This document shows positions 1 through 64,000 of a stretch of DNA of 64,000 nt, one piece after another. Below the pieces are notes generated by a model. It made no database searches. It was not told the DNA's origin and saw only the letters and a program-made list of their open reading frames with translations. The position numbers and the translations under genes were made by a program. Within the stretch, counting starts at the first letter, position 1. Every line of letters starts with the position of its first letter. Source of the DNA: Candidatus Kuenenia stuttgartensis (GTDB lineage Bacteria; Gemmatimonadota; Gemmatimonadetes; Gemmatimonadales; Gemmatimonadaceae); contig CALQGY020000005.1 in NCBI GenBank assembly GCA_943330235.2, forward strand, positions 1-64,000, written 5' to 3'.

Positions 1-1
1 C

Positions 2-157
2 CCCGTCTCCACCCGCGGCGCCGGTCTCTATCCGTCGGCCGGCATGGGCGCGCTCTTCTTCTTCGATTTGGTGCGCGTCGATGTGGCGCGCGGATTGCGC
101 GACGGCGCGTGGCGGTTCGCCATCGATATTGATCGCGGCTTCTGGGGGATTCTCTGA
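2..157 (+). CDS. C-terminal fragment, probable outer-membrane beta-barrel protein
   Basis: The reading frame runs in from the left edge and stops at TGA 155-157, so only the last 51 residues are visible. They alternate hydrophobic and polar or charged residues (GALFFFDLVRVDVARGL, then WRFAIDIDRGFWGIL) and end on an aromatic/hydrophobic strand. This is the usual look of the last beta-strands of an outer-membrane barrel (surface-antigen or TolB-like proteins with a C-terminal barrel). No domain can be assigned from so short a piece. Its stop overlaps a possible CTG start (154-156) of the methyltransferase frame that follows, so the two may be co-translated. Confidence 0.5.
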   Translation, partial: PVSTRGAGLYPSAGMGALFFFDLVRVDVARGLRDGAWRFAIDIDRGFWGIL

Positions 158-158
158 G

Positions 159-238
159 CCCGTCACGCAGCCCGTCACGCAGCCCGTCACGCAGCGCGCC
201 ACGCAGCGCGCCACGCAGCGCGTCACGCAGCCCGTCAC
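159..238 (+). repeat. 12-bp tandem repeat (6.7 copies)
   Basis: The unit CCCGTCACGCAG repeats without interruption. Units 1-3 are identical, units 4-6 vary at two positions (CGCGCCACGCAG or CGCGTCACGCAG), and the last copy is partial. The unit length is a multiple of three and the array lies in the open frame that leads into the methyltransferase, where it would encode a Ser-Pro-Ser-Arg type tetrapeptide repeat. Copy-number change would therefore not break the frame. Confidence 0.9.
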
Positions 239-318
239 ATGGCCCGTCTGGTGGCGCCGATGCGTCACGCTACGATCAGGCGTACTTCGACAAGTGGTAC
301 CGTCATCCACAGCATCGC

Positions 319-855
319 GTGAAGACCGCCGTGGAGTTGCGTCGGCAGGTGGAGTTTGTGCTGCGGCTGGCGGAGTGGGTGCTGGGACGGCCCGTGCGCA
401 CCGTGCTCGATGTCGGGTGCGGCGAGGGGAACTGGCGTGCGCCGCTGCGTCGGTTGCGCCCGTCAGTCATCTACGACGGCGTGGACCCGAGTGCGTACGC
501 GATTGCGCGCTACGGCCGTGCGCGCGGGCTCATGCTGGGGAGCATTGATGACCTTGACGCCCTCCCCCTGCGCGCGGGCTACGACCTCGTGGTGTGCTGC
601 GGCATGCTCAACTATCTGCCGGCCGCCACCCTGCGGCGCGGGCTGGCGCAGGTGGCACAGCGTACTGAGGGCGTGGCCTATCTCGAGCTCTTCACCAGCG
701 CCGATGCCTTCGAAGGGGACACCACATGGCCCGCGCCGAAGCCGGCCGCATGGTACCGCCGCGTGATGCGCGCCGCCGGACTGCAGAGCATCGGCATGCA
801 CGGCTATGTGCCGCTGGCCCATCCGCTGCGGGTGTCGTCGCTGGAGCAGGGCTAA
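319..855 (+). CDS. class I SAM-dependent methyltransferase
   Basis: This 178-residue protein has the SAM-binding motif [12 protein letters not shown] near residue 25, then an acidic motif II region ([10 protein letters not shown]) and a motif-IV-like segment ([13 protein letters not shown]). It should methylate a small molecule or other acceptor in the cytoplasm; the substrate cannot be told. The GTG at 319 is the first standard start, but the frame is open back to 133. The upstream codons 265-318 encode YDQAYFDKWYRHPQHR, which reads like a genuine N-terminus of this family, so the real start may be upstream (CTG 154 or 142; there is no ATG, GTG or TTG between 133 and 319). The stop is TAA 853-855. 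Confidence 0.75.
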
Positions 856-862
856 CCCCGCG

Positions 863-890
863 AGTCGGCACGGCCAGTCGGCACGGCCAG
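863..890 (+). repeat. 13-bp direct repeat upstream of cysE
   Basis: The sequence AGTCGGCACGGCC occurs twice in tandem (863-875 and 876-888) in the 143-bp gap between the methyltransferase and cysE. No function is evident. A clear promoter or cysteine-regulon site is not visible in the rest of the gap. Confidence 0.7.
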
Positions 891-998
891 TTTGCACTGC
901 CAGTCGTCCCTGCGGGTGAGCCCCACACAGGCACCATACGGCATAACGATTCGTGCGCTGTGCTGGACGACACGCGCTCCGCAGGACATGATCCTTTC

Positions 999-1856
999 AT
1001 GCACACTGACGACCGGTCGCCGCGGGAATGGCCTGCTTTTGTCGATCACTTGGCGGCGTCGCGTCGCATCAGCGGCGCGGAGCGTCCTCTGCGCGCGTTG
1101 GCGGAGGAATTCATTCGCCGAGCGTTGGCGCTGATGTTTCCGCACTTCGCCGGCGTGGATACGGGGCGGGATGATCAGCGCGCCGGGCAGGATGTGCACG
1201 CCGATGCGCGTCGGGTGGAGGACGTATTGGCCTTGGCCATCGGGTCGCTCGTGCCGGATAGCGCGCAGGTGGTGGCGGCGTTTCTCGAGCGGTTGCCGGC
1301 GCAGCATGCGCGGTTGTTAGCCGATGCGGAGGCCATCTACTCCGGCGATCCGGCCGCGGAGAGCCTCGATGAGGTGATCCTCGCGTATCCCGGCTTCCTG
1401 GCGATTGCCGTGCATCGCATCGCGCACGAACTCTATGCGTTGCACGTGCCGCTGATGCCGCGCTTGCTGGCCGAGTGGGCGCATCGCGAGACCGGCATCG
1501 ATATCCATCCTGGCGCGACTATCGGTCGGTCCTTTGCCATTGACCATGGCACCGGCATTGTCATTGGCGAGACCAGTCATATCGGCGAGCGCGTCCGGAT
1601 TTATCAGGGCGTGACGTTGGGCGCGCTGGCGGTGAGCAAAGGGCTGGCCAACCGGAAGCGGCACCCCACCATTGGCGATGACGTCGTGATCTATGCCAAT
1701 GCGACGATCCTTGGCGGGAACACTGTGGTCGGTGACGGGTCCGTGGTGGGGGGCAACGTGTGGCTGACCGCATCGGTGCCGCCGCGGTCCGTCGTGCAGT
1801 TCAGCAGCACGGTCGCGAAACGCCCGTCGGATGACGGGCTGGAATTCCATATCTGA
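999..1856 (+). CDS. cysE: serine O-acetyltransferase
   Basis: CysE transfers acetyl from acetyl-CoA to L-serine, giving O-acetylserine for cysteine synthesis. The 285-residue protein has an N-terminal helical part (about residues 1-160) and a C-terminal left-handed beta-helix with hexapeptide repeats. The diagnostic stretch [20 protein letters not shown] contains the active-site DHGTG, followed by [20 protein letters not shown]. The ATG at 999 (MHTDDRSP) fits the family length; the frame remains open upstream but without family-like sequence. cysK follows 24 bp downstream on the same strand, so the two form an assimilation operon and the proteins may associate as cysteine synthase complex. 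Confidence 0.95.
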
Positions 1857-1880
1857 CGTCTCTCCCACGGACATCTTACC

Positions 1881-2798
1881 ATGCGCGCGCACTCCATTCT
1901 TGAGACCATCGGTCGCACCCCCCACGTCCAACTGCAGCGGCTGTTCGACCCGCGCGTGCACGTGTGGATGAAGCTGGAGCGCGCGAATCCCGGCGGCAGC
2001 ATCAAGGACCGGATCGCGCTGGCGATGATTGAAGACGCTGAACGTCGCGGCGTGCTCACAAAGGAGAGCGTGATCATCGAGCCCACGTCGGGGAACACCG
2101 GCATCGGGCTGGCGATGGTGGCGGCGGTCAAGGGCTATCGACTGGTACTCGTCATGCCGGAGTCGATGTCCATCGAGCGCCGCCGCATCATGGCGGCGTA
2201 CGGCGCCACGTTCGATCTGACGCCGCGCGAGCTGGGCATGAAGGGCGCGATTGCGCGCGCCAACGAACTCGTGGCCAGCACACCGGGTGCGTGGATGCCC
2301 GATCAGTTCAACAACGCGGCCAACATCGAAGCGCACGCCACCACCACGGCGCGCGAGATCGTCGACGACTTCCCCGAGGGGCTGGACTACCTCATCACCG
2401 GCGTGGGGACCGGCGGGCATATCACGGGCGTGAGCGAAGTGCTCAAGCAGTACTTCCCGAAGCTGCAGACCTTGGGCGTCGAGCCCGCCAAGTCGGCCAT
2501 TCTGAGCGGCGGGGCGCCCAGTCCGCACCGCATTCAAGGCATCGGCCCGGGGTTCATGCCGGGCAACTTGCGGATGTCGGCGCTGGACGGGGTCATCCAG
2601 GTCTCCGAAGAAGACGCCTACCACTACGCGCAGCGCTCGGCCCGCGAGGAAGGCATCTTCATCGGCATCTCCAGCGGCGCGTCGCTGGCGGCCGTAGCCC
2701 AGCACATTCCGCACATGCACAACGGCGCGCGCGTGCTGACCTTCTGCTACGATACCGGCGAGCGCTATCTCTCCATCGACGGCCTCTTCGCCGTCTGA
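1881..2798 (+). CDS. cysK: cysteine synthase A (O-acetylserine sulfhydrylase)
   Basis: This PLP enzyme converts O-acetylserine and sulfide to L-cysteine. The 305-residue length is normal for CysK. The PLP lysine lies in [17 protein letters not shown] (K42), the substrate loop is [13 protein letters not shown], and the phosphate-binding glycine loop is [12 protein letters not shown]. The GISSGAS segment near the C-terminus is also typical. It directly follows cysE, so both steps of cysteine synthesis are made together. A thiosulfate-using CysM is less likely given the overall match to CysK, but this was not tested by alignment. Confidence 0.95.
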
Positions 2799-2834
2799 CG
2801 GGCGTCTTCACAGCGTTGTCCTCGAGGGATCCCG

Positions 2835-4064
2835 ATGGTGCGTAGGCACGGTAGGTCGATGATGGGCGGCGTCATGCGGCGCGGCGCGATGATGGCGGGG
2901 CTCTCGACGATGGTGACCACGATCGTGGCGCCGATGGTGTCCGCGCAGACCCAGCCTGCGGCGGCGCCCCCGGGCGCGCAAGCCGCGGCCACGGCGCGTG
3001 TGGATCTCGCGGCGGCGTATCTGCGTCTCGACAAAGCCTATCTCGCGGCGACCACGCTGGATGACAGCAGTCGGTCGGCGATCAATCGGCAGTTCGATCG
3101 GTCCACGCTCAGTTTCTTCGCGGGCAAATTTGCTGCAGCCATCGCGGTTGTTGATTCGGCGACCGTTGCGCTGACCGGCGCCCCGCTAGAGCCGCCGCCG
3201 GTGCGCCCGGCGCGTGTGGTGAACGGGCGCGGCGCGTCCATGTTGCGCGAAGGGTTTTTGAAGCGCCTGGCCAAGCTCGATACCACCGGGCCGTTGGCGC
3301 AGGCCATGGTGTCGGCGCGCGCGCGGGCGCAGCTGCTGGTCGATGTGCCGTCACCCGAGCGCAGCGCGGAGTTCCAGAGCGATGTGGCGCAGCTCTCGCG
3401 CGACCTCGCACGCGAAGTGGGCGTGCTCGAGCGCGGACGAAACCCGTACGTCGGGCAGGCGGGTGATGCGTGGCACATGTTCCGCGGCGCAAATGGCGCG
3501 CTCATCCCCGTGCGTATTGTCGCGCCCTCGGCGGCGGCGACCTCGTCGGCGCCGGTGCCCGTACTCATTGCGTTGCACGGCGCGGGCGGCGACGAGAACA
3601 TGTTCGCCGACGCCTACGGGCAGGGGATCACAGCGAAGTTGGCCAATGCGTCCAACGTCATTCTCGTCACGCCGCTCACGACGGAGTTCATGCGCACGCC
3701 GGAGCACTTCGACAGCCTCATGGCCGTGCTGCATGCGGAGTACCGTGTGAACGACGGCCGCATTTATGTGCTGGGGCACTCTATGGGCGCTGGTGCCGCG
3801 GCACAGTTGGCGCAGCAGCGGCCGTCCATCATTACCGCCGTGGCGTGTCTGTCGGGCGGCAGTGCGGTAACCGTGCCCAAGGCGCCACCCATCTTGTTTG
3901 TGGGTGCGGCGCTCGATCCGATTATCCCGGCGGCGCGCGTGAAAGCCGCCGCGAAGGGGACGCCCACCGGCACGTATCAGCAACTGGAGCACGAGGGGCA
4001 TACGCTGATGGTGGCCAACGGTGTGAAGGTGGCGTTGCCCTGGCTGTTCGCGCATCGGCCGTGA
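2835..4064 (+). CDS. secreted alpha/beta-hydrolase (esterase-like)
   Basis: The 409-residue protein begins with a basic, hydrophobic signal peptide ending near VSAQTQP (about residue 40), so it is exported. The N-terminal third is helical with no recognised domain. The hydrolase fold starts near residue 230 (VLIALHGAGGDENMF, oxyanion loop), carries the nucleophile elbow YVLGHSMGAG with Ser316, and ends with a GHTLMVANG segment that likely supplies the catalytic histidine. It resembles dienelactone-hydrolase or phospholipase/carboxylesterase-type enzymes; the substrate is unknown. The ATG at 2835 gives the signal peptide; a second ATG lies 13 codons downstream. Confidence 0.8.
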   Translation: MVRRHGRSMMGGVMRRGAMMAGLSTMVTTIVAPMVSAQTQPAAAPPGAQAAATARVDLAAAYLRLDKAYLAATTLDDSSRSAINRQFDRSTLSFFAGKFAAAIAVVDSATVALTGAPLEPPPVRPARVVNGRGASMLREGFLKRLAKLDTTGPLAQAMVSARARAQLLVDVPSPERSAEFQSDVAQLSRDLAREVGVLERGRNPYVGQAGDAWHMFRGANGALIPVRIVAPSAAATSSAPVPVLIALHGAGGDENMFADAYGQGITAKLANASNVILVTPLTTEFMRTPEHFDSLMAVLHAEYRVNDGRIYVLGHSMGAGAAAQLAQQRPSIITAVACLSGGSAVTVPKAPPILFVGAALDPIIPAARVKAAAKGTPTGTYQQLEHEGHTLMVANGVKVALPWLFAHRP

Positions 4065-4100
4065 GCATCGAGCGCATCGTGAGCATCGTGAGCCTCGAGC

Positions 4101-5483
4101 GTGGCTGATCGTCCGCTAGTCCTGCTGCATGGCTATAGCAGCGACGGCACCGCGTTCGCCGCGTGGCGGCGCGAGCTGGAGCGGGCGGGCTGGCGATCAG
4201 ATCAGCTCATCACGGTGAGCTACGAGTCGCTCACCGACGAGGTGTCGGTGCGCGACATCGCCGAAGGTTTTGATGTGCTGTTGCAGCAGCACGCCGCGCT
4301 GGCCGATGACGCCCCGTTTGATGTGGTGGTGCATTCCACCGGCATGTTGGTGCTGCGCGCGTGGCTGACGCGTCGCGGGACCCGTGCGGCGCGCGTGGCG
4401 CGGGTGAAGCACCTCATCGCCCTCGCGCCCGCGACGTTCGGATCACCGCTGGCGCATAAGGGGCGCAGTTTTCTGGGCGCGTTGCTGAAAGGGCGCAAAT
4501 CGTTCGGCCCCGATTTTCTCGAAGCGGGCGATCAGGTGCTCGACGCCCTCGAATTGGGCAGCCGGTTTTCGTGGGATCTCGCGCACGCCGACCTGTTTGG
4601 TTCGGATGTGTACTACGATCACACGCCGCGCACGCCGTATGTGTTTGTCTTCTGCGGGGCGCGCGGGTTCCACGGCCTCAGCGCGGTGGCCAATTCGCCG
4701 GGCTCCGACGGCACGGTGCGCTGGGCCGGATGCGCCCTGAACAGTCGGAAGGTGGTGTTCGATCTCACGGCCGAGGCGGCCGATGACGCGCGCGTGCAGG
4801 TGGCCGAGTGGACGCAGGATGATGTGCCCATGCATCCCATCGCGGGCGTCGATCATGGCAGCATTCTGTCGGCGCCGCCGGACGCGTTGGTGCAACTGGT
4901 GGTGCGGGCGCTGGGCGTAGGCTCGCGGGCAGCGTATACCGCATGGAGTGCGGAGGCTGAGGTCGCGGTGCGCGAGGCGCGCGCGGCGTTGACGCCGTGG
5001 CAGCAGTTTATCGTGCGTGCGGTGGATGAGCGGGGTGATGGCATCGCCGACTGGAACCTGCAATGGTATTTGGCCGACGGCGCTGCGCTGCATCCGTTCA
5101 CGCAGAATGTGCACGTGTATCGCGGCGACGCCAGCTATCGGTGTTTTCATGTCAACCTCGCGAAGCTGCGCGATCCAGCGCTGTTATCGTCGCAGTCGCA
5201 GCAGTTGTCCGCGCAGCTCTTTGCCAGCACCGGCACGACGCGGGTGCGGTATCTGGCGCATTATCCGCTTCCGACCGCCGATGACGCGCACCACGATCAA
5301 TCCCATCGCGAGTCCACGTCGTCCGCGAGCGGTGCATGGTGCAGCACGCTCGATGTCTCGTCGGTGTTGCCCGGTGGGGCGATCCGCCTGTTCCATCCTT
5401 TCACCACCACGTTCATGGAACTGCGCCTCGATCGCGACCCACTGACCGGACCCGGCATGGTCATTCGGCTGGACCCCTCGTGA
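4101..5483 (+). CDS. alpha/beta-hydrolase, lipase-like
   Basis: The 460-residue protein starts directly in a hydrolase fold (RPLVLLHGYSSDGTAF), with no signal peptide. The nucleophile elbow is VVVHSTGMLVLRAW (Ser79 in H-S-T-G), and a GVDHGSIL segment near residue 255 could hold the catalytic histidine. The last 180 residues are beta-rich and not recognised. GTG 4101 is taken as start because the HG oxyanion loop follows within ten residues. Its stop TGA overlaps the GTG start of rmuC (GTGA). The substrate is not known; triacylglycerol-lipase-like is the closest description. Confidence 0.7.
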   Translation: MADRPLVLLHGYSSDGTAFAAWRRELERAGWRSDQLITVSYESLTDEVSVRDIAEGFDVLLQQHAALADDAPFDVVVHSTGMLVLRAWLTRRGTRAARVARVKHLIALAPATFGSPLAHKGRSFLGALLKGRKSFGPDFLEAGDQVLDALELGSRFSWDLAHADLFGSDVYYDHTPRTPYVFVFCGARGFHGLSAVANSPGSDGTVRWAGCALNSRKVVFDLTAEAADDARVQVAEWTQDDVPMHPIAGVDHGSILSAPPDALVQLVVRALGVGSRAAYTAWSAEAEVAVREARAALTPWQQFIVRAVDERGDGIADWNLQWYLADGAALHPFTQNVHVYRGDASYRCFHVNLAKLRDPALLSSQSQQLSAQLFASTGTTRVRYLAHYPLPTADDAHHDQSHRESTSSASGAWCSTLDVSSVLPGGAIRLFHPFTTTFMELRLDRDPLTGPGMVIRLDPS

Positions 5484-6706
5484 ATGCAGCCGTGAATGCA
5501 GCGACGATGGCCACGGTGCTCATGCTGGTGGCGGGCGCGATGGTTGGTGCGGTGGTGGGTGGGTTGCTGACGTGGATGGTGCAACGGCGCGTGCATCTGC
5601 GGGTGCAGTCGGCTGAGGTGGCGCGGGCGCGATTAGAAGCCGACGCCGCCGCGCGCGCGGATGTGGGGATGTTGCGCGAGCAGTTGGCCCGTCATGAGGC
5701 TGAGTCGAGCCTGACGGCGCGTCACGGCAACGTCTCTGAGTTGTTGGCGCCCATTCGTGATACACTCACACGCTACGATGCCGTGCTCGCGCAGATCGGG
5801 CGCGCGCAGGCGCAGTCGGCAGGCGCTATTGGTGAGCGACTCGATGCCGTGGCGCTGGCCGGTGAATCGTTGCGGCAGGAAACGCAGAAGCTGTCGCAGG
5901 CGCTGCGTGCGCCGACGGTGCGCGGCCAGTGGGGCGAGCTGCAGCTGCGACGCGTGTGCGAACTGGCGGGCATGCTGGCGTACTGCGATTTCGAACCGCA
6001 GGTCACCGTGCGCGGTGAGGATGGCGTGCAACGTCCCGATCTCGTGGTGCGGTTGCCGGGTGGGCGGCAGTTGGTGGTGGATGCGAAGGCGCCGCTGAAC
6101 GCGTATCTCGAAGCGGTGGGGGCGGCCGACGACAAGACGCGCAGCGCGCATCTGGCCACGCATGCTGCGCATGTGCGCACGCACGCGCAGAAGTTGTCGG
6201 CCAAGCGCTACTGGGCGCAGTTTGCCGACACGCCGGAATTTGTGGTGTTGTTTCTGCCGGGCGAGGCGTTCTTCGCGGCCGCACTGGAGGCGGACCCGGC
6301 GCTCTTGGAGATCGCGCTCACCGAGCGCGTGTTGCTGGCCACGCCCACGACGCTGATTGCGTTACTCAAGGCCGCGGCCTACGGCTGGCGGCAGGAGCGC
6401 GCATCGGCCGATACGGCGCAGGTGATCGCGTTAGGGCAGGAGCTGCAGCAACGGTTGTCGGTGTTCGACGAGCAGTTGGGCGAGGTGGGCAAAGGGCTCG
6501 AGCGCGCGGTGGGCGCCTACAACCGCGCCGTGGGCAGCCTTGACCGACGCGTGCTCGTGACGGCGCGCAAGCTCTCGGCGTTGCAGGAGGGCAGTCCGTC
6601 CCTCGACGCGCCGGCGTTCGTGGAGACCGCCGTGCGCGATGTGCCGTCGGACCTCAGTGAGTCACCGCGCGATCCGCTCCCCGATCCATCGGCCGACGCG
6701 ACCTGA
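5480..6706 (+). CDS. rmuC: DNA recombination protein RmuC
   Basis: RmuC-family proteins limit sequence inversions at short repeats and have a restriction-endonuclease-like core. The predicted 408-residue protein has one N-terminal membrane segment (about residues 8-30), a coiled coil, and the conserved RGQWGELQLRRVCELAGM motif followed by RPDLVVRLPGGRQLVVDAKAP, which carries the nuclease-fold Asp and Lys. GTG 5480 is chosen because it overlaps the upstream stop (GTGA) and places the membrane helix at the N-terminus; a longer upstream frame has no family character. The start region contains a short repeat (GTGAATGCAGC twice). Confidence 0.9.
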   Translation: MNAAVNAATMATVLMLVAGAMVGAVVGGLLTWMVQRRVHLRVQSAEVARARLEADAAARADVGMLREQLARHEAESSLTARHGNVSELLAPIRDTLTRYDAVLAQIGRAQAQSAGAIGERLDAVALAGESLRQETQKLSQALRAPTVRGQWGELQLRRVCELAGMLAYCDFEPQVTVRGEDGVQRPDLVVRLPGGRQLVVDAKAPLNAYLEAVGAADDKTRSAHLATHAAHVRTHAQKLSAKRYWAQFADTPEFVVLFLPGEAFFAAALEADPALLEIALTERVLLATPTTLIALLKAAAYGWRQERASADTAQVIALGQELQQRLSVFDEQLGEVGKGLERAVGAYNRAVGSLDRRVLVTARKLSALQEGSPSLDAPAFVETAVRDVPSDLSESPRDPLPDPSADAT

Positions 6707-6719
6707 TGGGCTCGCGTCG

Positions 6720-6740
6720 GTCGGTTGCCCGTGGGCCGAC
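6720..6740. terminator. possible bidirectional terminator hairpin
   Basis: The arms GTCGG (6720-6724) and CCGAC (6736-6740) enclose a GC-rich loop between the convergent ends of rmuC and the next minus-strand gene. There is no T-run, so factor-independent termination is uncertain. Confidence 0.35.
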
Positions 6741-7405
6741 TACAACGAGCCGAGCAGGTCGTCGATGGCTTTCTGGTCGGCGTCTTCGAGCGATTCGGCG
6801 CCGTGGATGATGCGCTGCAGAATATCCACGGCTTCGGCGGCGAGATCGTCGCGATGCCGGCGATCCTTGTCGAAGCGCACGATGTGTCCGAGCAGGATGG
6901 TCTCGAACGGGACCTGCCCCTCTTCTGACTCGTCGTCGTTGATGATGTCGCTCAGGTCGTCTTCGTTCTCGTCGTCATCATCCTCGTCGTCGTCATCACG
7001 GGCGACCGCGTCGCGCGCCGCCTCGTAGCTGGGGACGCTGGCCTTCCACGGTTCCGCGTTGTGGATGCCGGCTTCGATGGACGTGCGCGGCACGAGGGCG
7101 TAGAGGCGACACTGCAATCCCGGCGCTTCCTCGTACGCAAAGAGCCCCAGACGCACCGGCACCTCAAACAGGCGCAATTCGAGCAGCCGAGCGATGGCCT
7201 CCGGCTCCATGGCGCTGCGCGCGACGAGTCGGCCGTCGATGTGCGCCGCCAACGCTGATGATTCAGGCGCGCGCGGATCATCCAGCAGCGACACCGTGAT
7301 CGCAACGGGCTCGCGGGTCGTGACGAACACGGCGGCCTTCGGATCTCCCCCTTCGGGTGAGTCCGGACCGTCGTTCTCGGTGGAATCAAAGTCGTCAGAC
7401 GACAT
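6740..7405 (-). CDS. hypothetical acidic protein
   Basis: This 221-residue protein was not recognised. Residues 1-25 are acidic, and a long Asp/Glu tract (about residues 135-165, including DDDDEDDDDENEDD) separates an N-terminal mixed alpha/beta part (VFVTTREPVAITVSLLDDP) from a C-terminal helical part (HIVRFDKDRRHRDDLAAEAV and DILQRIIHGAESLED). There is no signal peptide or membrane segment. ATG 7405 is the first start with normal composition; codons further upstream encode an Arg-rich stretch. It lies downstream of the ABC exporter on the same strand with no clear functional link. Confidence 0.6.
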   Translation of the reverse strand: MSSDDFDSTENDGPDSPEGGDPKAAVFVTTREPVAITVSLLDDPRAPESSALAAHIDGRLVARSAMEPEAIARLLELRLFEVPVRLGLFAYEEAPGLQCRLYALVPRTSIEAGIHNAEPWKASVPSYEAARDAVARDDDDEDDDDENEDDLSDIINDDESEEGQVPFETILLGHIVRFDKDRRHRDDLAAEAVDILQRIIHGAESLEDADQKAIDDLLGSL

Positions 7406-7586
7406 GGCAGAGAGCAGGCGAAAACGACGGAAGCGCGAAGGGCGCCGGCGCCGAATCGGTCGGCGCCACGGCACGGAATAATAGCGAGGCGCTCGCGAAT
7501 GCGGCGGCCAACATGGACCACCACCCGCGCGCGGTCATGGCGGCCGTCCCAGTGGCCGTCCCAGTGGCCGTCCCAGCGGCCGTCAT
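7395..7586 (-). CDS. possible small membrane protein
   Basis: This short frame begins with an ATG that overlaps the stop of the ABC permease (ATGA at 7586-7583), and its own stop overlaps the start of the acidic protein by 11 bases. Such packing suggests translational coupling. The first 15 residues are a Thr-Ala-Gly repeat from a 12-bp tandem array, followed by a hydrophobic stretch (WWSMLAAAFASASLLF) that could span a membrane. There is no recognised family. A start at 7538 (MTARGWWSM, 47 residues) is possible. It may be a chance frame. Confidence 0.25.
   Translation of the reverse strand: MTAAGTATGTATGTAAMTARGWWSMLAAAFASASLLFRAVAPTDSAPAPFALPSFSPALCHVV
7537..7584. repeat. 12-bp tandem repeat (GTGGCCGTCCCA)
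   Basis: About four copies of the unit GTGGCCGTCCCA, with a few substitutions, lie at the 3' end of the ABC permease gene and just past it. Unit length and style match the other in-frame arrays in the window. Confidence 0.8.
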
Positions 7587-9322
7587 GCGCCGGCGGTGAT
7601 TTCCGAGACGTCGGTGCGTTCGAACACCTCACCCAGCCAGTTGATGGCGGGCCAGAGTTCAAGCGCGAGCACGATGCCGCCGGCCACGGCCGCGATGGGG
7701 TACTGCCATCCGTCCAGCGTTCGGCCGAACAGGATGATCAGCAGGCCCAGTCCCACCGGGAAGACCAGACCAACGGCGGCGACGAGCGTGGTGGCGCCCA
7801 TCGTGAGCAGGTTCTGCCCCATCGTTTCGAAGCCGCGTGCCTCGGTGCCCAGGCGTACCCATGCCGGGAACATGAGGGCCGTCGCGTTCTGGACGGTGAA
7901 CATCAGGGCATTGAGCAACGGAATGGCGATGGCGATCGCGAGGAAGAGTGGTGCGCCGGCGAGGCCGTTGGCGATCAGCTTCGGGTCCATGACCACCAGC
8001 ACGACCGGCACCACCATGAGCGACCAGATCGTGATGGAGTGCAGCAGGGTCACCGCGCTGATTTCGGCGGCGACGATCTGACGGCCCGGCAGCGGCCAGG
8101 TTTTGAGAATCGCCAGACGCGGGAGATCGAGGCGCAGGTCGAAGCGCATCCAGATGGGGCCGACGAACACCAGCATCGCCCCCCAGCCGAGGGTCACGCC
8201 CATGAACAGGTCGGCGGCGTCCTTGGAGGTGGAGCGTACCGCCACGGCCATGATCACCAGCCCGAGCGTGAACATCACCAGCTGCGATTTCCACGAGCCA
8301 CCGCGCAGGGCCGCGACGACGTTTTTCCACGCGACGGCCATGGCGGGCATGCCGCGTATGGCCAGCGTGGGCACCCAGGCCAATTTGCCTTTGCGCGACC
8401 GCGTCTTGCCCATCTGCGAGGTGCGGAAGCGCTGCAGCCGTTCGGCGCGATGCTGCGTGGCCTCGAGCGCCGCCTCTTCGAAGGCGGCGTCGAGCTGCAC
8501 CACCCACAGGTAATGGACCAGCAGGATCCCCACCGCGAAGGGGAGCGTCGCGAACCAGCTGCGCGCGTCCGGCGCGAACACCGGGGCCAGTACCTGACGC
8601 ACCGGCCAGAGCGCGGCCGCCGGAATGGGTTCACGCAGGGCGGCGCCCACGGCGAGGGCGATCGCCCGCAATCCGTGCTCGCTGGCGACGCGCATGGCGT
8701 CGAACTGCGATAGCATCCCCCAGAGCACGGCGCCGATCCAGAGGCCGAACACCACGATGGGGAGGATGCTGCGTCGTTGCCCCGGTCGTTCGTGTTCGAT
8801 GGCGTTGGCGCGCACGATCGCGGCACCCAGTCGATGCAGCGCGAGGACCGAGAAGCCAATCCAGAGCGAGAGGCCTCGGCGCCAGCCGGCCGCCGAGCCC
8901 CCGCCGCCACGCAGGAGCACCGAGAAAATGATCGTGTTCAGCAGAATGGACAGCTGCGTGCGCAGCAGCTTGGCGTTCACCAGCGCGCGGCGCGACACGG
9001 GCGCCGGAAACAGGAACTGGACCTCAGCGGGTGCGAACGCGAGCGTGCCGCGGTCGGCACCGAAAATCCACCACCGTGCCGCGGAGATGAGCAGGAACGC
9101 GGCCAAGAGCGGGAGCACGAGCTCCGTGTTGAGCAGCGCGTTCATCTCGCGACCGCCCATGCGCGCGTTGCGGAAGAGCGCCCACCAGATGTAGAGCGCG
9201 CCCATCACGACGGCGGCGAGATAGCGCGGGCTGCGCGCGCGGGCCAACTGCCGATTGAGGCGGTTGCGGGCCGAGCGCGCATAGAGAAACAGCAGCGCCG
9301 CCGCGGGAGACGGTGTGCTCAT
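7583..9322 (-). CDS. ABC exporter, permease subunit
   Basis: This large integral membrane protein (579 residues) has about ten hydrophobic segments, including YLAAVVMGALYIWWALF near the N-terminus and several in the C-terminal half. It has no ATPase motifs, so it depends on the ATP-binding gene immediately upstream (9333-10076), 10 bp away. The overall pattern resembles putative ABC exporter permeases found beside ABC-2 type ATPases; the cargo is unknown. ATG 9322 (MSTPSPAAALL) is preferred; an alternative ATG at 9361 would overlap the ATPase gene by 29 bases. Confidence 0.8.
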   Translation of the reverse strand: MSTPSPAAALLFLYARSARNRLNRQLARARSPRYLAAVVMGALYIWWALFRNARMGGREMNALLNTELVLPLLAAFLLISAARWWIFGADRGTLAFAPAEVQFLFPAPVSRRALVNAKLLRTQLSILLNTIIFSVLLRGGGGSAAGWRRGLSLWIGFSVLALHRLGAAIVRANAIEHERPGQRRSILPIVVFGLWIGAVLWGMLSQFDAMRVASEHGLRAIALAVGAALREPIPAAALWPVRQVLAPVFAPDARSWFATLPFAVGILLVHYLWVVQLDAAFEEAALEATQHRAERLQRFRTSQMGKTRSRKGKLAWVPTLAIRGMPAMAVAWKNVVAALRGGSWKSQLVMFTLGLVIMAVAVRSTSKDAADLFMGVTLGWGAMLVFVGPIWMRFDLRLDLPRLAILKTWPLPGRQIVAAEISAVTLLHSITIWSLMVVPVVLVVMDPKLIANGLAGAPLFLAIAIAIPLLNALMFTVQNATALMFPAWVRLGTEARGFETMGQNLLTMGATTLVAAVGLVFPVGLGLLIILFGRTLDGWQYPIAAVAGGIVLALELWPAINWLGEVFERTDVSEITAGA

Positions 9323-9332
9323 GGGGCCGTCG

Positions 9333-10076
9333 TCATGCGGACGCGGGCTCGGAGGTGCCATCGCCGGTGAGGGCGATGAACATGGCCTCGAGGGTAAATC
9401 CGTGGAGCTCTGGGCGGGCGGCGACGATCTCGTCGATGGTGCCGAACGCGACGGCCTGTCCGCGACGGATGACCAGAATGCGGGTGCACAGCTCCTCGAC
9501 CAGATGCAGCAGATGCGAGCTGAGGACCACGGCCGCGCCGTCGCGCGCGCGTGCCGTGATGGTCTCCTTCATGCGCCGGATCCCGACCGGGTCGAGCCCC
9601 GTCAGCGGCTCGTCCAGCAGCACCACCGACGGGCGATGGAGCAGGCCGCAGGCGATGGCGAGCTTTTGCTTCATGCCGCGGGAGAGCTCGGGGGGGAGCG
9701 CGTCGCGCTTGGGCGTGAGTTCGAGCTCCTCCAGCAGGATCGGAATGCGCGGCCCCGCGTCCTCCACGCCATAGAGACGCGCGACGAACTGCAGGTGCTC
9801 GGTGACCGTGAGGTAATCGAAGAGCTGCGGTTCGTCGGGGATGAAGGCGAGACGGGCTTTGGCCTGCACCGGCTGCGTTTTCAGGTCGATCCCGGCAATG
9901 CGAATGCTCCCCGAGGTGGGCTGCAGAATGCCCGCCAGCGCCCGGAGCGTGGTCGTCTTGCCCGCCCCGTTGGGGCCGACGAGTCCCACGACCTCCCCCG
10001 CCGGCACGGTGAAGGACAACCCGTTCACGGCGATCATGTCCCCGTACAGTTTGGTGTATTGCTCGACTTCAATCAT
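9333..10076 (-). CDS. ABC transporter ATP-binding protein
   Basis: The 247-residue ATPase is of the ABC-2 exporter type. Visible motifs are Walker A VGPNGAGKTTTLRALAG, the signature LSRGMKQKLAIA (degenerate LSGGQ), Walker B VVLLDEPLTGLDP and the switch histidine in VVLSSHLLHL. It should power the permease encoded next. The gene is transcribed away from the EAL-HDOD gene, sharing a 230-bp intergenic region. Confidence 0.93.
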   Translation of the reverse strand: MIEVEQYTKLYGDMIAVNGLSFTVPAGEVVGLVGPNGAGKTTTLRALAGILQPTSGSIRIAGIDLKTQPVQAKARLAFIPDEPQLFDYLTVTEHLQFVARLYGVEDAGPRIPILLEELELTPKRDALPPELSRGMKQKLAIACGLLHRPSVVLLDEPLTGLDPVGIRRMKETITARARDGAAVVLSSHLLHLVEELCTRILVIRRGQAVAFGTIDEIVAARPELHGFTLEAMFIALTGDGTSEPASA

Positions 10077-10202
10077 GGTATTCCTGGGAGGAGCGCCCCG
10101 GGGCGCGGCACTGCGGCCTGCAGCTGGGTCAGGATGACTATAGCACGTCCGTCCGGAGGAGGCCGCCGAAGTGCGCGGGATGTTCTAGATTACCCTGTGT
10201 TC

Positions 10203-10216
10203 GGGACGATCGTCCC
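10203..10216. promoter_or_regulatory. 14-bp perfect palindrome, possible operator
   Basis: GGGACGATCGTCCC is a perfect palindrome in the 230-bp region between the divergent ABC ATPase and EAL-HDOD genes. It is followed at 10218-10225 by TCCGATAA, which resembles a sigma-28 -10 element, but TAAA is not found 15 bp before it. An operator for the EAL-HDOD gene is possible; nothing else stands out in this gap. Confidence 0.45.
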
Positions 10217-10306
10217 ATCCGATAAGTCGCCGCCCCCATGCGGCTGGGCGCTCTCTTCACTACGCCGCCCACTGATTGACGTTCCGCTCACAGGTGACGT
10301 TCCCCA

Positions 10307-11572
10307 ATGTCTGATGCTCCGCTCACGGATGCGCTGACTGCCGCGCAGACCGTCTACATCGCCCGCCAGCCGATCTTCGATACCGGCAATCGGCGGGTGG
10401 CCTATGAACTGCTGTACCGGGCCAGCGCCGAAGCCACGCAGGCGGGCCCGGTGTCGCAGGACGTCATGTGTAGTGACACGGCGCTGCATTCGGTGGTGTC
10501 CATCGGTCTCGACCGTCTGACGGGCGGTGTCATCGCGTTCGTGAACGTGACGCGCGAGCACATTCTGGCGGACTTGTACAAGGTGTTCGATCCGTCCACG
10601 GTGGTGCTGGAGCTGCTGGAATCGATCGACGGCGACCAGGACGTGGTGGACGCGTGCACACGCGCGGTCGCGGCCGGGTATACGCTCGCGTTGGATGACT
10701 ACGACGGACGACCATCGCTGGACGTGCTGCTGCCGTTCGTCAAAATCGTCAAGCTGGATGTGCTCGGTCGAACCGCCGACCAGTTGGCGCCGGCGGTGAA
10801 GCAGCTGCAGATCCGCGGCCTCACGGTGCTGGCCGAGCGGGTGGAAACGGGCGCGATGCGTGCGCTGTGCATGCAGCTGGGATGCACCCTGTTTCAGGGG
10901 TACGTGTTCAGTCGCCCTGAGACGTTGACGGGGCGCGCGATCACCGTGCACCAGACGACCATGATCAACATCATGGGCATGCTGGGTGATGTGAACATCA
11001 GCGATACGGTGCTGGACGAGGCGTTCCGGTCGCATCCGTCGCTGTCGGTGGCGTTGCTGCGCATTGTGAACTCCGCATCCTTCGGCGCGCGCTCGGTGGA
11101 TTCTATTCCGCACGCGATTCGTCTGATCGGCCGCGAGGCGCTGTCGCGCTGGCTGATGGTGATGCTGGTGGCGTCGGTGGCGTCGCAGGGGCCGGTGGCC
11201 AACGAAGTCGTGCTGCAGGCGATGATTCGCGGGCGTTTCTGCGAGCTCGTGTCGGTGCGTGGTGGATCGGGCGATCCGTCGGCGCGGTTCCTCGTGGGGC
11301 TGTTGTCGTGCATCGATGTGCTGATGGGTCAGCCGATGGATGTGCTGCTGGAGCGCTTGCCGGTCAGCGCCGATGTGCGCGACGCGCTGTTGCATGGCGT
11401 GGGTCCACACGCGACGGCGCTGGCGCTGGCGCGGGCGTACGAGTCCGGCAATTGGAGCGACGTGGATACGTTCCACGTCACGTCACCCGATGGCGGGCTG
11501 ATGCTCGCCGGTGCGTACGCCGACGCGACGCAGTGGGCACGGGACCGGCTGGCGACCGCGGCCAACAGCTAA
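10307..11572 (+). CDS. EAL-HDOD signalling protein
   Basis: The 421-residue protein joins a degenerate EAL phosphodiesterase domain (residues about 15-215, opening YIARQPIFDTGNRRVAYELL) to an HDOD domain (about 220-400, with VALLRIVNSASFGARSV and HAIRLIGREALSRW). The EAL signature is changed to ELL and several metal ligands of active c-di-GMP phosphodiesterases are not apparent, so it is probably a binding or scaffold protein rather than an enzyme. Proteins of this type (YuxH/CdgJ-like) affect motility in other bacteria. It ends convergently with motB. The ATG at 10307 has AGGTGA ten bases upstream. Confidence 0.88.
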   Translation: MSDAPLTDALTAAQTVYIARQPIFDTGNRRVAYELLYRASAEATQAGPVSQDVMCSDTALHSVVSIGLDRLTGGVIAFVNVTREHILADLYKVFDPSTVVLELLESIDGDQDVVDACTRAVAAGYTLALDDYDGRPSLDVLLPFVKIVKLDVLGRTADQLAPAVKQLQIRGLTVLAERVETGAMRALCMQLGCTLFQGYVFSRPETLTGRAITVHQTTMINIMGMLGDVNISDTVLDEAFRSHPSLSVALLRIVNSASFGARSVDSIPHAIRLIGREALSRWLMVMLVASVASQGPVANEVVLQAMIRGRFCELVSVRGGSGDPSARFLVGLLSCIDVLMGQPMDVLLERLPVSADVRDALLHGVGPHATALALARAYESGNWSDVDTFHVTSPDGGLMLAGAYADATQWARDRLATAANS

Positions 11573-11597
11573 GCAGGCCGCGACGCGAATCGCTCGC

Positions 11598-12512
11598 TTA
11601 GCGCTGGGGAATCGGCGCGGCTTGCGGGGGAATAGACACCGAGGGCGTCTGCGGCAGCGGCTTGCCGATGTTGGCGACGAGCGAGTCGCGCATGGAGGCG
11701 CCCAGTCCGCCCGGTGTGGCGACGTCGCTGCTGTTGACCTGACTGAACGGCAGAAAGATCGTAATGCGGCGATTGGCGGGGGACATCGGATCGTCTGCCA
11801 GGCGCGGCTTGGTATCCGCGTAGCCGCGCACCTCGACAATGCGTCCGCCGGTGACACCCACCGTCTCGAGAATACGCCGCGCCGCGTTGGCGCGATCGGA
11901 CGAGAGCTCCCAGTTGCCGTACTGTCCGTCGGCGCCGAACTTGGCCCCGTCGGTGTGGCCTTCCAGCACCACGGCATGCTGCAACTGCGCGAGCTCCGAG
12001 CCAATGAGCTGCAACGCCAGCATGGAGGCGGACTTCATGCGTGCCGAACCGATGGGGAAGTACACGTCACCCGCGCCGGTTTCCACCAACTCGATACGCA
12101 ATCCGTCGGCCGCGACCTGCACGTCCACCATCGCGTTCAGCTTTTTCAGCGAATCGTTCTTGGCCAGCTTGTCGAGAATCTGCGACTTGAGCTTCTCGAA
12201 CGTGCGCTGCTCGGTGGAGCGCACGATCATACGCAGCTGCGTCTTCTGGATGTTGGACGGCGTGGTGCCGGTGGACAGCGGGCTTGCGCCCGCGCCGTAG
12301 CCCTTCTTGTAGCCGACCGGATTGGAGAAGTAGCCTTCGATGGCCTTCTTGGTCTTGTCGTCCATGCCAAGAATCCACATGACCATGAAGAATGCCATCA
12401 TGGCGGTGACGAAGTCGGCATACGCGACCTTCCAAGAGCCGCCGTGATGACCGCCGCCTCCCTGAATGATCTTCTTGACGATGACAACTCGTTTGCCGGC
12501 GCGCGCAGCCAT
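11598..12512 (-). CDS. motB: flagellar stator protein MotB
   Basis: MotB anchors the proton-driven stator to peptidoglycan. The 304-residue protein has a short basic N-terminus, a single membrane helix carrying the proton-binding aspartate (AYADFVTAMMAFFMVMWILG, Asp33), a plug/linker, and a C-terminal OmpA-type peptidoglycan-binding domain (VLEGHTDGAKFG and RANAARRILETVGV). A Pro/Gln-rich tail follows. The gene starts two bases after motA ends, so they are co-translated. Confidence 0.95.
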   Translation of the reverse strand: MAARAGKRVVIVKKIIQGGGGHHGGSWKVAYADFVTAMMAFFMVMWILGMDDKTKKAIEGYFSNPVGYKKGYGAGASPLSTGTTPSNIQKTQLRMIVRSTEQRTFEKLKSQILDKLAKNDSLKKLNAMVDVQVAADGLRIELVETGAGDVYFPIGSARMKSASMLALQLIGSELAQLQHAVVLEGHTDGAKFGADGQYGNWELSSDRANAARRILETVGVTGGRIVEVRGYADTKPRLADDPMSPANRRITIFLPFSQVNSSDVATPGGLGASMRDSLVANIGKPLPQTPSVSIPPQAAPIPQR

Positions 12513-12514
12513 GA

Positions 12515-13372
12515 TCAGGCAGCCTTTTTACGCGTGAGTTCTTCGAGCTCCGCAAAGCTCGGGCGTTCGTGCGGCTCGATGTTGCGGCGGGAGAACTCGA
12601 CGGCGGTCATGGGCGCGTCGCCGCGCGCGAACGACAGGAGCGCGGTGCGAATGCACAGCATGTAGTCGTGTTCTGCGTGGATGCGTGTTTCCATGGCCTT
12701 CGCGATAGGGCCGAAGACGCCGTAGGCGAGCAGAATGCCGAGGAACGTGCCGACGAGAGCGGCGGCGACCTTTTCGCCGATCTCGGAGGCGGCGCCGCCG
12801 ATGGATCCCATCGTGATGATGACGCCGAGCACGGCGGCCACGATGCCGAAGCCGGGCATCGCATCACCCACCGTGGTGACGGCGTGCGGCACGAGCATCG
12901 CTTCGTGATGATGCTTCTCGAGATCGACATCGAGAATATCGGCCAGATTATGATCTTCCACGGTGCCGGTCAGCAGTACCTTCAGCGTATCGCACAACAG
13001 CGAGACGGCGTGATGGTTGCCGGTGAATGACGGATACTTTTGGAAGATTTCGCTCGACTCCGGAGTTTCGATATGCGACTCGAGTCCGACGAGTCCGTCC
13101 TTGCGGGCCTTCTGGAAGATCTCGTAGAGTACCTGCAGGAGTTCCGCGTAGGCCTTGGCCCCGTACGGATTGGGCTTGAGCAGCCCGAGCGTCTGCGAGA
13201 CGCAGGCCTTCAGCACCGAGGGTGGGTTCGCAATGATCAGGGTCCCGAGCGCGGCACCACCGAGAATGAGAAACTCGTTGGGCTGAATCAGAACGGCGAT
13301 CTGTCCGTGGTGCATGACGTAGCCACCGATCACGGCTCCGAACACGATAACCAGGCCTATGATGACGAACAC
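12515..13372 (-). CDS. motA: flagellar stator protein MotA
   Basis: MotA forms the pentameric part of the ion-driven stator. The 285-residue protein begins MFVIIGLVIVFGAVIGGYVM and has four membrane helices, with a large cytoplasmic loop between helices 2 and 3 and the MPGFGIVAAVLGVIITMGSI segment around helix 3. The family match is to proton-type MotA. The start is GTG 13372, preceded by AGGATC. The gene is divergent from the histidine-kinase-like gene at 13451; no clear sigma-28 or sigma-54 site is visible in the 78-bp gap. Confidence 0.95.
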   Translation of the reverse strand: MFVIIGLVIVFGAVIGGYVMHHGQIAVLIQPNEFLILGGAALGTLIIANPPSVLKACVSQTLGLLKPNPYGAKAYAELLQVLYEIFQKARKDGLVGLESHIETPESSEIFQKYPSFTGNHHAVSLLCDTLKVLLTGTVEDHNLADILDVDLEKHHHEAMLVPHAVTTVGDAMPGFGIVAAVLGVIITMGSIGGAASEIGEKVAAALVGTFLGILLAYGVFGPIAKAMETRIHAEHDYMLCIRTALLSFARGDAPMTAVEFSRRNIEPHERPSFAELEELTRKKAA

Positions 13373-13450
13373 GCGGGCGATCCTGAGGTGGAAGTGAGCG
13401 GGTCAGTAGGGGGAGCGCAGCCGAGTGGTGCCGAGGACGGCACCGCCCAC

Positions 13451-14155
13451 ATGAGCGACGCCCATCTGGGCCTCGCGCGCTGGCTCTCCATACATGACGA
13501 TCTGTTGCGCGGGCTGACACATACTCTCAGCAATCGCATCGGCACCGTCGCGGCAGCGGCCCATATGGTTGAGCTGCAGCCGGCATCCCTGGGGAATACG
13601 GCGGCCACGCTGCACGCCGAGGGCGAACGGCTGGAGGCTCTGTTGCAGCTGTTCCGCGTGTTGCCGCGCGCCGAGCAGGACGTGCCGGAGCCGGTCATTC
13701 CGACCGATATGATCACCCAAGCGACGGCCTTGCAGTCGCATCACGCGCATCTGCGCGCGATCCCCATCACGGTGATTCGCGACGGCGATGTGCAACCGGC
13801 CTACGCCGATCCGTCGGCGTTGACGCTGGCCGTCGCGGTCATTCTGGGCACCGCGCAGCGCGCCACGGGCAGCAGCGGTCGCGTGGACGTGACCATTTCC
13901 AGTACCACCGACGTCGTCCGCATCGTCGCGACGGGTATCCCCGCCGAGGGCGCGGCGCCCGTGCTGCCCGACGAGTTGGTGCAAGCGGACGCGCTCGCGG
14001 ACGCGTCCGCTGACGCACTCGCTAACGCGCTCGCTGATGCGGCCGCGGTGCGCTGGCTGCTGGCCGGGTGCGGTGGACTCGGCGAGGTCAGCGCCCACGG
14101 CGCCGCCCTCGAGGTGCCCACCCTGCAGGCCGCGCGCCGAGCCCGACGGAGCTGA
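13451..14155 (+). CDS. histidine-kinase-like protein, degenerate
   Basis: This 234-residue protein was not firmly assigned. Residues 10-60 (LRGLTHTLSNRIGTVAAAAH) look like a dimerisation/phosphoacceptor helix, with His24 followed by an Asn four residues on. The rest resembles a reduced ATPase fold (ITVIRDGDVQPAYADPSALT and VDVTISSTTDVVRIVAT) without clear N, G1 or G2 boxes. An Ala/Asp/Leu tract from a DNA repeat (13984-14040) sits where the ATP lid would be. It may act as a phosphotransferase (ChpT/Spo0B-like) or sensor partner. It is the only plus-strand gene inside the flagellar island. A GTG start further upstream is possible. Confidence 0.6.
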   Translation: MSDAHLGLARWLSIHDDLLRGLTHTLSNRIGTVAAAAHMVELQPASLGNTAATLHAEGERLEALLQLFRVLPRAEQDVPEPVIPTDMITQATALQSHHAHLRAIPITVIRDGDVQPAYADPSALTLAVAVILGTAQRATGSSGRVDVTISSTTDVVRIVATGIPAEGAAPVLPDELVQADALADASADALANALADAAAVRWLLAGCGGLGEVSAHGAALEVPTLQAARRARRS

Positions 14156-14169
14156 CGCAAACGCGTCAG
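14152..14169. terminator. hairpin between convergent genes
   Basis: CTGACGC and GCGTCAG flank the loop AAAC, a perfect 7-bp stem that includes the stop codon of the kinase-like gene and lies 27 bp past the end of csrA on the other strand. There is no strong T-run; possible bidirectional terminator. Confidence 0.4.
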
Positions 14170-14196
14170 CGACCGCACACGCGGCCGCAAACACGT

Positions 14197-14523
14197 TCAC
14201 GCGCCGGCGTCCGGTGACGCGGGCCGCGCGTCGTTCGTGACGGCAGGATCTACGGTCGGCGAATCGGCCATCGGCGCCTCCGGTGCTGCGGTCCCCGCGG
14301 GCGCGGCGACGAGCGACGCGAGCCACGGCGACGACGCCGTCCCGGTCGTGGCGCGCTGATTTTCCAGCGCCACCTTCTCGGCGATCTCGCCGCGCAGGAT
14401 TTTCACCTCAGGCGGCGCGTCGATCCCGATACGCACACCACCGCGATCGCACGAGACGATCACGATGCGAATGCCGCCTTCAATGAGAATTGAGTCGCCT
14501 TCGCGACGGCCAAGAATAAGCAT
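14197..14523 (-). CDS. csrA: translational regulator CsrA with C-terminal extension
   Basis: CsrA binds GGA motifs in mRNA leaders and typically represses flagellin translation until it is sequestered by FliW. Residues 1-57 are a complete CsrA domain: MLILGRREGDSILIEGGIRI, then GIDAPPEVKILRGEI with the RNA-contact arginine (R of LRGE). The protein is 108 residues, so about 50 Ala/Pro/Asp-rich residues follow the normal 60-residue length; they look disordered. It is the last gene of the flgF-flgK operon, five bases after flgK. A FliW gene is present at 60481. Confidence 0.93.
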   Translation of the reverse strand: MLILGRREGDSILIEGGIRIVIVSCDRGGVRIGIDAPPEVKILRGEIAEKVALENQRATTGTASSPWLASLVAAPAGTAAPEAPMADSPTVDPAVTNDARPASPDAGA

Positions 14524-14528
14524 ACGAG

Positions 14529-15977
14529 TTAGACCAGCGAAAGCAGTGTCTGCAACATCTCGTCCGCCGCTTTGATCATTTTGGTCGCGGCGGCGTACGA
14601 CTGTTGAACGCGCAGCATCTGGACGAGCTCTTCGTCCGTGCTCACTCCGCTGACGGATTGCCGGCGGGTGTCCGCGGTGTCCGTGAGCGTCTGGTACATG
14701 GTCGCGTCGTCGGTGGCGCCCATGACGCTGACGCCGAGCGATGTGACCGTGCTGCGGAAGAACCCCAGGTAGCCGCCGGTCTCGACCGATCCGTTGGGCG
14801 TCGTGTAGCTGACCAGATTCTCGTTCAGGCGCAGCGCCGAGAGCGCGAGGCCGGTGGTGTTGTCGGCCGGCGCGTTCGGATTGCCGCTGGCCGCGATCTT
14901 CCCCGCGTTTCCGGCGACCAGCGCGTCCAGCTTGATCGTACTGGCGCTCACCGGCGCGAGCACGGTGCCGGCGTCGAAGAAATTGCCGGCAGCGGTGCCG
15001 GGGATGGCGTTGCCCGAAAACGTGTAGCCGGTGGTGTGCACCGCATTCACGTTCGTCACGAGCGAGGTCGCCATGGCGTCCAGCCGACCGCGCAGCCCCG
15101 GGATTTCGTTGTTGACGACGTCGACCAGCGTATCCAGTTGGCCGGCCAACGGCGCAAGCCGGTCGGGCGAGTCGCCAAGCCGGATGCGGACGGGGATGTC
15201 GGCCGGCGGCACGGCCGGCATCGGATTGGGCGTTTCAAACTGCAGCGACAGCGGACGGGCCGATGCGCCATCCACCAGCGTCGAGTTGCCGATGAGGACC
15301 GAGACCGTGCCGTTGGCCTGATTGATCACGCGCGTGCCAGCGATCTTCGCCAGACCGTCAAGCGCGAGGTCGCGCTGGTCGCGCAGATCGTTGGCCGTGT
15401 CGCCATTCGTTTCGGACGACAGGATGCGGTTGTTCAGATCCGCGACCTGATTCGCGTACCCGTTGATCTGCGTGACCGTGTCCTGCAACCGGTTGATCGC
15501 GGATGACCGCTGCTGCGTCAGCCCCTGATCGTAGTCGTTGAACAGCTGCGCCACCTGACGGCCGCGCTGCTGCACGACGGCCCGCGAGGAGCCAGAGGTG
15601 GGATTGGACGCGAGATCGCTCCAGGCCCCGAAGAACTGATCGAGCGCGCTGGTCATGCCGGCGTCGGTCGGTTCGCCGAAGATGCCCTCGACCTGCCCCA
15701 GCAGGTCGCGACGCATGGTGGACGACCCGGCCTCGCCGGCGGCGGTGCGATATGTCTCGTCGAGGAGGATATCGCGCTTGCGGATCACGGTCTCGATGTG
15801 GACACCCGTCCCGACGTTGCCGTAGGACATGCGTACCGGGGTGTTGGCGACCAGCACGGCTTCCTGACGCGAATAGCCCGGCGTCTCCGCGTTCGCGATG
15901 TTCTGCGAAATCGTCTGGAGGACGGCCTGATGCGACATCAGAGCGCCACGCGCGATGCTGAACAGCCCGGAGCTCAT
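14529..15977 (-). CDS. flgK: flagellar hook-filament junction protein FlgK (HAP1)
   Basis: FlgK joins hook and filament and is exported by the flagellar secretion system. The 482-residue protein starts MSSGLFSIARGALMSHQAVL and has the rod/hook family motif NIANAETPGYSRQEAV, a variable middle, and a C-terminal coiled-coil domain ending DEELVQMLRVQQSYAAATKM. It is co-translated after its probable chaperone flgN, three bases upstream. FlgL, its usual partner, is encoded about 43 kb away. Confidence 0.95.
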   Translation of the reverse strand: MSSGLFSIARGALMSHQAVLQTISQNIANAETPGYSRQEAVLVANTPVRMSYGNVGTGVHIETVIRKRDILLDETYRTAAGEAGSSTMRRDLLGQVEGIFGEPTDAGMTSALDQFFGAWSDLASNPTSGSSRAVVQQRGRQVAQLFNDYDQGLTQQRSSAINRLQDTVTQINGYANQVADLNNRILSSETNGDTANDLRDQRDLALDGLAKIAGTRVINQANGTVSVLIGNSTLVDGASARPLSLQFETPNPMPAVPPADIPVRIRLGDSPDRLAPLAGQLDTLVDVVNNEIPGLRGRLDAMATSLVTNVNAVHTTGYTFSGNAIPGTAAGNFFDAGTVLAPVSASTIKLDALVAGNAGKIAASGNPNAPADNTTGLALSALRLNENLVSYTTPNGSVETGGYLGFFRSTVTSLGVSVMGATDDATMYQTLTDTADTRRQSVSGVSTDEELVQMLRVQQSYAAATKMIKAADEMLQTLLSLV

Positions 15978-15979
15978 GG

Positions 15980-16522
15980 CTACGCCGTCCGGTTGACGAG
16001 CACGCCGCGGGGGGCGCCGGTACCAGCCGGTGCGGTGCCTTCGATGGCGTACGTGGAGCTGTTGGCCGGGCCACCCACCAGCGTGCGCACATGCTGGTCG
16101 TTGGCCGAGAGCGCTTCGCGCAGCAGCTTGCGATTCATGCCCACTTCGCGCGTCAGGATGTCAGCCGCCTGCTGCAGGCGGATCCGGGCTTCGCGCAGTC
16201 GACCGTCGACCTGATCACCCAACTCGGCTTCCAGATCACGCAGCGTGCAGTCTTCGTTGCCAACGAGCAGCAGGTTCAGTTGGCGACGACGCTGACGCGC
16301 CTGGCCGAGCGTGGCGAGGACGCGGTGCGTGGCGAACGTGCTCTCGTCCACGGCTTCGATGTCGTCGGAGCCCACGGCGGTGCGCTGCCGGCGCATCTGC
16401 GCGATCAGATCGTCAAGCAATTTCCGCTCGCTGATCAACGCGTCATGCAGTGCCTCAAGCAGCGCTGCCGTCGGCGGGCGGTAGTGCGGCGCGGCGTCTG
16501 GAGTAAGCAAGGTGGGCGACAT
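15980..16522 (-). CDS. flgN: FlgN-like export chaperone
   Basis: FlgN-family chaperones hold FlgK and FlgL before export. The predicted 180-residue protein is almost entirely helical (LLEALHDALISERKLLDDLI and further heptad-like stretches) and contains the NRKLLREALSANDQHVRTLV segment typical of FlgN C-termini. Identification rests on the helical pattern and on its place directly before flgK. The start ATG 16522 overlaps the flgJ stop (TGATG), indicating coupling. Confidence 0.75.
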   Translation of the reverse strand: MSPTLLTPDAAPHYRPPTAALLEALHDALISERKLLDDLIAQMRRQRTAVGSDDIEAVDESTFATHRVLATLGQARQRRRQLNLLLVGNEDCTLRDLEAELGDQVDGRLREARIRLQQAADILTREVGMNRKLLREALSANDQHVRTLVGGPANSSTYAIEGTAPAGTGAPRGVLVNRTA

Positions 16523-16890
16523 CAGAGGGCGGAGGGAGCAGAGTTCGGCGCGATGACCGGAAGAGATGCCGCAGCGGACGGTAGAACGGAGGCGTCGGCG
16601 GAGGCTTCCGCCGGAAGACCTCGACGCATCTGGCGGTACACGGCGGCAGCGAGCCCGGTGTCCCAATGCTTTGGAGTTTCGGCAGCAAGGTGCTGATCCA
16701 GTAGCGATGTAAACATATCTTCTCCGGATCCGCCTGAAACGATTCCTTCCTGCTGTGGAACGGTGTCGCGCATGACCTTGTACAGCTGCTGGACGAAGAC
16801 GCCCTCCAGCTGTTGGGCCGCTTTTTTCAACTTCCCGTCACGCGCGTCCGTGGGGAGCGCCGTGGCGGTGGATCCCAGGGCGTCGATCAT
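16522..16890 (-). CDS. flgJ: rod-binding protein FlgJ, short form
   Basis: FlgJ caps the growing rod. This copy is 122 residues and contains only the rod-binding domain (KLKKAAQQLEGVFVQQLYKV, then SGEDMFTSLLDQHLA). The C-terminal muramidase domain found in enteric FlgJ is absent; instead there is an Ala/Ser-rich tail. Peptidoglycan must therefore be opened by another enzyme. The gene overlaps flgI by four bases and is coupled to flgN. Confidence 0.9.
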   Translation of the reverse strand: MIDALGSTATALPTDARDGKLKKAAQQLEGVFVQQLYKVMRDTVPQQEGIVSGGSGEDMFTSLLDQHLAAETPKHWDTGLAAAVYRQMRRGLPAEASADASVLPSAAASLPVIAPNSAPSAL

Positions 16891-17963
16891 CGGACGATCA
16901 CCTCGGCGGTGAGGGCGCCCACTTCGCGCAGCGAGGCGAAAATCGCCGCGATTTCGCTCGGCGGTGTCTTGACCGCGTGTAGAGCGGCCGCGACGCGCTG
17001 GACCGAGATATTGGCGGGGAGGCGGACACTGCCGGGAATCGCGCTGGTGTCGCTGGCGACATCGGCGCCCAACACCAGCGTAATCGCCCCGTGACTGACG
17101 GTGGCGACTCCCACCATCACGTCGCCGCCGGCGACCACCGTGCCGTCCTTGCCGTCGATGACCAGGCGCGGCGCATGCTCCGGCCGGATGCTCAACTCGC
17201 GAATTTTCGTGTAGGCCGTCGCTTTCACGACGCTGTCGGCCAGCGTGACTTGCACCGACCCTTCGTCTTCGACACTCGCCGTCTTGTCGCCCATGGCGGC
17301 ATTGATGGCGGTGGCGATGCGCGAAGCCGTCCCCAGATCAGGCTCGCGCAGCAGCAGCCGCGAGGTGGACGCAATGACGGGACGCGGGAGGTCCGCTTCC
17401 AGCAGGCCGCCGGTCGGAATGCGCGCCGAGGTCTCGATGGTGGTGGCGTAGCGCGTGGTGGATCCGCCTTCGCTGGTCAGCAGCGAACCCTGCGCCGTCG
17501 CCAACGGCGGCCCGTTCGGGTCGGCCACCAGCGGGGTCATATACAGCACGCCGCCCTTGAGCGAGCGGGCATCGCCCATGGAGGAGACATGCACTTCAAA
17601 GCGACCGCTTGAGCGTAGGTACGGCGACACTTCGGCGGTCACGAGGACCGCGGCGACATTGCGCATGCGCAACAGGTCGGCCGGCACCTCGACGTTGAAT
17701 CGGCGCAGCACATTGACGACGCTCTGGACCGTCTGGCCGGCTGACTGGCCGCCGATGGCACGATCGCCGGTGCCATCGAGACCGATGACGAGGCCATACC
17801 CGACCAACCGGATAGGCAGCGCGCCCTCCGGGGACGTCAGGTCGCGAATCTTCACATCGCCCTGTGCATGGACGATGGCCGGGAGCAACAGCATGGCGCC
17901 GGTCGCGAGGGCGACCACGCGTGCCAATCGCAGGCCGGCGGTGCGGAACGGAGTACGGTTCAC
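16887..17963 (-). CDS. flgI: flagellar P-ring protein FlgI
   Basis: FlgI forms the periplasmic ring around the rod. The 358-residue protein has a signal peptide ending near IVHAQG (residue 34), then VKIRDLTSPEGALPIRLVGY and GLVIGLDGTGDR, both diagnostic of FlgI, with the family-length body. It overlaps flgH and flgJ by four bases each (ATGA), so the L-ring, P-ring and rod-cap genes are coupled. Confidence 0.96.
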   Translation of the reverse strand: MNRTPFRTAGLRLARVVALATGAMLLLPAIVHAQGDVKIRDLTSPEGALPIRLVGYGLVIGLDGTGDRAIGGQSAGQTVQSVVNVLRRFNVEVPADLLRMRNVAAVLVTAEVSPYLRSSGRFEVHVSSMGDARSLKGGVLYMTPLVADPNGPPLATAQGSLLTSEGGSTTRYATTIETSARIPTGGLLEADLPRPVIASTSRLLLREPDLGTASRIATAINAAMGDKTASVEDEGSVQVTLADSVVKATAYTKIRELSIRPEHAPRLVIDGKDGTVVAGGDVMVGVATVSHGAITLVLGADVASDTSAIPGSVRLPANISVQRVAAALHAVKTPPSEIAAIFASLREVGALTAEVIVR

Positions 17964-18688
17964 GGCCAGAGTCCTCCAAGGACCTTGCTGATGACGCCCT
18001 GCTTCGGCTTGCCGAGCGGACCCGGTGAGAGGTAGCCCAGCTGCGCGTCAGCGATACGATTTGATTCGACGACGTTGGTCATCGAGATGTCCTGCGGACG
18101 GACAAACCCCGTGAAGACGATGTCTTGTCCCGATTTGTCGACGTTGATGTTCTTGGTGCCCTTGAGTTCGAGCAGCCCGTTGGGCGCGATCGACACAATG
18201 CGCACGCTGAGTTCGTTCTGAAAACGATTCTCGCGACGCGAGGCGCCGCGCTGCTGCTGGTCGGCATTGTTGCGCGTGTCCAGCCCGACGTCCTTCGAGT
18301 TCGTGGGCAGCTTCGCGCTGAGCGACAGCCCGCGGGTCCGCGAGTCGGTGGCCGTGTTTTCCTTGAGCGCGGTGGCGATGGTGTAGTCGTCGATGAGTAC
18401 CGTCACCAGATCGCCCACCACGAAGTCGCGGCGATCGGCGGTCCAGGAAACACGTGTCGGACGCACGGGCGTGGTCTGAGCGGGTGCGACCGCAGGGGTC
18501 GGTACCGTAGCGGCGGCCGTAGCGGCGGCCGTGGTCGGCGCGGCGGTGGCGCCGGCCGGCGGCGGTGTCACGGGCGGCGTCTGTGGCGGCGCGGCTTGTG
18601 CCGAGACGACAGCGCTCAGCATGAGCGATGACGCCAACGCGGTCAGACCGTGCGCGGTGGTACGGGCGAATGAAGCGTCGCGGGGCAT
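17960..18688 (-). CDS. flgH: flagellar L-ring protein FlgH
   Basis: FlgH forms the outer-membrane ring. The 242-residue protein has a signal peptide ending around VVSAQAAPP, an Ala/Pro/Thr linker of about 45 residues, then the FlgH core: VGDLVTVLIDDYTIATALKE, RENRFQNELSVRIVSIAPNG and a C-terminal FVRPQDISMTNVVESNRIAD. FlgH is normally a lipoprotein, but no cysteine follows the hydrophobic segment here, so a signal peptidase I site is expected. ATG 18688 is chosen because it begins the signal peptide; the longer frame upstream lacks family sequence. Confidence 0.93.
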   Translation of the reverse strand: MPRDASFARTTAHGLTALASSLMLSAVVSAQAAPPQTPPVTPPPAGATAAPTTAAATAAATVPTPAVAPAQTTPVRPTRVSWTADRRDFVVGDLVTVLIDDYTIATALKENTATDSRTRGLSLSAKLPTNSKDVGLDTRNNADQQQRGASRRENRFQNELSVRIVSIAPNGLLELKGTKNINVDKSGQDIVFTGFVRPQDISMTNVVESNRIADAQLGYLSPGPLGKPKQGVISKVLGGLWP

Positions 18689-18699
18689 AGAATGCGGCC

Positions 18700-19227
18700 T
18701 CAGCGGAGACGAACGGTGTTCGGCGCGACGGCGATTCCGTCGAGCCGGCGGGTGGCATCGATGCGTACGCCAACCGGCGCACCCAGCGAGGCGGTGTTGG
18801 TGGCCACGCCGGTGAGCACGAGGCGCACCGGTCCATCTTGGTAGAGCACACTGACCTTGGCGCCCGCTTTTACGGCCGCTGGCGCCGAGACGGCCGGGGC
18901 GCGTAGCACTTCGCCCACAGCAATCGGCCGATGGGTGACCCAGCCGATTTGCGCACGCGTGGTGTCGGGGGCGACCGTCGCCCAGCGCCACACGATGACG
19001 GAATCGACGAGGGTGAAATCATCCGCCCGCAGCGTGTCGCCGGTCTGCAGCGCACGCGTCGCGACGGTGTAGCGCACGCGCGCCGTGCCGCGGGCGGTAC
19101 CGCTCGCGGTACCGCTGGCCGCCGTGCTGTCGGCGGGGCGTTGCGCACGCAGCGATGGCGCGGCCAGCGACATGGTGGTGGCCATGACGAGGGCGGTTGC
19201 CAGGGGACGAAGGGCGAGCGACGACAT
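18700..19227 (-). CDS. flgA: P-ring assembly chaperone FlgA
   Basis: FlgA is a periplasmic chaperone for P-ring (FlgI) assembly. The 175-residue protein has a signal peptide (to about LRAQRP), a short Thr/Gly/Ala repeat from a 12-bp DNA array, then a SAF-like domain (ATRALQTGDTLRADDFTLVD) and the C-terminal beta domain (VSVLYQDGPVRLVLTGVATN, LGAPVGVRIDATRRLDGIAV). It sits between flgG and flgH, 2 and 11 bases from its neighbours. Confidence 0.88.
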   Translation of the reverse strand: MSSLALRPLATALVMATTMSLAAPSLRAQRPADSTAASGTASGTARGTARVRYTVATRALQTGDTLRADDFTLVDSVIVWRWATVAPDTTRAQIGWVTHRPIAVGEVLRAPAVSAPAAVKAGAKVSVLYQDGPVRLVLTGVATNTASLGAPVGVRIDATRRLDGIAVAPNTVRLR

Positions 19228-19229
19228 GA

Positions 19230-20018
19230 TCAGCGCGTGATGTTGTTGGCGATCTGACCCATCTCGTCGGCCGTCTTGATGGCCTTCGAGTTGATCTCGT
19301 AGGCGCGCATGGCGCTGATCATTTCGACCATCTCCTGCACGATTTCGACGTTGCTGCCTTCCAGGCTGCCTTGCTGTGTGCGTCCCATCCCTTCGTCGGA
19401 TGGGAAGCCGGTCACGGGCTGTCCCGAGGACGCGGTGGGCGCGTACAGATTCTGGCCGAGCGAGAGGAGGCCCGACGGATTCGCGAAACGCGCGAGCTCG
19501 ATGCGCCCGATTTCCGACGGCTCGATATCTTTGCCGCGACGCACCGAGACGACACCGGTGGTGGAGATGGTCAGTTCGCTCGAATCGACGGGCACGCGAA
19601 TAGGCGGCTGCAACGCTTCGCCACCCGTCGTGACGAGCACGCCCTGATCGGAGATCTGGAAGCTGCCGTCGCGCGTGTAGACCGTGTCCCCGTTGGCCTT
19701 CTGCAGCTGGAAGAATCCTTCGCCTTCCACGGCGATATCGAGATTCCGTCCGGTCTGCTCGAGCGGACCCTGCTCATGGAGGCGCTGGACGCCGGCAAGC
19801 CGAGTCCCGCGACCGACCTGAATGGCGGGGGCGGTCTGCGCATCCGTTTCGCCCAGGACCGACTGGCCCTGCACCGTCTGATACAGCAGGTCTTCAAAGT
19901 GCGCGCGGCTGCGCTTGAAGCCCGGCGTGTTGACGTTGGCGAGGTTGTTGGAGATGACTTCTTGACGAGTTTGCTGCGCCATCATGCCGGTAGCGGCGGC
20001 GCGGAGAGCCGGATCCAT
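19230..20018 (-). CDS. flgG: flagellar distal rod protein FlgG
   Basis: FlgG builds the distal rod. The 262-residue length and sequence fit: N-terminal MDPALRAAATGMMAQQTRQE followed by VISNNLANVNTPGFKRSRAH, a middle LDIAVEGEGFFQLQKANGDT, and the C-terminal SNVEIVQEMVEMISAMRAYE. It lies directly after flgF (15 bp) and before flgA (2 bp). Confidence 0.96.
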   Translation of the reverse strand: MDPALRAAATGMMAQQTRQEVISNNLANVNTPGFKRSRAHFEDLLYQTVQGQSVLGETDAQTAPAIQVGRGTRLAGVQRLHEQGPLEQTGRNLDIAVEGEGFFQLQKANGDTVYTRDGSFQISDQGVLVTTGGEALQPPIRVPVDSSELTISTTGVVSVRRGKDIEPSEIGRIELARFANPSGLLSLGQNLYAPTASSGQPVTGFPSDEGMGRTQQGSLEGSNVEIVQEMVEMISAMRAYEINSKAIKTADEMGQIANNITR

Positions 20019-20033
20019 GGGTGCGTTCCTGTA

Positions 20034-20738
20034 TTAAACGGGTTTCGCGAGATCGGACACGGCGATGCCGCGTACCGCGTCGAGCGTGGTCAAGGTTTTC
20101 TGCGCGGCGCCGTAGCGATGCAGGACTTCGAGCATCGCGGTCATCGCCGTCATCGGGTTCACGTTGGATTCCTCTACGAACCCTTGGCGGACATGGCGAT
20201 CGCCGGGGGACATGGCTTGCCGTGTCGCGTCGGGGACGAACTGCGTCCCGCCTTCATGCTGCAGCTGGGTACCGGCCGGCACGCGCTCCATGCGCAGGCG
20301 CTGGATGGGTCGGCCGTTGACCTTCACGAGTCCGGTGTCATCCACTTCGGCGAGGCCGACGGGGAGGACGATGGGCCCGTCTTCGCCAAGCACGGCGTTG
20401 CCGTGATCGTCGATGAGCTTGCGATCGGGATCGAGCTGGAAGCTGCCGCTGCGCACGAAGCGCTCGCCGGCCGGCGTCTGGGTCACGAAGAACCCGTCGC
20501 CCTGGATGGCCAGATCGAGCGAATTGTGCGTCTCGGTCAGGGTCCCCTGGGTCAGGTCGAGCCCGGTGTCGGTCGTGGCCATGGCATCGCCGATCATGCG
20601 GGCAAAGGCGGTTTCGCCCTTGAAGCCGCGCGTGGAGGCGTTGGCCAGGTTGTTGGAGAGCACCTGCTGACGGCGCTCCAGCATCTGGAGGGCCGAGGCG
20701 GCGCTGCTCATTCCGTTGGGACGTACTGGATCAGGCAT
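20034..20738 (-). CDS. flgF: flagellar proximal rod protein FlgF
   Basis: This rod-family protein (234 residues) has the N-terminal motif VLSNNLANASTRGFKGETAF, a middle LAIQGDGFFVTQTPAGERFV, and a C-terminal EESNVNPMTAMTAMLEVLHR. Its place before flgG and its shorter, more divergent sequence favour FlgF over a second FlgG. It heads the flgF-csrA operon, with a sigma-54-type site ending 43 bp upstream of its ATG. Confidence 0.88.
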   Translation of the reverse strand: MPDPVRPNGMSSAASALQMLERRQQVLSNNLANASTRGFKGETAFARMIGDAMATTDTGLDLTQGTLTETHNSLDLAIQGDGFFVTQTPAGERFVRSGSFQLDPDRKLIDDHGNAVLGEDGPIVLPVGLAEVDDTGLVKVNGRPIQRLRMERVPAGTQLQHEGGTQFVPDATRQAMSPGDRHVRQGFVEESNVNPMTAMTAMLEVLHRYGAAQKTLTTLDAVRGIAVSDLAKPV

Positions 20739-20780
20739 GGCGTGCTGGTAAAAGGGTGCACGAACTCAATGCCCTAAAAC

Positions 20781-20795
20781 GCAACGGTCGGGCCA
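20781..20795 (-). promoter_or_regulatory. predicted sigma-54 promoter of flgF operon
   Basis: Read on the minus strand the site is TGGCCCGACCGTTGC, matching the consensus TGGCAC-N5-TTGC with one change and with correct GG-N10-GC spacing. Transcription would start near 20769, giving a leader of about 30 nt before the flgF ATG (20738). It overlaps the 3' arm of the hairpin that probably ends the preceding operon. Confidence 0.75.
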
Positions 20796-20809
20796 CAAAG
20801 GCCCGACCG
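20785..20809 (-). terminator. terminator hairpin after fliA operon
   Basis: CGGTCGGGCC and GGCCCGACCG form a perfect 10-bp stem around a 5-nt loop (20795-20799). On the minus strand the stem is followed by TTGCGTTTT. It lies about 90 bp past the last gene of the fliQ-fliA operon, which fits an intrinsic terminator. Confidence 0.75.
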
Positions 20810-20901
20810 CGAAAGAAAACTGTAAGTTGTTGTGCTGCAGCGAGTTGCTGTCTTCCTTGTGGCGCCGGCCCGCGGTCGGACGACTCAGCGGACCGGGCAG
20901 A

Positions 20902-21510
20902 TCATGCCGTAGGCGGCTGGAGTTGCCGCCCTCCGGACGCCATCGAGAGCAGTAACTGGATGGCGTCGATGGGTAGACCGGTGCGACGGGCGATGTCCGT
21001 GGTGGACGCGCCGGAGGCGACCAGCGCCTCGACCGCTTGCGGGGTCCGCTGGTTGCGGCTGCCGATGCGCCCCGTGCTGCGCGGGGTCGCGCGCGACGTG
21101 CTCCGGGTTGGCATGGCGAGGAGATCGGTGCCGGCCAGCGACGGGCGGAGCGAACGGGTGGGACTGCGGCGCTTCACAAACAAGACCGAGAGCCCGCCAA
21201 TCATGGACAGCACCACGAGCACGGGCAGCGCGAACTGGGTGACGGGCGCCGGCATCTCGTTGATGGCGTGCTGCGTGGCTCCGCGGGCCTGCGTCACGAC
21301 GGCGCGCGCGGCGCTGCTGGTGCTGGCGAGCGTCTGCTGAAACTGCGCGGTCGCGGCCGGGCTGGTGGCCTTGGCCACCACCGGTGCCACCACGAGCGCA
21401 CCCGCCATGACCCCGCCCACCATGACGGCGATGGCGAGCAGTGCGAGCAAGGCCATTCGCACGACCAGGGGCTGCGCCGCGAAGGCCGGAAGCTGACGGG
21501 CCACTTTCAT
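20902..21510 (-). CDS. SwrB-like membrane protein downstream of fliA
   Basis: The 202-residue protein has two membrane helices (LVVRMALLALLAIAVMVGGV near residue 20, and FALPVLVVLSMIGGLSVLFV near 95), an Arg/Ser-rich linker, and a C-terminal helix-turn-helix-like segment (AVEALVASGASTTDIARRTG, then LPIDAIQLLLSM). A membrane anchor plus this C-terminal motif immediately after the flagellar sigma factor matches the place and layout of Bacillus SwrB (YlxL), which activates the basal body; homology is inferred only. Its start overlaps the fliA stop (ATGA), and a terminator follows. Confidence 0.6.
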   Translation of the reverse strand: MKVARQLPAFAAQPLVVRMALLALLAIAVMVGGVMAGALVVAPVVAKATSPAATAQFQQTLASTSSAARAVVTQARGATQHAINEMPAPVTQFALPVLVVLSMIGGLSVLFVKRRSPTRSLRPSLAGTDLLAMPTRSTSRATPRSTGRIGSRNQRTPQAVEALVASGASTTDIARRTGLPIDAIQLLLSMASGGRQLQPPTA

Positions 21511-22262
21511 GCGATGTTGTCCCGCAACGGCTTGAGATCGACGCGCAACTTGCTCAGCGCCTTGGAGCGGATCTGCGAGACACGCGATTCGGTCAGCTCG
21601 AGCACCTTGGCGATTTCGTGCAGCTTGAGCTCTTCGAAGTAGTACAGCGAGAGCACGATGCGCTCCTGCTCCTTGAGCTTAAGAATGGCGTCCTTGAGGT
21701 GCGCCACTTCCTGCTCGTGCGTGAGTTGCTCTTCCACCTCAGACTCTTCGCGGCTGGGCAGCATCTCCACCGGCGCGGGGGCGCTGTTCTCACGCTCACC
21801 CGGTGCGCGATCGAGCGGAATGTGATGCGCGCCTTCGACGTCGGCCTGCCAGCGCCAGAAGGTCTCCATGTCCACGTTCATCTGCGCGGCCAGCTCGCGG
21901 TCTTCGGGCGGGCGGCCATGTTCCTTCATCCAGGCTTCGCGGGCCGCGCTGATTTCGCGCGTCTTGCGACGAATGGAGCGGGGGACGTGATCCTGCTTGC
22001 GCAGTTCATCGAGAATGGAGCCCCGGATACGCGGTGCGGCAAACGTGCTGAAGGCGAGTCCCCGCGAGGCGTCGAACCCCTCGAGCGCCGCCATCAGGCC
22101 CATGGTCCCGGCGCTCACCAGCTCGTCGAAGTCAGCGCGCACCGCCAGCGTCCGCGAGACCTGCCGCGCCACGTGGTGCACGAGCCCGAGATGCTCCTCG
22201 AGCAAGCGGTCACGGGCCGCGTCGCTGCCGGCATGGTATGACTTCCAGAGGTCCGTGTTCAT
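21507..22262 (-). CDS. fliA: flagellar sigma factor sigma-28 (FliA)
   Basis: FliA directs RNA polymerase to late flagellar promoters. The 251-residue protein contains region 2 (FDELVSAGTMGLMAALEGFD and FSTFAAPRIRGSILDELRKQ), region 3 and region 4 (LKEQERIVLSLYYFEELKLH, then ESRVSQIRSKALSKLR). ATG 22262 is preferred over the GTG at 22295 because AAGGATC lies nine bases before it. It is the penultimate gene of the fliQ operon, consistent with sigma-54 making sigma-28. Confidence 0.96.
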   Translation of the reverse strand: MNTDLWKSYHAGSDAARDRLLEEHLGLVHHVARQVSRTLAVRADFDELVSAGTMGLMAALEGFDASRGLAFSTFAAPRIRGSILDELRKQDHVPRSIRRKTREISAAREAWMKEHGRPPEDRELAAQMNVDMETFWRWQADVEGAHHIPLDRAPGERENSAPAPVEMLPSREESEVEEQLTHEQEVAHLKDAILKLKEQERIVLSLYYFEELKLHEIAKVLELTESRVSQIRSKALSKLRVDLKPLRDNIA

Positions 22263-22297
22263 GGTCGTCGATCCTTGAGGCGAAACGTTGGTCACAA

Positions 22298-23191
22298 TCA
22301 GACACCGGGTCGGGTAGAAGACGTTCCGGCCAGCGAACGCATTACGGCTTCGTGAGCGGCAATCGCTGCGGGTGATCCGGCGGCTGCATCGGGGAAGGGC
22401 ATCCCCGCACGAAGCGCCGCATCAAGCGTCGGGTCAGATGGAATCGCACCGGCAAGCCGGAGCGGACTTCCAAGGAAATGGCGCGCACCGGCATCGATGG
22501 CGTCGAAGCAACGGACTGCTTCATTCCCTTCATGCCGATTGACGAGTACGTCGAGCGGAAGGGCACGATGCCGTGTATGAATCGCCTTGCACAACGCGTA
22601 CGTCGAGGCGAGGCCAATCGGATCCGTGCCCGCGGAGACGGCGATCAGCCGTTCGTTGGCGTGCGGCGCGACGGCGGCGGAGACGGCTTCGAAGCGCGAC
22701 CCGCAGTCAATCACGACGAGATCCATGTTCTGCGACAGCATGCTGAGACGCCGCATGCTGGCTTTGCGTTCGGCGGCGGTCAGCGGTGCGCTCTCCGCGC
22801 CCGCGAGTCGCGGCGGACCGCCGGCGACCAACGTGAGCGTGGTGCTGACCGGTGTCGCCACATCCTGCGGTCCGAGGCGTCCTCCGCGGAGATCCTGCCA
22901 GCTGGCACGCGCCTGCACGCCCAGCATGATCGACAACGGTCCGACATGTTCGTCGGCATCGATGAGCAGTACGCGAAAGCCTTCGCCGGCCGCCGACACC
23001 GCGAGCAGCGCCGAGACCAGCGTGGTGCCGCTGCCCCCGCGACCGCTCGCGCAGAGCAGCGTCGGGACGCCGGCGGGCAATTCGTCGAGGCCACGATCAT
23101 CGCCGGGCGCACGACGCTGCAGCAGCGACTCCGCTTGCATGCCGCTTAACGGACCGCGCGCCTGGGTGGACGAGAGCATGTAGGCGCTCAC
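22298..23191 (-). CDS. flhG: FlhG/FleN-type MinD-family protein, P-loop lysines absent
   Basis: FlhG controls flagellar number and works with FlhF. The 297-residue protein has an N-terminal amphipathic-looking segment, a P-loop region ASGRGGSGTTLVSALLAVSA, the VLLIDADEHVGPLSIMLG strand, and the switch-like LVVIDCGSRFEAVS. In active ParA/MinD proteins the first motif is xKGGxGKT; here both lysines are replaced (Arg51 and Thr56). ATP binding or hydrolysis may be altered or lost. The start is GTG 23191, overlapping the flhF stop (GTGA). Confidence 0.85.
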   Translation of the reverse strand: MSAYMLSSTQARGPLSGMQAESLLQRRAPGDDRGLDELPAGVPTLLCASGRGGSGTTLVSALLAVSAAGEGFRVLLIDADEHVGPLSIMLGVQARASWQDLRGGRLGPQDVATPVSTTLTLVAGGPPRLAGAESAPLTAAERKASMRRLSMLSQNMDLVVIDCGSRFEAVSAAVAPHANERLIAVSAGTDPIGLASTYALCKAIHTRHRALPLDVLVNRHEGNEAVRCFDAIDAGARHFLGSPLRLAGAIPSDPTLDAALRAGMPFPDAAAGSPAAIAAHEAVMRSLAGTSSTRPGV

Positions 23192-24030
23192 GCGGGCATC
23201 CAGTCCGGCTCAGCGTCTGCGGCGAGGCCATAGCTCCGCAGCAGGCGTTGCGCACCGGGCTTGAGATCCGTCGGCACATCCTGGCCGTCGGTGATCCAGC
23301 GCGTCGGCAGTTCCAGCGAGAGGGCGAGATCCGCGACACCGGAGCCGCGCGGCACTTCGTCCACTTTCGAGATCAGCACATGCGTCGCGCCGACGTGCGC
23401 GCGCGTGGGCGCATAGGACCGCGCGATGTCCACCGCGAGATCGGGGCGCAACGACGCCGGCATCACCAGATGGATTTCGTTCGGCGTCAGCGCGTCCAGC
23501 AACGAACGCCACCGTTCGGTCAGATCCGACGAGGCGGGGCTGCGGCCCGGCGTATCGATGATGATCACATCGCACGCCGACAATCGCTTCATCGCGCCGT
23601 CCACTTCGCTGGCGTCGTAAATCACTTCAAACGGGACGTCGGCCAGCTCGGCGTATGTCGCCAGTTGCTCCATACCGCCCACGCGATATGTGTCGATGGT
23701 GAGCAGGCCGGGACGCGCGGCGCCGAAGAGCGCACGACGCACCGCCAGCTTGGCCGCCGTCGTCGTCTTGCCCGCGCCGGTCGGACCGACCAGCGCGATG
23801 CGATACGGCGAACCGTCCGCATTGCGCAACGGACGCGCAAACGGCGCGGCCTCAAGCCGCTCACGCACGCGATCGACCGTCGTGCCATTCTCGGCCATCA
23901 CTTCGACCATCGGCACCCCGCCATCGCGCACGACGCGCGTGTGCAGGATCATGACATCGTCGCCCAGTGAGCGGCGCGCGCGATCGGCCACCTGTGACAG
24001 ATCAACGCCGCGAAAGCGTTCAGGAGCCAT
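23188..24030 (-). CDS. flhF: flagellar SRP-type GTPase FlhF
   Basis: FlhF sets the position of polar flagella. The 280-residue protein is shorter than typical FlhF (about 360-430): the N-terminal B region is reduced to about 70 residues (RARRSLGDDVMILHTRVVRD). The GTPase part is intact: G1 GPTGAGKTTTAAKLA, DTYRVGGMEQLATYAELADV, G3 DTPGR and G4 SKVDE. The gene overlaps flhA by 11 bases and flhG by four. Confidence 0.92.
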   Translation of the reverse strand: MAPERFRGVDLSQVADRARRSLGDDVMILHTRVVRDGGVPMVEVMAENGTTVDRVRERLEAAPFARPLRNADGSPYRIALVGPTGAGKTTTAAKLAVRRALFGAARPGLLTIDTYRVGGMEQLATYAELADVPFEVIYDASEVDGAMKRLSACDVIIIDTPGRSPASSDLTERWRSLLDALTPNEIHLVMPASLRPDLAVDIARSYAPTRAHVGATHVLISKVDEVPRGSGVADLALSLELPTRWITDGQDVPTDLKPGAQRLLRSYGLAADAEPDWMPA

Positions 24031-26113
24031 ACGGCATCTCCCACGTGGCGACGCTGCTCAGGGTGATTGCGGCCGGCAACTCGGCCAGCGACACCACCGG
24101 AAGACTGGGCAGCACGGGTTCGATCAGACGGCGCACGCCAACGCGCAACGACGGCGGCGTGATCAGCGGCAACGGACGGCCATCGACCGCGAAGGCGGTG
24201 GCCAGATGATTCAGGTCTCGCAACATACCGGCCAACGACTCCGGCGTCAGCAAGGGCGCATTCGGCTGCGCCGCCCGCGGCGAGAAGAGCCCCATGAGCG
24301 CCGACTCCAGTCGGGCGCCGATGGTGATACCGCGGACCACCCCCGTGCCATCGGCGAACAGACGCGCGATGACGTTGGTGAGCGACTTGCGCACGAACTC
24401 GGTGAGCGCTTCCGGATCCTTGGTGGTCTCGGCGCCATCGCCCAGCGCTTCGAGAATCGTGACCAGGTCGCGGATGGGCACCCGCTCGCGGAGCAGGCGT
24501 TGCAGCACACGATGCAGTACGCTCAGCGACACCTTGTTCGGGATGATCTCCTCGACCAGCGCCGGGTGCGACTTCTTGAGCGTCTCCACCATCTCCTGCA
24601 CTTCCTGACGGCCCAGCAATTCCGATGCGCTGGCCTTGAGCGTTTCCAGCAAGTGCGTCGCGACGACGGTCGTGGGTTCCACGACCACGTACCCGAGCGC
24701 TTCGGCTTCCGTCCGGCGCCCCCCGGCGATCCAGCGCGCGGGCATGCCGAACGACGGATCGATCGATTCCATGCCGTCGATTTCTGCGACGACACCGCCC
24801 GTGTTGAGCGCCATCATGAAGCGCGGGAGCACTTCGGCGCGCGCGACTTCCGAGCCGCGCAGCTTGATCACGTACTCGTTGGCGGGCAGACGAATATCAT
24901 CGCGAATGCGAATGGGCGGCACGAGAATGCCGAGTTCCAGCGCGGCCTGCTTGCGCAACAGCGAGATGCGCTCGAGCAGGTCGCCGCCCTGGCTTTCGTC
25001 GATGAGCGGAATGAGCGCGTAGCCGACTTCGAGTTCGATCGGATCGATCTGCAGCAGATCGCGCATCGGATCGGAGGGCGCCGGCGCTTCGATTTCCGCT
25101 TGCGGCGTGGCCACCAGCTTGAGCGCATCGCGACGCGTTTCCGCCTGTCCGGCCAAGCGCGCGAGAAAGGCGGCGCCACCGGCGAGCGCGAAGAACGGGA
25201 ACAGCGGCAGCCCCGGGACGAGGCCGAACGACGCGAGCACGACGGCGGCGATCCACATGGCGCGCGGATGCGAGCCGAGCTGCTTGCTCAGCACGACGCC
25301 CATGCGATCGGTGCCCGTCGCGCTGGTCACCATGAGACCGGCGGCGGTGCTGATGATCAGCGCCGGCACCTGCGACACGAGGCCGTCACCGACGGTGAGC
25401 AGCGTGTAGGTGCTGCCCGCCTTCGCGAGCGGCATGCCCTTCTGCACGACGCCGATGAAAATGCCGCCGAGAATGTTGACGGCGACCACGAGAATGCCGA
25501 GGACCGCGTCGCCCTTCACGTACTTGGACGCACCGTCCATCGCGCCGTAGAAGTCCGCCGTGCGCGAGATTTCGTCGCGGCGGATGCGGGCTTCCTTTTC
25601 GTCGATCAGACCGGCGGACAGATCGGCGTCGATGGCCATCTGCTTGCCGGGCATGGCATCGAGGGTGAAGCGCGCGCCGACTTCGGCGATACGCCCGGCA
25701 CCCTTCGTGATGACGATGAAGTTGATGCCGATGAGTAGCAGGAAAATGACAATACCGACGGCATAGTTGCCGCCGATGACAAAGTTGCCGAACGCCTCGA
25801 TGACCTTGCCCGCGTGTCCATGCGTGAGGATGAGACGCGTGGACGAGACATTGAGGCCGATACGGAAGAGCGTCAGCAGGAGCAGCAGGGCGGGGAAGCT
25901 GCTGAAGTCGAGCGGGTTCGTGGTATAGAGCGACACGAGCAGCACGACCAGCGACAGTCCGATGCTGGCCGCGAGGCACAGATCGAGCAGCACCGCGGGC
26001 AGCGGTACGACAATGAGCGCAATGATGAGGACAACGACGACCGCGAGCGCGACTTCAGCGCGCTTCTTGGAGCTCGTATCCTCAAACGCCATCGGCATGG
26101 CGGCGGCGGTCAT
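24020..26113 (-). CDS. flhA: flagellar export gate protein FlhA
   Basis: FlhA forms the nonameric export gate ring. The 697-residue protein has eight predicted membrane helices in the first half, the conserved cytoplasmic loop (GRIAEVGARFTLDAMPGKQM and IDADLSAGLIDEKEARIRRD), and the C-terminal cytoplasmic export domain (for example NEYVIKLRGSEVARAEVLPR). ATG 26113 is chosen because it overlaps the flhB stop (ATGA); a longer frame is open upstream. Confidence 0.97.
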   Translation of the reverse strand: MTAAAMPMAFEDTSSKKRAEVALAVVVVLIIALIVVPLPAVLLDLCLAASIGLSLVVLLVSLYTTNPLDFSSFPALLLLLTLFRIGLNVSSTRLILTHGHAGKVIEAFGNFVIGGNYAVGIVIFLLLIGINFIVITKGAGRIAEVGARFTLDAMPGKQMAIDADLSAGLIDEKEARIRRDEISRTADFYGAMDGASKYVKGDAVLGILVVAVNILGGIFIGVVQKGMPLAKAGSTYTLLTVGDGLVSQVPALIISTAAGLMVTSATGTDRMGVVLSKQLGSHPRAMWIAAVVLASFGLVPGLPLFPFFALAGGAAFLARLAGQAETRRDALKLVATPQAEIEAPAPSDPMRDLLQIDPIELEVGYALIPLIDESQGGDLLERISLLRKQAALELGILVPPIRIRDDIRLPANEYVIKLRGSEVARAEVLPRFMMALNTGGVVAEIDGMESIDPSFGMPARWIAGGRRTEAEALGYVVVEPTTVVATHLLETLKASASELLGRQEVQEMVETLKKSHPALVEEIIPNKVSLSVLHRVLQRLLRERVPIRDLVTILEALGDGAETTKDPEALTEFVRKSLTNVIARLFADGTGVVRGITIGARLESALMGLFSPRAAQPNAPLLTPESLAGMLRDLNHLATAFAVDGRPLPLITPPSLRVGVRRLIEPVLPSLPVVSLAELPAAITLSSVATWEMPYGS

Positions 26114-27204
26114 GCGGCCACCGTGCCGCGCCACTTGCTGCCGTACCGTTCACGCTGACGCATGACGAAGGCGAGGACTTCGGCGATCGCGAGATACATA
26201 TCGAGGGGGATCATGGTACCGACCTTGGTGCTCGCCAGGAGCGCGCGCGCCAGCGGCTTGTTTTCGATGACGGGCACGCCATGCTTGAAGGCGAGCTCTT
26301 TGATTTTCAACGCGATCTTACGCTGTCCGATGGCGACGACCATCGGTGCGGGGGCCACCATGGGGTCGTACTTGATCGCGATGGCGATGTGCACCGGGTT
26401 GACGATGACGACGTCGGCCTTCGGGACGGCCTGGAACATCGCGCGCCGGATGCGCTCGCGTCCGACCTGACGACGGCGGCTCTTCATCTCGGCGTTGCCT
26501 TCCTGCGACTTCGACTCTTCCTTCACTTCCTGCTTCGTCATCTTCAGCCCTTCGTGCGTCGTCCAGCGCTGCCACGCGTAGTCCGCTGCGGCGAGGGCCA
26601 GAAACATCAGGCCGGCATTCTTGAGCAGGCCGACGCCGTATTTGCTGACGATATCCATGAGCGCGAGCGGCGACTGCAACGCGAGGCCCTGAATGTCGGG
26701 CCACGCTTCGCCGATGGTACCGTACACGGCCCAGCCGACGATGAGCATCTTGAGGAGCGACTTGGCCAACTCAACCCACGCCTGCTTGCCGGCGATGCGG
26801 CCGAGGTTGGCCATCGGGTTGATGCGCTGGAAATTCGGGGCGAGCGCTTTGGTGGTGATGATGCCGCCCGCCTGCGCGCCCTGCACGGCAATGGCGATGA
26901 GCGCCATGGCGCCCATGAAGCCAATCACCGCCACGATCGTGCGATAGCCCATCGTCTGCAGCCACGGAATCATCGAGGCGCCGGCATGCTCCTCGTTGAA
27001 CGACGTGGCCAAGCCCTGGCCCATGCTGTCCAACAGGAAGCGCCACAACGACGGTCCGGCGAAGGACAGCGTCATGGTGGACCCGAAGAGGAAGGCGGCG
27101 GTGGTGAGTTCCGGGCTCTTGGCGATCTGCCCCTTCTCCCGCGCGTCCTCGACCTTTTTCCCTGTGGGCTCCTCTGTTTTTTCGCCAGAATCGCTATCGG
27201 CCAT
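26110..27204 (-). CDS. flhB: flagellar export switch protein FlhB
   Basis: FlhB is the substrate-specificity switch that changes export from hook to filament proteins after autocleavage. The 364-residue protein has the N-terminal SGEKTEEPTGKKVEDAREKG, four membrane segments, and a C-terminal domain with the cleavage loop VVIVNPVHIAIAIKY. The usual sequence is N-P-T-H; here it is Asn269-Pro270-Val271-His272. It starts one base after the fliR coding end and overlaps flhA by four bases. Confidence 0.96.
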   Translation of the reverse strand: MADSDSGEKTEEPTGKKVEDAREKGQIAKSPELTTAAFLFGSTMTLSFAGPSLWRFLLDSMGQGLATSFNEEHAGASMIPWLQTMGYRTIVAVIGFMGAMALIAIAVQGAQAGGIITTKALAPNFQRINPMANLGRIAGKQAWVELAKSLLKMLIVGWAVYGTIGEAWPDIQGLALQSPLALMDIVSKYGVGLLKNAGLMFLALAAADYAWQRWTTHEGLKMTKQEVKEESKSQEGNAEMKSRRRQVGRERIRRAMFQAVPKADVVIVNPVHIAIAIKYDPMVAPAPMVVAIGQRKIALKIKELAFKHGVPVIENKPLARALLASTKVGTMIPLDMYLAIAEVLAFVMRQRERYGSKWRGTVAA

Positions 27205-27205
27205 G

Positions 27206-28090
27206 TTAGCGCGCCCCCACCGCGGTCGCGTACGGGGACGCGTTAGGAGCTGTGCGCGGAGCTGTGCGCGGAGCTGTGGGCGACAGCGCGGGGGCGGTGG
27301 CCACGCCGCGCGATGCGCGCGCGACGCTTTCGAGCGTCGCGGAGAAGCCCGGCGTCCAGTCGCTCATGGAGTGGACCACCAGCGCCAGCGAGCCGGAGAG
27401 GGTGATCAGGCCGACGCCGATCTGCAGCGGGAAGGCGACGCTCATGATGTTGAGCTGCGGCGCGGCGCGTCCGAGGACGGCGAGCGCGAGATTCAGGAGG
27501 AGCACCGCCGCGATGACGGGCGACGCGAACTGCACGCCCGTGACAAAGATGGAGCGCGCGGCCAGCACCATCGCCTTGGAGCCTTCGCCCAGATGGATGG
27601 GGGCGCCGAGCGGCATGGAGACGAAGCTCTGCGCGATGGCCTGCAGCATGATGATGTGTCCGCCGCCGACGAGGATGACCATGACGGCAATCAGCTGCAT
27701 GAACTGCTGCAGGAGCGCACCCTGCGTGTTGTTCATCGGATCGAAAATGGCGGCGCCCGACAGGCCGATGGTGTTCGTCATCAGTTCGCCCGCCAATTCC
27801 GCGGCGGCGATCACGATGGCGCCCGCCAGACCGATCATGAAGCCGATCGCGGACTCGGCGAGGAACGTGGCCGGGGTGATGCGGAGCGTCTCGAGATGCG
27901 CGGTGGCCTTCGCGGCCGGCAGCAGGAGCACGGCGAAGATCACCAGCAGGGCCGTGCGCAGGCGCATGGGGACCGTCTTGGCCGACCAGACGGGCGCCAC
28001 TAACAGCAGGCCGCCCACGCGCAGCGCGGTCAGCACCAAGGCTGCCGCGACGCCGGGGGCGAAGAGATCGGGGAGACCGAGGGCGTTCAC
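27206..28090 (-). CDS. fliR: flagellar export apparatus protein FliR
   Basis: FliR is part of the FliPQR export core. The 294-residue protein has about six hydrophobic segments and typical stretches such as GLLLVAPVWSAKTVPMRLRT and SPVIAAVLLLNLALAVLGRA, plus PQLNIMSVAFPLQIGVGLIT. The last 30 residues are a Thr-Ala-Pro-Arg repeat from a 12-bp DNA array (27246-27281), beyond the normal C-terminus. It follows fliQ by 34 bp. Confidence 0.95.
   Translation of the reverse strand: MNALGLPDLFAPGVAAALVLTALRVGGLLLVAPVWSAKTVPMRLRTALLVIFAVLLLPAAKATAHLETLRITPATFLAESAIGFMIGLAGAIVIAAAELAGELMTNTIGLSGAAIFDPMNNTQGALLQQFMQLIAVMVILVGGGHIIMLQAIAQSFVSMPLGAPIHLGEGSKAMVLAARSIFVTGVQFASPVIAAVLLLNLALAVLGRAAPQLNIMSVAFPLQIGVGLITLSGSLALVVHSMSDWTPGFSATLESVARASRGVATAPALSPTAPRTAPRTAPNASPYATAVGAR
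27246..27281. repeat. 12-bp tandem repeat in fliR 3' end
   Basis: GGAGCTGTGCGC is repeated three times (the last copy with changes), encoding Ala-Pro-Arg-Thr units in the FliR tail. The array keeps the reading frame. Confidence 0.85.
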
Positions 28091-28124
28091 GACGCGGGCG
28101 ACGTGGCGGACCGGGGACGAATCG

Positions 28125-28394
28125 TCACGCGACCATGGCGGGGATGCCGCGAATGAGCCGGGTGGTGTACTGAATGAGGATCTGCAGCAGCCACGGCATG
28201 CCGACGATGAAGGCGCCGCCCACGAGCACGAGCTTGGGGACGAAGGCCAGCGTCTGTTCCTGGATTTGCGTGACCGACTGGATCACGCTGACCAACAGAC
28301 CAACCCCGAGCGCAATGAGCAGCATGGGGGCGGCCACCATGAGGGCGGTCATGATCGCGTCGCGAGACAGGTCGATCACCATCTGGTGTGACAT
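28125..28394 (-). CDS. fliQ: flagellar export apparatus protein FliQ
   Basis: FliQ is the small two-helix subunit of the export gate. The 89 residues match family length, with helices at about 13-40 (ALMVAAPMLLIALGVGLLVS) and 50-75, and the QIQEQTLAFVPKL loop between them. It heads the fliQ-fliA operon. A sigma-54-type site lies 66 bp upstream of its ATG. Confidence 0.96.
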   Translation of the reverse strand: MSHQMVIDLSRDAIMTALMVAAPMLLIALGVGLLVSVIQSVTQIQEQTLAFVPKLVLVGGAFIVGMPWLLQILIQYTTRLIRGIPAMVA

Positions 28395-28459
28395 CGGGTC
28401 GGTCGGGCCGGAGGGTCGTCAGGGGGTCGCGAGAGGTGCGACGCTGGAGACCTCTATAG

Positions 28460-28474
28460 GCACAGACCGTACCA
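28460..28474 (-). promoter_or_regulatory. predicted sigma-54 promoter of fliQ operon
   Basis: Read on the minus strand the site is TGGTACGGTCTGTGC, with the GG-N10-GC spacing of sigma-54 promoters and matches at TGG, ACG and TGC. Transcription would start near 28448. A hairpin (28477-28501) and two direct repeats lie just upstream, where an activator would bind. Confidence 0.7.
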
Positions 28475-28476
28475 CC

Positions 28477-28501
28477 GCATTTTCCTTATGCGAGAAAATG
28501 C
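28477..28501. repeat. inverted repeat upstream of fliQ promoter
   Basis: GCATTTTC and GAAAATGC form an 8-bp dyad around a 9-nt centre. It lies three bases upstream of the predicted sigma-54 site and is AT-rich against the GC-rich background. Confidence 0.65.
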
Positions 28502-28506
28502 AAAGT

Positions 28507-28535
28507 GTTCAATGGCAATATGTTCCGTTCAATGG
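28507..28535. promoter_or_regulatory. paired direct repeats, possible activator sites
   Basis: GTTCAATGG occurs at 28507-28515 and again at 28527-28535, exactly 20 bp apart, about two helical turns, at roughly -60 to -87 from the predicted fliQ start site. This spacing and place suit a bacterial enhancer-binding protein. The rest of the 258-bp gap to cheX shows only GC-rich sequence with short inverted repeats. Confidence 0.45.
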
Positions 28536-28652
28536 ACAGCAGGCATTGTGGGGACATGGCGGTGGGACCGCGGAAGAAAGTGCCGCCGGTCCCATCGGCG
28601 GAAGTTGCCGCCGGTCCTGCCCCACCCGCTCGGGGTGGGGTCACGCCTCGCC

Positions 28653-29102
28653 CTAGACGCGTTCCAGGACCGTTACGACCACCTCTTCATCGTCCACGCG
28701 GAACGACGACCGGAGTACCGGAGCACTCCCCGGCAGCCGGAATCGGTAGTCGGCGCCTTCCACCACGACCGGCAGTCCCAGCGCGCAGACGCCCGGCAGG
28801 AGGGCTTTGATGTTGCCGCCCGTCATGTTGGTCAGCTCGCCGAGGGCGTCCTGCAAATCGTCCACCGAGATGGCGTCATCGGTCATGCCGAACATCGTGC
28901 GGGCGGCCAGCCGCGCCAGCGCGTCGGAGCATTGCACGGCAATGGCCCCTTGCCACTCGCCGTTGATCTGGATCACGCCGGCGTAGGTATGCTGTCGATG
29001 GGTCGTGAGCTCGAAGGAATCGTCGGGGACGAGTTTCAAGCCCAGGACGCTATCCCAGACGGAGGTCACGATCTCGCTGATCGACAGTTCAAGCTGCAGC
29101 AT
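28653..29102 (-). CDS. cheX: CheX-type CheY-P phosphatase
   Basis: CheX dephosphorylates CheY-P to end the signal. The 149-residue protein has the CheC/CheX-family active-site motif ExxN in DALGELTNMTGGNIKALLPG (Glu89, Asn92), preceded by an INGEWQGAIAVQCSDALARL core. Only one such motif is present, as in CheX. It is the last gene of the chemotaxis operon and overlaps cheR by 14 bases. Confidence 0.82.
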   Translation of the reverse strand: MLQLELSISEIVTSVWDSVLGLKLVPDDSFELTTHRQHTYAGVIQINGEWQGAIAVQCSDALARLAARTMFGMTDDAISVDDLQDALGELTNMTGGNIKALLPGVCALGLPVVVEGADYRFRLPGSAPVLRSSFRVDDEEVVVTVLERV

Positions 29103-29943
29103 ACGACCTCACCGCGCCTGTGGCGCGAGTCTGACGGTAGGCAATGCCTTTGTCGATCTGTACACGTTCAAAGGCATCGTCGAGGGCCATCGTGGTTTCA
29201 GCACTGCCCAGCATGAGATAGCCCTGCGGCGACATCACCTGACGGACGTTGCGCAGGATGTTCTTCTTGGTGGCCACATCGAAGTAGATCAGCACGTTGC
29301 GGATCATCACGATGTCGAACACGGGCATGGCCGGCCACTTCTCGATGAGGTTGAGCTCACGGAACTCGACCATGTTGCGGATCTCGTCCTTGATCTGCCA
29401 TTCCGTGCCGTCTTTGGTGAAGTACTTCACCAGCAGCGGCGCGGGGAGCCCGCGATTGACCTCGAGCTGTGTGTAGCGTCCGCTCCGCGCCTTGGCGAGA
29501 ATGGCGCTGGACAGGTCGGTCGCGATGAACGTGATCTTCCAAGAGCGGAGCTCGGGGAAGTTCTCACGCAGCAGCATGGCCACCGTGTACGGTTCCTGAC
29601 CGCTGGACGCCGCGGCGCACCAGATGTTGAGCTGCTTGGTCGCCGACTTGCGCGCCAAGATCTCGGGGATGATCGCCTTCTTCAGCGCTTCGAAGGGATG
29701 AATGTCGCGGAAGAAGCTGGTCTCGTTCGTCGTCATCGCCTCGACGGTCTGGCGATGCATCGTATTGAACATGGTGCCAGACATCGCCGCGGCGAATTCG
29801 TCCAGCGTAGAAAACCCGTGGAGCTTCGCCAGCGGGAGCAATCGGGATTCGACAAGGTATTCCTTGCCGGCTTCAAGCACGATTGCGGAGCGGGTCAGCA
29901 CCAACTGACAGAAATACTCGAACGTCTTGGCCGTCATCGCCAT
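29089..29943 (-). CDS. cheR: chemoreceptor methyltransferase CheR
   Basis: CheR methylates receptor glutamates for adaptation. The 284-residue protein has the N-terminal helical domain, TTNETSFFRDIHPFEALK, and a SAM-binding domain (LNIWCAAASSGQEPYTVAML; FDIVMIRNVLIYFDVATKKN; then YLMLGSAETT). ATG 29943 has GCAGGTG six bases upstream; ATG 29937 is an alternative that would overlap the cheB stop by four bases. Confidence 0.95.
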   Translation of the reverse strand: MAMTAKTFEYFCQLVLTRSAIVLEAGKEYLVESRLLPLAKLHGFSTLDEFAAAMSGTMFNTMHRQTVEAMTTNETSFFRDIHPFEALKKAIIPEILARKSATKQLNIWCAAASSGQEPYTVAMLLRENFPELRSWKITFIATDLSSAILAKARSGRYTQLEVNRGLPAPLLVKYFTKDGTEWQIKDEIRNMVEFRELNLIEKWPAMPVFDIVMIRNVLIYFDVATKKNILRNVRQVMSPQGYLMLGSAETTMALDDAFERVQIDKGIAYRQTRATGAVRSYAAA

Positions 29944-31100
29944 GCGGCACCTGCTGTTGTCGCGGGAAAACTTTGGGCGCGCGGTGCCGACGGCGGCACG
30001 ATGCGCGATCCTGCGGGCGTCAGACGATCCAAGATCGCCTGCGCGATATTCGCTAACGGTACAATGGCTTCCGCGATGCCGGCCCTGGCCACAAACCCGG
30101 GCATGCCCCACACCACGGAACTCGCTTCGTCCTGCGCCAGAATCCGACCACCGGCGTCGTGTACGGCCTCACAGCCTCGCAGGCCATCCTGCCCCATGCC
30201 GGTCAGAATCACCGACAGCACACGGCGGTCGTAGCAGTTCACCACAGAGCGCAGCATGACGTCTACCGACGGACGGCAGGAGTTCTCCGGCGGCTCCTGA
30301 TTGAGCGTCACCACCACCTGGCCGCCGATCTTGCGCAGCACGAGATGATGATCGCCGGGGGCAATCCACACCGTACCGGCCTTCAGCACGTCGCCCTCGA
30401 CCGCCTCCTTCACCTGCAAGTGCGACGTCGCCGTGAGCCGTTCCGCGAGGAATCGCGTGAACACCGGCGGCATGTGTTGCGTGATCACAATCGGCACTGG
30501 GAAATCCGCGGGGAACCGCGGAATCACGTCGGCCAGCGCATTCGGTCCGCCGGTTGAGGAACCGATCGCCACGATCGCCACCGGCGCTCGCGGGCCGGCA
30601 ACCGCCGGGGCGGTGACCACACGCGGTGCGGCCGGCTTCGCCACCGCCGACGCGCTGGCTGCGGTCGTGGGGGTAAAACTGATGCCGGCAATGCCGAGGC
30701 ACAGATGCTTGATGCGCGGAATGAGATCTTCGCGCACCCGCTGCTGCGCCATCGTCACGCTGCCGACGTTGGCCGGCTTGGTGACGTAGTCCGTCGCCCC
30801 GAGTGCCAACGCGTCCATCGTGGCCTTGGCCCCACGCTCGGTCAGCGTGCTGAACATGATCACGGGAAGACGCTTCCACGTTTTGCGGATCTCTGCGATG
30901 GTCTGCAGCCCATCCATTTCGGGCATCTCGATATCGAGCGTGATGATATCGGGCGCGAGCTGCGCGATCTTCGCGAGCGCGATCTTCCCGTTGGCCGCAA
31001 TCCCCACGACTTCGATGTCGGGATCGGCGTTGAGAACATCGGTCACGAGCCGTCGCACCACGACGGCGTCATCGACCACGAGCACGCGGATGCGTCGCAT
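29934..31100 (-). CDS. cheB: chemotaxis methylesterase CheB
   Basis: CheB demethylates (and can deamidate) receptors when phosphorylated by CheA. The 388-residue protein has an N-terminal receiver domain (RVLVVDDAVVVRRLVTDVL, phosphoacceptor in IITLDIEMPEMDG) and a C-terminal esterase with the Ser-His-Asp triad (VAIGSSTGGPNAL, VITQHMPPVFT, VILTGMGQDGLRG). An Ala-rich linker joins them. Its start overlaps the cheY stop by one base (TGATG). Confidence 0.96.
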   Translation of the reverse strand: MRRIRVLVVDDAVVVRRLVTDVLNADPDIEVVGIAANGKIALAKIAQLAPDIITLDIEMPEMDGLQTIAEIRKTWKRLPVIMFSTLTERGAKATMDALALGATDYVTKPANVGSVTMAQQRVREDLIPRIKHLCLGIAGISFTPTTAASASAVAKPAAPRVVTAPAVAGPRAPVAIVAIGSSTGGPNALADVIPRFPADFPVPIVITQHMPPVFTRFLAERLTATSHLQVKEAVEGDVLKAGTVWIAPGDHHLVLRKIGGQVVVTLNQEPPENSCRPSVDVMLRSVVNCYDRRVLSVILTGMGQDGLRGCEAVHDAGGRILAQDEASSVVWGMPGFVARAGIAEAIVPLANIAQAILDRLTPAGSRIVPPSAPRAQSFPATTAGAAWR

Positions 31101-31480
31101 CAGGCCGCCGAGGGGACCAGGCCAAGCATATCCAGCTTGTCCCGCAAAATGTCCGCTGTGAACGGCTTCATGACGTATTCGTTCGCGCCGTGATCCAGCG
31201 CCATCATGATCTGTGACATCTCCGTCTCCGTGGTCACCATCAACAACGGTACGTCGGCGTAGCGCGCATCCGCACGCACGGCCTGCAGAAATTCAAACCC
31301 GTTCATCTCCGGCATATTCCAATCCACCAGCGCGAAATCGGGCTTGCCGAGCGCCTCCAGCTGCTGCAGTGCCTCACGGCCGTTCCCGGCGAAGGTGGTC
31401 TCGACCCCAAGGTCGCTGACCATCTTGCCGATCACGGCACGCATGGCACGCGAGTCATCCACGATTAGAGCACGCGCCAC
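31100..31480 (-). CDS. cheY: chemotaxis response regulator CheY
   Basis: This single receiver domain of 126 residues carries phospho-signal from CheA to the FliM switch. Motifs: ALIVDDSRAMRAVI (acidic pair), FALVDWNMPEMNG (phosphoacceptor Asp), LLMVTTETE (Thr) and YVMKPF (Lys). GTG 31480 is taken as start because AGAGGAGG lies just before it; an ATG at 31504 would place that ribosome-binding site inside the protein. Confidence 0.92.
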   Translation of the reverse strand: MARALIVDDSRAMRAVIGKMVSDLGVETTFAGNGREALQQLEALGKPDFALVDWNMPEMNGFEFLQAVRADARYADVPLLMVTTETEMSQIMMALDHGANEYVMKPFTADILRDKLDMLGLVPSAA

Positions 31481-31545
31481 ATCATCCTCCTCTTGCTCGA
31501 GCACATCAGGTGGAGCGTCGACGGAAGTGCCGACGCCTACCAGAC

Positions 31546-33537
31546 TCAGAACGCGAACTTGCTGACCAACACCTGCAGATCTGCGGCCATGCGGGTCAGC
31601 TCCGCCGCCGCCAAGGCCGAATCCTCGGCGCCCTGCGAGGTCGCCACCGCCGCCTCGGCGACACCGGTGATGTTCTGTGCGATCTCCGCCGATCCCTTGG
31701 CGGCCTCCGACACATTCCGCCCCATCTCGTTCGTCGTCGCGGTCTGCTCTTCCACCGCGCTCGCGATCGTGGTCTGAATGCCGGAAATCCGATCGATGAT
31801 GTTGCTGATCTCGCGGATCGCGGCCACGGCGCTGCGGGTGTCCGTTTGAATCGCGTCGATCTTCTGGCTGATATCCTCGGTGGCTTTCGCCGTTTCCTTG
31901 GCCAGCTCCTTCACTTCGTTGGCAACCACCGCGAAGCCTTTGCCGGCCTCGCCGGCCCGCGCCGCTTCGATGGTCGCGTTGAGGGCGAGCAAATTGGTCT
32001 GCTGCGCGATCGACGTAATCACCTTGACGACCTTGCCAATCTCGGCGCTTGAGACGCCGAGCTTGGCCACGGTACCGTTGGTCGACTCCGCCACCGACAC
32101 CGCATGGCTGGCCACCTTCGACGCCTCGGCCGCGTTGGCGGCGATCTCGCGGATACTCGCGCTCATCTCGTCGGTGCCCGTGGCCACCGTCACCACGTTG
32201 CGGCTCACCTGCTCTGATGCGGCCGATACGACGCTCGCCTGCGCGCTCGTCTCCTCGGCATTCGCGCTCATCGACTTACTGGTGGCCGTCAGCTCTTCAG
32301 CCGCGGCGGCCAACGACGTCGCGCTCTGACTGACGGCGGCGAGCAATTGCTTCTGCTCGTTTACGTCCACCGCGAATTTCACAACCTTAAACGGCTTGCC
32401 GTTCAGATCAAAAATGGGGTTGTAGCTCGCCTGGATCCACACCGGCTTGCCGCCCTTGCCGAGACGCTTGTATTCAGCCTGCTGGAACTGACCGGCGTTC
32501 AAGTCCGCCCAGAAGGTCGCGTAGGCTGCAGAGTTCGCGAATGCGGGCTCCACAAACATGCGGTGGTGGCGTCCCGCGATTTCGTCTAACGTGTAGCCCA
32601 GCGTCTTCAGGAAGTTGTCGTTCGCGGTGATGATCGTGCCGTCGAGATTGAACTCAATCACGGCCTGCACGCGGCTGATGGCGGCCAGCTGTCCCTCATA
32701 GTTCGCCGCCCGCAACTTCTGCTCGGTGACGTCGATGGCGAATTTCACCACCTTCATCACGCGGCCGTTCGGATCGAAGATCGGGTTGTACGACGCTTCA
32801 ATCCAGACGTCCTTGCCACCCTTCCCGATGCGCTTGTACTCGGCCTTCTGAAATTCGCCGGCGGCAAGGCGGCGCCAGAACTGCGCATACTCAGGCGAGG
32901 CGGCGTAGGCCGGCTCGACGAACATGCGATGATGACGACCCACGATCTCGTTGAGCGCGTAGCCCAGCGTCGCGAGAAAGTTGTCGTTCGCCGTGATGAT
33001 CGTGCCGTCGAGATTGAACTCGATGACCGCTTGCACGCGATGGAGTGCGGTGAGCTGCCCTTCGCTGTCCGCCTGCCGCAGCTTGGTGGCCGTGATGTCC
33101 GTGGCAAACTTCACGACCGACACGGGGCGCCCCTGTGCGTCGAGCACCGGCACATAGCTGCCCTGCAGGATGATCTCGGAGCCGTCTTTCCGACGCCGCG
33201 TGAATTCCGCGACGAACGCCTGACCGGCGCGGAGGTCGCTCCAGAACTTCGCGTACTCGGGGCCTGATGCGTACGCCGGCTCTACGAAGAGGCGATGATG
33301 GCGTCCCTCGATTTCGTCCGGGCGGTAACCCATGGCGGTGCAGAAGTTCGCGTTCGCCCGGAGGATCGTGCCGTCCATGGTGAACTCAATCATCGCCTGC
33401 GTCCGTGAGATCGCGTCAACGAGGGATTGGGCACCGTCGTTGACAGGGGCGGTGTTCGGAGACGCCGCGGTGCGGGGGGCAACCGCAGGTGCGGTGCGGG
33501 AGGTGGCGGCGCGCTTGCGCGGAACAGCAGTGGTCAT
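31546..33537 (-). CDS. soluble chemoreceptor with three PAS domains
   Basis: The 663-residue protein has no membrane segment. Three PAS domains (about 44-150, 165-272, 287-394) share the GRHHR(L/M)FVEPA motif and VVKFA(T/I/V)DV ends; PAS2 and PAS3 are nearly identical. A methyl-accepting signalling domain follows ([20 protein letters not shown] and [20 protein letters not shown]). The layout recalls BdlA and Aer-type receptors, whose PAS domains bind haem or FAD, so redox or oxygen sensing is plausible but not shown. ATG 33537 is used. cheY follows 65 bp downstream. Confidence 0.92.
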
Positions 33538-33568
33538 CGGTACGTCCCAGCTACCAGCGTTCTGCAGA

Positions 33569-33585
33569 ACTGCTCTCGGAGCAGT
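33569..33585 (-). terminator. hairpin between ABC1 kinase gene and PAS receptor gene
   Basis: ACTGCTC and GAGCAGT form a 7-bp stem with a 3-nt loop in the 71-bp gap. No T-run follows, so it may attenuate or process the message rather than end it. Confidence 0.35.
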
Positions 33586-33608
33586 GCGAGCAACGCGGCG
33601 TCGCGTCC

Positions 33609-35174
33609 TCATTCCAGCCACACGCGCACATGTTGCGCGTTGTGATGCGATTCGAACAACAGCCCCGGTACGTGGCCCCGACGGGCGGATGCCGCGACGA
33701 TTGCCGCCAGATCCGTCCCCTCAGCCGCCAGTCGCGACCGAAGATCATCCGGCATCAACTCCTCTAACGTATCGGCGCATCGTCCCGGGAACGTGAGCGT
33801 GACTTTGGGATTTCCGTGCTCCGTGACGCGAATTTTCACGAATTCGCACCCCAAGGGGGCTTGAACCGCGGGTTGGAGGGCGGCTGACCCCGTGCGCACG
33901 GTGGTTCGGGCCCGTTCGTACGCCCCCAGCGCCGTTTCCAGCAGCGGCCGGAGCGCCACGGGCGCGTGCAGCGCGCGCGCATAGGCCACCAACCCCTGCC
34001 ACGCCCGCACCACGAAAATCGCCTCCGCGGGGCCGGCGATTCGCACATTCCAGCGGAACTCCCCGAGGGCCTCGCTCATGCGCGGCCCCAGCTCCCAGCG
34101 GTCGAAGTCGAACGGCGCCGAGTCCTTCCACGGGTCCAGCAGGATGCCGGCGAACGCCGGCAGACGCGCTGCCATCGGCTCCATCAGCTCGGCGCGGAAG
34201 CCTAAGTCGACGAAACAGGCCAGATACTCGGCTGGGCGCTCGTCATTGGCGAGCGCCAACCGGAACAGGCGGGCCAGCGCATCGACGAACGATGGCGAGA
34301 GCGCTTTGGTGCACCCGAAGTCGATCACGCCAACCCGGGGCCGGCCCGACTCAAGGCGGAACCGGTAATTGCCCGCGTGCGGATCGGCGTGCAGCAGCCG
34401 GGCGTCAAACACGCTCTCGAGGAAAAACCGGACGAGCGTGTCGAGCGTCTGGGCGCGCTGCGTCAGGGACCACGCACGCGTCACGGGAAATGCGTCGCCG
34501 GCCAGCCACGTCATGGTGAGCACGCGCGCGTTCGAATGGCTGCGCACGACTTCGGGGATCTCGAGACGCGGGACGTAGGTGGCCAGCGGCGCCACCCGCT
34601 CGAGGGTAGTTGCCTCGTGGGCGTAGTCCAATTCGCCCGCGAGCATACTGCCGATTTCCTGGCGATACGCCGCCATGTCGAATCCGCGACCGAGGCCGCC
34701 GAAGGGCAGGGTCAGCCACTCCAGCGCCCCGAGGTCCAGCCCGACCGCGTCACCGATGCCGGGATACTGAATTTTGACCGCAACCGAGCGCCCGTCATGG
34801 AGCGTGGCGCGATGCACCTGCCCGATGGACGCGGCGATGCCGAACGGGGAGAAGAAGGCAAAGTGCTGATCGAGCGAGCCACCCAGCGCCTCCTCGACAA
34901 TGGCCTGCACCGTGGCCAGCGGCAGCGCCGCCCCCGACTCCGTCAACGACGAGAACCCGACCTCGACGGAGTCGTCGCGGTCGAGTTCCCCGAGGCTCAT
35001 GACCTGCCCGATCTTCTGGGGCAGGCCATGCAATCCGCCCAGGCGGTCGAGAATACGCTGCCGAACCGCCGGGTCGGTCGCCCCGGCCCGCGCGCGCACC
35101 AGATCCGCTGAGAGCCCGGCCAACTGGGCCCCTCGTTTGACGGCTCCAGCCACGCGCGCACGCCGAGTGCTCAT
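33609..35174 (-). CDS. ABC1/AarF-family (UbiB-like) protein kinase-like protein
   Basis: The 521-residue protein has the family motifs in order: KxGQ ([18 protein letters not shown]), the Ala-rich loop and lysine ([20 protein letters not shown], then VAVKIQYPG), the catalytic loop [13 protein letters not shown] and the metal motif [13 protein letters not shown]1 kinases usually act in quinone synthesis. The C-terminal 100 residues are not recognised. Here it lies between two chemoreceptor genes, two bases after the globin receptor gene, so it is transcribed with the chemotaxis operon. No link to motility is known to me. Confidence 0.88.
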
Positions 35175-35176
35175 GC

Positions 35177-37387
35177 TTAGATCTTGAAGCGTCGCACGAG
35201 ATCCTGCAGTTCCGTCGCCATGCGGCTCAACTCGCTGGAGGCGCGGAGGGAATCGGAGGCTCCGTGCGACGTGCTCGATGCCGCCTGCGCCACACCGGTG
35301 ATGTTCTGGGCGATCTCGGACGAGCCCTTGGCCGCCTCGCTCACGTTGCGCGCCATTTCGTTCGTCGTGGCTGTCTGCTCCTCGACCGCGCTCGCGATGG
35401 TGGTCTGCAAGTCGGCGATCTGGCCGATGATCTCGCCGATTTCCCGGATGCCGCGCACCGAGCCGGCGGTATCGAGCTGAATCGCTTCGATCTTCTGGCT
35501 GATGTCCTCGGTGGCCTTGGCCGTTTCCTTCGCGAGTTCCTTCACTTCGTTGGCCACGACCGCGAAGCCCTTTCCGGCTTCACCGGCACGCGCCGCTTCG
35601 ATGGTCGCATTGAGCGCGAGCAGGTTGGTCTGCTGCGCGATGGACGTGATGACCTTGATGACCTTGCCGATCTCGGAGCTGGACAAGCCGAGCTTCGACA
35701 CGATCAAGTTGGTGCTTTCGGCCACGCGCACCGCGTTCTCGGCCACCTTCGAGGCATTGGCCGCGCTGCCCGCGATCTCGCGGATGCTGGCGCCCATCTC
35801 TTCGGTACCCGTGGCGACGGTGACGACGTTGCGGCTCACCTGCTCTGAGGCGGCCGACACGACGTTGGCCTGCGCGCTCGTCTCTTCCGCGTTGGCGCTC
35901 ATCTGCTGGCTGACGGCGGTGAGTTCTTCCGACGCCGCGGCCAGCGCACTGGCGTTGCCGCCGATGGCGCGCATGCTCCCGCGGAGATCGGTGATGAAGC
36001 GCTCCAGCGCCTCACCCATCTGGCCGATCGCGTCGGTGCCGCGCACGGTGACTTCGCGCGTCAGGTCGCCACTCGCCGCGGCGTTCACCACCTGCAGCAT
36101 GGCATCAACCTTCAGACGCAGCTCTTCGGCGGCCCGCTGTTCGCGCGCCGTCGCTTCCTGCACCTGCTGCTCCGTTTCGAGCTGCTTGGTGATGACCGAC
36201 CAGCTCACCATCGGGCCGAGGTACTCGCCCTGCGCGCTGTAGATCGCGCTGGCGCGCAGATCAAGCGTCTCGGGGCCGAGCTGGATGTGCGCCTGGTGCG
36301 GCAGGTTGCGCGGATCTCGCAGGATGCGGCGCTGGTGGGCCGGATCCTTGTGGAAGATATCGATGCTCGCGCCAAGCACCTGATCGGCGCGGATCGGCAT
36401 GAGATGCTCGATGGTCTTGAGCGTGGCGCGCGAGGCCGGATTGAGATACGTGATGTTGAGATCGGTGTCCGTCATCATGAGGTTGATGGGCACGTTCTCC
36501 ATCATGCTCATCACGCGCTCGAGGCCCGCTTCGGTCTTGATCTTCTCCGTGATGACTTCCCACGTGATCATCGGGCCGACGTACGTGCCCGCGTCATCGT
36601 AGATGGCCGTCGCGAGGAGGTCCAACGTCTCGGGGCCGAGATGAATCTGCGCGCGGTGCGGCAGGTTCTTCGGATCGCGGAGGATGCGCCGCTGCAGGTC
36701 GGGGTCCTTGTGGAACACGTCGATGCACTCGCCGACCATCTTGTCCACCGGCACGGCCATGTACTGCTGCAAGGTGCGCAGCGTGCGGATGGACGCCGGG
36801 TTGATGTACGTGATCAAGAGATCCGTGTCGGACGAGATCACGTTGATGGGCACATTCTCCAGCATCGCGCGGCTCAGCGCGTCGCCGGTGGCGGCGGGCT
36901 TGGCGGACGCGCGGGAGGCAGCGGTACGATCGGCGGGGGCAGCGCGACGCGCCGCCGCGGCAGGGCGCTTGGAAGCGGTAGTCACGATCTGCTCCGAAAG
37001 AGGGGCCACCAACGCGATGACCCGGGTAATGAGTGCCTTCGGCACTCCGAGTGCGGCGAGAGTATCAGTGAGGTGCTGGGCCACGCGGGCGAAATGGCGC
37101 GCTTCGATGGGCAGCTTCGCATGCGCGATGTCCATGCCCTTGCCCTTGTAGATCGCCGGGCCGCCGAGTGCCTGCGTGAAGAACTCGGTGTTGCGCTTGC
37201 GGAGCCAGCCCATGTTCGTCGTCGCGAAGAACGGGGCGAGCGTCTCGTCGGCCAGCACGCGCTCGTAGAACTGTCCCACGACGGCGTCAATCGCAGCGGC
37301 GCCACCCAGGGTGTCATACAGGGACGGCTCCGTGGTGCTCGGTGCCGCCGCTGCGCGCTTTCGCGCGGCCGCAGGAGTTACAGGCAT
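35177..37387 (-). CDS. globin-coupled soluble chemoreceptor (truncated haemoglobin-PAS-PAS-MCP)
   Basis: Residues 22-138 match a group I truncated haemoglobin: [20 protein letters not shown] with B10-type Tyr41, and [18 protein letters not shown] with proximal His89. Two PAS-like domains follow (about 170-295 and 300-420, each with ENVPIN, a TYINPAS/TYLNPAS motif and LGPETLDL). A HAMP-like linker ([20 protein letters not shown]) leads to the MCP signalling domain ([20 protein letters not shown]). There is no membrane helix, so it is a cytoplasmic receptor likely to sense O2, NO or CO. ATG 37387 overlaps the upstream gene by 10 bases. Confidence 0.93.
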
Positions 37388-37875
37388 TTTTGTGAAACCT
37401 GACGAAGGGAATCGGAAGGAGCGGACGGCAGCGCCGCTGTCCGCACCACGCACGCCACTGGGCGGGCGGCACTGCTGGCGACCATCGGCGCGACGGGCGC
37501 CGGAGCCGGCTTGGAGGCCACAAAGAACGCGGTCCCGTAGTTGAGCAGCCGGAAGACACCGAAGGTGATGCCGAGGCGCTTGTGCGTGAGGCGCAACTTC
37601 GCCTTGCCGCGAATGAGTCCGAAGCCGAGCGACAGCATCGCGATGTAGCAGACCACAACCGTCAACGAGATGCCCGCATGCACCAGCACGATGGGGCGAA
37701 TGCTCTTCACCACCGTTTCCACCGCGTGCCGGTTGATCTCGATCCACAGCACCAGCGAGATGTCCGCCACGAAGCAGGCGATCATGATGGGCACATGAAA
37801 CCGCGGGTTGCGTCGGCGGAAATAGAGCCCTGCAATGATGCCCAACAGGACGAGCGTCGAGAGGATGTGGAGCAT
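37378..37875 (-). CDS. four-helix membrane protein with conserved-looking histidines
   Basis: The 165-residue protein has four hydrophobic helices in the first 120 residues ([52 protein letters not shown] and a last segment near 102-120). Histidines 27, 50, 66 and 98 lie at or near helix ends, a layout seen in small haem-b or redox membrane proteins (DUF420/YozB-like), but the family was not established. The C-terminal 40 residues are Ala/Pro-rich. It is packed between cheW (1-bp gap) and the globin receptor (10-base overlap), which suggests a role in the receptor's redox or haem biology. Confidence 0.6.
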
Positions 37876-37876
37876 A

Positions 37877-38326
37877 TCAGTTCACCAAGGCGGCAGAGGC
37901 GTCGGGCGCGGCAGTCAGCGCGCTGTCGAGGATGAGGAGCAGTTGGCCATTGAGCTTGTAGACGCCGCGGATGAGCGCGCGGGCGTCGCCCTGCAGGGTG
38001 TCGGGCACGCGTTCGAACGCGGACTCGTTCACTTCGATGACATCGCCGATTTCATCGACCAGGAGGCTGATCGCGCCATCGTCGGTGCGCATCACGACGT
38101 TCATCGGATCGCGATCGGCGTCGCGCTCGGGCAAGCCAAGGCGGCGACGCATGTCAATCGCCGTCACGATCTGTCCGCGCAGGTTGATGAGGCCACGTAC
38201 GGCGGGCGAGGCCAGCGGCACCGGCGTCATCTCGAGCGTGCGCATCACTTCCTGCACTTTATGCACGTCGATGCCCAGATAGAGCGAGCCAACCCAGAAC
38301 GTGCAGTACTGCGTGACATCAGCCAT
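37877..38326 (-). CDS. cheW: chemotaxis coupling protein CheW
   Basis: CheW links receptors to CheA. The 149-residue protein has the CheW fold: QYCTFWVGSLYLGIDVHKVQ, PAVRGLINLRGQIVTAIDMR, and the GAISLLVDEIGDVIEV strand. ATG 38326 overlaps the end of cheA by eight bases; a start eight codons further upstream is possible. Confidence 0.95.
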   Translation of the reverse strand: MADVTQYCTFWVGSLYLGIDVHKVQEVMRTLEMTPVPLASPAVRGLINLRGQIVTAIDMRRRLGLPERDADRDPMNVVMRTDDGAISLLVDEIGDVIEVNESAFERVPDTLQGDARALIRGVYKLNGQLLLILDSALTAAPDASAALVN

Positions 38327-40685
38327 GGAGCGCGACCTCGCGAGATTCAATTGGCGTGCTGGTGGCGAGGAAGTCTTCTTCTACACCGTGAACGAGGCGA
38401 CGGATGTCGAGGATGTCCGTCACCTTGTCCTGGATTACGGCAGAGCCGAGCACGGTACCGGCGCGACGCCGGCGTTGCACGTTGACCGTGCTCTCTACAA
38501 TGTCGAGAATCTGATCGACCACGAGGCCGACGTACTGATCTTCATGCGCGTAGACGATGACCTGCAACAGGTCGGTGTCGTTCGCGGTGGAGGTGACCCC
38601 CTCCAGCACGGTCGCCAGTCGCACCAGCGGCATGATGCGATCGCGGTATTGCACGACGTCATACCGACCGGTGTGCTCGACCATGTTGGGTGAAAATTCT
38701 TCCAGGCGCGCAATCTCCGAGAGCGGCAGCGCCATGCGGTGCGATCCGCCGAAGCCGAACAGCAGCAACGTCTGGGTGGGCTCACCGGCCGTGCGCGTTT
38801 CCGCACGCTGTTCGGCGGCGGCACGGTCGCGGTCGTGATTGGCGAGCAACCCGGCGCGCTGCGCGAGGCCGTGCACGTCGAGAATGAGGGCCACACGGCC
38901 ATCGCCCATGATGGTCGCGCCGGCAAACGCCGAGATGCTCTTGATCAGCTTGCCCAGCGGCTTGACGACGATCTCTTCGGTGTCGTTGATCTGATCCACC
39001 ACGAGGCCGAACGGAATGCCGTCTGTCTGCAGGATGACGATGTTGAGTGCGTCTTCCGACGCACCGGCCTCGTTGGGCCACGGTGTGTGCGCGCGTCCGA
39101 GGATGTGATTCAAGCGCACCAACGGCAGCAGCTTGCCGCGCAGACGATACACCGGCGAGTCGTAGATCATCTCCACGCGCTGGCGGGCTTCCTCTGCTTC
39201 CAGCCGCACGAGCTCCAGCAGGCTCACCTGCGGAATCGCGAAGCGATCACCACCGGAGCCGACGATCAGCCCGGGGATGATGGCCAGCGTGAGCGGAATC
39301 TTGATGCGCAGCGTCGTGCCGACACCCTGCGTGCTGGTGACGTCGACCGTGCCGCCGATCTTTTCGATGTTGGTCTTCACCACGTCCATGCCGACACCGC
39401 GGCCGGAGACGTTGGTGATCTTGGCCGCCGTCGAGAAGCCGGGGGCGAAAATGAGGTGGAGTGCTTCGCGATCGCTGAGCCGCGCCGCCGCTTCGGCCGT
39501 CAGCAAGCCCTTCTCGATCGCCTTGTTGCGCAGCCGCGCCGGGTCGATGCCCGCGCCGTCATCGATGATCTCGATGTTGACCTGGCCGCCTTCGTGGAAC
39601 GCGCGCAGCACCAGCCGCCCTTCGGGGCTCTTGTCGTTCATGACGCGGTCGCGCGGTGACTCGATGCCGTGATCAATCGAGTTGCGCACGATGTGCGTCA
39701 GGGGATCCTTGATGGCCTCGATGATGGTCTTGTCGAGCTCCGTCTCGGCGCCCTCCATAACCATCGTGACCTGCTTGCCACACGTGACCGCGAGATCGCG
39801 GACCACGCGCGGGAACTTGCTCCAGACATTGCCGATCGGCTGCATGCGGGTCTTCATCACGCCTTCCTGCAACTCGGACGTGATGAGATTCAGGCGCTGC
39901 GTGGTGCCGACCAGTGCGCTGTCCGCGTTCGACGCGGTGCACTGCAGGATCTGATTGCGCGCGAGTACCAGCTCGCCCACCAGATTCATGAGGCGATCCA
40001 ACAGCGACACGTCCACGCGAATACTGCTGTCGGCCACATGCGACGCGCGGGCATCCTGCTGCGTGTCCAATGCTTCCTTCACCGAACTGGCGGAGGTCAC
40101 GCCGCGGGCAACCAGAATCTCGCCGACGCGCGCCTCGACGCCGCTCTCCTGCTCCTGCATCGCGGCTGCCACATCGCCTTCGTTGACGTGCCCTTGTTCC
40201 ACCAGAATGTCGCCAATCCGACGCGCGGGGGTGTGGCTTTGTCCGACGCTCATCGCAACGTCCGGACGCGCGACCAGCGTTTCGGTGGCGGTGCCGTCGG
40301 TGAGCGCGGTCAGGCGGGCGATCAGCGCACTGTGATCGGTATCGCGCTCCTTGCCCTCGGCCTCGATGTCGTTGAGCATGCCGCGCACCGCGTCGATCAT
40401 CGACAGCAGCGTGGAGGTCAGCTCGGGCGAAATGCCGATCGCCCCGTCACGGACCTTCGACAGGAGGTTCTCGCCGACGTGCGCCACGGATTCGAGCGTG
40501 CCGAATCCGAGGAAGCCACAGGTGCCCTTGATGGTGTGTACGCATCGAAAGACACGCCCGATCAACTCCGGGCTGGACCCTCGGCTTTCCAACTCGATCA
40601 GGTCCCGATCCAACTGATCAAGTCCCTCGTAGCTTTCGACGAGGAACTCGTTGAGGATCTCATTGGACTCGTTGTCGTCCGACAT
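38319..40685 (-). CDS. cheA: chemotaxis histidine kinase CheA with MshEN-like insert
   Basis: The 788-residue protein has an Hpt domain with the phosphorylated histidine (VFRCVHTIKGTCGFLGFGTL, His50). Residues 156-209 carry two tandem 24-residue motifs of the form R(I/V)G(D/E)ILVxxG followed by AxxxQ, resembling GspE_N/MshEN domains. Then come the dimerisation domain, the ATPase (NSIDHGIESPRDR; GRGVGMDVVKTNIEKIGGTV) and two CheW-like domains (VSLLELVRLEAEEARQRVEM; MALPLSEIARLEEFSPNMV). The CheY-binding P2 region seems replaced by the MshEN-like insert. It heads the chemotaxis operon. Confidence 0.94.
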   Translation of the reverse strand: MSDDNESNEILNEFLVESYEGLDQLDRDLIELESRGSSPELIGRVFRCVHTIKGTCGFLGFGTLESVAHVGENLLSKVRDGAIGISPELTSTLLSMIDAVRGMLNDIEAEGKERDTDHSALIARLTALTDGTATETLVARPDVAMSVGQSHTPARRIGDILVEQGHVNEGDVAAAMQEQESGVEARVGEILVARGVTSASSVKEALDTQQDARASHVADSSIRVDVSLLDRLMNLVGELVLARNQILQCTASNADSALVGTTQRLNLITSELQEGVMKTRMQPIGNVWSKFPRVVRDLAVTCGKQVTMVMEGAETELDKTIIEAIKDPLTHIVRNSIDHGIESPRDRVMNDKSPEGRLVLRAFHEGGQVNIEIIDDGAGIDPARLRNKAIEKGLLTAEAAARLSDREALHLIFAPGFSTAAKITNVSGRGVGMDVVKTNIEKIGGTVDVTSTQGVGTTLRIKIPLTLAIIPGLIVGSGGDRFAIPQVSLLELVRLEAEEARQRVEMIYDSPVYRLRGKLLPLVRLNHILGRAHTPWPNEAGASEDALNIVILQTDGIPFGLVVDQINDTEEIVVKPLGKLIKSISAFAGATIMGDGRVALILDVHGLAQRAGLLANHDRDRAAAEQRAETRTAGEPTQTLLLFGFGGSHRMALPLSEIARLEEFSPNMVEHTGRYDVVQYRDRIMPLVRLATVLEGVTSTANDTDLLQVIVYAHEDQYVGLVVDQILDIVESTVNVQRRRRAGTVLGSAVIQDKVTDILDIRRLVHGVEEDFLATSTPIESREVALHG

Positions 40686-40932
40686 AGGGCTGCTCCGACC
40701 ACCTGCTGCGGACCAGTGTGCCGACGCAGTTGGCGCCTGGCCTGGTACGCGAACTCCGGGAGCGCTCAGAATCGGCGAGGCCGATCTTCCTACTCTCCCG
40801 GTGTCGAGGCTGCGTCGCCGCGAACGATTCCGCTTCCAACATCAACTGCTCTGAATTGTCGACGTGGTGCCACAAATACTTGAATGGCGATTGGACTCCG
40901 AGTCTCGACCCGGCCGGCCTCCCCCATCCGTC
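40686..40932 (-). promoter_or_regulatory. cheA upstream region (247 bp, no gene)
   Basis: This gap lies between fliOP and cheA on the minus strand and should hold the che promoter unless che is read through from fliOP. A dyad ATCGGC-GAG-GCCGAT lies at 40771-40785; on the minus strand it contains GCCGATTC, similar to a sigma-28 -10 box, but no TAAA is found 15 bp before it. No convincing sigma-54 site is visible. Confidence 0.35.
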
Positions 40933-42822
40933 CTACTTAAAACTCTGGACCAGGCTGCTGATCGTGAGGCTCCAGCCGTCCACCAGGACGAAGAGCAGCA
41001 GCTTGAAGGGCAGGGAAATCATGGCCGGTGGCAGCATGAACATGCCCATGCTCATCAGGACCGAGGCCACGACGGCGTCGATGATAATGAACGGTAGGTA
41101 GATCGCAAAGCCGATCTGGAAGGCCGTCCGCAGCTCGCTGGCGACAAAGGCCGACATCAGGACATGCAGCGGCACGTCGTCCACCGTATTCGGGCGGGGC
41201 AGACGGCTCATCTCGATGAACGTGGCCAGGTCGGACTCGCGGGTCTGCTTGAGCATGAACTCGCGCATCGGGACCACGCCGGTCTTCATCATCTCGACCT
41301 GCGTCATCTTGCCGTCCAGCCACGGGGTGATCGCCCGATTGTTCACTTCGCTCAGCGTCGGCGCCATCACAAACCCGGTCAAGAGAAGCGCCATCGCGCC
41401 CAGCAGCTGGGCAGGGGGCGCGCTCTGGGTGCCCATGGCCTGCTTCAGAAAGTGCAACACGATCAGAATCCGAGTAAAGCCCGTCATCATCAGCAGCAGC
41501 GTCGGGAGGAGCGTCAGCAGCCCCATCATGACCACGATGCCGACCGTGCCGTTCAGCCGGAGGCCGCCGTCCTTCTCGTCGCCCAGCTTCACATCCATCT
41601 GCGGCAGGAGGCGCATGATCGCTTCGTCCGCACCAACCGGCGCGGTGGCCGCGGTCCCGGCCCGCGGGTTCTTGGCGGAAATGGCCGTGGAGTCCACCTG
41701 CATTTGCGACATGGGCCGACGCGAGGTCGCCCCACCGGGGGTCACCGACGCGCCGTTGCCCTGACGAGGCGGCACGGCGGACTGCGCGGCAGGCTGCGCG
41801 GTCGTCGGTGCGCCCTGGGCGCCGGGGGCGCGCATCGAGGGGGGCGTTGACAGCGTCGGGGCCGCGGGGGCCACCGGCGAGGTTTGCGGCGGAAGGGGGG
41901 TCGCGCCACCGGCACCGGCCGGGAGTGCGGGCAACGGCAACGTCTGCGGGGCCGTGGCGGCCGTTGCCGGACGCACGGTGGGCGCGACGGTCGGCGCGGC
42001 GGTCACCGGCGCGGCGGTCACCGGCGCGGCGGTCGGCACCGGCCGTGGGATCGTCGTCTGCGGTGTCGGCGGCGGCGTCGGCGGCGCAGCCTGCGCATGC
42101 AGCGGCGCGGCCGAGGCGGCCAGCACCACGGCGCCAACCAATACGGCGAGGCGGGTGGCGCCACCCATGGCGCTCCCGAGAATCGTGCGGAAGTCGAGGT
42201 CGGGCGTCGCGACGAGGCGCGTCGTCGGCGGCCCGTACGACAGGGGCTGCCCACTGCGCATGGTCGGCGGCGCCGTCAGAAAGGACGGGATCTCCCCGTA
42301 GTCACGCGGGCTGTACGGCTGCGTCGCGTTCATGACCGGTGCGGTCAGGGCGGACGTCGTCATCGTGGGGGCGTAGCTGGCCGAGGTCGCGGCGGCGGCG
42401 CTCACGGGCTCGCTCGCGGGGCTCACAACCGTGGCGGTGGCCACCGTGGTCACGTCCGCGGCGCGCGGGGCGCGGCCGCGCTGCAAGAAGCGCGAGAACG
42501 ACGCTGCGGCTTCGTTGCTGGATTCCATCGGCGTCGGGATCTGGCTGCTGGCGATCACGCGCTGCCGATCAATCTCGTCCAGCTCAAACAACGGTCGCAC
42601 GCCACCCTCGCCCACCGAAACGGCCATCACCTTCTCTCCGACGCGGATCACCGCCAGCCCAGTCTTCGGGCCCAGCGGAATGCGCTGCACGACTTCCACC
42701 ACCACCCGCGTCTTGGCGGTCAGTGACAGCTTGCCCCAGCGCTTGAGCGCCCAAAGACAGAGCGCACCAAGACCGAGCACGAAGGCGAGTGCGGCGACAA
42801 CGCCGAGGGAAGCGAGCAGCAT
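40933..42822 (-). CDS. fliP: FliO-FliP fusion, flagellar export apparatus
   Basis: One uninterrupted frame of 629 codons encodes two proteins that are usually separate. Residues 1-90 are FliO-like: a membrane helix (about 3-27) and RIPLGPKTGLAVIRVGEKVM followed by VSVGEGGVRPLFELDE. Residues 91-215 are a low-complexity linker. Residues 219-245 look like a complete signal peptide (MGGATRLAVLVGAVVLAASA ending PLHAQA). A Pro/Ala/Thr linker follows, and FliP occupies about 400-629 (LLPTLLLMMTGFTRILIVLH; YLPFIIIDAVVASVLMSMGM). ATG 42168 (Met219) has GGGAG just upstream, so a separate FliP might also be made. Confidence 0.93.
   Translation of the reverse strand: MLLASLGVVAALAFVLGLGALCLWALKRWGKLSLTAKTRVVVEVVQRIPLGPKTGLAVIRVGEKVMAVSVGEGGVRPLFELDEIDRQRVIASSQIPTPMESSNEAAASFSRFLQRGRAPRAADVTTVATATVVSPASEPVSAAAATSASYAPTMTTSALTAPVMNATQPYSPRDYGEIPSFLTAPPTMRSGQPLSYGPPTTRLVATPDLDFRTILGSAMGGATRLAVLVGAVVLAASAAPLHAQAAPPTPPPTPQTTIPRPVPTAAPVTAAPVTAAPTVAPTVRPATAATAPQTLPLPALPAGAGGATPLPPQTSPVAPAAPTLSTPPSMRAPGAQGAPTTAQPAAQSAVPPRQGNGASVTPGGATSRRPMSQMQVDSTAISAKNPRAGTAATAPVGADEAIMRLLPQMDVKLGDEKDGGLRLNGTVGIVVMMGLLTLLPTLLLMMTGFTRILIVLHFLKQAMGTQSAPPAQLLGAMALLLTGFVMAPTLSEVNNRAITPWLDGKMTQVEMMKTGVVPMREFMLKQTRESDLATFIEMSRLPRPNTVDDVPLHVLMSAFVASELRTAFQIGFAIYLPFIIIDAVVASVLMSMGMFMLPPAMISLPFKLLLFVLVDGWSLTISSLVQSFK
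41992..42037. repeat. 15-bp tandem repeat in fliOP linker
   Basis: GGCGCGGCGGTCACC and close variants repeat about three times, encoding Val-Thr-Ala-Ala-Pro units in the linker between the internal signal peptide and the FliP domain. Confidence 0.8.
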
Positions 42823-42906
42823 GGGTCAGGTCAGTGAGACGAGGCGAAACAACTCAGGTGGTCGGCGGCACGTAGTCCGACACGAGGCAGCAGGACGGCG
42901 TCGACA

Positions 42907-43335
42907 TCACGCGATCTGCTGGTTGGCGGCGTTGCCCGTGGTCACAATGCGCGTGATGCGCACGCCGAAATGTTCGCCGAGCACGACCACTTCCCCCTCG
43001 GCAAAGCGGCGATCGCCCACGTAGATGTCAATCGGCTCGCCAGCCAGGCGGTCCAACTGGATCACCGAGCCGCGTCCGAGGCGCAGCAGCTCCTGCACCG
43101 TCATCGTGGTCCGCCCCAGCTCGATCGAGATCGGGAGCGTGAGGTCCAGCAGCATGCTGATCGGCACTTCGCTGCTGTTGAGCATGGTCTGCTCAAAGTC
43201 GGTGAACTGCGGCGCACGCGGCGCCGGGGCTTCCGGCGCGGGTTCGCTGGCGAGAGACGAGAGCGGCTGACCGGCAGCCTTGGCCGCTTTGGCGCTGGCG
43301 ACCAGCGCCTCGATCTCGGCGGGATTCATGCTCAT
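42907..43335 (-). CDS. fliN: flagellar motor switch protein FliN
   Basis: FliN forms the lower C-ring. The 142-residue protein has an Ala/Pro-rich N-terminal third and a C-terminal SpoA domain (LLDLTLPISIELGRTTMTVQ, ELLRLGRGSVIQLDRLAGEP, then VDI-type IDIYVGDRRFAEGEVVV). It overlaps fliM by four bases. The 84-bp gap to fliOP has no evident signal. Confidence 0.95.
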   Translation of the reverse strand: MSMNPAEIEALVASAKAAKAAGQPLSSLASEPAPEAPAPRAPQFTDFEQTMLNSSEVPISMLLDLTLPISIELGRTTMTVQELLRLGRGSVIQLDRLAGEPIDIYVGDRRFAEGEVVVLGEHFGVRITRIVTTGNAANQQIA

Positions 43336-44330
43336 GACCGGGAGTCGGGAGAGGACGACGCCGTCGTGACAGCGTCAACGATGCGAATGGCGAGGTTGCC
43401 GGCGACACGGCCTGGATGGCCGATGAAGCGTTCCTGCGTACCGGCCTTCAGGATCACGCGCGCGTCCTTGGGAATACCGGTGGGGACCACACTGCCCACT
43501 TCGATCTTCGCGATGTCGCGCATCGACAGATGAAAGTCGGGGAGACACGCCGTCATCGGTACACGCGTCACACGCAACGCGGCTTCACTGCGCTGACGGG
43601 TCGCTTCGCGTTCCGCGTCGCTGGTGGAGAGCAGCGCCGAACGCTGCTGGCCGCTGGACGTGAAGAACTTGTCGAGCACCGAGAAGGGCAGGCAGAGCAG
43701 GACGAGGCTGCTGATGACGCCCGTGCTGATCTCGAGGTTGGCCACCAGCACCGGATCGTCACGATTGACGACCTGCAGGATTTCCGGCGACGATTCGAAC
43801 CCGGAGATGTTGATGTCCATTGGCACATGGTCGGTCCAGATCTCCTGGAGCAGCGACGCCAGCTTGTCGGCGACGGACCGCACCGCCATGCGCTCGATTG
43901 GCGTGAGCGTGCGCGTGAGGGCCACACCGGTCCCCTCGCCGCCGAACAACCGATCCACGATATAGGTCGAGAACTCGGGGCCGATGTCGATGACACCGCG
44001 CTGGCCGGTTCCGGTAATGTCGAAAATGAAGGAGGCGCAGGGCATCGGCAGCGAGAGCGTAAACTCGCCGAACGAGAACTGCTCCACGCTCTGCAGACGC
44101 ACTTCGATCTGACCACGGACGCGCGACACCAGCCAGGCCTCGAGCCCCTTTACGAGGCGCTCGTACATCGCTTCGAGGGTGCGCAAGCGCTCCTTCGACA
44201 CGCGGTGGGGACGACGCCAGTCGTAGACCTGCACATCGACGGCCTGCGCGGCGGAGGAGCGCGGCGTACCGCGCCCACCTCCACCGAGGAGGCGGTCAAT
44301 ATCGTGTTGGCTGAGTGTTTCGGAGGCCAT
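43332..44330 (-). CDS. fliM: flagellar motor switch protein FliM
   Basis: FliM receives CheY-P and transmits it to FliG. The 332-residue protein has the N-terminal CheY-binding motif ETLSQHDIDRLLGG, a CheC-like middle domain and a C-terminal SpoA domain (FHLSMRDIAKIEVGSVVPTG). It follows fliL by 18 bp and overlaps fliN by four bases. Confidence 0.95.
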   Translation of the reverse strand: MASETLSQHDIDRLLGGGGRGTPRSSAAQAVDVQVYDWRRPHRVSKERLRTLEAMYERLVKGLEAWLVSRVRGQIEVRLQSVEQFSFGEFTLSLPMPCASFIFDITGTGQRGVIDIGPEFSTYIVDRLFGGEGTGVALTRTLTPIERMAVRSVADKLASLLQEIWTDHVPMDINISGFESSPEILQVVNRDDPVLVANLEISTGVISSLVLLCLPFSVLDKFFTSSGQQRSALLSTSDAEREATRQRSEAALRVTRVPMTACLPDFHLSMRDIAKIEVGSVVPTGIPKDARVILKAGTQERFIGHPGRVAGNLAIRIVDAVTTASSSPDSRS

Positions 44331-44348
44331 GATCGCTGGAGTTCGTGC

Positions 44349-44927
44349 TTACTGCACGACGAACTGCGGGAAATAGAGGCGCTTCACGGAACCCTTCCCG
44401 AAGCGCGCGACGATGGCATTCTGGACTTCGACCTTGATCCCTTCGCGCGTGCTCATCTCGGTCAGCTGGTCAACCGTCTTGGTCCCCAGCGCCGTCAGGA
44501 TGATGTCGCGCAGTTCGGCATCGCGGGTGGTCATATCGGTAGTGACGGTCGGCGTGCTGGTCTCGATGGCCACCGACAGCAGCAGGAAACGGCTGCCGCC
44601 GCTGCCGGCCGGGTTGAGCACGAGGTTCTCAAGCAGGTGGACCGACGGCTCGGCGCCGGTCTTGCCCTTCTCGCCCTCCGCCCCAGCCGCCGCGTGCTCA
44701 CCCTCGGCGGCGCCGGCTTCCGCGTGTGCCGCTGCGCTGTCGCTGTGCGCCGGGATGGCCTTCCCCATCTTCTTGGCCACCATCGGGCCGAGCAGGCTCG
44801 CGCCCGTGCCACCACCCACGGCCAGGCCCACGACGATCATGGCGATCATCGGAAGCTTCGCTTTCATCCCCGACGGGGGGGCTGCCTCTTCGGGGCTCGG
44901 TGGCGCGGGGGTGTCTTTGGTAGCCAT
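44349..44927 (-). CDS. fliL: flagellar basal-body-associated protein FliL
   Basis: FliL surrounds or supports the stators. The predicted 192-residue protein has a short cytoplasmic N-terminus, one membrane helix (LPMIAMIVVGLAVGGGTGAS), an Ala/Glu/Gly-rich linker and a periplasmic domain (LENLVLNPAGSGGSRFLLLS; DAELRDIILTALGTKTVDQL; VKRLYFPQFVVQ). ATG 44927 is used because the extra upstream codons have no family character and would cover the predicted promoter. It heads the fliL-fliM-fliN-fliOP operon. Confidence 0.92.
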   Translation of the reverse strand: MATKDTPAPPSPEEAAPPSGMKAKLPMIAMIVVGLAVGGGTGASLLGPMVAKKMGKAIPAHSDSAAAHAEAGAAEGEHAAAGAEGEKGKTGAEPSVHLLENLVLNPAGSGGSRFLLLSVAIETSTPTVTTDMTTRDAELRDIILTALGTKTVDQLTEMSTREGIKVEVQNAIVARFGKGSVKRLYFPQFVVQ

Positions 44928-44970
44928 GGTCGGGTGCGGACGTGAGGGTGGACTGATGTCTCTCTTAGAA

Positions 44971-44985
44971 GCACAGGGGATGCCA
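44971..44985 (-). promoter_or_regulatory. predicted sigma-54 promoter of fliL operon
   Basis: Read on the minus strand the site is TGGCATCCCCTGTGC: TGGCA at -24 and TGC at -12 with correct spacing. Transcription would start near 44959, giving a leader of about 32 nt. The region 44986-45150 behind it has no gene. Confidence 0.7.
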
Positions 44986-45156
44986 CGGGGACGGATTCCC
45001 CGTGTATTGGACGATTTATTCTTCAAGTCGTTGCAAAGGAACAACTTGCAGATTCCGCATCCGGCCGGGGCTCGCCCCGGCGCCCGCCCGCCCCAGAATC
45101 AGACGGCGGCAATGCGCGCCGCATCCGGCAACAATTGCCCGCTGAGAACGACAAAG

Positions 45157-45200
45157 ACGGCGGACGGAGCCATGTGGCTCCGCCCTCCGTCTCCTCCCCG
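45157..45200 (-). terminator. terminator hairpin after flgE
   Basis: CGGAGCCA and TGGCTCCG form an 8-bp stem with a 2-nt loop, extended by outer GACGG/CCGTC pairs. On the minus strand it is followed by GTCTTTGTCGTTCTC. It lies about 45 bp past the flgE stop and would end the flgB-flgE operon. Confidence 0.6.
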
Positions 45201-45243
45201 CGCCCGAAGGCGCCGGGTCTGTCAGCGGCCGATCAGCCCCCGA

Positions 45244-46764
45244 TTACCGCTTCACGGTCATCAGTTCCTGGAGCATTTCGTCCGAGGTGGACACCACCTT
45301 GCCGTTCGCCTGGAAGGCGCGCTGGGCCACGATCATGTTCGTGAACTCCTGCGCCAAGTCGACGTTGGACATTTCCAAGGCGCCGCTGGTCAGCTGCGAC
45401 TGCGACCCTTCCAGCGCGAAGCCCAAGACCGCGCTGCCGGAGTTGGCCGATTCCTGGAGCATGTTGTCGCCGATACGCAGCAAGCCGGACGGGTTATTGA
45501 AGTCGGCCAGCACGATGCGGGCGAGCGACGACGTCGTACCGTTCGTGAAGAAACCCGTGATCAGGCCGAAACGGTCGATCGTGAAGTTCTGCAGCGAACC
45601 GGCGGTGTAGCCGTTCTGGTCGCGGAGCACCGCGGTGGAGGCGGTCGACGCGAACTGCGTCAGGCCGTTCACGCCACCGTTGAGCTTGAGGTCGATCTGC
45701 ACGGGGTTGGCACCCGGCACCGCGAAGTCGAGCGCGGCCGTGATGTTCGTGCTCATGATGCCGGCCTGGTCGAACGTGAACGTGCCGGCGTTCACGCTGG
45801 GCACGGCCGTTGTCGGGCTCATGAAGTACGAAATCTTGATTTCCGAGTTCGACGGCATGTTCGACGTGAACTGCACGGCCGGCGGCGGGCCACCCGAGAA
45901 GGACCAATCCAACGGCGTCGAGTACGGCGTCCCGGTGCTGCTGGTCACCTGCACGTTCGCCGGCAGGATTTCGTAGCCGGACGGCGGCGTCGGCAGGCCG
46001 ATGTCGGCCGGCGGAATGCTGCCGCTCGTCTGGAAGCTTTCCGTCAGCGCCGAGGCGATCGGATCAATCTGCCAGTCCCACGTGTTGGCCGACGTCTTCC
46101 ACATCTGGATCTTGATGTCGTGCTTCGAACCCTGCGAGTCGAACACAGCGATCTGCGACTCGGTCCACGCCTTCTCATTGATGGGCAGCGCGCGATCGAG
46201 CGGATCCTGGAAGTTGCCGAGGAACACCGGCGCCGAGGCGTTCAGGTTGCCCGCGAGCACGGCCTGCGTGGTCGGGTTGGCCGAGACCTTCTGACCGAAC
46301 GGCAACTTGATGTCGCGGATACCGTCCTGCAGCTGGCCGTTGTCGTACATGCGTCCCTGCACGATGAAGCCGTTGGCCGGCGACACCAGCTGGCCTTCCG
46401 CGTCCACCTGGAAGTTGCCGGCGCGGGTGTAAAAGCTCTGGTTGCCCTTTCGCACGACGAAGAACGAGTCACCCTGCACGGCCACGTCGGTGTTCAGACC
46501 CGTCGTTTCGAGGTTACCCTGGTTGACGATCTGGTCAATCGAGCCGATCTGCATGCCGAGACCGATCTGCACCGGGTTGATACCACCCTGGTCTCCGGGG
46601 GGACGGCTCGCACCCTGCAGCAACTGGGCGAAGCCTTCCTTGAACGTCACGCGACCAGCCTTAAAGGCGACGGTGTTGACGTTGGCGATGTTATTACCGA
46701 TCACGTCCATGCGCACCTGATTGTTGCGCAGGCCGGAGACACCAGCATAAAGAGAACGAAGCAT
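45244..46764 (-). CDS. flgE: flagellar hook protein FlgE
   Basis: FlgE builds the hook. The 506-residue protein opens MLRSLYAGVSGLRNNQVRMD followed by NNIANVNTVAFKAGRVTF, carries LNTDVAVQGDSFFVVRKGNQ, and ends MSNVDLAQEFTNMIVAQRAF and NGKVVSTSDEMLQELMTVKR. It is the last gene of the flgB operon, 28 bp after flgD, and is followed by a terminator hairpin. Confidence 0.96.
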   Translation of the reverse strand: MLRSLYAGVSGLRNNQVRMDVIGNNIANVNTVAFKAGRVTFKEGFAQLLQGASRPPGDQGGINPVQIGLGMQIGSIDQIVNQGNLETTGLNTDVAVQGDSFFVVRKGNQSFYTRAGNFQVDAEGQLVSPANGFIVQGRMYDNGQLQDGIRDIKLPFGQKVSANPTTQAVLAGNLNASAPVFLGNFQDPLDRALPINEKAWTESQIAVFDSQGSKHDIKIQMWKTSANTWDWQIDPIASALTESFQTSGSIPPADIGLPTPPSGYEILPANVQVTSSTGTPYSTPLDWSFSGGPPPAVQFTSNMPSNSEIKISYFMSPTTAVPSVNAGTFTFDQAGIMSTNITAALDFAVPGANPVQIDLKLNGGVNGLTQFASTASTAVLRDQNGYTAGSLQNFTIDRFGLITGFFTNGTTSSLARIVLADFNNPSGLLRIGDNMLQESANSGSAVLGFALEGSQSQLTSGALEMSNVDLAQEFTNMIVAQRAFQANGKVVSTSDEMLQELMTVKR

Positions 46765-46792
46765 CGTGGATGGTCCTGGTGGAGGTTCGCGG

Positions 46793-47590
46793 TCAGCCGC
46801 GGATCTGAGTCAACTGAGACATCGGGACAGAGAGGGAATCGCCAAGAATCAGAATGGGATTGCCCTGGTCGTACTTCATGCCGGTAATCCGTCCGGCCGT
46901 GTACGTTTTCACTGCCTGCCACTGCTGGCCGCCATCCGTTGCGACCTCGAACTTGAACGAGTACTTGCCGGCCTTATCGAGCGGCGGGGTGAACGTGATG
47001 TCGCGGAGATCAAAGGACTGCTGACCAGTCCCCACCTTGTCGATGGTGCCTTGCGCGACCTGCTTGCCGCTGGCGTCGGTGATGGTGACGCGGCCGGGGC
47101 CGCTGACCGTCCCTGAATCGATCACGAGTGAACCGCTGAGATCGCGATTCACGAACACCGTGTTGCCGGTCGTCACGCCGACCTTTCCCACCGTCGACAT
47201 GGCCATCTGCCCTTCAATCAGCGCCGCGAGCTCGTCACTGCGCGTGGTCTGCGACTCGCCGAGCGCGGTGAGCGCTTTGGCGGTCGCCTCCGAAGCGGAT
47301 TTCGACGCGTCCATCGACTTGTTGAGCGTCACGAGCTGCTCGACTGACGAGAACTGGGCGAGCTGCGCCGCCATGTCCTTGCCGTCCATCGGATTCATCG
47401 GATCCTGATTCTTCAGCTGGGCGACCAGCATCTTCAGGAACTCGTCCTTCCCCATGCCGCTGGGGTTGGTCGGGAGGGTGCGCGGCTGCGACGGCTCTGC
47501 CGCCCCGGAGGGCGGAGAGGCGACCGGCGTGCCGCCGGTCGTTGCCGCGCTGAACATGGGGCTGATAGTGTTGCGGACTGCGGTGATCAT
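46793..47590 (-). CDS. flgD: hook-capping (scaffold) protein FlgD
   Basis: FlgD caps the growing hook. The 265-residue protein has the conserved N-terminal MGKDEFLKMLVAQLKNQDPM followed by NPMDGKDMAAQLAQFSSVEQ, and a C-terminal FlgD Ig/tudor-like region (GRVTITDASGKQVAQGTIDK). It overlaps fliK by four bases, consistent with the conserved order fliK-flgD-flgE. Confidence 0.95.
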   Translation of the reverse strand: MITAVRNTISPMFSAATTGGTPVASPPSGAAEPSQPRTLPTNPSGMGKDEFLKMLVAQLKNQDPMNPMDGKDMAAQLAQFSSVEQLVTLNKSMDASKSASEATAKALTALGESQTTRSDELAALIEGQMAMSTVGKVGVTTGNTVFVNRDLSGSLVIDSGTVSGPGRVTITDASGKQVAQGTIDKVGTGQQSFDLRDITFTPPLDKAGKYSFKFEVATDGGQQWQAVKTYTAGRITGMKYDQGNPILILGDSLSVPMSQLTQIRG

Positions 47591-49782
47591 GTGGTGCTCC
47601 CGTTGGACGAGTCACGCTGGCCACGCTGGCCAGCACCCTGTCGTGCCGAATCCCGCTGCTCTTCGCGCGACTGCCGCGACTGCTCGGGCCGATCCCATTC
47701 ACGCGCATTGGCCGAGCGATCACGCTGGCCCTGATTCATCGCACCGTCGTTCGAGGCGGACTGCTGTGCCGCGTTCAGGCGAATGCCGTCGCGCTCGCCG
47801 GCGATCGCGCGGCTGACATCGGCCGACTCTACCTTCGCCGCACTCGAGATCTGCACGCTGTCGCTCTCCAGGCCGTGACGGCCCAGGGCGTCCTGCAGCT
47901 CGGCGGTGCGCATACGCAGCCGCTCGGCGTTGGACGCGTCGGTGCTGATCTGCGTCGCCACACTCGCGCCACGCAGATCGACCGTGATCCGATCCTGACC
48001 GCCATCCGGCGCATCGACGTTGAGCGTCATGCGCGAGACCGCGCCAGCCGGCGCGCTGTCGCGAAGATCCTGCAACTCGGTCACGCGGTCGGTGCTCCCC
48101 GCGGCCACCACGGCCGGCGTCGAGCCCGCGTCGGTGGGCGCCGAGGTCATCGTCGGCTGCTGCGCACCGAAGGCGGCCGATTCCGTCGCCCCCAGCGTCT
48201 CGCGTCGAGCGGATCCGATCTTCCGGCCCTCGTTCGTCGAACGCCCTTGGTCATCACGCTCGCCACGACCAGACGCATGGCCCTGACCGTTCGTGTTCGC
48301 GGGCCCGGCCATGGTCACCGTGGCTGGTGCCGAACTGCTCACGGGCGAGTAGCTGCGATCAAAGCCACGGGACGAAGCGGTATCGGCTACGCCGGCGACG
48401 CTGGCGACACCCGCCGTTCCCGCCGTTCCCGCCACACGCGCCACCCCCGCCTGATTGGCGTTGGTCGCAATCAACGGCACCGCCTTGAACTCCCGCGGCA
48501 CGGCGGAGGCTACGCGCGCGCCATTGTCACGCGGTCCATCGCTGGGCAACTCGAGATGTCCGGGATCGCGCGCACCAAGGGTCTTCAACCCTTCTTCGGC
48601 GGCGATACGCTGGAGGCGCGAGAACCCTTCGGGGTTGTTGTACTTGCCATCAACGACCACGTCGACCGCTTCGCCGCGCGTGTGCGCCGAGTCGCGCGTC
48701 CACGTCACCACGGAGCCGGGACGCGTGCGTCCCTGGTCGAACAGGAAGTCCTGCCGTTCCTGCGAGCGCGCGGTCTCGACGATGGACACATCATGGCCGA
48801 ACTCGCCCTTCATCCGCTCCACCACCCGCTCAAGGCGGCTGCGGAGTTCCGGCGCCAAGGGGTCGACGGTGCGAATCGGTGTGGTCACGTCCGCAGCGGA
48901 CGCCGCATTCGCCTGCGCCAGCGCGGTGGCCGCGGCGGTCGCGGCCGCCGACATCGCGGCGTTGTCTCCGGCGCTGGCTAGTTCGAGCCCGGCCGGCGTG
49001 CCGGCACGCGACAGCAGCGCATCCAGCGCCACGCGCACACCAGCGGCATCGTTCTCGCCCAGCGCCTTCAATTGGTCAACCGACGCGCCACGCCGCGCCA
49101 CAATGCGGCTCAGCACCTCGCGGCCACGGCCATGATCACTGGCCGACTGCAGCGCCCGCGCGAGCCCGCGCAGCTCGTCGGGCGACGGTTGCATGGACGG
49201 CGCACCAAACCCTGCCAAGTCGATGGACGACGATTCTCCGTCGGCCGTTGAGTCCTTCAGAATGCCATAGCGCAGCGCGTCGGTGGTTCCGCGCGCCCGC
49301 TGCATCGCCGCCGCCAGCACATCCGATGGCGACATCGCGCCCGTCGGTGTCGACGACGTCAGCAGGTCGCTCCCCGAGAGGAGGGACGCGCCCTCCTCGG
49401 CCGATCCCTGCAGGAGCTTATCAATCAGCGACGCATCGCCGACCGGCATCTGCTTCATCAAATCGGTGCGCACCTTCGGGCCCGCGCCCGCCAGGAGCGA
49501 GAGCAATCCCGCAAACTCGGCGCGCGTCGGCTTCCGCACCTCGCGCACGTTCGACTCGTTGTCCGACGCCTCGGTCTCATCGGTGCGAGAGGCCGTGTCC
49601 GTGCTCGACGCGCGGCGGCTGCGCGTCGCATTGCTACGCGACGCGTCCACACGCGACGGCTCGAAACGCGACGGCTCCGGGCGCGACGCATCCGGGCGGG
49701 CGTTATCGACGCGCGACGGCTCAGAGCGAGACGGCTCGGGGCGCGGCGACGGCTTGTTCGTGAAAACGGTATTGATATTCAT
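47587..49782 (-). CDS. fliK: hook-length control protein FliK with embedded M15-like peptidase domain
   Basis: The 731-residue protein has an Arg/Ser/Pro repeat N-terminus (1-60), a helical export/ruler region (80-300), an M15 peptidase-like domain (310-415), a linker, and a C-terminal FliK domain (about 580-650: RMTLNVDAPDGGQDRITVDL; SNAERLRMRTAELQDALGRH). The M15 part shows VETARSQERQDFLFDQGRTR, SAHTRGEAVDVVVDG (zinc ligands His367 and Asp374) and RDPGHLELP (His409 with Asp406), as in L-alanyl-D-glutamate or D-Ala-D-Ala peptidases. Synteny (fliJ-motE-fliK-flgD) supports FliK. It overlaps its neighbours by four bases each. Confidence 0.88.
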   Translation of the reverse strand: MNINTVFTNKPSPRPEPSRSEPSRVDNARPDASRPEPSRFEPSRVDASRSNATRSRRASSTDTASRTDETEASDNESNVREVRKPTRAEFAGLLSLLAGAGPKVRTDLMKQMPVGDASLIDKLLQGSAEEGASLLSGSDLLTSSTPTGAMSPSDVLAAAMQRARGTTDALRYGILKDSTADGESSSIDLAGFGAPSMQPSPDELRGLARALQSASDHGRGREVLSRIVARRGASVDQLKALGENDAAGVRVALDALLSRAGTPAGLELASAGDNAAMSAAATAAATALAQANAASAADVTTPIRTVDPLAPELRSRLERVVERMKGEFGHDVSIVETARSQERQDFLFDQGRTRPGSVVTWTRDSAHTRGEAVDVVVDGKYNNPEGFSRLQRIAAEEGLKTLGARDPGHLELPSDGPRDNGARVASAVPREFKAVPLIATNANQAGVARVAGTAGTAGVASVAGVADTASSRGFDRSYSPVSSSAPATVTMAGPANTNGQGHASGRGERDDQGRSTNEGRKIGSARRETLGATESAAFGAQQPTMTSAPTDAGSTPAVVAAGSTDRVTELQDLRDSAPAGAVSRMTLNVDAPDGGQDRITVDLRGASVATQISTDASNAERLRMRTAELQDALGRHGLESDSVQISSAAKVESADVSRAIAGERDGIRLNAAQQSASNDGAMNQGQRDRSANAREWDRPEQSRQSREEQRDSARQGAGQRGQRDSSNGSTT
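48538..48855 (-). other. M15 peptidase-like domain inside fliK
   Basis: This segment encodes FliK residues 310-415. The motifs H-x6-D (367/374) and D-x2-H-x-E (406/409/411), and an upstream R-S-x-x-R-Q segment, are in the order and spacing of zinc-dependent M15 peptidoglycan peptidases. All expected metal ligands are present. Confidence 0.8.
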
Positions 49783-50579
49783 GGCGTGGTCCCGGCAGGG
49801 CGGGTCGCGCCCTTGGTGACGGCTGCCGCACGGGCGGACGGAAACTGCGTGAGGATCGCGGCCGCAGTCCGGTCGCTCATTCGCGCGAGGATGTTGCGCA
49901 CATCCGTATCGGGCATCTGCTCCATCACCTTCGCGGCGTCCTTGGAGGACATCGCGCTGAAAATCTTGGCGAGGCGTTGCTCGGGCAGTGCGGTCGCCAG
50001 CGCTTCGTTCCGAGCGCTGCGCACCACGTCAGCCACGGACGACGTGGCGGCCTCCGCTTTCGCGCCGGCGGTAGTGGCACTCTTGCCGGGCATGCCGTTC
50101 GCGGCGGCCGGTTTTGCCGGGTCGCTATGCGGCGCCTCGGCAGGATTGGCGCTAGCGGCCAGCTTCGACGACGCCGCCGCCTTCAGCGGGGTCGCCTTGG
50201 TCGCCACGTCCTTTGACGGCACTGCCGACGGCACTTCCTTCGACGGCACTTCCTTCGACGGCACTTCCTTCGACGGCGCCACCGCGCTCGGCTCGGCGGC
50301 CGTCTTCGCGGACTCACGCGAGGCCTCGAGTGCACGAATGCTATCGGCCGGCGTCATCGGGATGGGTTCCCCCACGACGGCCGAGTCAGGCGTCGCATGC
50401 CCCTCGGACGCCACCGTCTCGTGCGCGGTGGAGTCGGTCGGCGGATGCGCCTTCAGGCTGTCCGCACGCTGGATCGAATCCGCTGCGAACGCTTTCGACG
50501 CGCGCATGTACGCAAATCCGGATCCCCCGCCGATACCGGCGAGGATCGCGATGACTGCGGGGATGATCAACTTCTTCAT
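49779..50579 (-). CDS. MotE/YlxF-like flagellar protein
   Basis: The 266-residue protein has an N-terminal membrane anchor (LIIPAVIAILAGIGGGSGFA), a long Ala/Ser/Lys/Pro linker including a repeated SKEVP unit, and a C-terminal MgtE_N-like helical domain (RLAKIFSAMSSKDAAKVMEQ, then MPDTDVRNILARMSDRTAA). This matches MotE/YlxF, a periplasmic or membrane-linked chaperone of MotC or the stator in other bacteria; a role here is inferred. Its order between fliJ and fliK is the same as ylxF in Bacillus. It overlaps both neighbours by four bases. Confidence 0.78.
   Translation of the reverse strand: MKKLIIPAVIAILAGIGGGSGFAYMRASKAFAADSIQRADSLKAHPPTDSTAHETVASEGHATPDSAVVGEPIPMTPADSIRALEASRESAKTAAEPSAVAPSKEVPSKEVPSKEVPSAVPSKDVATKATPLKAAASSKLAASANPAEAPHSDPAKPAAANGMPGKSATTAGAKAEAATSSVADVVRSARNEALATALPEQRLAKIFSAMSSKDAAKVMEQMPDTDVRNILARMSDRTAAAILTQFPSARAAAVTKGATRPAGTTP
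50227..50275. repeat. 15-bp tandem repeat in motE-like gene
   Basis: GACGGCACTTCCTTC is repeated about three times without change, encoding Lys-Glu-Val-Pro-Ser units in the linker. The array is in frame. Confidence 0.9.
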
Positions 50580-51100
50580 GAATTCGAACCGTGGTTCCTG
50601 GGAGTCTTCGGTGCGGCAGAGTCGGGGCGCCCCCGAATCGATGCATCCTCGGCGGCACGTGCTTCTGCATTACGCGAGAATCGGGCCAGCGCGATTTCGT
50701 CCATGCCAACGCGGTCCCGATGCGCCTCTTCCGCGCGGAATTGCTCCGTATGCCGAACCTTGAGCCGGTCCAACACCCGCCGATCGCGCGACGCATCCGA
50801 GAGCACCTGCTGGGCGCCGACGACGCTGTCTTCGGCCACGCGCACCTGCTCGCCGGCACGCTCCAGCCGTTGATCCAGCGCATTGAGCACGAGGCCCAGC
50901 TGACGCAAATGCCCTATGCGGGGCTCCGCGTGATGGGCGGCGGCCACTTCGGCGCGCGAGGAGGCATGCAGCTGCGCCAACGCATCGCGATCGCGGCGCG
51001 CCGCCTCGGCGACATCCTGCGCCACGGCCAGTTCGCGCGCCTTCGCCTGCTCGGCCTGCTCACGCAATTCCAGGATTCGCTGCAACCGGAACTTGAACAT
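50576..51100 (-). CDS. fliJ: flagellar export chaperone FliJ
   Basis: FliJ is the coiled-coil stalk of the export ATPase. The 174-residue protein opens FKFRLQRILELREQAEQAKA and is helical and charged throughout. It overlaps the fliI stop by one base (TGATG) and the next gene by four. The C-terminal 30 residues are less helical than usual. Confidence 0.85.
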   Translation of the reverse strand: MFKFRLQRILELREQAEQAKARELAVAQDVAEAARRDRDALAQLHASSRAEVAAAHHAEPRIGHLRQLGLVLNALDQRLERAGEQVRVAEDSVVGAQQVLSDASRDRRVLDRLKVRHTEQFRAEEAHRDRVGMDEIALARFSRNAEARAAEDASIRGRPDSAAPKTPRNHGSNS

Positions 51101-52479
51101 CAGCGACGCGCCACGGACGACTCAATCGCTTCGGCAATCTTCGCCATCGCCTGGTAAGTATCGCCGTAGTGGGAGATTTCGTCCGGGCGCTGCTGCAGAA
51201 ATTGCAGGGCACGCTCCCGATACTGGATCGCCGCGTCCACATAGGGATCGCTCCCCTTGAGGTACGCGCCTACCATGATGAGGTCTTCCTTCTCGCGATA
51301 CGCCGCTTCCAGTCGCATCAGCGCGTTGCCGGCGCGACGCTGGACGTCGTTGATGATGTGATCGCGGACACGACTCTTCGATTCCAGCACGTCGATGGCC
51401 GGAAAATGATTCTGCCCCGCGAGTCGGCGCGTAAGAACGATGTGCCCGTCCAGAATCGAGCGTGCCGCATCGGCGACTGGCTCGTTGAAGTCGTCACCGT
51501 CCACCAGCACGGTGTAGATGCCCGTGATGCCGCCACGCGACCCGTTGCCGGCGCGCTCGAGCAAACGCGGTAACGACGCGAACACCGAGGGCGGATAGCC
51601 CTTCGTGGTTGGCGGCTCGCCCGTGGCCAACCCGATCTCACGCCATGCCATCGCGACACGCGTCACCGAGTCCACCATCAGCATCACCTGCTTGCCCTGG
51701 TCGCGGAAATATTCCGCAATCGCGGTCGCCACCAGCGCGCCACGCGCACGCACCAGTGCGGCCTGATCGCCCGTCGCGACAATCACGACGGAGCGGGCCA
51801 ACCCTTCGGGACCAAGCGAGTTCTCGATGAACTCGCGCACTTCGCGACCGCGCTCGCCCAACAGCGCGATGACATTCACATCCGCTTGTGCGTGTCGCGC
51901 GATCATACCGAGCATCGTGCTCTTACCCACGCCGGAGCCGGCGAAAATACCCACGCGCTGGCCACGGCCAATCGTCAGCAGGCCATCGATCGCGCGCACA
52001 CCGGTTTCCAGCGGGCGGTCGATCGTGTCACGCTCCAACGGATTCGGTGGCTCCGCCGACAGCGGCACGCGCTCGATCACATCAAGCTTGCCTTTGCCAT
52101 CAATGGGATGGCCAAGCCCGTTCAGGACGCGACCCAGCAGGCCGGGCCCCACGTCCACACCAAACGTGCGACCAAGCGGCTGCACCGAACTGCCCGGATG
52201 CAGACCATCCAGTTCGCCCAAGGGCATCAAGAGCACGCCGCGCTCGTGAAAGCCGACGACCTCTGCCAGCACCGAACGATCACGCGAATGACTGGTGATG
52301 CGGCACAGCGACCCCAGGCCGACTTCGAGGCCCGTGGCCTCGAGGACGAGACCCACCACGCGCGTCACGCGCCCATAAGCCGCCAGTCGGTCGTTCGGAT
52401 CGAGACGGCCGAGCATCGACGACACCATCGGTGTCAGCGCATCGCCGAATGCCGGATCGGCGTGAATGGAGAGACTCAT
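51100..52479 (-). CDS. fliI: flagellar export ATPase FliI
   Basis: FliI powers substrate loading for export. The 459-residue protein has Walker A FAGSGVGKSTMLGM, Walker B-region LMVDSVTRVAMAWREIGLAT, and the FliI/ATP-synthase-beta signature YPPSVFASLPRLLERAG. It overlaps fliH by four bases and fliJ by one. Confidence 0.97.
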   Translation of the reverse strand: MSLSIHADPAFGDALTPMVSSMLGRLDPNDRLAAYGRVTRVVGLVLEATGLEVGLGSLCRITSHSRDRSVLAEVVGFHERGVLLMPLGELDGLHPGSSVQPLGRTFGVDVGPGLLGRVLNGLGHPIDGKGKLDVIERVPLSAEPPNPLERDTIDRPLETGVRAIDGLLTIGRGQRVGIFAGSGVGKSTMLGMIARHAQADVNVIALLGERGREVREFIENSLGPEGLARSVVIVATGDQAALVRARGALVATAIAEYFRDQGKQVMLMVDSVTRVAMAWREIGLATGEPPTTKGYPPSVFASLPRLLERAGNGSRGGITGIYTVLVDGDDFNEPVADAARSILDGHIVLTRRLAGQNHFPAIDVLESKSRVRDHIINDVQRRAGNALMRLEAAYREKEDLIMVGAYLKGSDPYVDAAIQYRERALQFLQQRPDEISHYGDTYQAMAKIAEAIESSVARR

Positions 52480-53135
52480 GCCTGGATCTGCCCGATGCTG
52501 CGATAGGCGCGTTCCAACGAGGTATCTACGCGTCCGTCGATGATGCGCTCACGCCCTTCCACCAGACAGCCGCCGCGCGCGATATGCGCATCGGCCACGA
52601 GACGCACATCCTGCTCGCGTCCCTTGCCGTCCACGAAGGTCGTGCTGCTGCACGTCTCAGCATCGGCGGGATGCAGGCGCACCGTAATTCCTTGGTCGAT
52701 GGGAAAGCTGATCAGTGCACGCTGCACGAGATCGCGCACGATCGTGGCATCCGTTGTGACCTCGCGTTGCACGATGTGGCGCGCAACCGCGATAGACAGT
52801 GCGGCCACGTTCTCCTCGGCATTCGCGATCCAGCGGGCTTCATGCAACTGCACCGACGCCAGCGCGTCGCTCAGCGCACTCAGGCCCGCGGCCATCCGCG
52901 CTTCCGCATCGGCGCGCATCTCCTGCACCGCGTCCTGATATCCACGCTCGTACGACTCGGCTTCCAACCGGGTGCGCTCGGCGGCGAAGTGCGCATGCAG
53001 GTCGATGCTCGCCGTTGCATCCGCCGCCGCGTCCATCTCTGCGTCCGACAGCTCAAACGTCTCGGGAATCGAGAGCTCGTCGAGCGCCCACGGGGTCGCC
53101 ATCATCGGTTTCTTGGCGCGGTCAGATGATGACAT
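52476..53135 (-). CDS. fliH: flagellar export ATPase regulator FliH
   Basis: FliH inhibits and localises FliI. The 219-residue protein has an acidic N-terminal third, a helical middle (HFAAERTRLEAESYERGYQD) and a C-terminal domain (IAVARHIVQREVTTDATIVR, then TVRLHPAD). ATG 53135 overlaps fliG by 14 bases; ATG 53105 is an alternative. It overlaps fliI by four bases. Confidence 0.9.
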   Translation of the reverse strand: MSSSDRAKKPMMATPWALDELSIPETFELSDAEMDAAADATASIDLHAHFAAERTRLEAESYERGYQDAVQEMRADAEARMAAGLSALSDALASVQLHEARWIANAEENVAALSIAVARHIVQREVTTDATIVRDLVQRALISFPIDQGITVRLHPADAETCSSTTFVDGKGREQDVRLVADAHIARGGCLVEGRERIIDGRVDTSLERAYRSIGQIQA

Positions 53136-54162
53136 CGTCGGTACCGGCGCTCAGGACGACTTCGCCAGACTCTTCGAGGGCGCGCACCTTCGACACGATA
53201 TCCGACTGCGCGGCTTCCACGTCGCGCATCTTGACCGGTCCCAGGAACTCGATCTCTTCCTTGAGCCCCGCGACCGCACGCTGCGACATGGTGCCCATGA
53301 TCTTGTTGCGCAGGTCGGAGCTGGCCGCCTTGAGCGCCAGCGCCAACTGCTTGACATCCACTTCGCGTAGCAGACGCTGCAGCGACTTGTCGTCGAGCGA
53401 GATGAGATCCTCGAAGACGAACATGAGGTTCTTGATCTGGTCGCTGAGTCCCGGATCGCGCTCGGCCACGAGGTCGAGCACTTCTTTCTCCAACGACGAG
53501 TTGACCAGGTTGAGCACCGCGGCAACAGCCGCTGGCCCACCCACCGAGCTCATGCCCGCCGAGAACGCGAGATCCGCTTCGTTGCCGATGGCCCGCTCAA
53601 CCAGCGAGATCATCTCCGGCGAGACCTTCTCCATGCGCGCGATGCGAAACATCACGTCACCACCGAGCGACGGATCGATTTCGCGAATGATGGCCGCCAC
53701 CTGACTCGGGTCCAGGTGGGCAAGAATGAGGGCGATGGTTTGCGGGTGCTCACCGCGCAGCGTGCTGCCTAACTGCTGCGGGTCCGCACGACGCAGCCGA
53801 CCGAAGCGATCGCTATCGGCGAGCTGCCCTTGAATACGCTTGAGAATTGCGCTGGCCTTCAATCCGCCGAACGCTTTCTCCAACACGTCCTTGGCATACT
53901 CCACACCGCCGGCGCTCAGCGAATCGACACCGAGCGTGAGCTCGAGCCATTCGGACAACACATAGTCGATCGTCGCGGGCGGCACCCGATCCAGCTGGGC
54001 GACTTCGAGCGCGATAATTTCCGCTTCTTCCGGATGTAGAGCGGCCGTGATGGTAGCCGCATGCTCTGAGCCGAGCGCCATGCAAATGATGGCAGCCTTC
54101 TGTCGACCGGTGAGTCGGTCGGGAGCGTAGCGGTCGGCGCTGTTACGGGCGAGTGCGATCAT
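53122..54162 (-). CDS. fliG: flagellar motor switch protein FliG
   Basis: FliG transmits stator force to the rotor. The predicted 346-residue protein has LTGRQKAAIICMALGSEHAA, the armadillo motif GEHPQTIALILAHLDPSQVA, and the C-terminal torque helix region (FVFEDLISLDDKSLQRLLRE). ATG 54162 (MIALARNSAD) is preferred; a TTG at 54186 overlapping the fliF stop could add eight residues. Confidence 0.96.
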   Translation of the reverse strand: MIALARNSADRYAPDRLTGRQKAAIICMALGSEHAATITAALHPEEAEIIALEVAQLDRVPPATIDYVLSEWLELTLGVDSLSAGGVEYAKDVLEKAFGGLKASAILKRIQGQLADSDRFGRLRRADPQQLGSTLRGEHPQTIALILAHLDPSQVAAIIREIDPSLGGDVMFRIARMEKVSPEMISLVERAIGNEADLAFSAGMSSVGGPAAVAAVLNLVNSSLEKEVLDLVAERDPGLSDQIKNLMFVFEDLISLDDKSLQRLLREVDVKQLALALKAASSDLRNKIMGTMSQRAVAGLKEEIEFLGPVKMRDVEAAQSDIVSKVRALEESGEVVLSAGTDDVII

Positions 54163-54182
54163 CGTGTGAGATCTTCCGTCGT

Positions 54183-55787
54183 TCAAGTACGCAGCCAGGC
54201 GCGCGTCACACGGATCGCGGCGTCTGGACGTTGTTCAACTGTGGCAATGGCCTGTTCGCGCTCGGGCGTGGTCGGCGCCTTCGGCAGCACGATGACCCGC
54301 TTCACTTCCTCGACCGGGGGCTGCAACCGCTCCTGCGCCGCGTCGATGGCGTCCTGCAGTGACGTCGACGAGGTCGATGCCGGCAATTCAGCGTAGCCGG
54401 GCGTCGTCGCCAACGCGCGCTGTTCGCTCGCCGTCAACGGCACCTTCTTGGGCTTGAGCGCGCTCATCGCCACCAGACCCACGATCAGCAACACCACCAA
54501 CGCGGTGATCGCGATGATCGGCTTCGGATTCGACTGCAGTCGCCCCACCAGATCCTGCGCGGGCACCGAGTCCGTCACGATGGCCTCTGGGGCCGGCATG
54601 TCGAACGGCGCACTCACCACCGAAATCATGTCGCCGCGCGCCGAGTCCACGCCGAGCGCGTTGCGCACCAGCGACTCGATGCGCGTGAGCTCTTCGGCGG
54701 AACGCGTGGTCACCGTCGGCAGCACCGGCGTGGCGGGCGCTGTGGCCGTCGCCGCTGCGGCCGGCGGCATGGTCACCTTGTCGGCGATCAGCACGGCGAC
54801 GGTCAGCTTCTTGAGATTGCCCGTCGCGCCGCTGAACGTCTCGACGCTGCGCGAGTTTTCGTATGAGGTGGCGGTCTGCGTGTAGCCCGCGCCCTGCTGC
54901 GGCGAGCTGGGCGACACTTCCGACTTCTGCTCGGTGGCCAGCGCCTGCTTGTCGGGATCAACGGCCTGCGTCGTGCGCTCGACCTTGTCGAAGTTCATCG
55001 ACGCGGACACCTGAACGCGCGCATTGCCCGTGCCCACCAGGCTCGATAACAGTCGATCGGCCTTCTGCTCCATGTACGTCTCAACTTCGCGCTGCACGGC
55101 AAGCTGACGGCTGCTCAGTCCCGCGAGCGAGCCGTCATCCTGCATGGTCAGCGACTGACCGCGCGCGTCCACGATCGTGACATGCTCGGCATCCAATCCG
55201 CCGACGCTGCCGGCCACCATGCTGGCGATACCCTGCACCATCTCCGGCTTTGGCGGCACGCCGCCGGTCATCGTCAGCGTCACCGACGCCTTCGACGGAC
55301 GATCGCTCGACTTAAAGAGCTTGTCGTCTTCCAGCGCGAGGTGCACCTGCACCGCTTCGATGTTGGTGAGCTTACCGATCGACCGCTCGAGTTCTCCCTC
55401 GAGCGCGCGACGATAGTTCACTTTCTGCGTGAAGTCCGTCATGCCCCATGACGGCTTGTCGAACAGTTCCAGTCCCGGACGGCCCGAGCCCGGCATCGCT
55501 TCGGCGGCCATATCCACGCGCGCCTTGACGAGGTCGGTGCTCGACACCAGGATCGTCGTCCCCGTGGCGTTGTCCAGTTCGAAGACGATGCCCAGCTCGG
55601 TGAGCTTGTCGGTCATCTTCTTGACCTGATCGACCGGGACGTCCGCGTAGAGCGGGACCATGGTGGGCCGAGTCGCCCAGGTCGAAACGCCGAAAACGCC
55701 GGCCGTGACGGCGACGCCGACGGCGACGATGGCGATCTGACGGCCGCGACTCATGCGGCCGAAAACGGAGTCTGCGAAGGAAGCCAT
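54183..55787 (-). CDS. fliF: flagellar MS-ring protein FliF
   Basis: FliF is the first ring built in the inner membrane. The 534-residue protein has a first membrane helix (IAIVAVGVAVTAGVFGVSTW), the YscJ-like domains (MVPLYADVPVDQVKKMTDKL; VHLALEDDKLFKSSDRPSKA), a periplasmic loop, a second helix (PIIAITALVVLLIVGLVAMS) and a C-terminal FliG-binding tail. It is 16 bp downstream of fliE. Confidence 0.96.
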   Translation of the reverse strand: MASFADSVFGRMSRGRQIAIVAVGVAVTAGVFGVSTWATRPTMVPLYADVPVDQVKKMTDKLTELGIVFELDNATGTTILVSSTDLVKARVDMAAEAMPGSGRPGLELFDKPSWGMTDFTQKVNYRRALEGELERSIGKLTNIEAVQVHLALEDDKLFKSSDRPSKASVTLTMTGGVPPKPEMVQGIASMVAGSVGGLDAEHVTIVDARGQSLTMQDDGSLAGLSSRQLAVQREVETYMEQKADRLLSSLVGTGNARVQVSASMNFDKVERTTQAVDPDKQALATEQKSEVSPSSPQQGAGYTQTATSYENSRSVETFSGATGNLKKLTVAVLIADKVTMPPAAAATATAPATPVLPTVTTRSAEELTRIESLVRNALGVDSARGDMISVVSAPFDMPAPEAIVTDSVPAQDLVGRLQSNPKPIIAITALVVLLIVGLVAMSALKPKKVPLTASEQRALATTPGYAELPASTSSTSLQDAIDAAQERLQPPVEEVKRVIVLPKAPTTPEREQAIATVEQRPDAAIRVTRAWLRT

Positions 55788-55803
55788 GAAAACGTCGCGG
55801 GGA

Positions 55804-56118
55804 TCAGGACTGCATGGAAATGACGGACCGGTAGGCCTCGACGGCCTTATTCCGTAATTCGATCAAGAGGTCGAGGGCCAGCCCAGCTTCTTCGGACGCG
55901 GCCATCACCTGGTGCAGCTCGACGTTCTCGCCGTTGGCGAACCGCTGCGTGAGATCACCACTGCGATCGCGCGCATCAGACACTTCATTGAGCGCGCGCG
56001 TCAGGGTGCTGCCGAAAGAGTTCTGCCCCTCGCCCACCACCGGCACCTGCTTCGCGCCAGTGTCTCGGCCGGCAAATTCCGGCATCGAGCGAGTCAGGAG
56101 ATCGATACGATTCTGCAT
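55804..56118 (-). CDS. fliE: hook-basal body protein FliE
   Basis: FliE joins the MS ring to the rod. The 104-residue length is normal, with the C-terminal helix ENVELHQVMAASEEAGLALD followed by LLIELRNKAVEAYRSVISMQ, diagnostic of FliE. ATG 56118 is used; codons upstream of it encode a Cys/Arg-rich sequence unlike the family. Confidence 0.93.
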   Translation of the reverse strand: MQNRIDLLTRSMPEFAGRDTGAKQVPVVGEGQNSFGSTLTRALNEVSDARDRSGDLTQRFANGENVELHQVMAASEEAGLALDLLIELRNKAVEAYRSVISMQS

Positions 56119-56135
56119 GGGATGGTTGCTCGGGT

Positions 56136-56498
56136 TCAGGCGCGCACGTCGAGGCGCACACCGCGCGCCGTCGGCGGCGCAGGCTGTGTGGCGGCCTTGA
56201 GGCGGCTGTACGTGAGCGGTCCGAGGGCCGCAGTCTTGGCAAAGAAATTCCGTTCGTCCGACGTGAGCACGCTCCACAGCGCCGGATCGGTACCCGGAGG
56301 CGCTTCCGTCGGCACCGCGCTCTGCGTCGCGTTCTGGCCGGCGATGGGCGTCTGCGGCTTGAGCGCAGGACGCGCCGTGGCCGCCGCGCCCGCCTGACCG
56401 GCGTTGCCGGCGCGGTCGGCGTTCGGACGCGCCGTTTCCGGGCGGCCGATCGAACCGAGGTTCGCGAGAAGCGGGTTGGTGATGCCGTTAATGCTCAT
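56136..56498 (-). CDS. hypothetical protein between flgC and fliE
   Basis: The 120-residue protein was not recognised. The first 75 residues are Ala/Pro/Asn/Gln-rich and look disordered; the rest (PALWSVLTSDERNFFAKTAA, then LGPLTYSRLKA) could form a short helical domain. There is no signal peptide, membrane helix or cysteine. The gene is packed 17 bp before fliE in the rod/MS-ring block, so a role in early basal-body export or assembly is plausible. ATG 56498 is the only reasonable start. Confidence 0.6.
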   Translation of the reverse strand: MSINGITNPLLANLGSIGRPETARPNADRAGNAGQAGAAATARPALKPQTPIAGQNATQSAVPTEAPPGTDPALWSVLTSDERNFFAKTAALGPLTYSRLKAATQPAPPTARGVRLDVRA

Positions 56499-56655
56499 GA
56501 TCTGCCGAGGGAGAGAGCGCTACGAGCCGGGAACCGATATGACATCGGATTAGGAGGAGGAGGAGGAGGAGATCACACCGATTCCCGGGCCCGCAGAGCG
56601 TTGAGACGTTGGTACAGCGCGGTCATCGCGATGACGACCGCATCAGCGTATCGGG
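56499..56655 (-). other. intergenic region with GGA-repeat tract
   Basis: This 157-bp gap between flgC and the small unknown gene holds six GGA triplets on the plus strand (about 56551-56570), flanked by CGGGAA and TTCCCG arms and a small CCGAT/ATCGG dyad. On the transcribed minus strand the tract is CT-rich. Function is unknown; a processing or attenuation structure is possible. Confidence 0.4.
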
Positions 56656-57204
56656 TTAGATGTCGATGGAGGCGCGGAGCATCGACTTGGCCACCTGAAA
56701 GACCGAGACGTTGGCCTCGAAGATGCGCTTGGCGTCGAGCAACCGAACCGTTTCCTGCGTCGTGTCGATGTCCGGGTAGCGGACGTAGCCCGTGGCGTCG
56801 GCGTCGGGGTGACCGGGCTCGTAGACCAATCGGCCCTCACCCTGATCTTCCGCGATGCCGGCGACGCGCACACCGTACTCACCGGCGTCGGGTCCCGTAC
56901 CCATCATCGCGGTGCGCGGGAGCACCGGCACGACGATGGGCTTGATGCCATCCGTGGTCACCGACGGCACGGTGAACGGCGTTGAGCCGAACACGCCGCC
57001 GCTGCCCATGCTGCCCGCACCACCCTGCTCGCCGTAGACCGCGTTGCCGGCCGAGGCGGATTCCATGATGACGTCGCGCCGCTTGTACGGCTGTCCATCG
57101 GTCCCGCGCGTGACATCCGCGTTGGCGATGTTCTGTGCGATGGTTTCCATCCGCTGGCGCTGGGCCGACAATCCGCTGGCGGCAATCCCGAGCGACTTGA
57201 ACAT
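56656..57204 (-). CDS. flgC: flagellar proximal rod protein FlgC
   Basis: The 182-residue protein starts MFKSLGIAASGLSAQRQRME with QNIANADVTRGTDG, the rod-protein signature, and ends VSVFQVAKSMLRASIDI. It is longer than typical FlgC (about 135-150), with an extended central region. ATG 57204 fits the conserved N-terminus; an ATG at 57270, overlapping the flgB stop (TAATG), would add 22 residues and cannot be excluded. Confidence 0.92.
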   Translation of the reverse strand: MFKSLGIAASGLSAQRQRMETIAQNIANADVTRGTDGQPYKRRDVIMESASAGNAVYGEQGGAGSMGSGGVFGSTPFTVPSVTTDGIKPIVVPVLPRTAMMGTGPDAGEYGVRVAGIAEDQGEGRLVYEPGHPDADATGYVRYPDIDTTQETVRLLDAKRIFEANVSVFQVAKSMLRASIDI

Positions 57205-57269
57205 CGGTCGCACGGTGGACTGGCTCGGGAGCGGCAACAGCGCGGGGCGGCGAATCGGATCGATCGGCA

Positions 57270-57569
57270 TTAGACGGCGCTACCCTTGATGGCGCCACGC
57301 AGGCTGGCGTAGGTCTTCTCGAGGAGACGGGCGGTGGCCAGAAAGCGGACCTGCTCATCCGCCAGCGACACCATCTCGTCTTCGACATTGATGGGGTTGG
57401 CGTTCGCCACCGGAGCTTTCCCGTTGGCCTGGAGTGCAAAGCCGTCGCTGTTCTGCAGCGTGGCCTTGGACACTCGATCCGCAATGCTCCGAGACCGCTC
57501 GACACTGCGGTCGAGGGCCGATTTGAGCGGCGAGGCTGATGTGACGCGATCGATGAATCCGAAGAGCAT
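57270..57569 (-). CDS. flgB: flagellar proximal rod protein FlgB
   Basis: The 99-residue protein is somewhat short for FlgB (usually about 115-135) but has the expected C-terminal ANPINVEDEMVSLADEQVRF, and an N-terminal helix LKSALDRSVERSRSIADRVS. The usual NxANxxTPxY loop is degenerate. Its position at the head of the operon, before flgC, supports the call. ATG 57569 lies 49 bp downstream of a strong sigma-54-type site. Confidence 0.88.
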   Translation of the reverse strand: MLFGFIDRVTSASPLKSALDRSVERSRSIADRVSKATLQNSDGFALQANGKAPVANANPINVEDEMVSLADEQVRFLATARLLEKTYASLRGAIKGSAV

Positions 57570-57617
57570 CGGCGGGTTTCCGGGAAGAATGTGCGAACGA
57601 TCTCACACCCCGAAAAA

Positions 57618-57632
57618 GCAATGCGCGGGCCA
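57618..57632 (-). promoter_or_regulatory. predicted sigma-54 promoter of flgB operon
   Basis: Read on the minus strand the site is TGGCCCGCGCATTGC, followed by TTTTT. It matches TGGCAC-N5-TTGC except for one base, with exact GG-N10-GC spacing. The predicted start is near 57606, about 37 nt before the flgB ATG. Confidence 0.8.
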
Positions 57633-57689
57633 CGGCGCGCCGCCGACACGAAACTGCCTCAGAACGCGCTGGATGTGCGCTCTCTAAGT

Positions 57690-57732
57690 CTTTCGCTGAC
57701 AATAATTTACGAAATTACAAGAAATATTTTCC
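57690..57732. promoter_or_regulatory. AT-rich tract upstream of flgB promoter
   Basis: This block (AATAATTTACGAAATTACAA and following bases) is strikingly AT-rich against a GC-rich background and lies about 60-100 bp upstream of the sigma-54 site. That is where a bending protein or the activator would bind. It also contains a loose inverted repeat around AATTTAC/GAAATT. Confidence 0.45.
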
Positions 57733-57792
57733 CGCACCACATTTCGGTCAAGATGACCGACGCATCCGGCTAGGATTTTTGGGCCTGACGGA

Positions 57793-57817
57793 AAAACCTG
57801 CCGCCCCACGAGGGGCG
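57793..57817 (-). terminator. terminator after NtrC-family gene
   Basis: CGCCCC and GGGGCG form a 6-bp stem around ACGA; on the minus strand it is followed by GCAGGTTTTTCC. It lies 11 bp past the stop of the regulator gene, a good intrinsic terminator. Confidence 0.65.
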
Positions 57818-57828
57818 ATTCGTGCCGA

Positions 57829-59325
<1,497 letters not shown>

Positions 59326-59407
59326 TGAGCGACGTTCGGGGTCGGGAGGTACGCTGCCTGGCGGGAATCGGTGACCCCGTTCGTCAGCGCGCGTCTTTGA
59401 AGTATGG

Positions 59408-59425
59408 CGGGTAACAGTCTACCCG
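59408..59425. promoter_or_regulatory. inverted repeat in divergent regulator/flgL region
   Basis: CGGGTA and TACCCG flank a 6-nt centre in the 238-bp region between the NtrC-family gene (minus) and flgL (plus). It could be an operator acting on either gene. Confidence 0.4.
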
Positions 59426-59464
59426 GCAAATTTAGCCGCTTTTCGGATTCCTGCCGAATAGCGC

Positions 59465-59491
59465 TAAAGACTGACCCCCGCCCTCCGATAC
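59465..59491 (+). promoter_or_regulatory. predicted sigma-28 (FliA) promoter of flgL-fliW
   Basis: TAAA (59465-59468) and TCCGATAC (59484-59491) are separated by exactly 15 bp, the spacing of the consensus TAAA-N15-GCCGATAA; the -10 box matches at six of eight positions. The start would be near 59498, about 65 nt before the flgL ATG. Confidence 0.75.
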
Positions 59492-59563
59492 TTTACCAGA
59501 AGCCTGCCAGCAGCGTGTGGCCACCGGTCTCGGTGGTGACACTCCCCGGTCTCGACCCCAGCC

Positions 59564-60472
59564 ATGCGCGTTACCAACCAGATCATCACGCGGAACAGTC
59601 AGGCCCGCCTGCAAAGTGGATTGCAGGGGGTGGATCGCCTGCGCGAAGATATCTCGTCGGGCATCCGCATCCGGAAGATGTCGGATGATCCGACGTCGGC
59701 CGGCGAGGTCGTTCGCGTCGGCAGTTCGATGCGCGCCATCGCGCAGTTCCGCCGCAACATCGACCTCGGTGTCGCGCGCGCCTCCGCCGAAGAAACGGCG
59801 CTCAATTCCGTGACGGACAGTCTCGGGCGCGCGATCGAACTGGGTGTCGCGCAATCGTCCGCCACCGGCAACGCGCAATCACGCCTCATCGTCAAAGCCG
59901 AAGTCGATACGCTGCTCAAGTTCGCGGTCGATCTCGGCAACACGAAACTGGGTGATGCCTACGTGTTTGGTGGTACGCGCAGTGGCGAGGCACCGTTCGC
60001 GATGCCGACGACCGCCACGGGGACCTTTTCTGCCCTCACCGACGCGAGCGGGCCGGTCGACCCAAGCGGCACACCGCGCATGGAAATCGGTGACAACAAG
60101 TTTGTCACCCCGGTGCACAACGGCACCGAAGTATTTCTGGATACCGATGTCCTCAACTCCCTGCGCGCCCTGTCGACGGCGCTGGGCAACAATGACATCC
60201 CCGGCATTCGCGCTGCCACCGACCGTATTACGGCGGCGAGCGCGAACGTACAAAACGTGCTCGGTACACAGGGCGCGCGCATTAATGAAATGGAGAACGC
60301 CCGGACGAATCTGGACGGGACCGAATTGATGCTCAAAGCATTCCGCGCCGATCTGAGAGACACGGAAGTCGACAAGGCGATGGCGGAACTCGTAGGCAAA
60401 CAGACGCTGTATCAGGCCGCTATGAGCGCGACGACGCGAATTCTCGGCCTAAGTCTCGCCAACTATCTGTAA
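59564..60472 (+). CDS. flgL: flagellar hook-filament junction protein FlgL (HAP3)
   Basis: FlgL is the second hook-filament adaptor. The 302-residue protein starts MRVTNQIITRNSQARLQSGL, with the flagellin-like D0/D1 helices (LREDISSGIRIRKMSDDPTS), and ends DTEVDKAMAELVGKQTLYQA and ATTRILGLSLANYL. It is far from flgK but directly before fliW, as in many bacteria where fliW lies next to flagellin or flgL. Confidence 0.95.
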   Translation: MRVTNQIITRNSQARLQSGLQGVDRLREDISSGIRIRKMSDDPTSAGEVVRVGSSMRAIAQFRRNIDLGVARASAEETALNSVTDSLGRAIELGVAQSSATGNAQSRLIVKAEVDTLLKFAVDLGNTKLGDAYVFGGTRSGEAPFAMPTTATGTFSALTDASGPVDPSGTPRMEIGDNKFVTPVHNGTEVFLDTDVLNSLRALSTALGNNDIPGIRAATDRITAASANVQNVLGTQGARINEMENARTNLDGTELMLKAFRADLRDTEVDKAMAELVGKQTLYQAAMSATTRILGLSLANYL

Positions 60473-60480
60473 TCCCCCTC

Positions 60481-60990
60481 ATGACTTCCGTAGCACACGA
60501 CTCTTCGCTGTCTGCTGACACCGCTCTCCGTCCCGTCGCCTCGCTCGTGTTGGGCGATATCGAAGTCGGGCCCGATGTGATCATGTCTTTCGCCACGCCA
60601 CTGTGGGGCTTCCCCGATCATCACGAGTATGCGCTGGTGCCGGCGGCCCGCGAGGGGCTATGGTGGTTGCAGTCGCTGACCGGGGAAGGGGTCACCTTCC
60701 TCCTCGCGGATCCGTTTGTGATCGATGCCACCTACGGCGTGGATCTGGGTGACACGGAGCGTGCGACGCTCGGCATTGAACAGCCCACCGATGCGCTGGG
60801 GCTGGTGATGCTCACGTTACCCATGGATCCGACGAGCGGCGCCACCGCGAATTTTCGCGCGCCGATCGTGTTCAATCTGGCCAAGCGCAAAGGGATGCAG
60901 GTGGTGAGCCGCGACGACGCGCATGATCTGCGTCATCCGGTGTCGCTGGATGTGTTCCCACCGCAGGCGAGCGGCGTTCGGCTGCAGTAG
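60481..60990 (+). CDS. fliW: flagellar assembly factor FliW
   Basis: FliW binds flagellin and, when free, sequesters CsrA so that flagellin mRNA is translated. The 169-residue protein fits the family: FATPLWGFPDHHEYALVP, LQSLTGEGVTFLLADPFVID, and TANFRAPIVFNLAKRKGMQV. It follows flgL by eight bases. CsrA is encoded at 14197. Confidence 0.93.
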   Translation: MTSVAHDSSLSADTALRPVASLVLGDIEVGPDVIMSFATPLWGFPDHHEYALVPAAREGLWWLQSLTGEGVTFLLADPFVIDATYGVDLGDTERATLGIEQPTDALGLVMLTLPMDPTSGATANFRAPIVFNLAKRKGMQVVSRDDAHDLRHPVSLDVFPPQASGVRLQ

Positions 60991-61010
60991 GGACCGGCTG
61001 TCCGCATACG

Positions 61011-61049
61011 AAAATCGCGGTGTCGTCAATGACGATGCCGCGATTTTTT
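61011..61049 (+). terminator. strong intrinsic terminator after fliW
   Basis: AAAATCGCGG and CCGCGATTTT form a perfect 10-bp stem with an inner TCGTC/GACGA stem, and a run of six T follows on the plus strand. The dyad also faces the end of the glycosyltransferase gene and may work in both directions. Confidence 0.9.
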
Positions 61050-61067
61050 GTGGCGGCCGACGCGTTA

Positions 61068-63242
61068 CTACGCGCGCAGCGCGCGCAGTAACGCGTCGGC
61101 CGCCGCGTCCCAGCTGAAACGGCGTGCGGTCGCGATACCGGCCTCGTTGCGCGTGAGGGTGCCGGCCTGACGGGCCACGTGCACGTCGCGCAGATGCGCG
61201 ACCAGCTGCACATGCTGCGAGATATCCCAGGCGGCCCAGGCACCGGTCTGCGTACCACCCATTGCGGGCTCCGTCCGATCGATGCGGATGAGCCGCGCAT
61301 TCGCTGCCGACAAAAACGCGGTGTGCGCCGTCACGTGTGTCGCTATGACCGCCTTACCCAGCGAGAGCATCTCGAGCGCCTCCAGGTTCCACCCCTCGGC
61401 GCGCACAGCGAACACGCCGCAATCGGCCGTGGCCATCAAGGACGCCACGTCATGCGCGCTGGGTAGTTCCGTCGTCACCAACGTGATGCGGTCGCGCATG
61501 GGCGAGGCACGAAACGGTGCCGCCATGTGCGCGAACTCGTCGTGCGTCATGAACGGGTTAAAGCAGTGCAGCACCAGCTGCACGGCATCGTCGGGCGTGA
61601 AGGCTTCTTCAAACGCGCACAGCAGTTCGAACTGCCCCTTCCGCACTTCGAGTTTCCCCACCTGCATAAACACCGTGTCACCGGACGGCGCCGGGCGTGT
61701 CACCGCCTCATGAAACACCGTGCGATCAACACCCAACGGCACGACGTGCATGGGCACGGTGATCCCGTCGCGTTGGCATACCTCACGCGCCCACTCGGTG
61801 CAAACCAGCAGCGCATCCTGCGCCTGTAACTGCGCACGCTCGTCGGCGGTGAATGCATCGCGCTCGAAAATCGTAAACCCGACACGCGGTCCGTCGCCGA
61901 CATGATCCGTGAGATCGAACTGCTGCGACAAGCGCACGCTTGGCACGTGCCTCGCGATGGTCTGCTGCGCGGCGAGCGCCTCGTCCAGCACGGGGTTGCT
62001 CAGTAACGTGCGGTCGACGGCACCAATCGGGCGGAACGCCACGGGAATACCTCGTCGCTGCAGCGCCCGCAGGAGATGCGATCCAACCACGCCATATCCG
62101 GTGCGGCTGTGCGGCGCCGCGAAGACGAAGCCGTCGCGCTCAGGGGTCCAGCGTGCCGTCGCATCGTGCGCCGCACGCTGCTGGGCCGCGGCAATTGCGC
62201 GCTCATACACCGTCATGCGCGCGTCGACGACCATGGCCACGTCATGCTCCTGCCGCACACGCGCCTGACCGGCCGCGCCCAGCTTGTCGCGCAAACGCGC
62301 GCTCCGCAGCACCGCGAGTATCTGTCGGGCGATGTCGTCAGGCTTGGTGGCCTCGGCCAGTAGCCCCGTCGCGCCGTGGCGAATCACCTCGCGTGCATCG
62401 CCACGTGTGGAACCCACCACCGGTACGCCGACGGCCTGCGCGGCGAGAAGGAGTCGCGCCGAGGGATCGTCATCGCCCAGGCTGAGCAAGAGCGTTGCGC
62501 GCCGCAGTTCCGCGGCGAGCGTGGCATCGGTCTGTGCCGCCACATCGACAAACGACACGTCGGGGTACACGGCGACGACCGCATCGCGGACCGCGGCCAG
62601 CACCGATGCCGCAGCCGCTGTCTGCGTTGGCGAGACAAGGATGCACGCGTTGGCATCGGCGTTCGTTCTCGCCGCATGCACCGCCGCGTTATCCGCGGCT
62701 CGCTGCCACTGGGCTATATCGATGGCCACGGGAACGATCGCCGTGTGATCCGCCGCGATCCCCGTGTACGCCACGGTCTCCTCCAACGCGCGTGGCGAGA
62801 CCGCCATCCAGGTCTGCACGCGCGACAGCCAGTCGCGCGGCGGCGCGTCGCTCGCGCGCACGTGGTAGCCATACAGCCGCACCACGTCTGCGATGCCGAT
62901 CACGGGTTCGATGAACCATTCGGCCGCATCGTTCCACTCAATGACGTCAATGGGCGCGGCGGCGTGCAAGGCCACGATCTGTGCACGCAACGCGCGGCGC
63001 GCGTCGACCGGCGATGCGCCCTCGCTGGCATGCGGTATGACGTGCGGGATGACCTGCACGCCGTCGTCGCGCTCGGTGGTGTCGTACCATCCGAAGACGG
63101 TGACGTGATGGCCGGCGCGCACGAGCGCGCGCGCGATGGTGCGCATGTCGGCCGCCATCGGTGCGCCGACGGCGGGGGCCGCGCGGTCGCCGACGAACAG
63201 CACGTGCAGGGCGCGGCCGCCATCCACGCGGCGCTCAGTCAT
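61068..63242 (-). CDS. tandem-domain glycosyltransferase (two GT-B/GT4-like halves)
   Basis: The 724-residue protein holds two glycosyltransferase folds. The N-terminal half (about 10-365) opens HVLFVGDRAAPAVGAPMAAD and has the GT4 donor-site motif region DAREVIRHGATGLLAEATKP. The C-terminal half (about 375-720) has VFAAPHSRTGYGVVGSHLLR, a FMQVGKLEVRKGQFELL segment and VRAEGWNLEALEMLSLGKAV (E-x-n-E motif). No membrane segment is visible. Because it lies beside flgL-fliW, glycosylation of flagellar proteins is a reasonable guess, but cell-surface polysaccharide work is equally possible. ATG 63242 is used. Confidence 0.8.
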   Translation of the reverse strand: MTERRVDGGRALHVLFVGDRAAPAVGAPMAADMRTIARALVRAGHHVTVFGWYDTTERDDGVQVIPHVIPHASEGASPVDARRALRAQIVALHAAAPIDVIEWNDAAEWFIEPVIGIADVVRLYGYHVRASDAPPRDWLSRVQTWMAVSPRALEETVAYTGIAADHTAIVPVAIDIAQWQRAADNAAVHAARTNADANACILVSPTQTAAAASVLAAVRDAVVAVYPDVSFVDVAAQTDATLAAELRRATLLLSLGDDDPSARLLLAAQAVGVPVVGSTRGDAREVIRHGATGLLAEATKPDDIARQILAVLRSARLRDKLGAAGQARVRQEHDVAMVVDARMTVYERAIAAAQQRAAHDATARWTPERDGFVFAAPHSRTGYGVVGSHLLRALQRRGIPVAFRPIGAVDRTLLSNPVLDEALAAQQTIARHVPSVRLSQQFDLTDHVGDGPRVGFTIFERDAFTADERAQLQAQDALLVCTEWAREVCQRDGITVPMHVVPLGVDRTVFHEAVTRPAPSGDTVFMQVGKLEVRKGQFELLCAFEEAFTPDDAVQLVLHCFNPFMTHDEFAHMAAPFRASPMRDRITLVTTELPSAHDVASLMATADCGVFAVRAEGWNLEALEMLSLGKAVIATHVTAHTAFLSAANARLIRIDRTEPAMGGTQTGAWAAWDISQHVQLVAHLRDVHVARQAGTLTRNEAGIATARRFSWDAAADALLRALRA

Positions 63243-63287
63243 TAGGCCGGCTCTCAATACGCCGGTGCAACGGGGCCGACCATGCGA

Positions 63288-63974
63288 TCACGCGCTGTCG
63301 TCGGTGGGATCGCTGCCCACGAGCACGGTCGGCATCGCGATGACCGGCGTGGTTGGCGCCTCATCCAGCGGCATCACCATCAGCTCACCGTCCTGCTCAA
63401 CGATGCAGCAGGCCGTGAACCCCATCGCGTCGAGCGCGGTCACCACGTCAGGCCAGGCCTCAGTGGTGGCGGCATCGCTGATGCAAATGGCGAGCACGTT
63501 CTCGGCGTCGATGACGGGCTTGAGCCACGCACCGACATCTGCCAGACGGGCCGCATCCGCGTGCACGAAGACGCGTCCTTCGGGCTCCAAGCGCGCTTCG
63601 ACCGAGGAGGCGAGCTCCGGCAGCGACGCGGCGGGGAGTTCGTCCAGCCAGCCGCCCACGTCGATGGCGGCGTCCTGGAGCGCTTGCATGCGCTCCTCGG
63701 TCAGGCCGCAGACGAAGACCGTCGGCATGCCGTTGGGGGCCGTCGTGGCGCTCAGCGCGACAAAGCCGAAGCCTGGGGACAGGTCTACCAGCACGTCGCC
63801 GTTGCCGAGTTGTGCGTCCAGAAACGCGCGCACTTCGGCGGAGACACCGCCCGCCTCTTCCTCGGCGGCGGCGGCAGCCCACGCGGGATGTGCGGCATCA
63901 ACCGGTAGGTGGAAGCGCGGTTGACCGTCGGCGGTGACCTGGGCGGACGGGAGAAACGAGGGCGACGAGGCCAT
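63288..63974 (-). CDS. methyltransferase-like protein (degenerate Rossmann)
   Basis: The 228-residue protein has an Ala-rich N-terminal region, then VLVDLSPGFGFVALSA at about residues 60-76, similar to motif I of FkbM-type methyltransferases, and a following VFVCGLTEERMQALQDAA strand-helix. The glycine pattern is altered (SPGFG rather than G-x-G-x-G), so catalysis is uncertain. It is acidic. It is co-oriented with the glycosyltransferase 45 bp downstream and may act with it. The family is not certain. Confidence 0.55.
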   Translation of the reverse strand: MASSPSFLPSAQVTADGQPRFHLPVDAAHPAWAAAAAEEEAGGVSAEVRAFLDAQLGNGDVLVDLSPGFGFVALSATTAPNGMPTVFVCGLTEERMQALQDAAIDVGGWLDELPAASLPELASSVEARLEPEGRVFVHADAARLADVGAWLKPVIDAENVLAICISDAATTEAWPDVVTALDAMGFTACCIVEQDGELMVMPLDEAPTTPVIAMPTVLVGSDPTDDSA

Positions 63975-64000
63975 GGGGCGGGACCGTGTGCGGTGTGCGA

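Follow-up and report, generated by a model that had tools for sequence, protein, structure and literature searches.

A predicted sigma-54 promoter and a recurrent candidate enhancer at the flagellar operons of a Gemmatimonadaceae genome

The flgB locus and its sigma-54 site

The window, that is, the whole 64-kb stretch of DNA analysed here (64,000 nucleotides), carries a regulator gene next to the rod gene flgB, with flgL and fliW on the opposite strand. The features of this part of the window are as follows.

57617 to 57632, minus strand: predicted sigma-54 promoter (-24/-12) of flgB, TGGCCCGCGCATTGCT, conserved in relatives
57270 to 57569, minus strand: flgB (rod), first gene of its operon, named from its place before flgC and its conservation in 66 family genomes
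56656 to 57270, minus strand: flgC (rod), TIGR01395 above cut-off
45244 to 56115, minus strand: remainder of the flgB operon, fliE through flgE
57801 to 57818, minus strand: terminator-like hairpin with a T run, 3' of the regulator gene
57829 to 59325, minus strand: NtrC-family activator with a receiver (REC) domain carrying Asp52, an AAA+ domain with GAFTGA and a Fis-type HTH (NRTKAAELLGISVRTLRNKL)
59465 to 59490, plus strand: predicted sigma-28-type promoter of flgL (late tier), TAAAG-N14-TCCGATA, similar in 5 of 6 relatives
59564 to 60990, plus strand: flgL and fliW, transcribed away from the regulator gene, an arrangement conserved throughout the phylum

Within the flgB operon, whose intergenic gaps do not exceed about 160 bp, fliE (55804-56115), fliF (54183-55787), fliG (53122-54186; PF01706) and flgE (45244-46764) are accompanied by fliH, fliI, fliJ, a MotE-like gene, fliK and flgD. 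The names of fliH and fliI come from place and sequence, and flgB itself had no match in Pfam or NCBIfam. We infer that these genes form a single transcript.

On the plus strand, positions 57618-57632 read GCAATGCGCGGGCCA; the minus strand accordingly reads TGGCCCGCGCATTGC, followed by T, with a single mismatch to TGGCAC-N5-TTGC and with the GG-N10-GC spacing kept. The original prediction of a minus-strand site one base off consensus and 49 bp before flgB thus holds for sequence and placement, the exact distance being 48 bp to the flgB ATG at 57569. Transcription of flgB is predicted to start near 57606. Also as originally described, an NtrC-type gene with an intact GAFTGA loop ends about 200 bp upstream (196 bp from the site), with the terminator-like hairpin (57818-57801) behind it.

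Sigma-54 motifs as such are no more frequent here than expected by chance. The window holds seven matches to TGGCNC-N5-TTGCW with up to one mismatch versus 9.6 expected, and the genome-wide scan proposed along with the original prediction returned no excess, with 52 exact occurrences of TGGCNC-N5-TTGC versus 61 for the reversed control. Motif frequency was consequently dropped as proof of the flgB site, and the case for it must therefore rest on place and conservation.

Of 148 genomes of the family Gemmatimonadaceae, 66 yielded flgB, and 65 of these loci were read. Among 18 species of this family, 14 from the genus itself and four from a sister genus, the core bases of the site are 99% identical, compared with 38% for the other columns and flanks; in all 18, the site lies 55-63 bp from the start codon and takes the form TGGCC[CT]...TTGCT. 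Other genera show TGGCAC, TGGCAT or TGGTCC, together with TTGC or TGC. When the 200 bp before flgB were shuffled, five or fewer of 300 shuffles reached the best sigma-54 score at 45 of the 65 family loci, while the other 20 have no individually significant site. Named Gemmatimonadota records (Gemmatimonas, Gemmatimonadaceae and other Gemmatimonadota), which overlap partly with the family genomes, carry the sigma-54 site together with the enhancer described below at 35 of 37 flgB loci.

The sigma factor is encoded on contig C30 by a complete rpoN gene, whose translation contains all three sigma-54 domains (PF00309, PF04963, PF04552) and the RpoN box ARRTVAKYRD. The original prediction, which made its case depend on the presence of rpoN, stands on this count. 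As a discriminating test the gene fails, being universal in the family (101 of 101 good genomes) whether flagella are present or absent.

Could the flgB signal be a chance motif, with flgB read from a sigma-70 promoter or by read-through from the regulator? The unremarkable frequency of the sigma-54 motif in window and genome would allow for this, and a weak sigma-70-like match, 9 of 12, does lie at 57751-57723. This match is not conserved, however, and was set aside as the flgB promoter. The terminator-like hairpin after the regulator further argues against such a reading, as do the conservation of the sigma-54 site, its pairing with an enhancer and the phased spacing of the two across genera (see below). 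We thus regard chance as a highly improbable explanation, and the comparisons strongly support the flgB signal as a real, conserved sigma-54 promoter.

A palindromic element upstream of four flagellar operons

Alignment of flgB upstream regions revealed a second conserved element ahead of the promoter, a 25-bp palindrome of the form YAAgtcgTTG-N5-CAAcgacTTR. An enhancer matrix, trained on 47 loci exclusively from other genera, was scanned over the 64-kb window. Its four top sites, at 45024, 20823, 57685 and 28501 (scores 25.9, 25.5, 25.5 and 16.3), each have a GG-N10-GC site 26-52 bp downstream and stand before fliL, flgF, flgB and fliQ, respectively. The next score in the window is 10.7; the maxima of 40 random 64-kb sequences average 11.1 and reach 16.4 at the highest. 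This last value is about that of the site at 28501, for which the case as an enhancer rests mainly on place and conservation. The predicted elements, and the fliA gene that follows one of them, are listed here.

57685 to 57709, minus strand: candidate enhancer (UAS) for flgB, TAAATTATTGTCAGCGAAAGACTTA, separated from the downstream -24 box by 52 bp
44970 to 44985, minus strand: predicted sigma-54 promoter of fliL (start 44927), TGGCATCCCCTGTGCT, conserved in relatives
45024 to 45048, minus strand: candidate enhancer for fliL, CAAGTTGTTCCTTTGCAACGACTTG, 38 bp from the promoter
28459 to 28474, minus strand: predicted sigma-54 promoter of fliQ (start 28394), TGGTACGGTCTGTGCC
28501 to 28525, minus strand: candidate enhancer for fliQ, GAACATATTGCCATTGAACACTTTG, 26 bp from the promoter
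20780 to 20795, minus strand: predicted sigma-54 promoter of flgF (start 20738), TGGCCCGACCGTTGCG
20823 to 20847, minus strand: candidate enhancer for flgF, CAACTCGCTGCAGCACAACAACTTA, 27 bp from the promoter
21507 to 22295, minus strand: fliA (sigma-28), after fliQ-flhG in the same direction, with sigma-70 regions 2, 3 and 4

The fliL operon comprises fliL, fliM, fliN and fliO-P; downstream of fliQ lie fliR, flhB, flhA, flhF, flhG and fliA, and downstream of flgF lie flgG, flgH, flgI, flgN and flgK. Two further genes may be mentioned in passing. The FliO and FliP domains share one 629-aa frame with a long Pro/Ala-rich linker (40933-42822, minus strand), and a chemotaxis receptor encoded at 35177-37747 on the same strand combines a bacterial globin domain with PAS and HAMP, making it a likely oxygen sensor.

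Six relatives of the genus show the enhancer-promoter pair before flgB, fliL, fliQ and flgF at 20 of 20 checkable promoters, and no further pair of equal strength was found in the roughly 240 kb covered in these relatives. Since the pair stands before all main flagellar operons, including those of fliL, fliQ and flgB-fliEFG, one activator probably switches on the whole motor. With operon extents assumed as above, the genes for MS ring, rotor, export, rod and hook would thus share one module with flhF, flhG and fliA, and the promoter map, given its promoter positions, predicts control in one step, not in two tiers.

The alternative is a Vibrio-like order of two tiers, in which sigma-54 and the regulator would serve mainly rod and hook, and the genes for MS ring, rotor and export would be transcribed at an earlier stage from hidden internal promoters. 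Such is the known logic of polar flagellates with FlhF/FlhG (PMC7064773), both of which are encoded here, and internal promoters are possible. However, fliE, fliF and fliG follow close behind flgB-flgC in one direction, the fliL and fliQ operons have module copies of their own in all readable relatives, and cheA is the only kinase gene on the contig. We consider two tiers unlikely. Control in one step would provide a possible natural counter-example to the rule that, in polar flagellates with FlhF/FlhG, the rod and hook genes wait for the export apparatus to be completed.

The distance between enhancer and promoter changes in steps. With the top-scoring enhancer and sigma-54 site each picked independently at 39 family flgB loci, gaps of 16 bp (one locus), 28-30 bp (14 loci), 39-41 bp (23 loci) and 52 bp (one locus) were obtained, and none between. 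Their period is about 11.7 bp, and no random set of 2,000 was equally periodic. In other families of the phylum, the flgB gaps are 40, 50-52 and 62 bp. Such quantised gaps would fit looping with both sites on one helix face, and their spread over dozens of species supplies natural-variation data on sigma-54 activator looping versus helical phase. The period exceeds the 10.5-bp helical repeat; when the 39 family loci are taken together with 28 named ones, the gaps are quantised at 16, 28-30, 39-41 and 50-52 bp.

The adjacent NtrC-family regulator and known flagellar systems

The protein encoded next to flgB matches PF00158 (E 2e-70), PF02954 and, with its receiver domain, PF00072 (E 6e-24). An ortholog is present in 65 of 66 flagellated versus 24 of 82 non-flagellated family genomes (Fisher P = 3e-20). 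The orthologs form one group separate from the genome's other activators, and some copies from non-flagellated genomes nest among the flagellar ones in the tree. The HTH helix is near-invariant among the flagellar copies and different in the paralogs encoded by the present genome. As to gene order, other families of the phylum also have flgL-fliW pointing away from regulator-flgB-flgC-fliE-fliF-fliG, and the regulator stands immediately before flgB also in the families f2, f4 and f5; in some genera it lies several kb from flgB or elsewhere. Six flgB loci of f4 and f5 carry the enhancer-promoter pair, compared with none of four in f2 at the same thresholds. The adjacent NtrC-family protein probably controls flgB, the link between activator and site being one that we infer.

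A strict tie between regulator and flagella was considered and rejected: 24 non-flagellated genomes, which have neither FliG nor FlgB, keep close orthologs, and the regulator may therefore have other duties.

We judge it quite probable that the flgB operon is under a sigma-54 promoter and the adjacent regulator acting via the palindrome, with the module in place at four operons and FliA then turning to the late genes. Sequence and comparison give the promoters and enhancers, how these are spaced and conserved, rpoN and the gene order; on this basis, we predict binding, activation, the identity of the activator and the extents of the operons. In this scheme, sigma-54 RNA polymerase would read the flgB operon from its -24/-12 promoter and wait at all four promoters. 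The regulator (57829-59325) would bind the 25-bp palindrome, the centre of which lies some 91 bp ahead of the predicted flgB transcription start, and a DNA loop would bring it to the polymerase, where its GAFTGA loop and ATP hydrolysis would open the promoter. Through this one activator, MS ring, rotor, export gate, rod and hook would come on at the same time as FlhF/FlhG and FliA, and FliA (sigma-28) would then drive late genes such as flgL, via the site at 59465.

The regulator's divergent neighbours are flgL and fliW, with no cognate kinase gene adjoining, and a search of the 70-kb contig for HATPase_c domains returned no histidine-kinase-type ATPase domain except that of cheA. Several other activators of the genome do adjoin such a domain.

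Class II control by sigma-54 as in Vibrio and Pseudomonas had been proposed for this locus at the outset. At flgB, the sigma-54 part of this proposal is strongly supported by the conserved promoter, the enhancer, the phasing and the gene order; the likeness holds only in part, given that MS-ring, rotor and export genes lie behind the module too and that no kinase adjoins. In studied polar flagellates, the flagellar two-component system has as its targets the rod and hook genes, which come later than MS ring, rotor and export apparatus (PMC7064773; PMC3930126). As a response regulator with an AAA+ GAFTGA domain and a Fis-type HTH, the protein resembles those of FlrC/FlrB (Vibrio), FleR/FleS (Pseudomonas) and FlgR/FlgS (Campylobacter), and common to these systems and ours are sigma-54 promoters of flgB and flgF, a polar-type flagellum with FlhF/FlhG and late genes under fliA. 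Unlike in these systems, no kinase gene stands beside the regulator here, the only one on the contig being cheA; in place of an earlier control of their own, the MS-ring, rotor and export operons have the module; and a conserved palindrome lies upstream at phased spacing. Against the FlgR model NF049963, which was built for Campylobacter, the regulator scores 330 bits (cut-off 750).

FlbD of Caulobacter likewise activates flagellar genes with sigma-54 and has no cognate kinase, but our regulator falls far below the cut-off of the FlbD model NF050807 (361 versus 750 bits), and the MS-ring and export genes of Caulobacter are under CtrA (PMC3930126). With FlrA/FleQ, the predicted system has in common a sigma-54 activator atop the hierarchy that drives basal-body and export genes; rod and hook genes there depend on a second activator (FlrBC, FleSR), which FlrA/FleQ turn on, whereas here one module covers both sets. 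FlrA and FleQ are not known to have a canonical phospho-acceptor receiver domain, in contrast to the regulator with its REC domain and phospho-acceptor Asp52. PrsR/PrsK and PilR share the arrangement of enhancer and sigma-54 site, and a similar palindrome is seen at PEP-CTERM and pilin promoters in the present genome, but the targets differ; the score against the PrsR model is 378 (cut-off 503). RpoN-dependent PEP-CTERM expression is known from Aquincola (PMC9850573).

Parts and chemistry are of a known kind, while tier logic, missing kinase, phased enhancer and phylum appear to be new. In line with the original prediction, which knew of no description in this lineage, the literature yielded none for Gemmatimonadota save a phylum-level survey in which Gemmatimonas is among the organisms covered for sigma-54 and its activators (PMC3162934), and none of the tier logic, the missing kinase or the phased enhancer; subscription papers lay mostly outside this coverage, which makes the absence weak evidence of novelty. 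The Gemmatimonadota, with very little regulatory genetics to date, gain a concrete predicted flagellar regulon of four operons with promoters, enhancers and a candidate activator.

Palindromes beyond the flagellar operons

Exact palindromes occur 21 times in the genome versus five times for the reversed control. With up to one mismatch the count is not above the control (172 versus 182), such that only exact matches exceed it. Four exact palindromes have an exact sigma-54 site 8-70 bp downstream, versus 0.017 expected. Besides the flagellar operons, enhancer-promoter pairs precede genes for type IV pilin, PEP-CTERM, GGDEF and glycosyltransferase proteins and for another activator. Several surface programmes thus have the enhancer code in common, which matches the theme of the phylum-level survey (PMC3162934), and more than one activator may read the palindrome. 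Across the family, palindromes average 14.2 per flagellated genome versus 7.4-8.4 in the other genomes, and enhancers are enriched 2.2-fold even in genomes that lack flagella as well as the regulator. Exclusive use of the palindrome by the flagellar regulator was considered and, on these grounds, rejected.

Enrichment without the regulator, together with the sharing by pilin and PEP-CTERM genes, suggests that similar sites are recognized by other activators, of which one might be at work at flgB. Promoter and enhancer of flgB would then be real, with another NtrC-type protein (PilR- or PrsR-like) or several such proteins as the activator and the neighbour as a bystander or co-regulator. With about eight sigma-54 activators, the genome offers candidates, and the pairs at pilin genes (on C15 and twice on C34), PEP-CTERM genes (on C8, C83 and C153), GGDEF and activator genes favour such a view. 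It is at odds, however, with the regulator-flgB order found in several families of the phylum, with the way the regulator tracks flagella, with the helix that sets its flagellar copies apart from the paralogs in the present genome, and with the approximately six additional enhancers per genome in flagellated genomes. We attach a low probability to this explanation and keep the adjacent regulator as the preferred activator of flgB.

More speculative, and to our mind rather doubtful, is the full extension of this preferred reading, in which one orphan NtrC-type response regulator would alone master the flagellum throughout the Gemmatimonadota, with basal-body, export, rod and hook operons opened simultaneously via helically phased enhancers. 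The same code, whether this regulator or its sister activators read it, would also unite flagella, type IV pili and PEP-CTERM surface proteins in one surface programme under sigma-54.

The type IV pilin genes with a palindrome and a sigma-54 site at a gap of 16-17 bp are found at C15:17443, C34:481 and C34:1900, and the PEP-CTERM genes with a palindrome and sigma-54-like sites at C8:37606, C83:14850 and C153:6474. A further palindrome with a sigma-54-like site, at C5:64225-64249 and hence 225 bp beyond the window end, precedes the gene of a 758-aa glycosyltransferase. This gene lies near a second large glycosyltransferase-like gene (61068-63257), which is located beside flgL-fliW.
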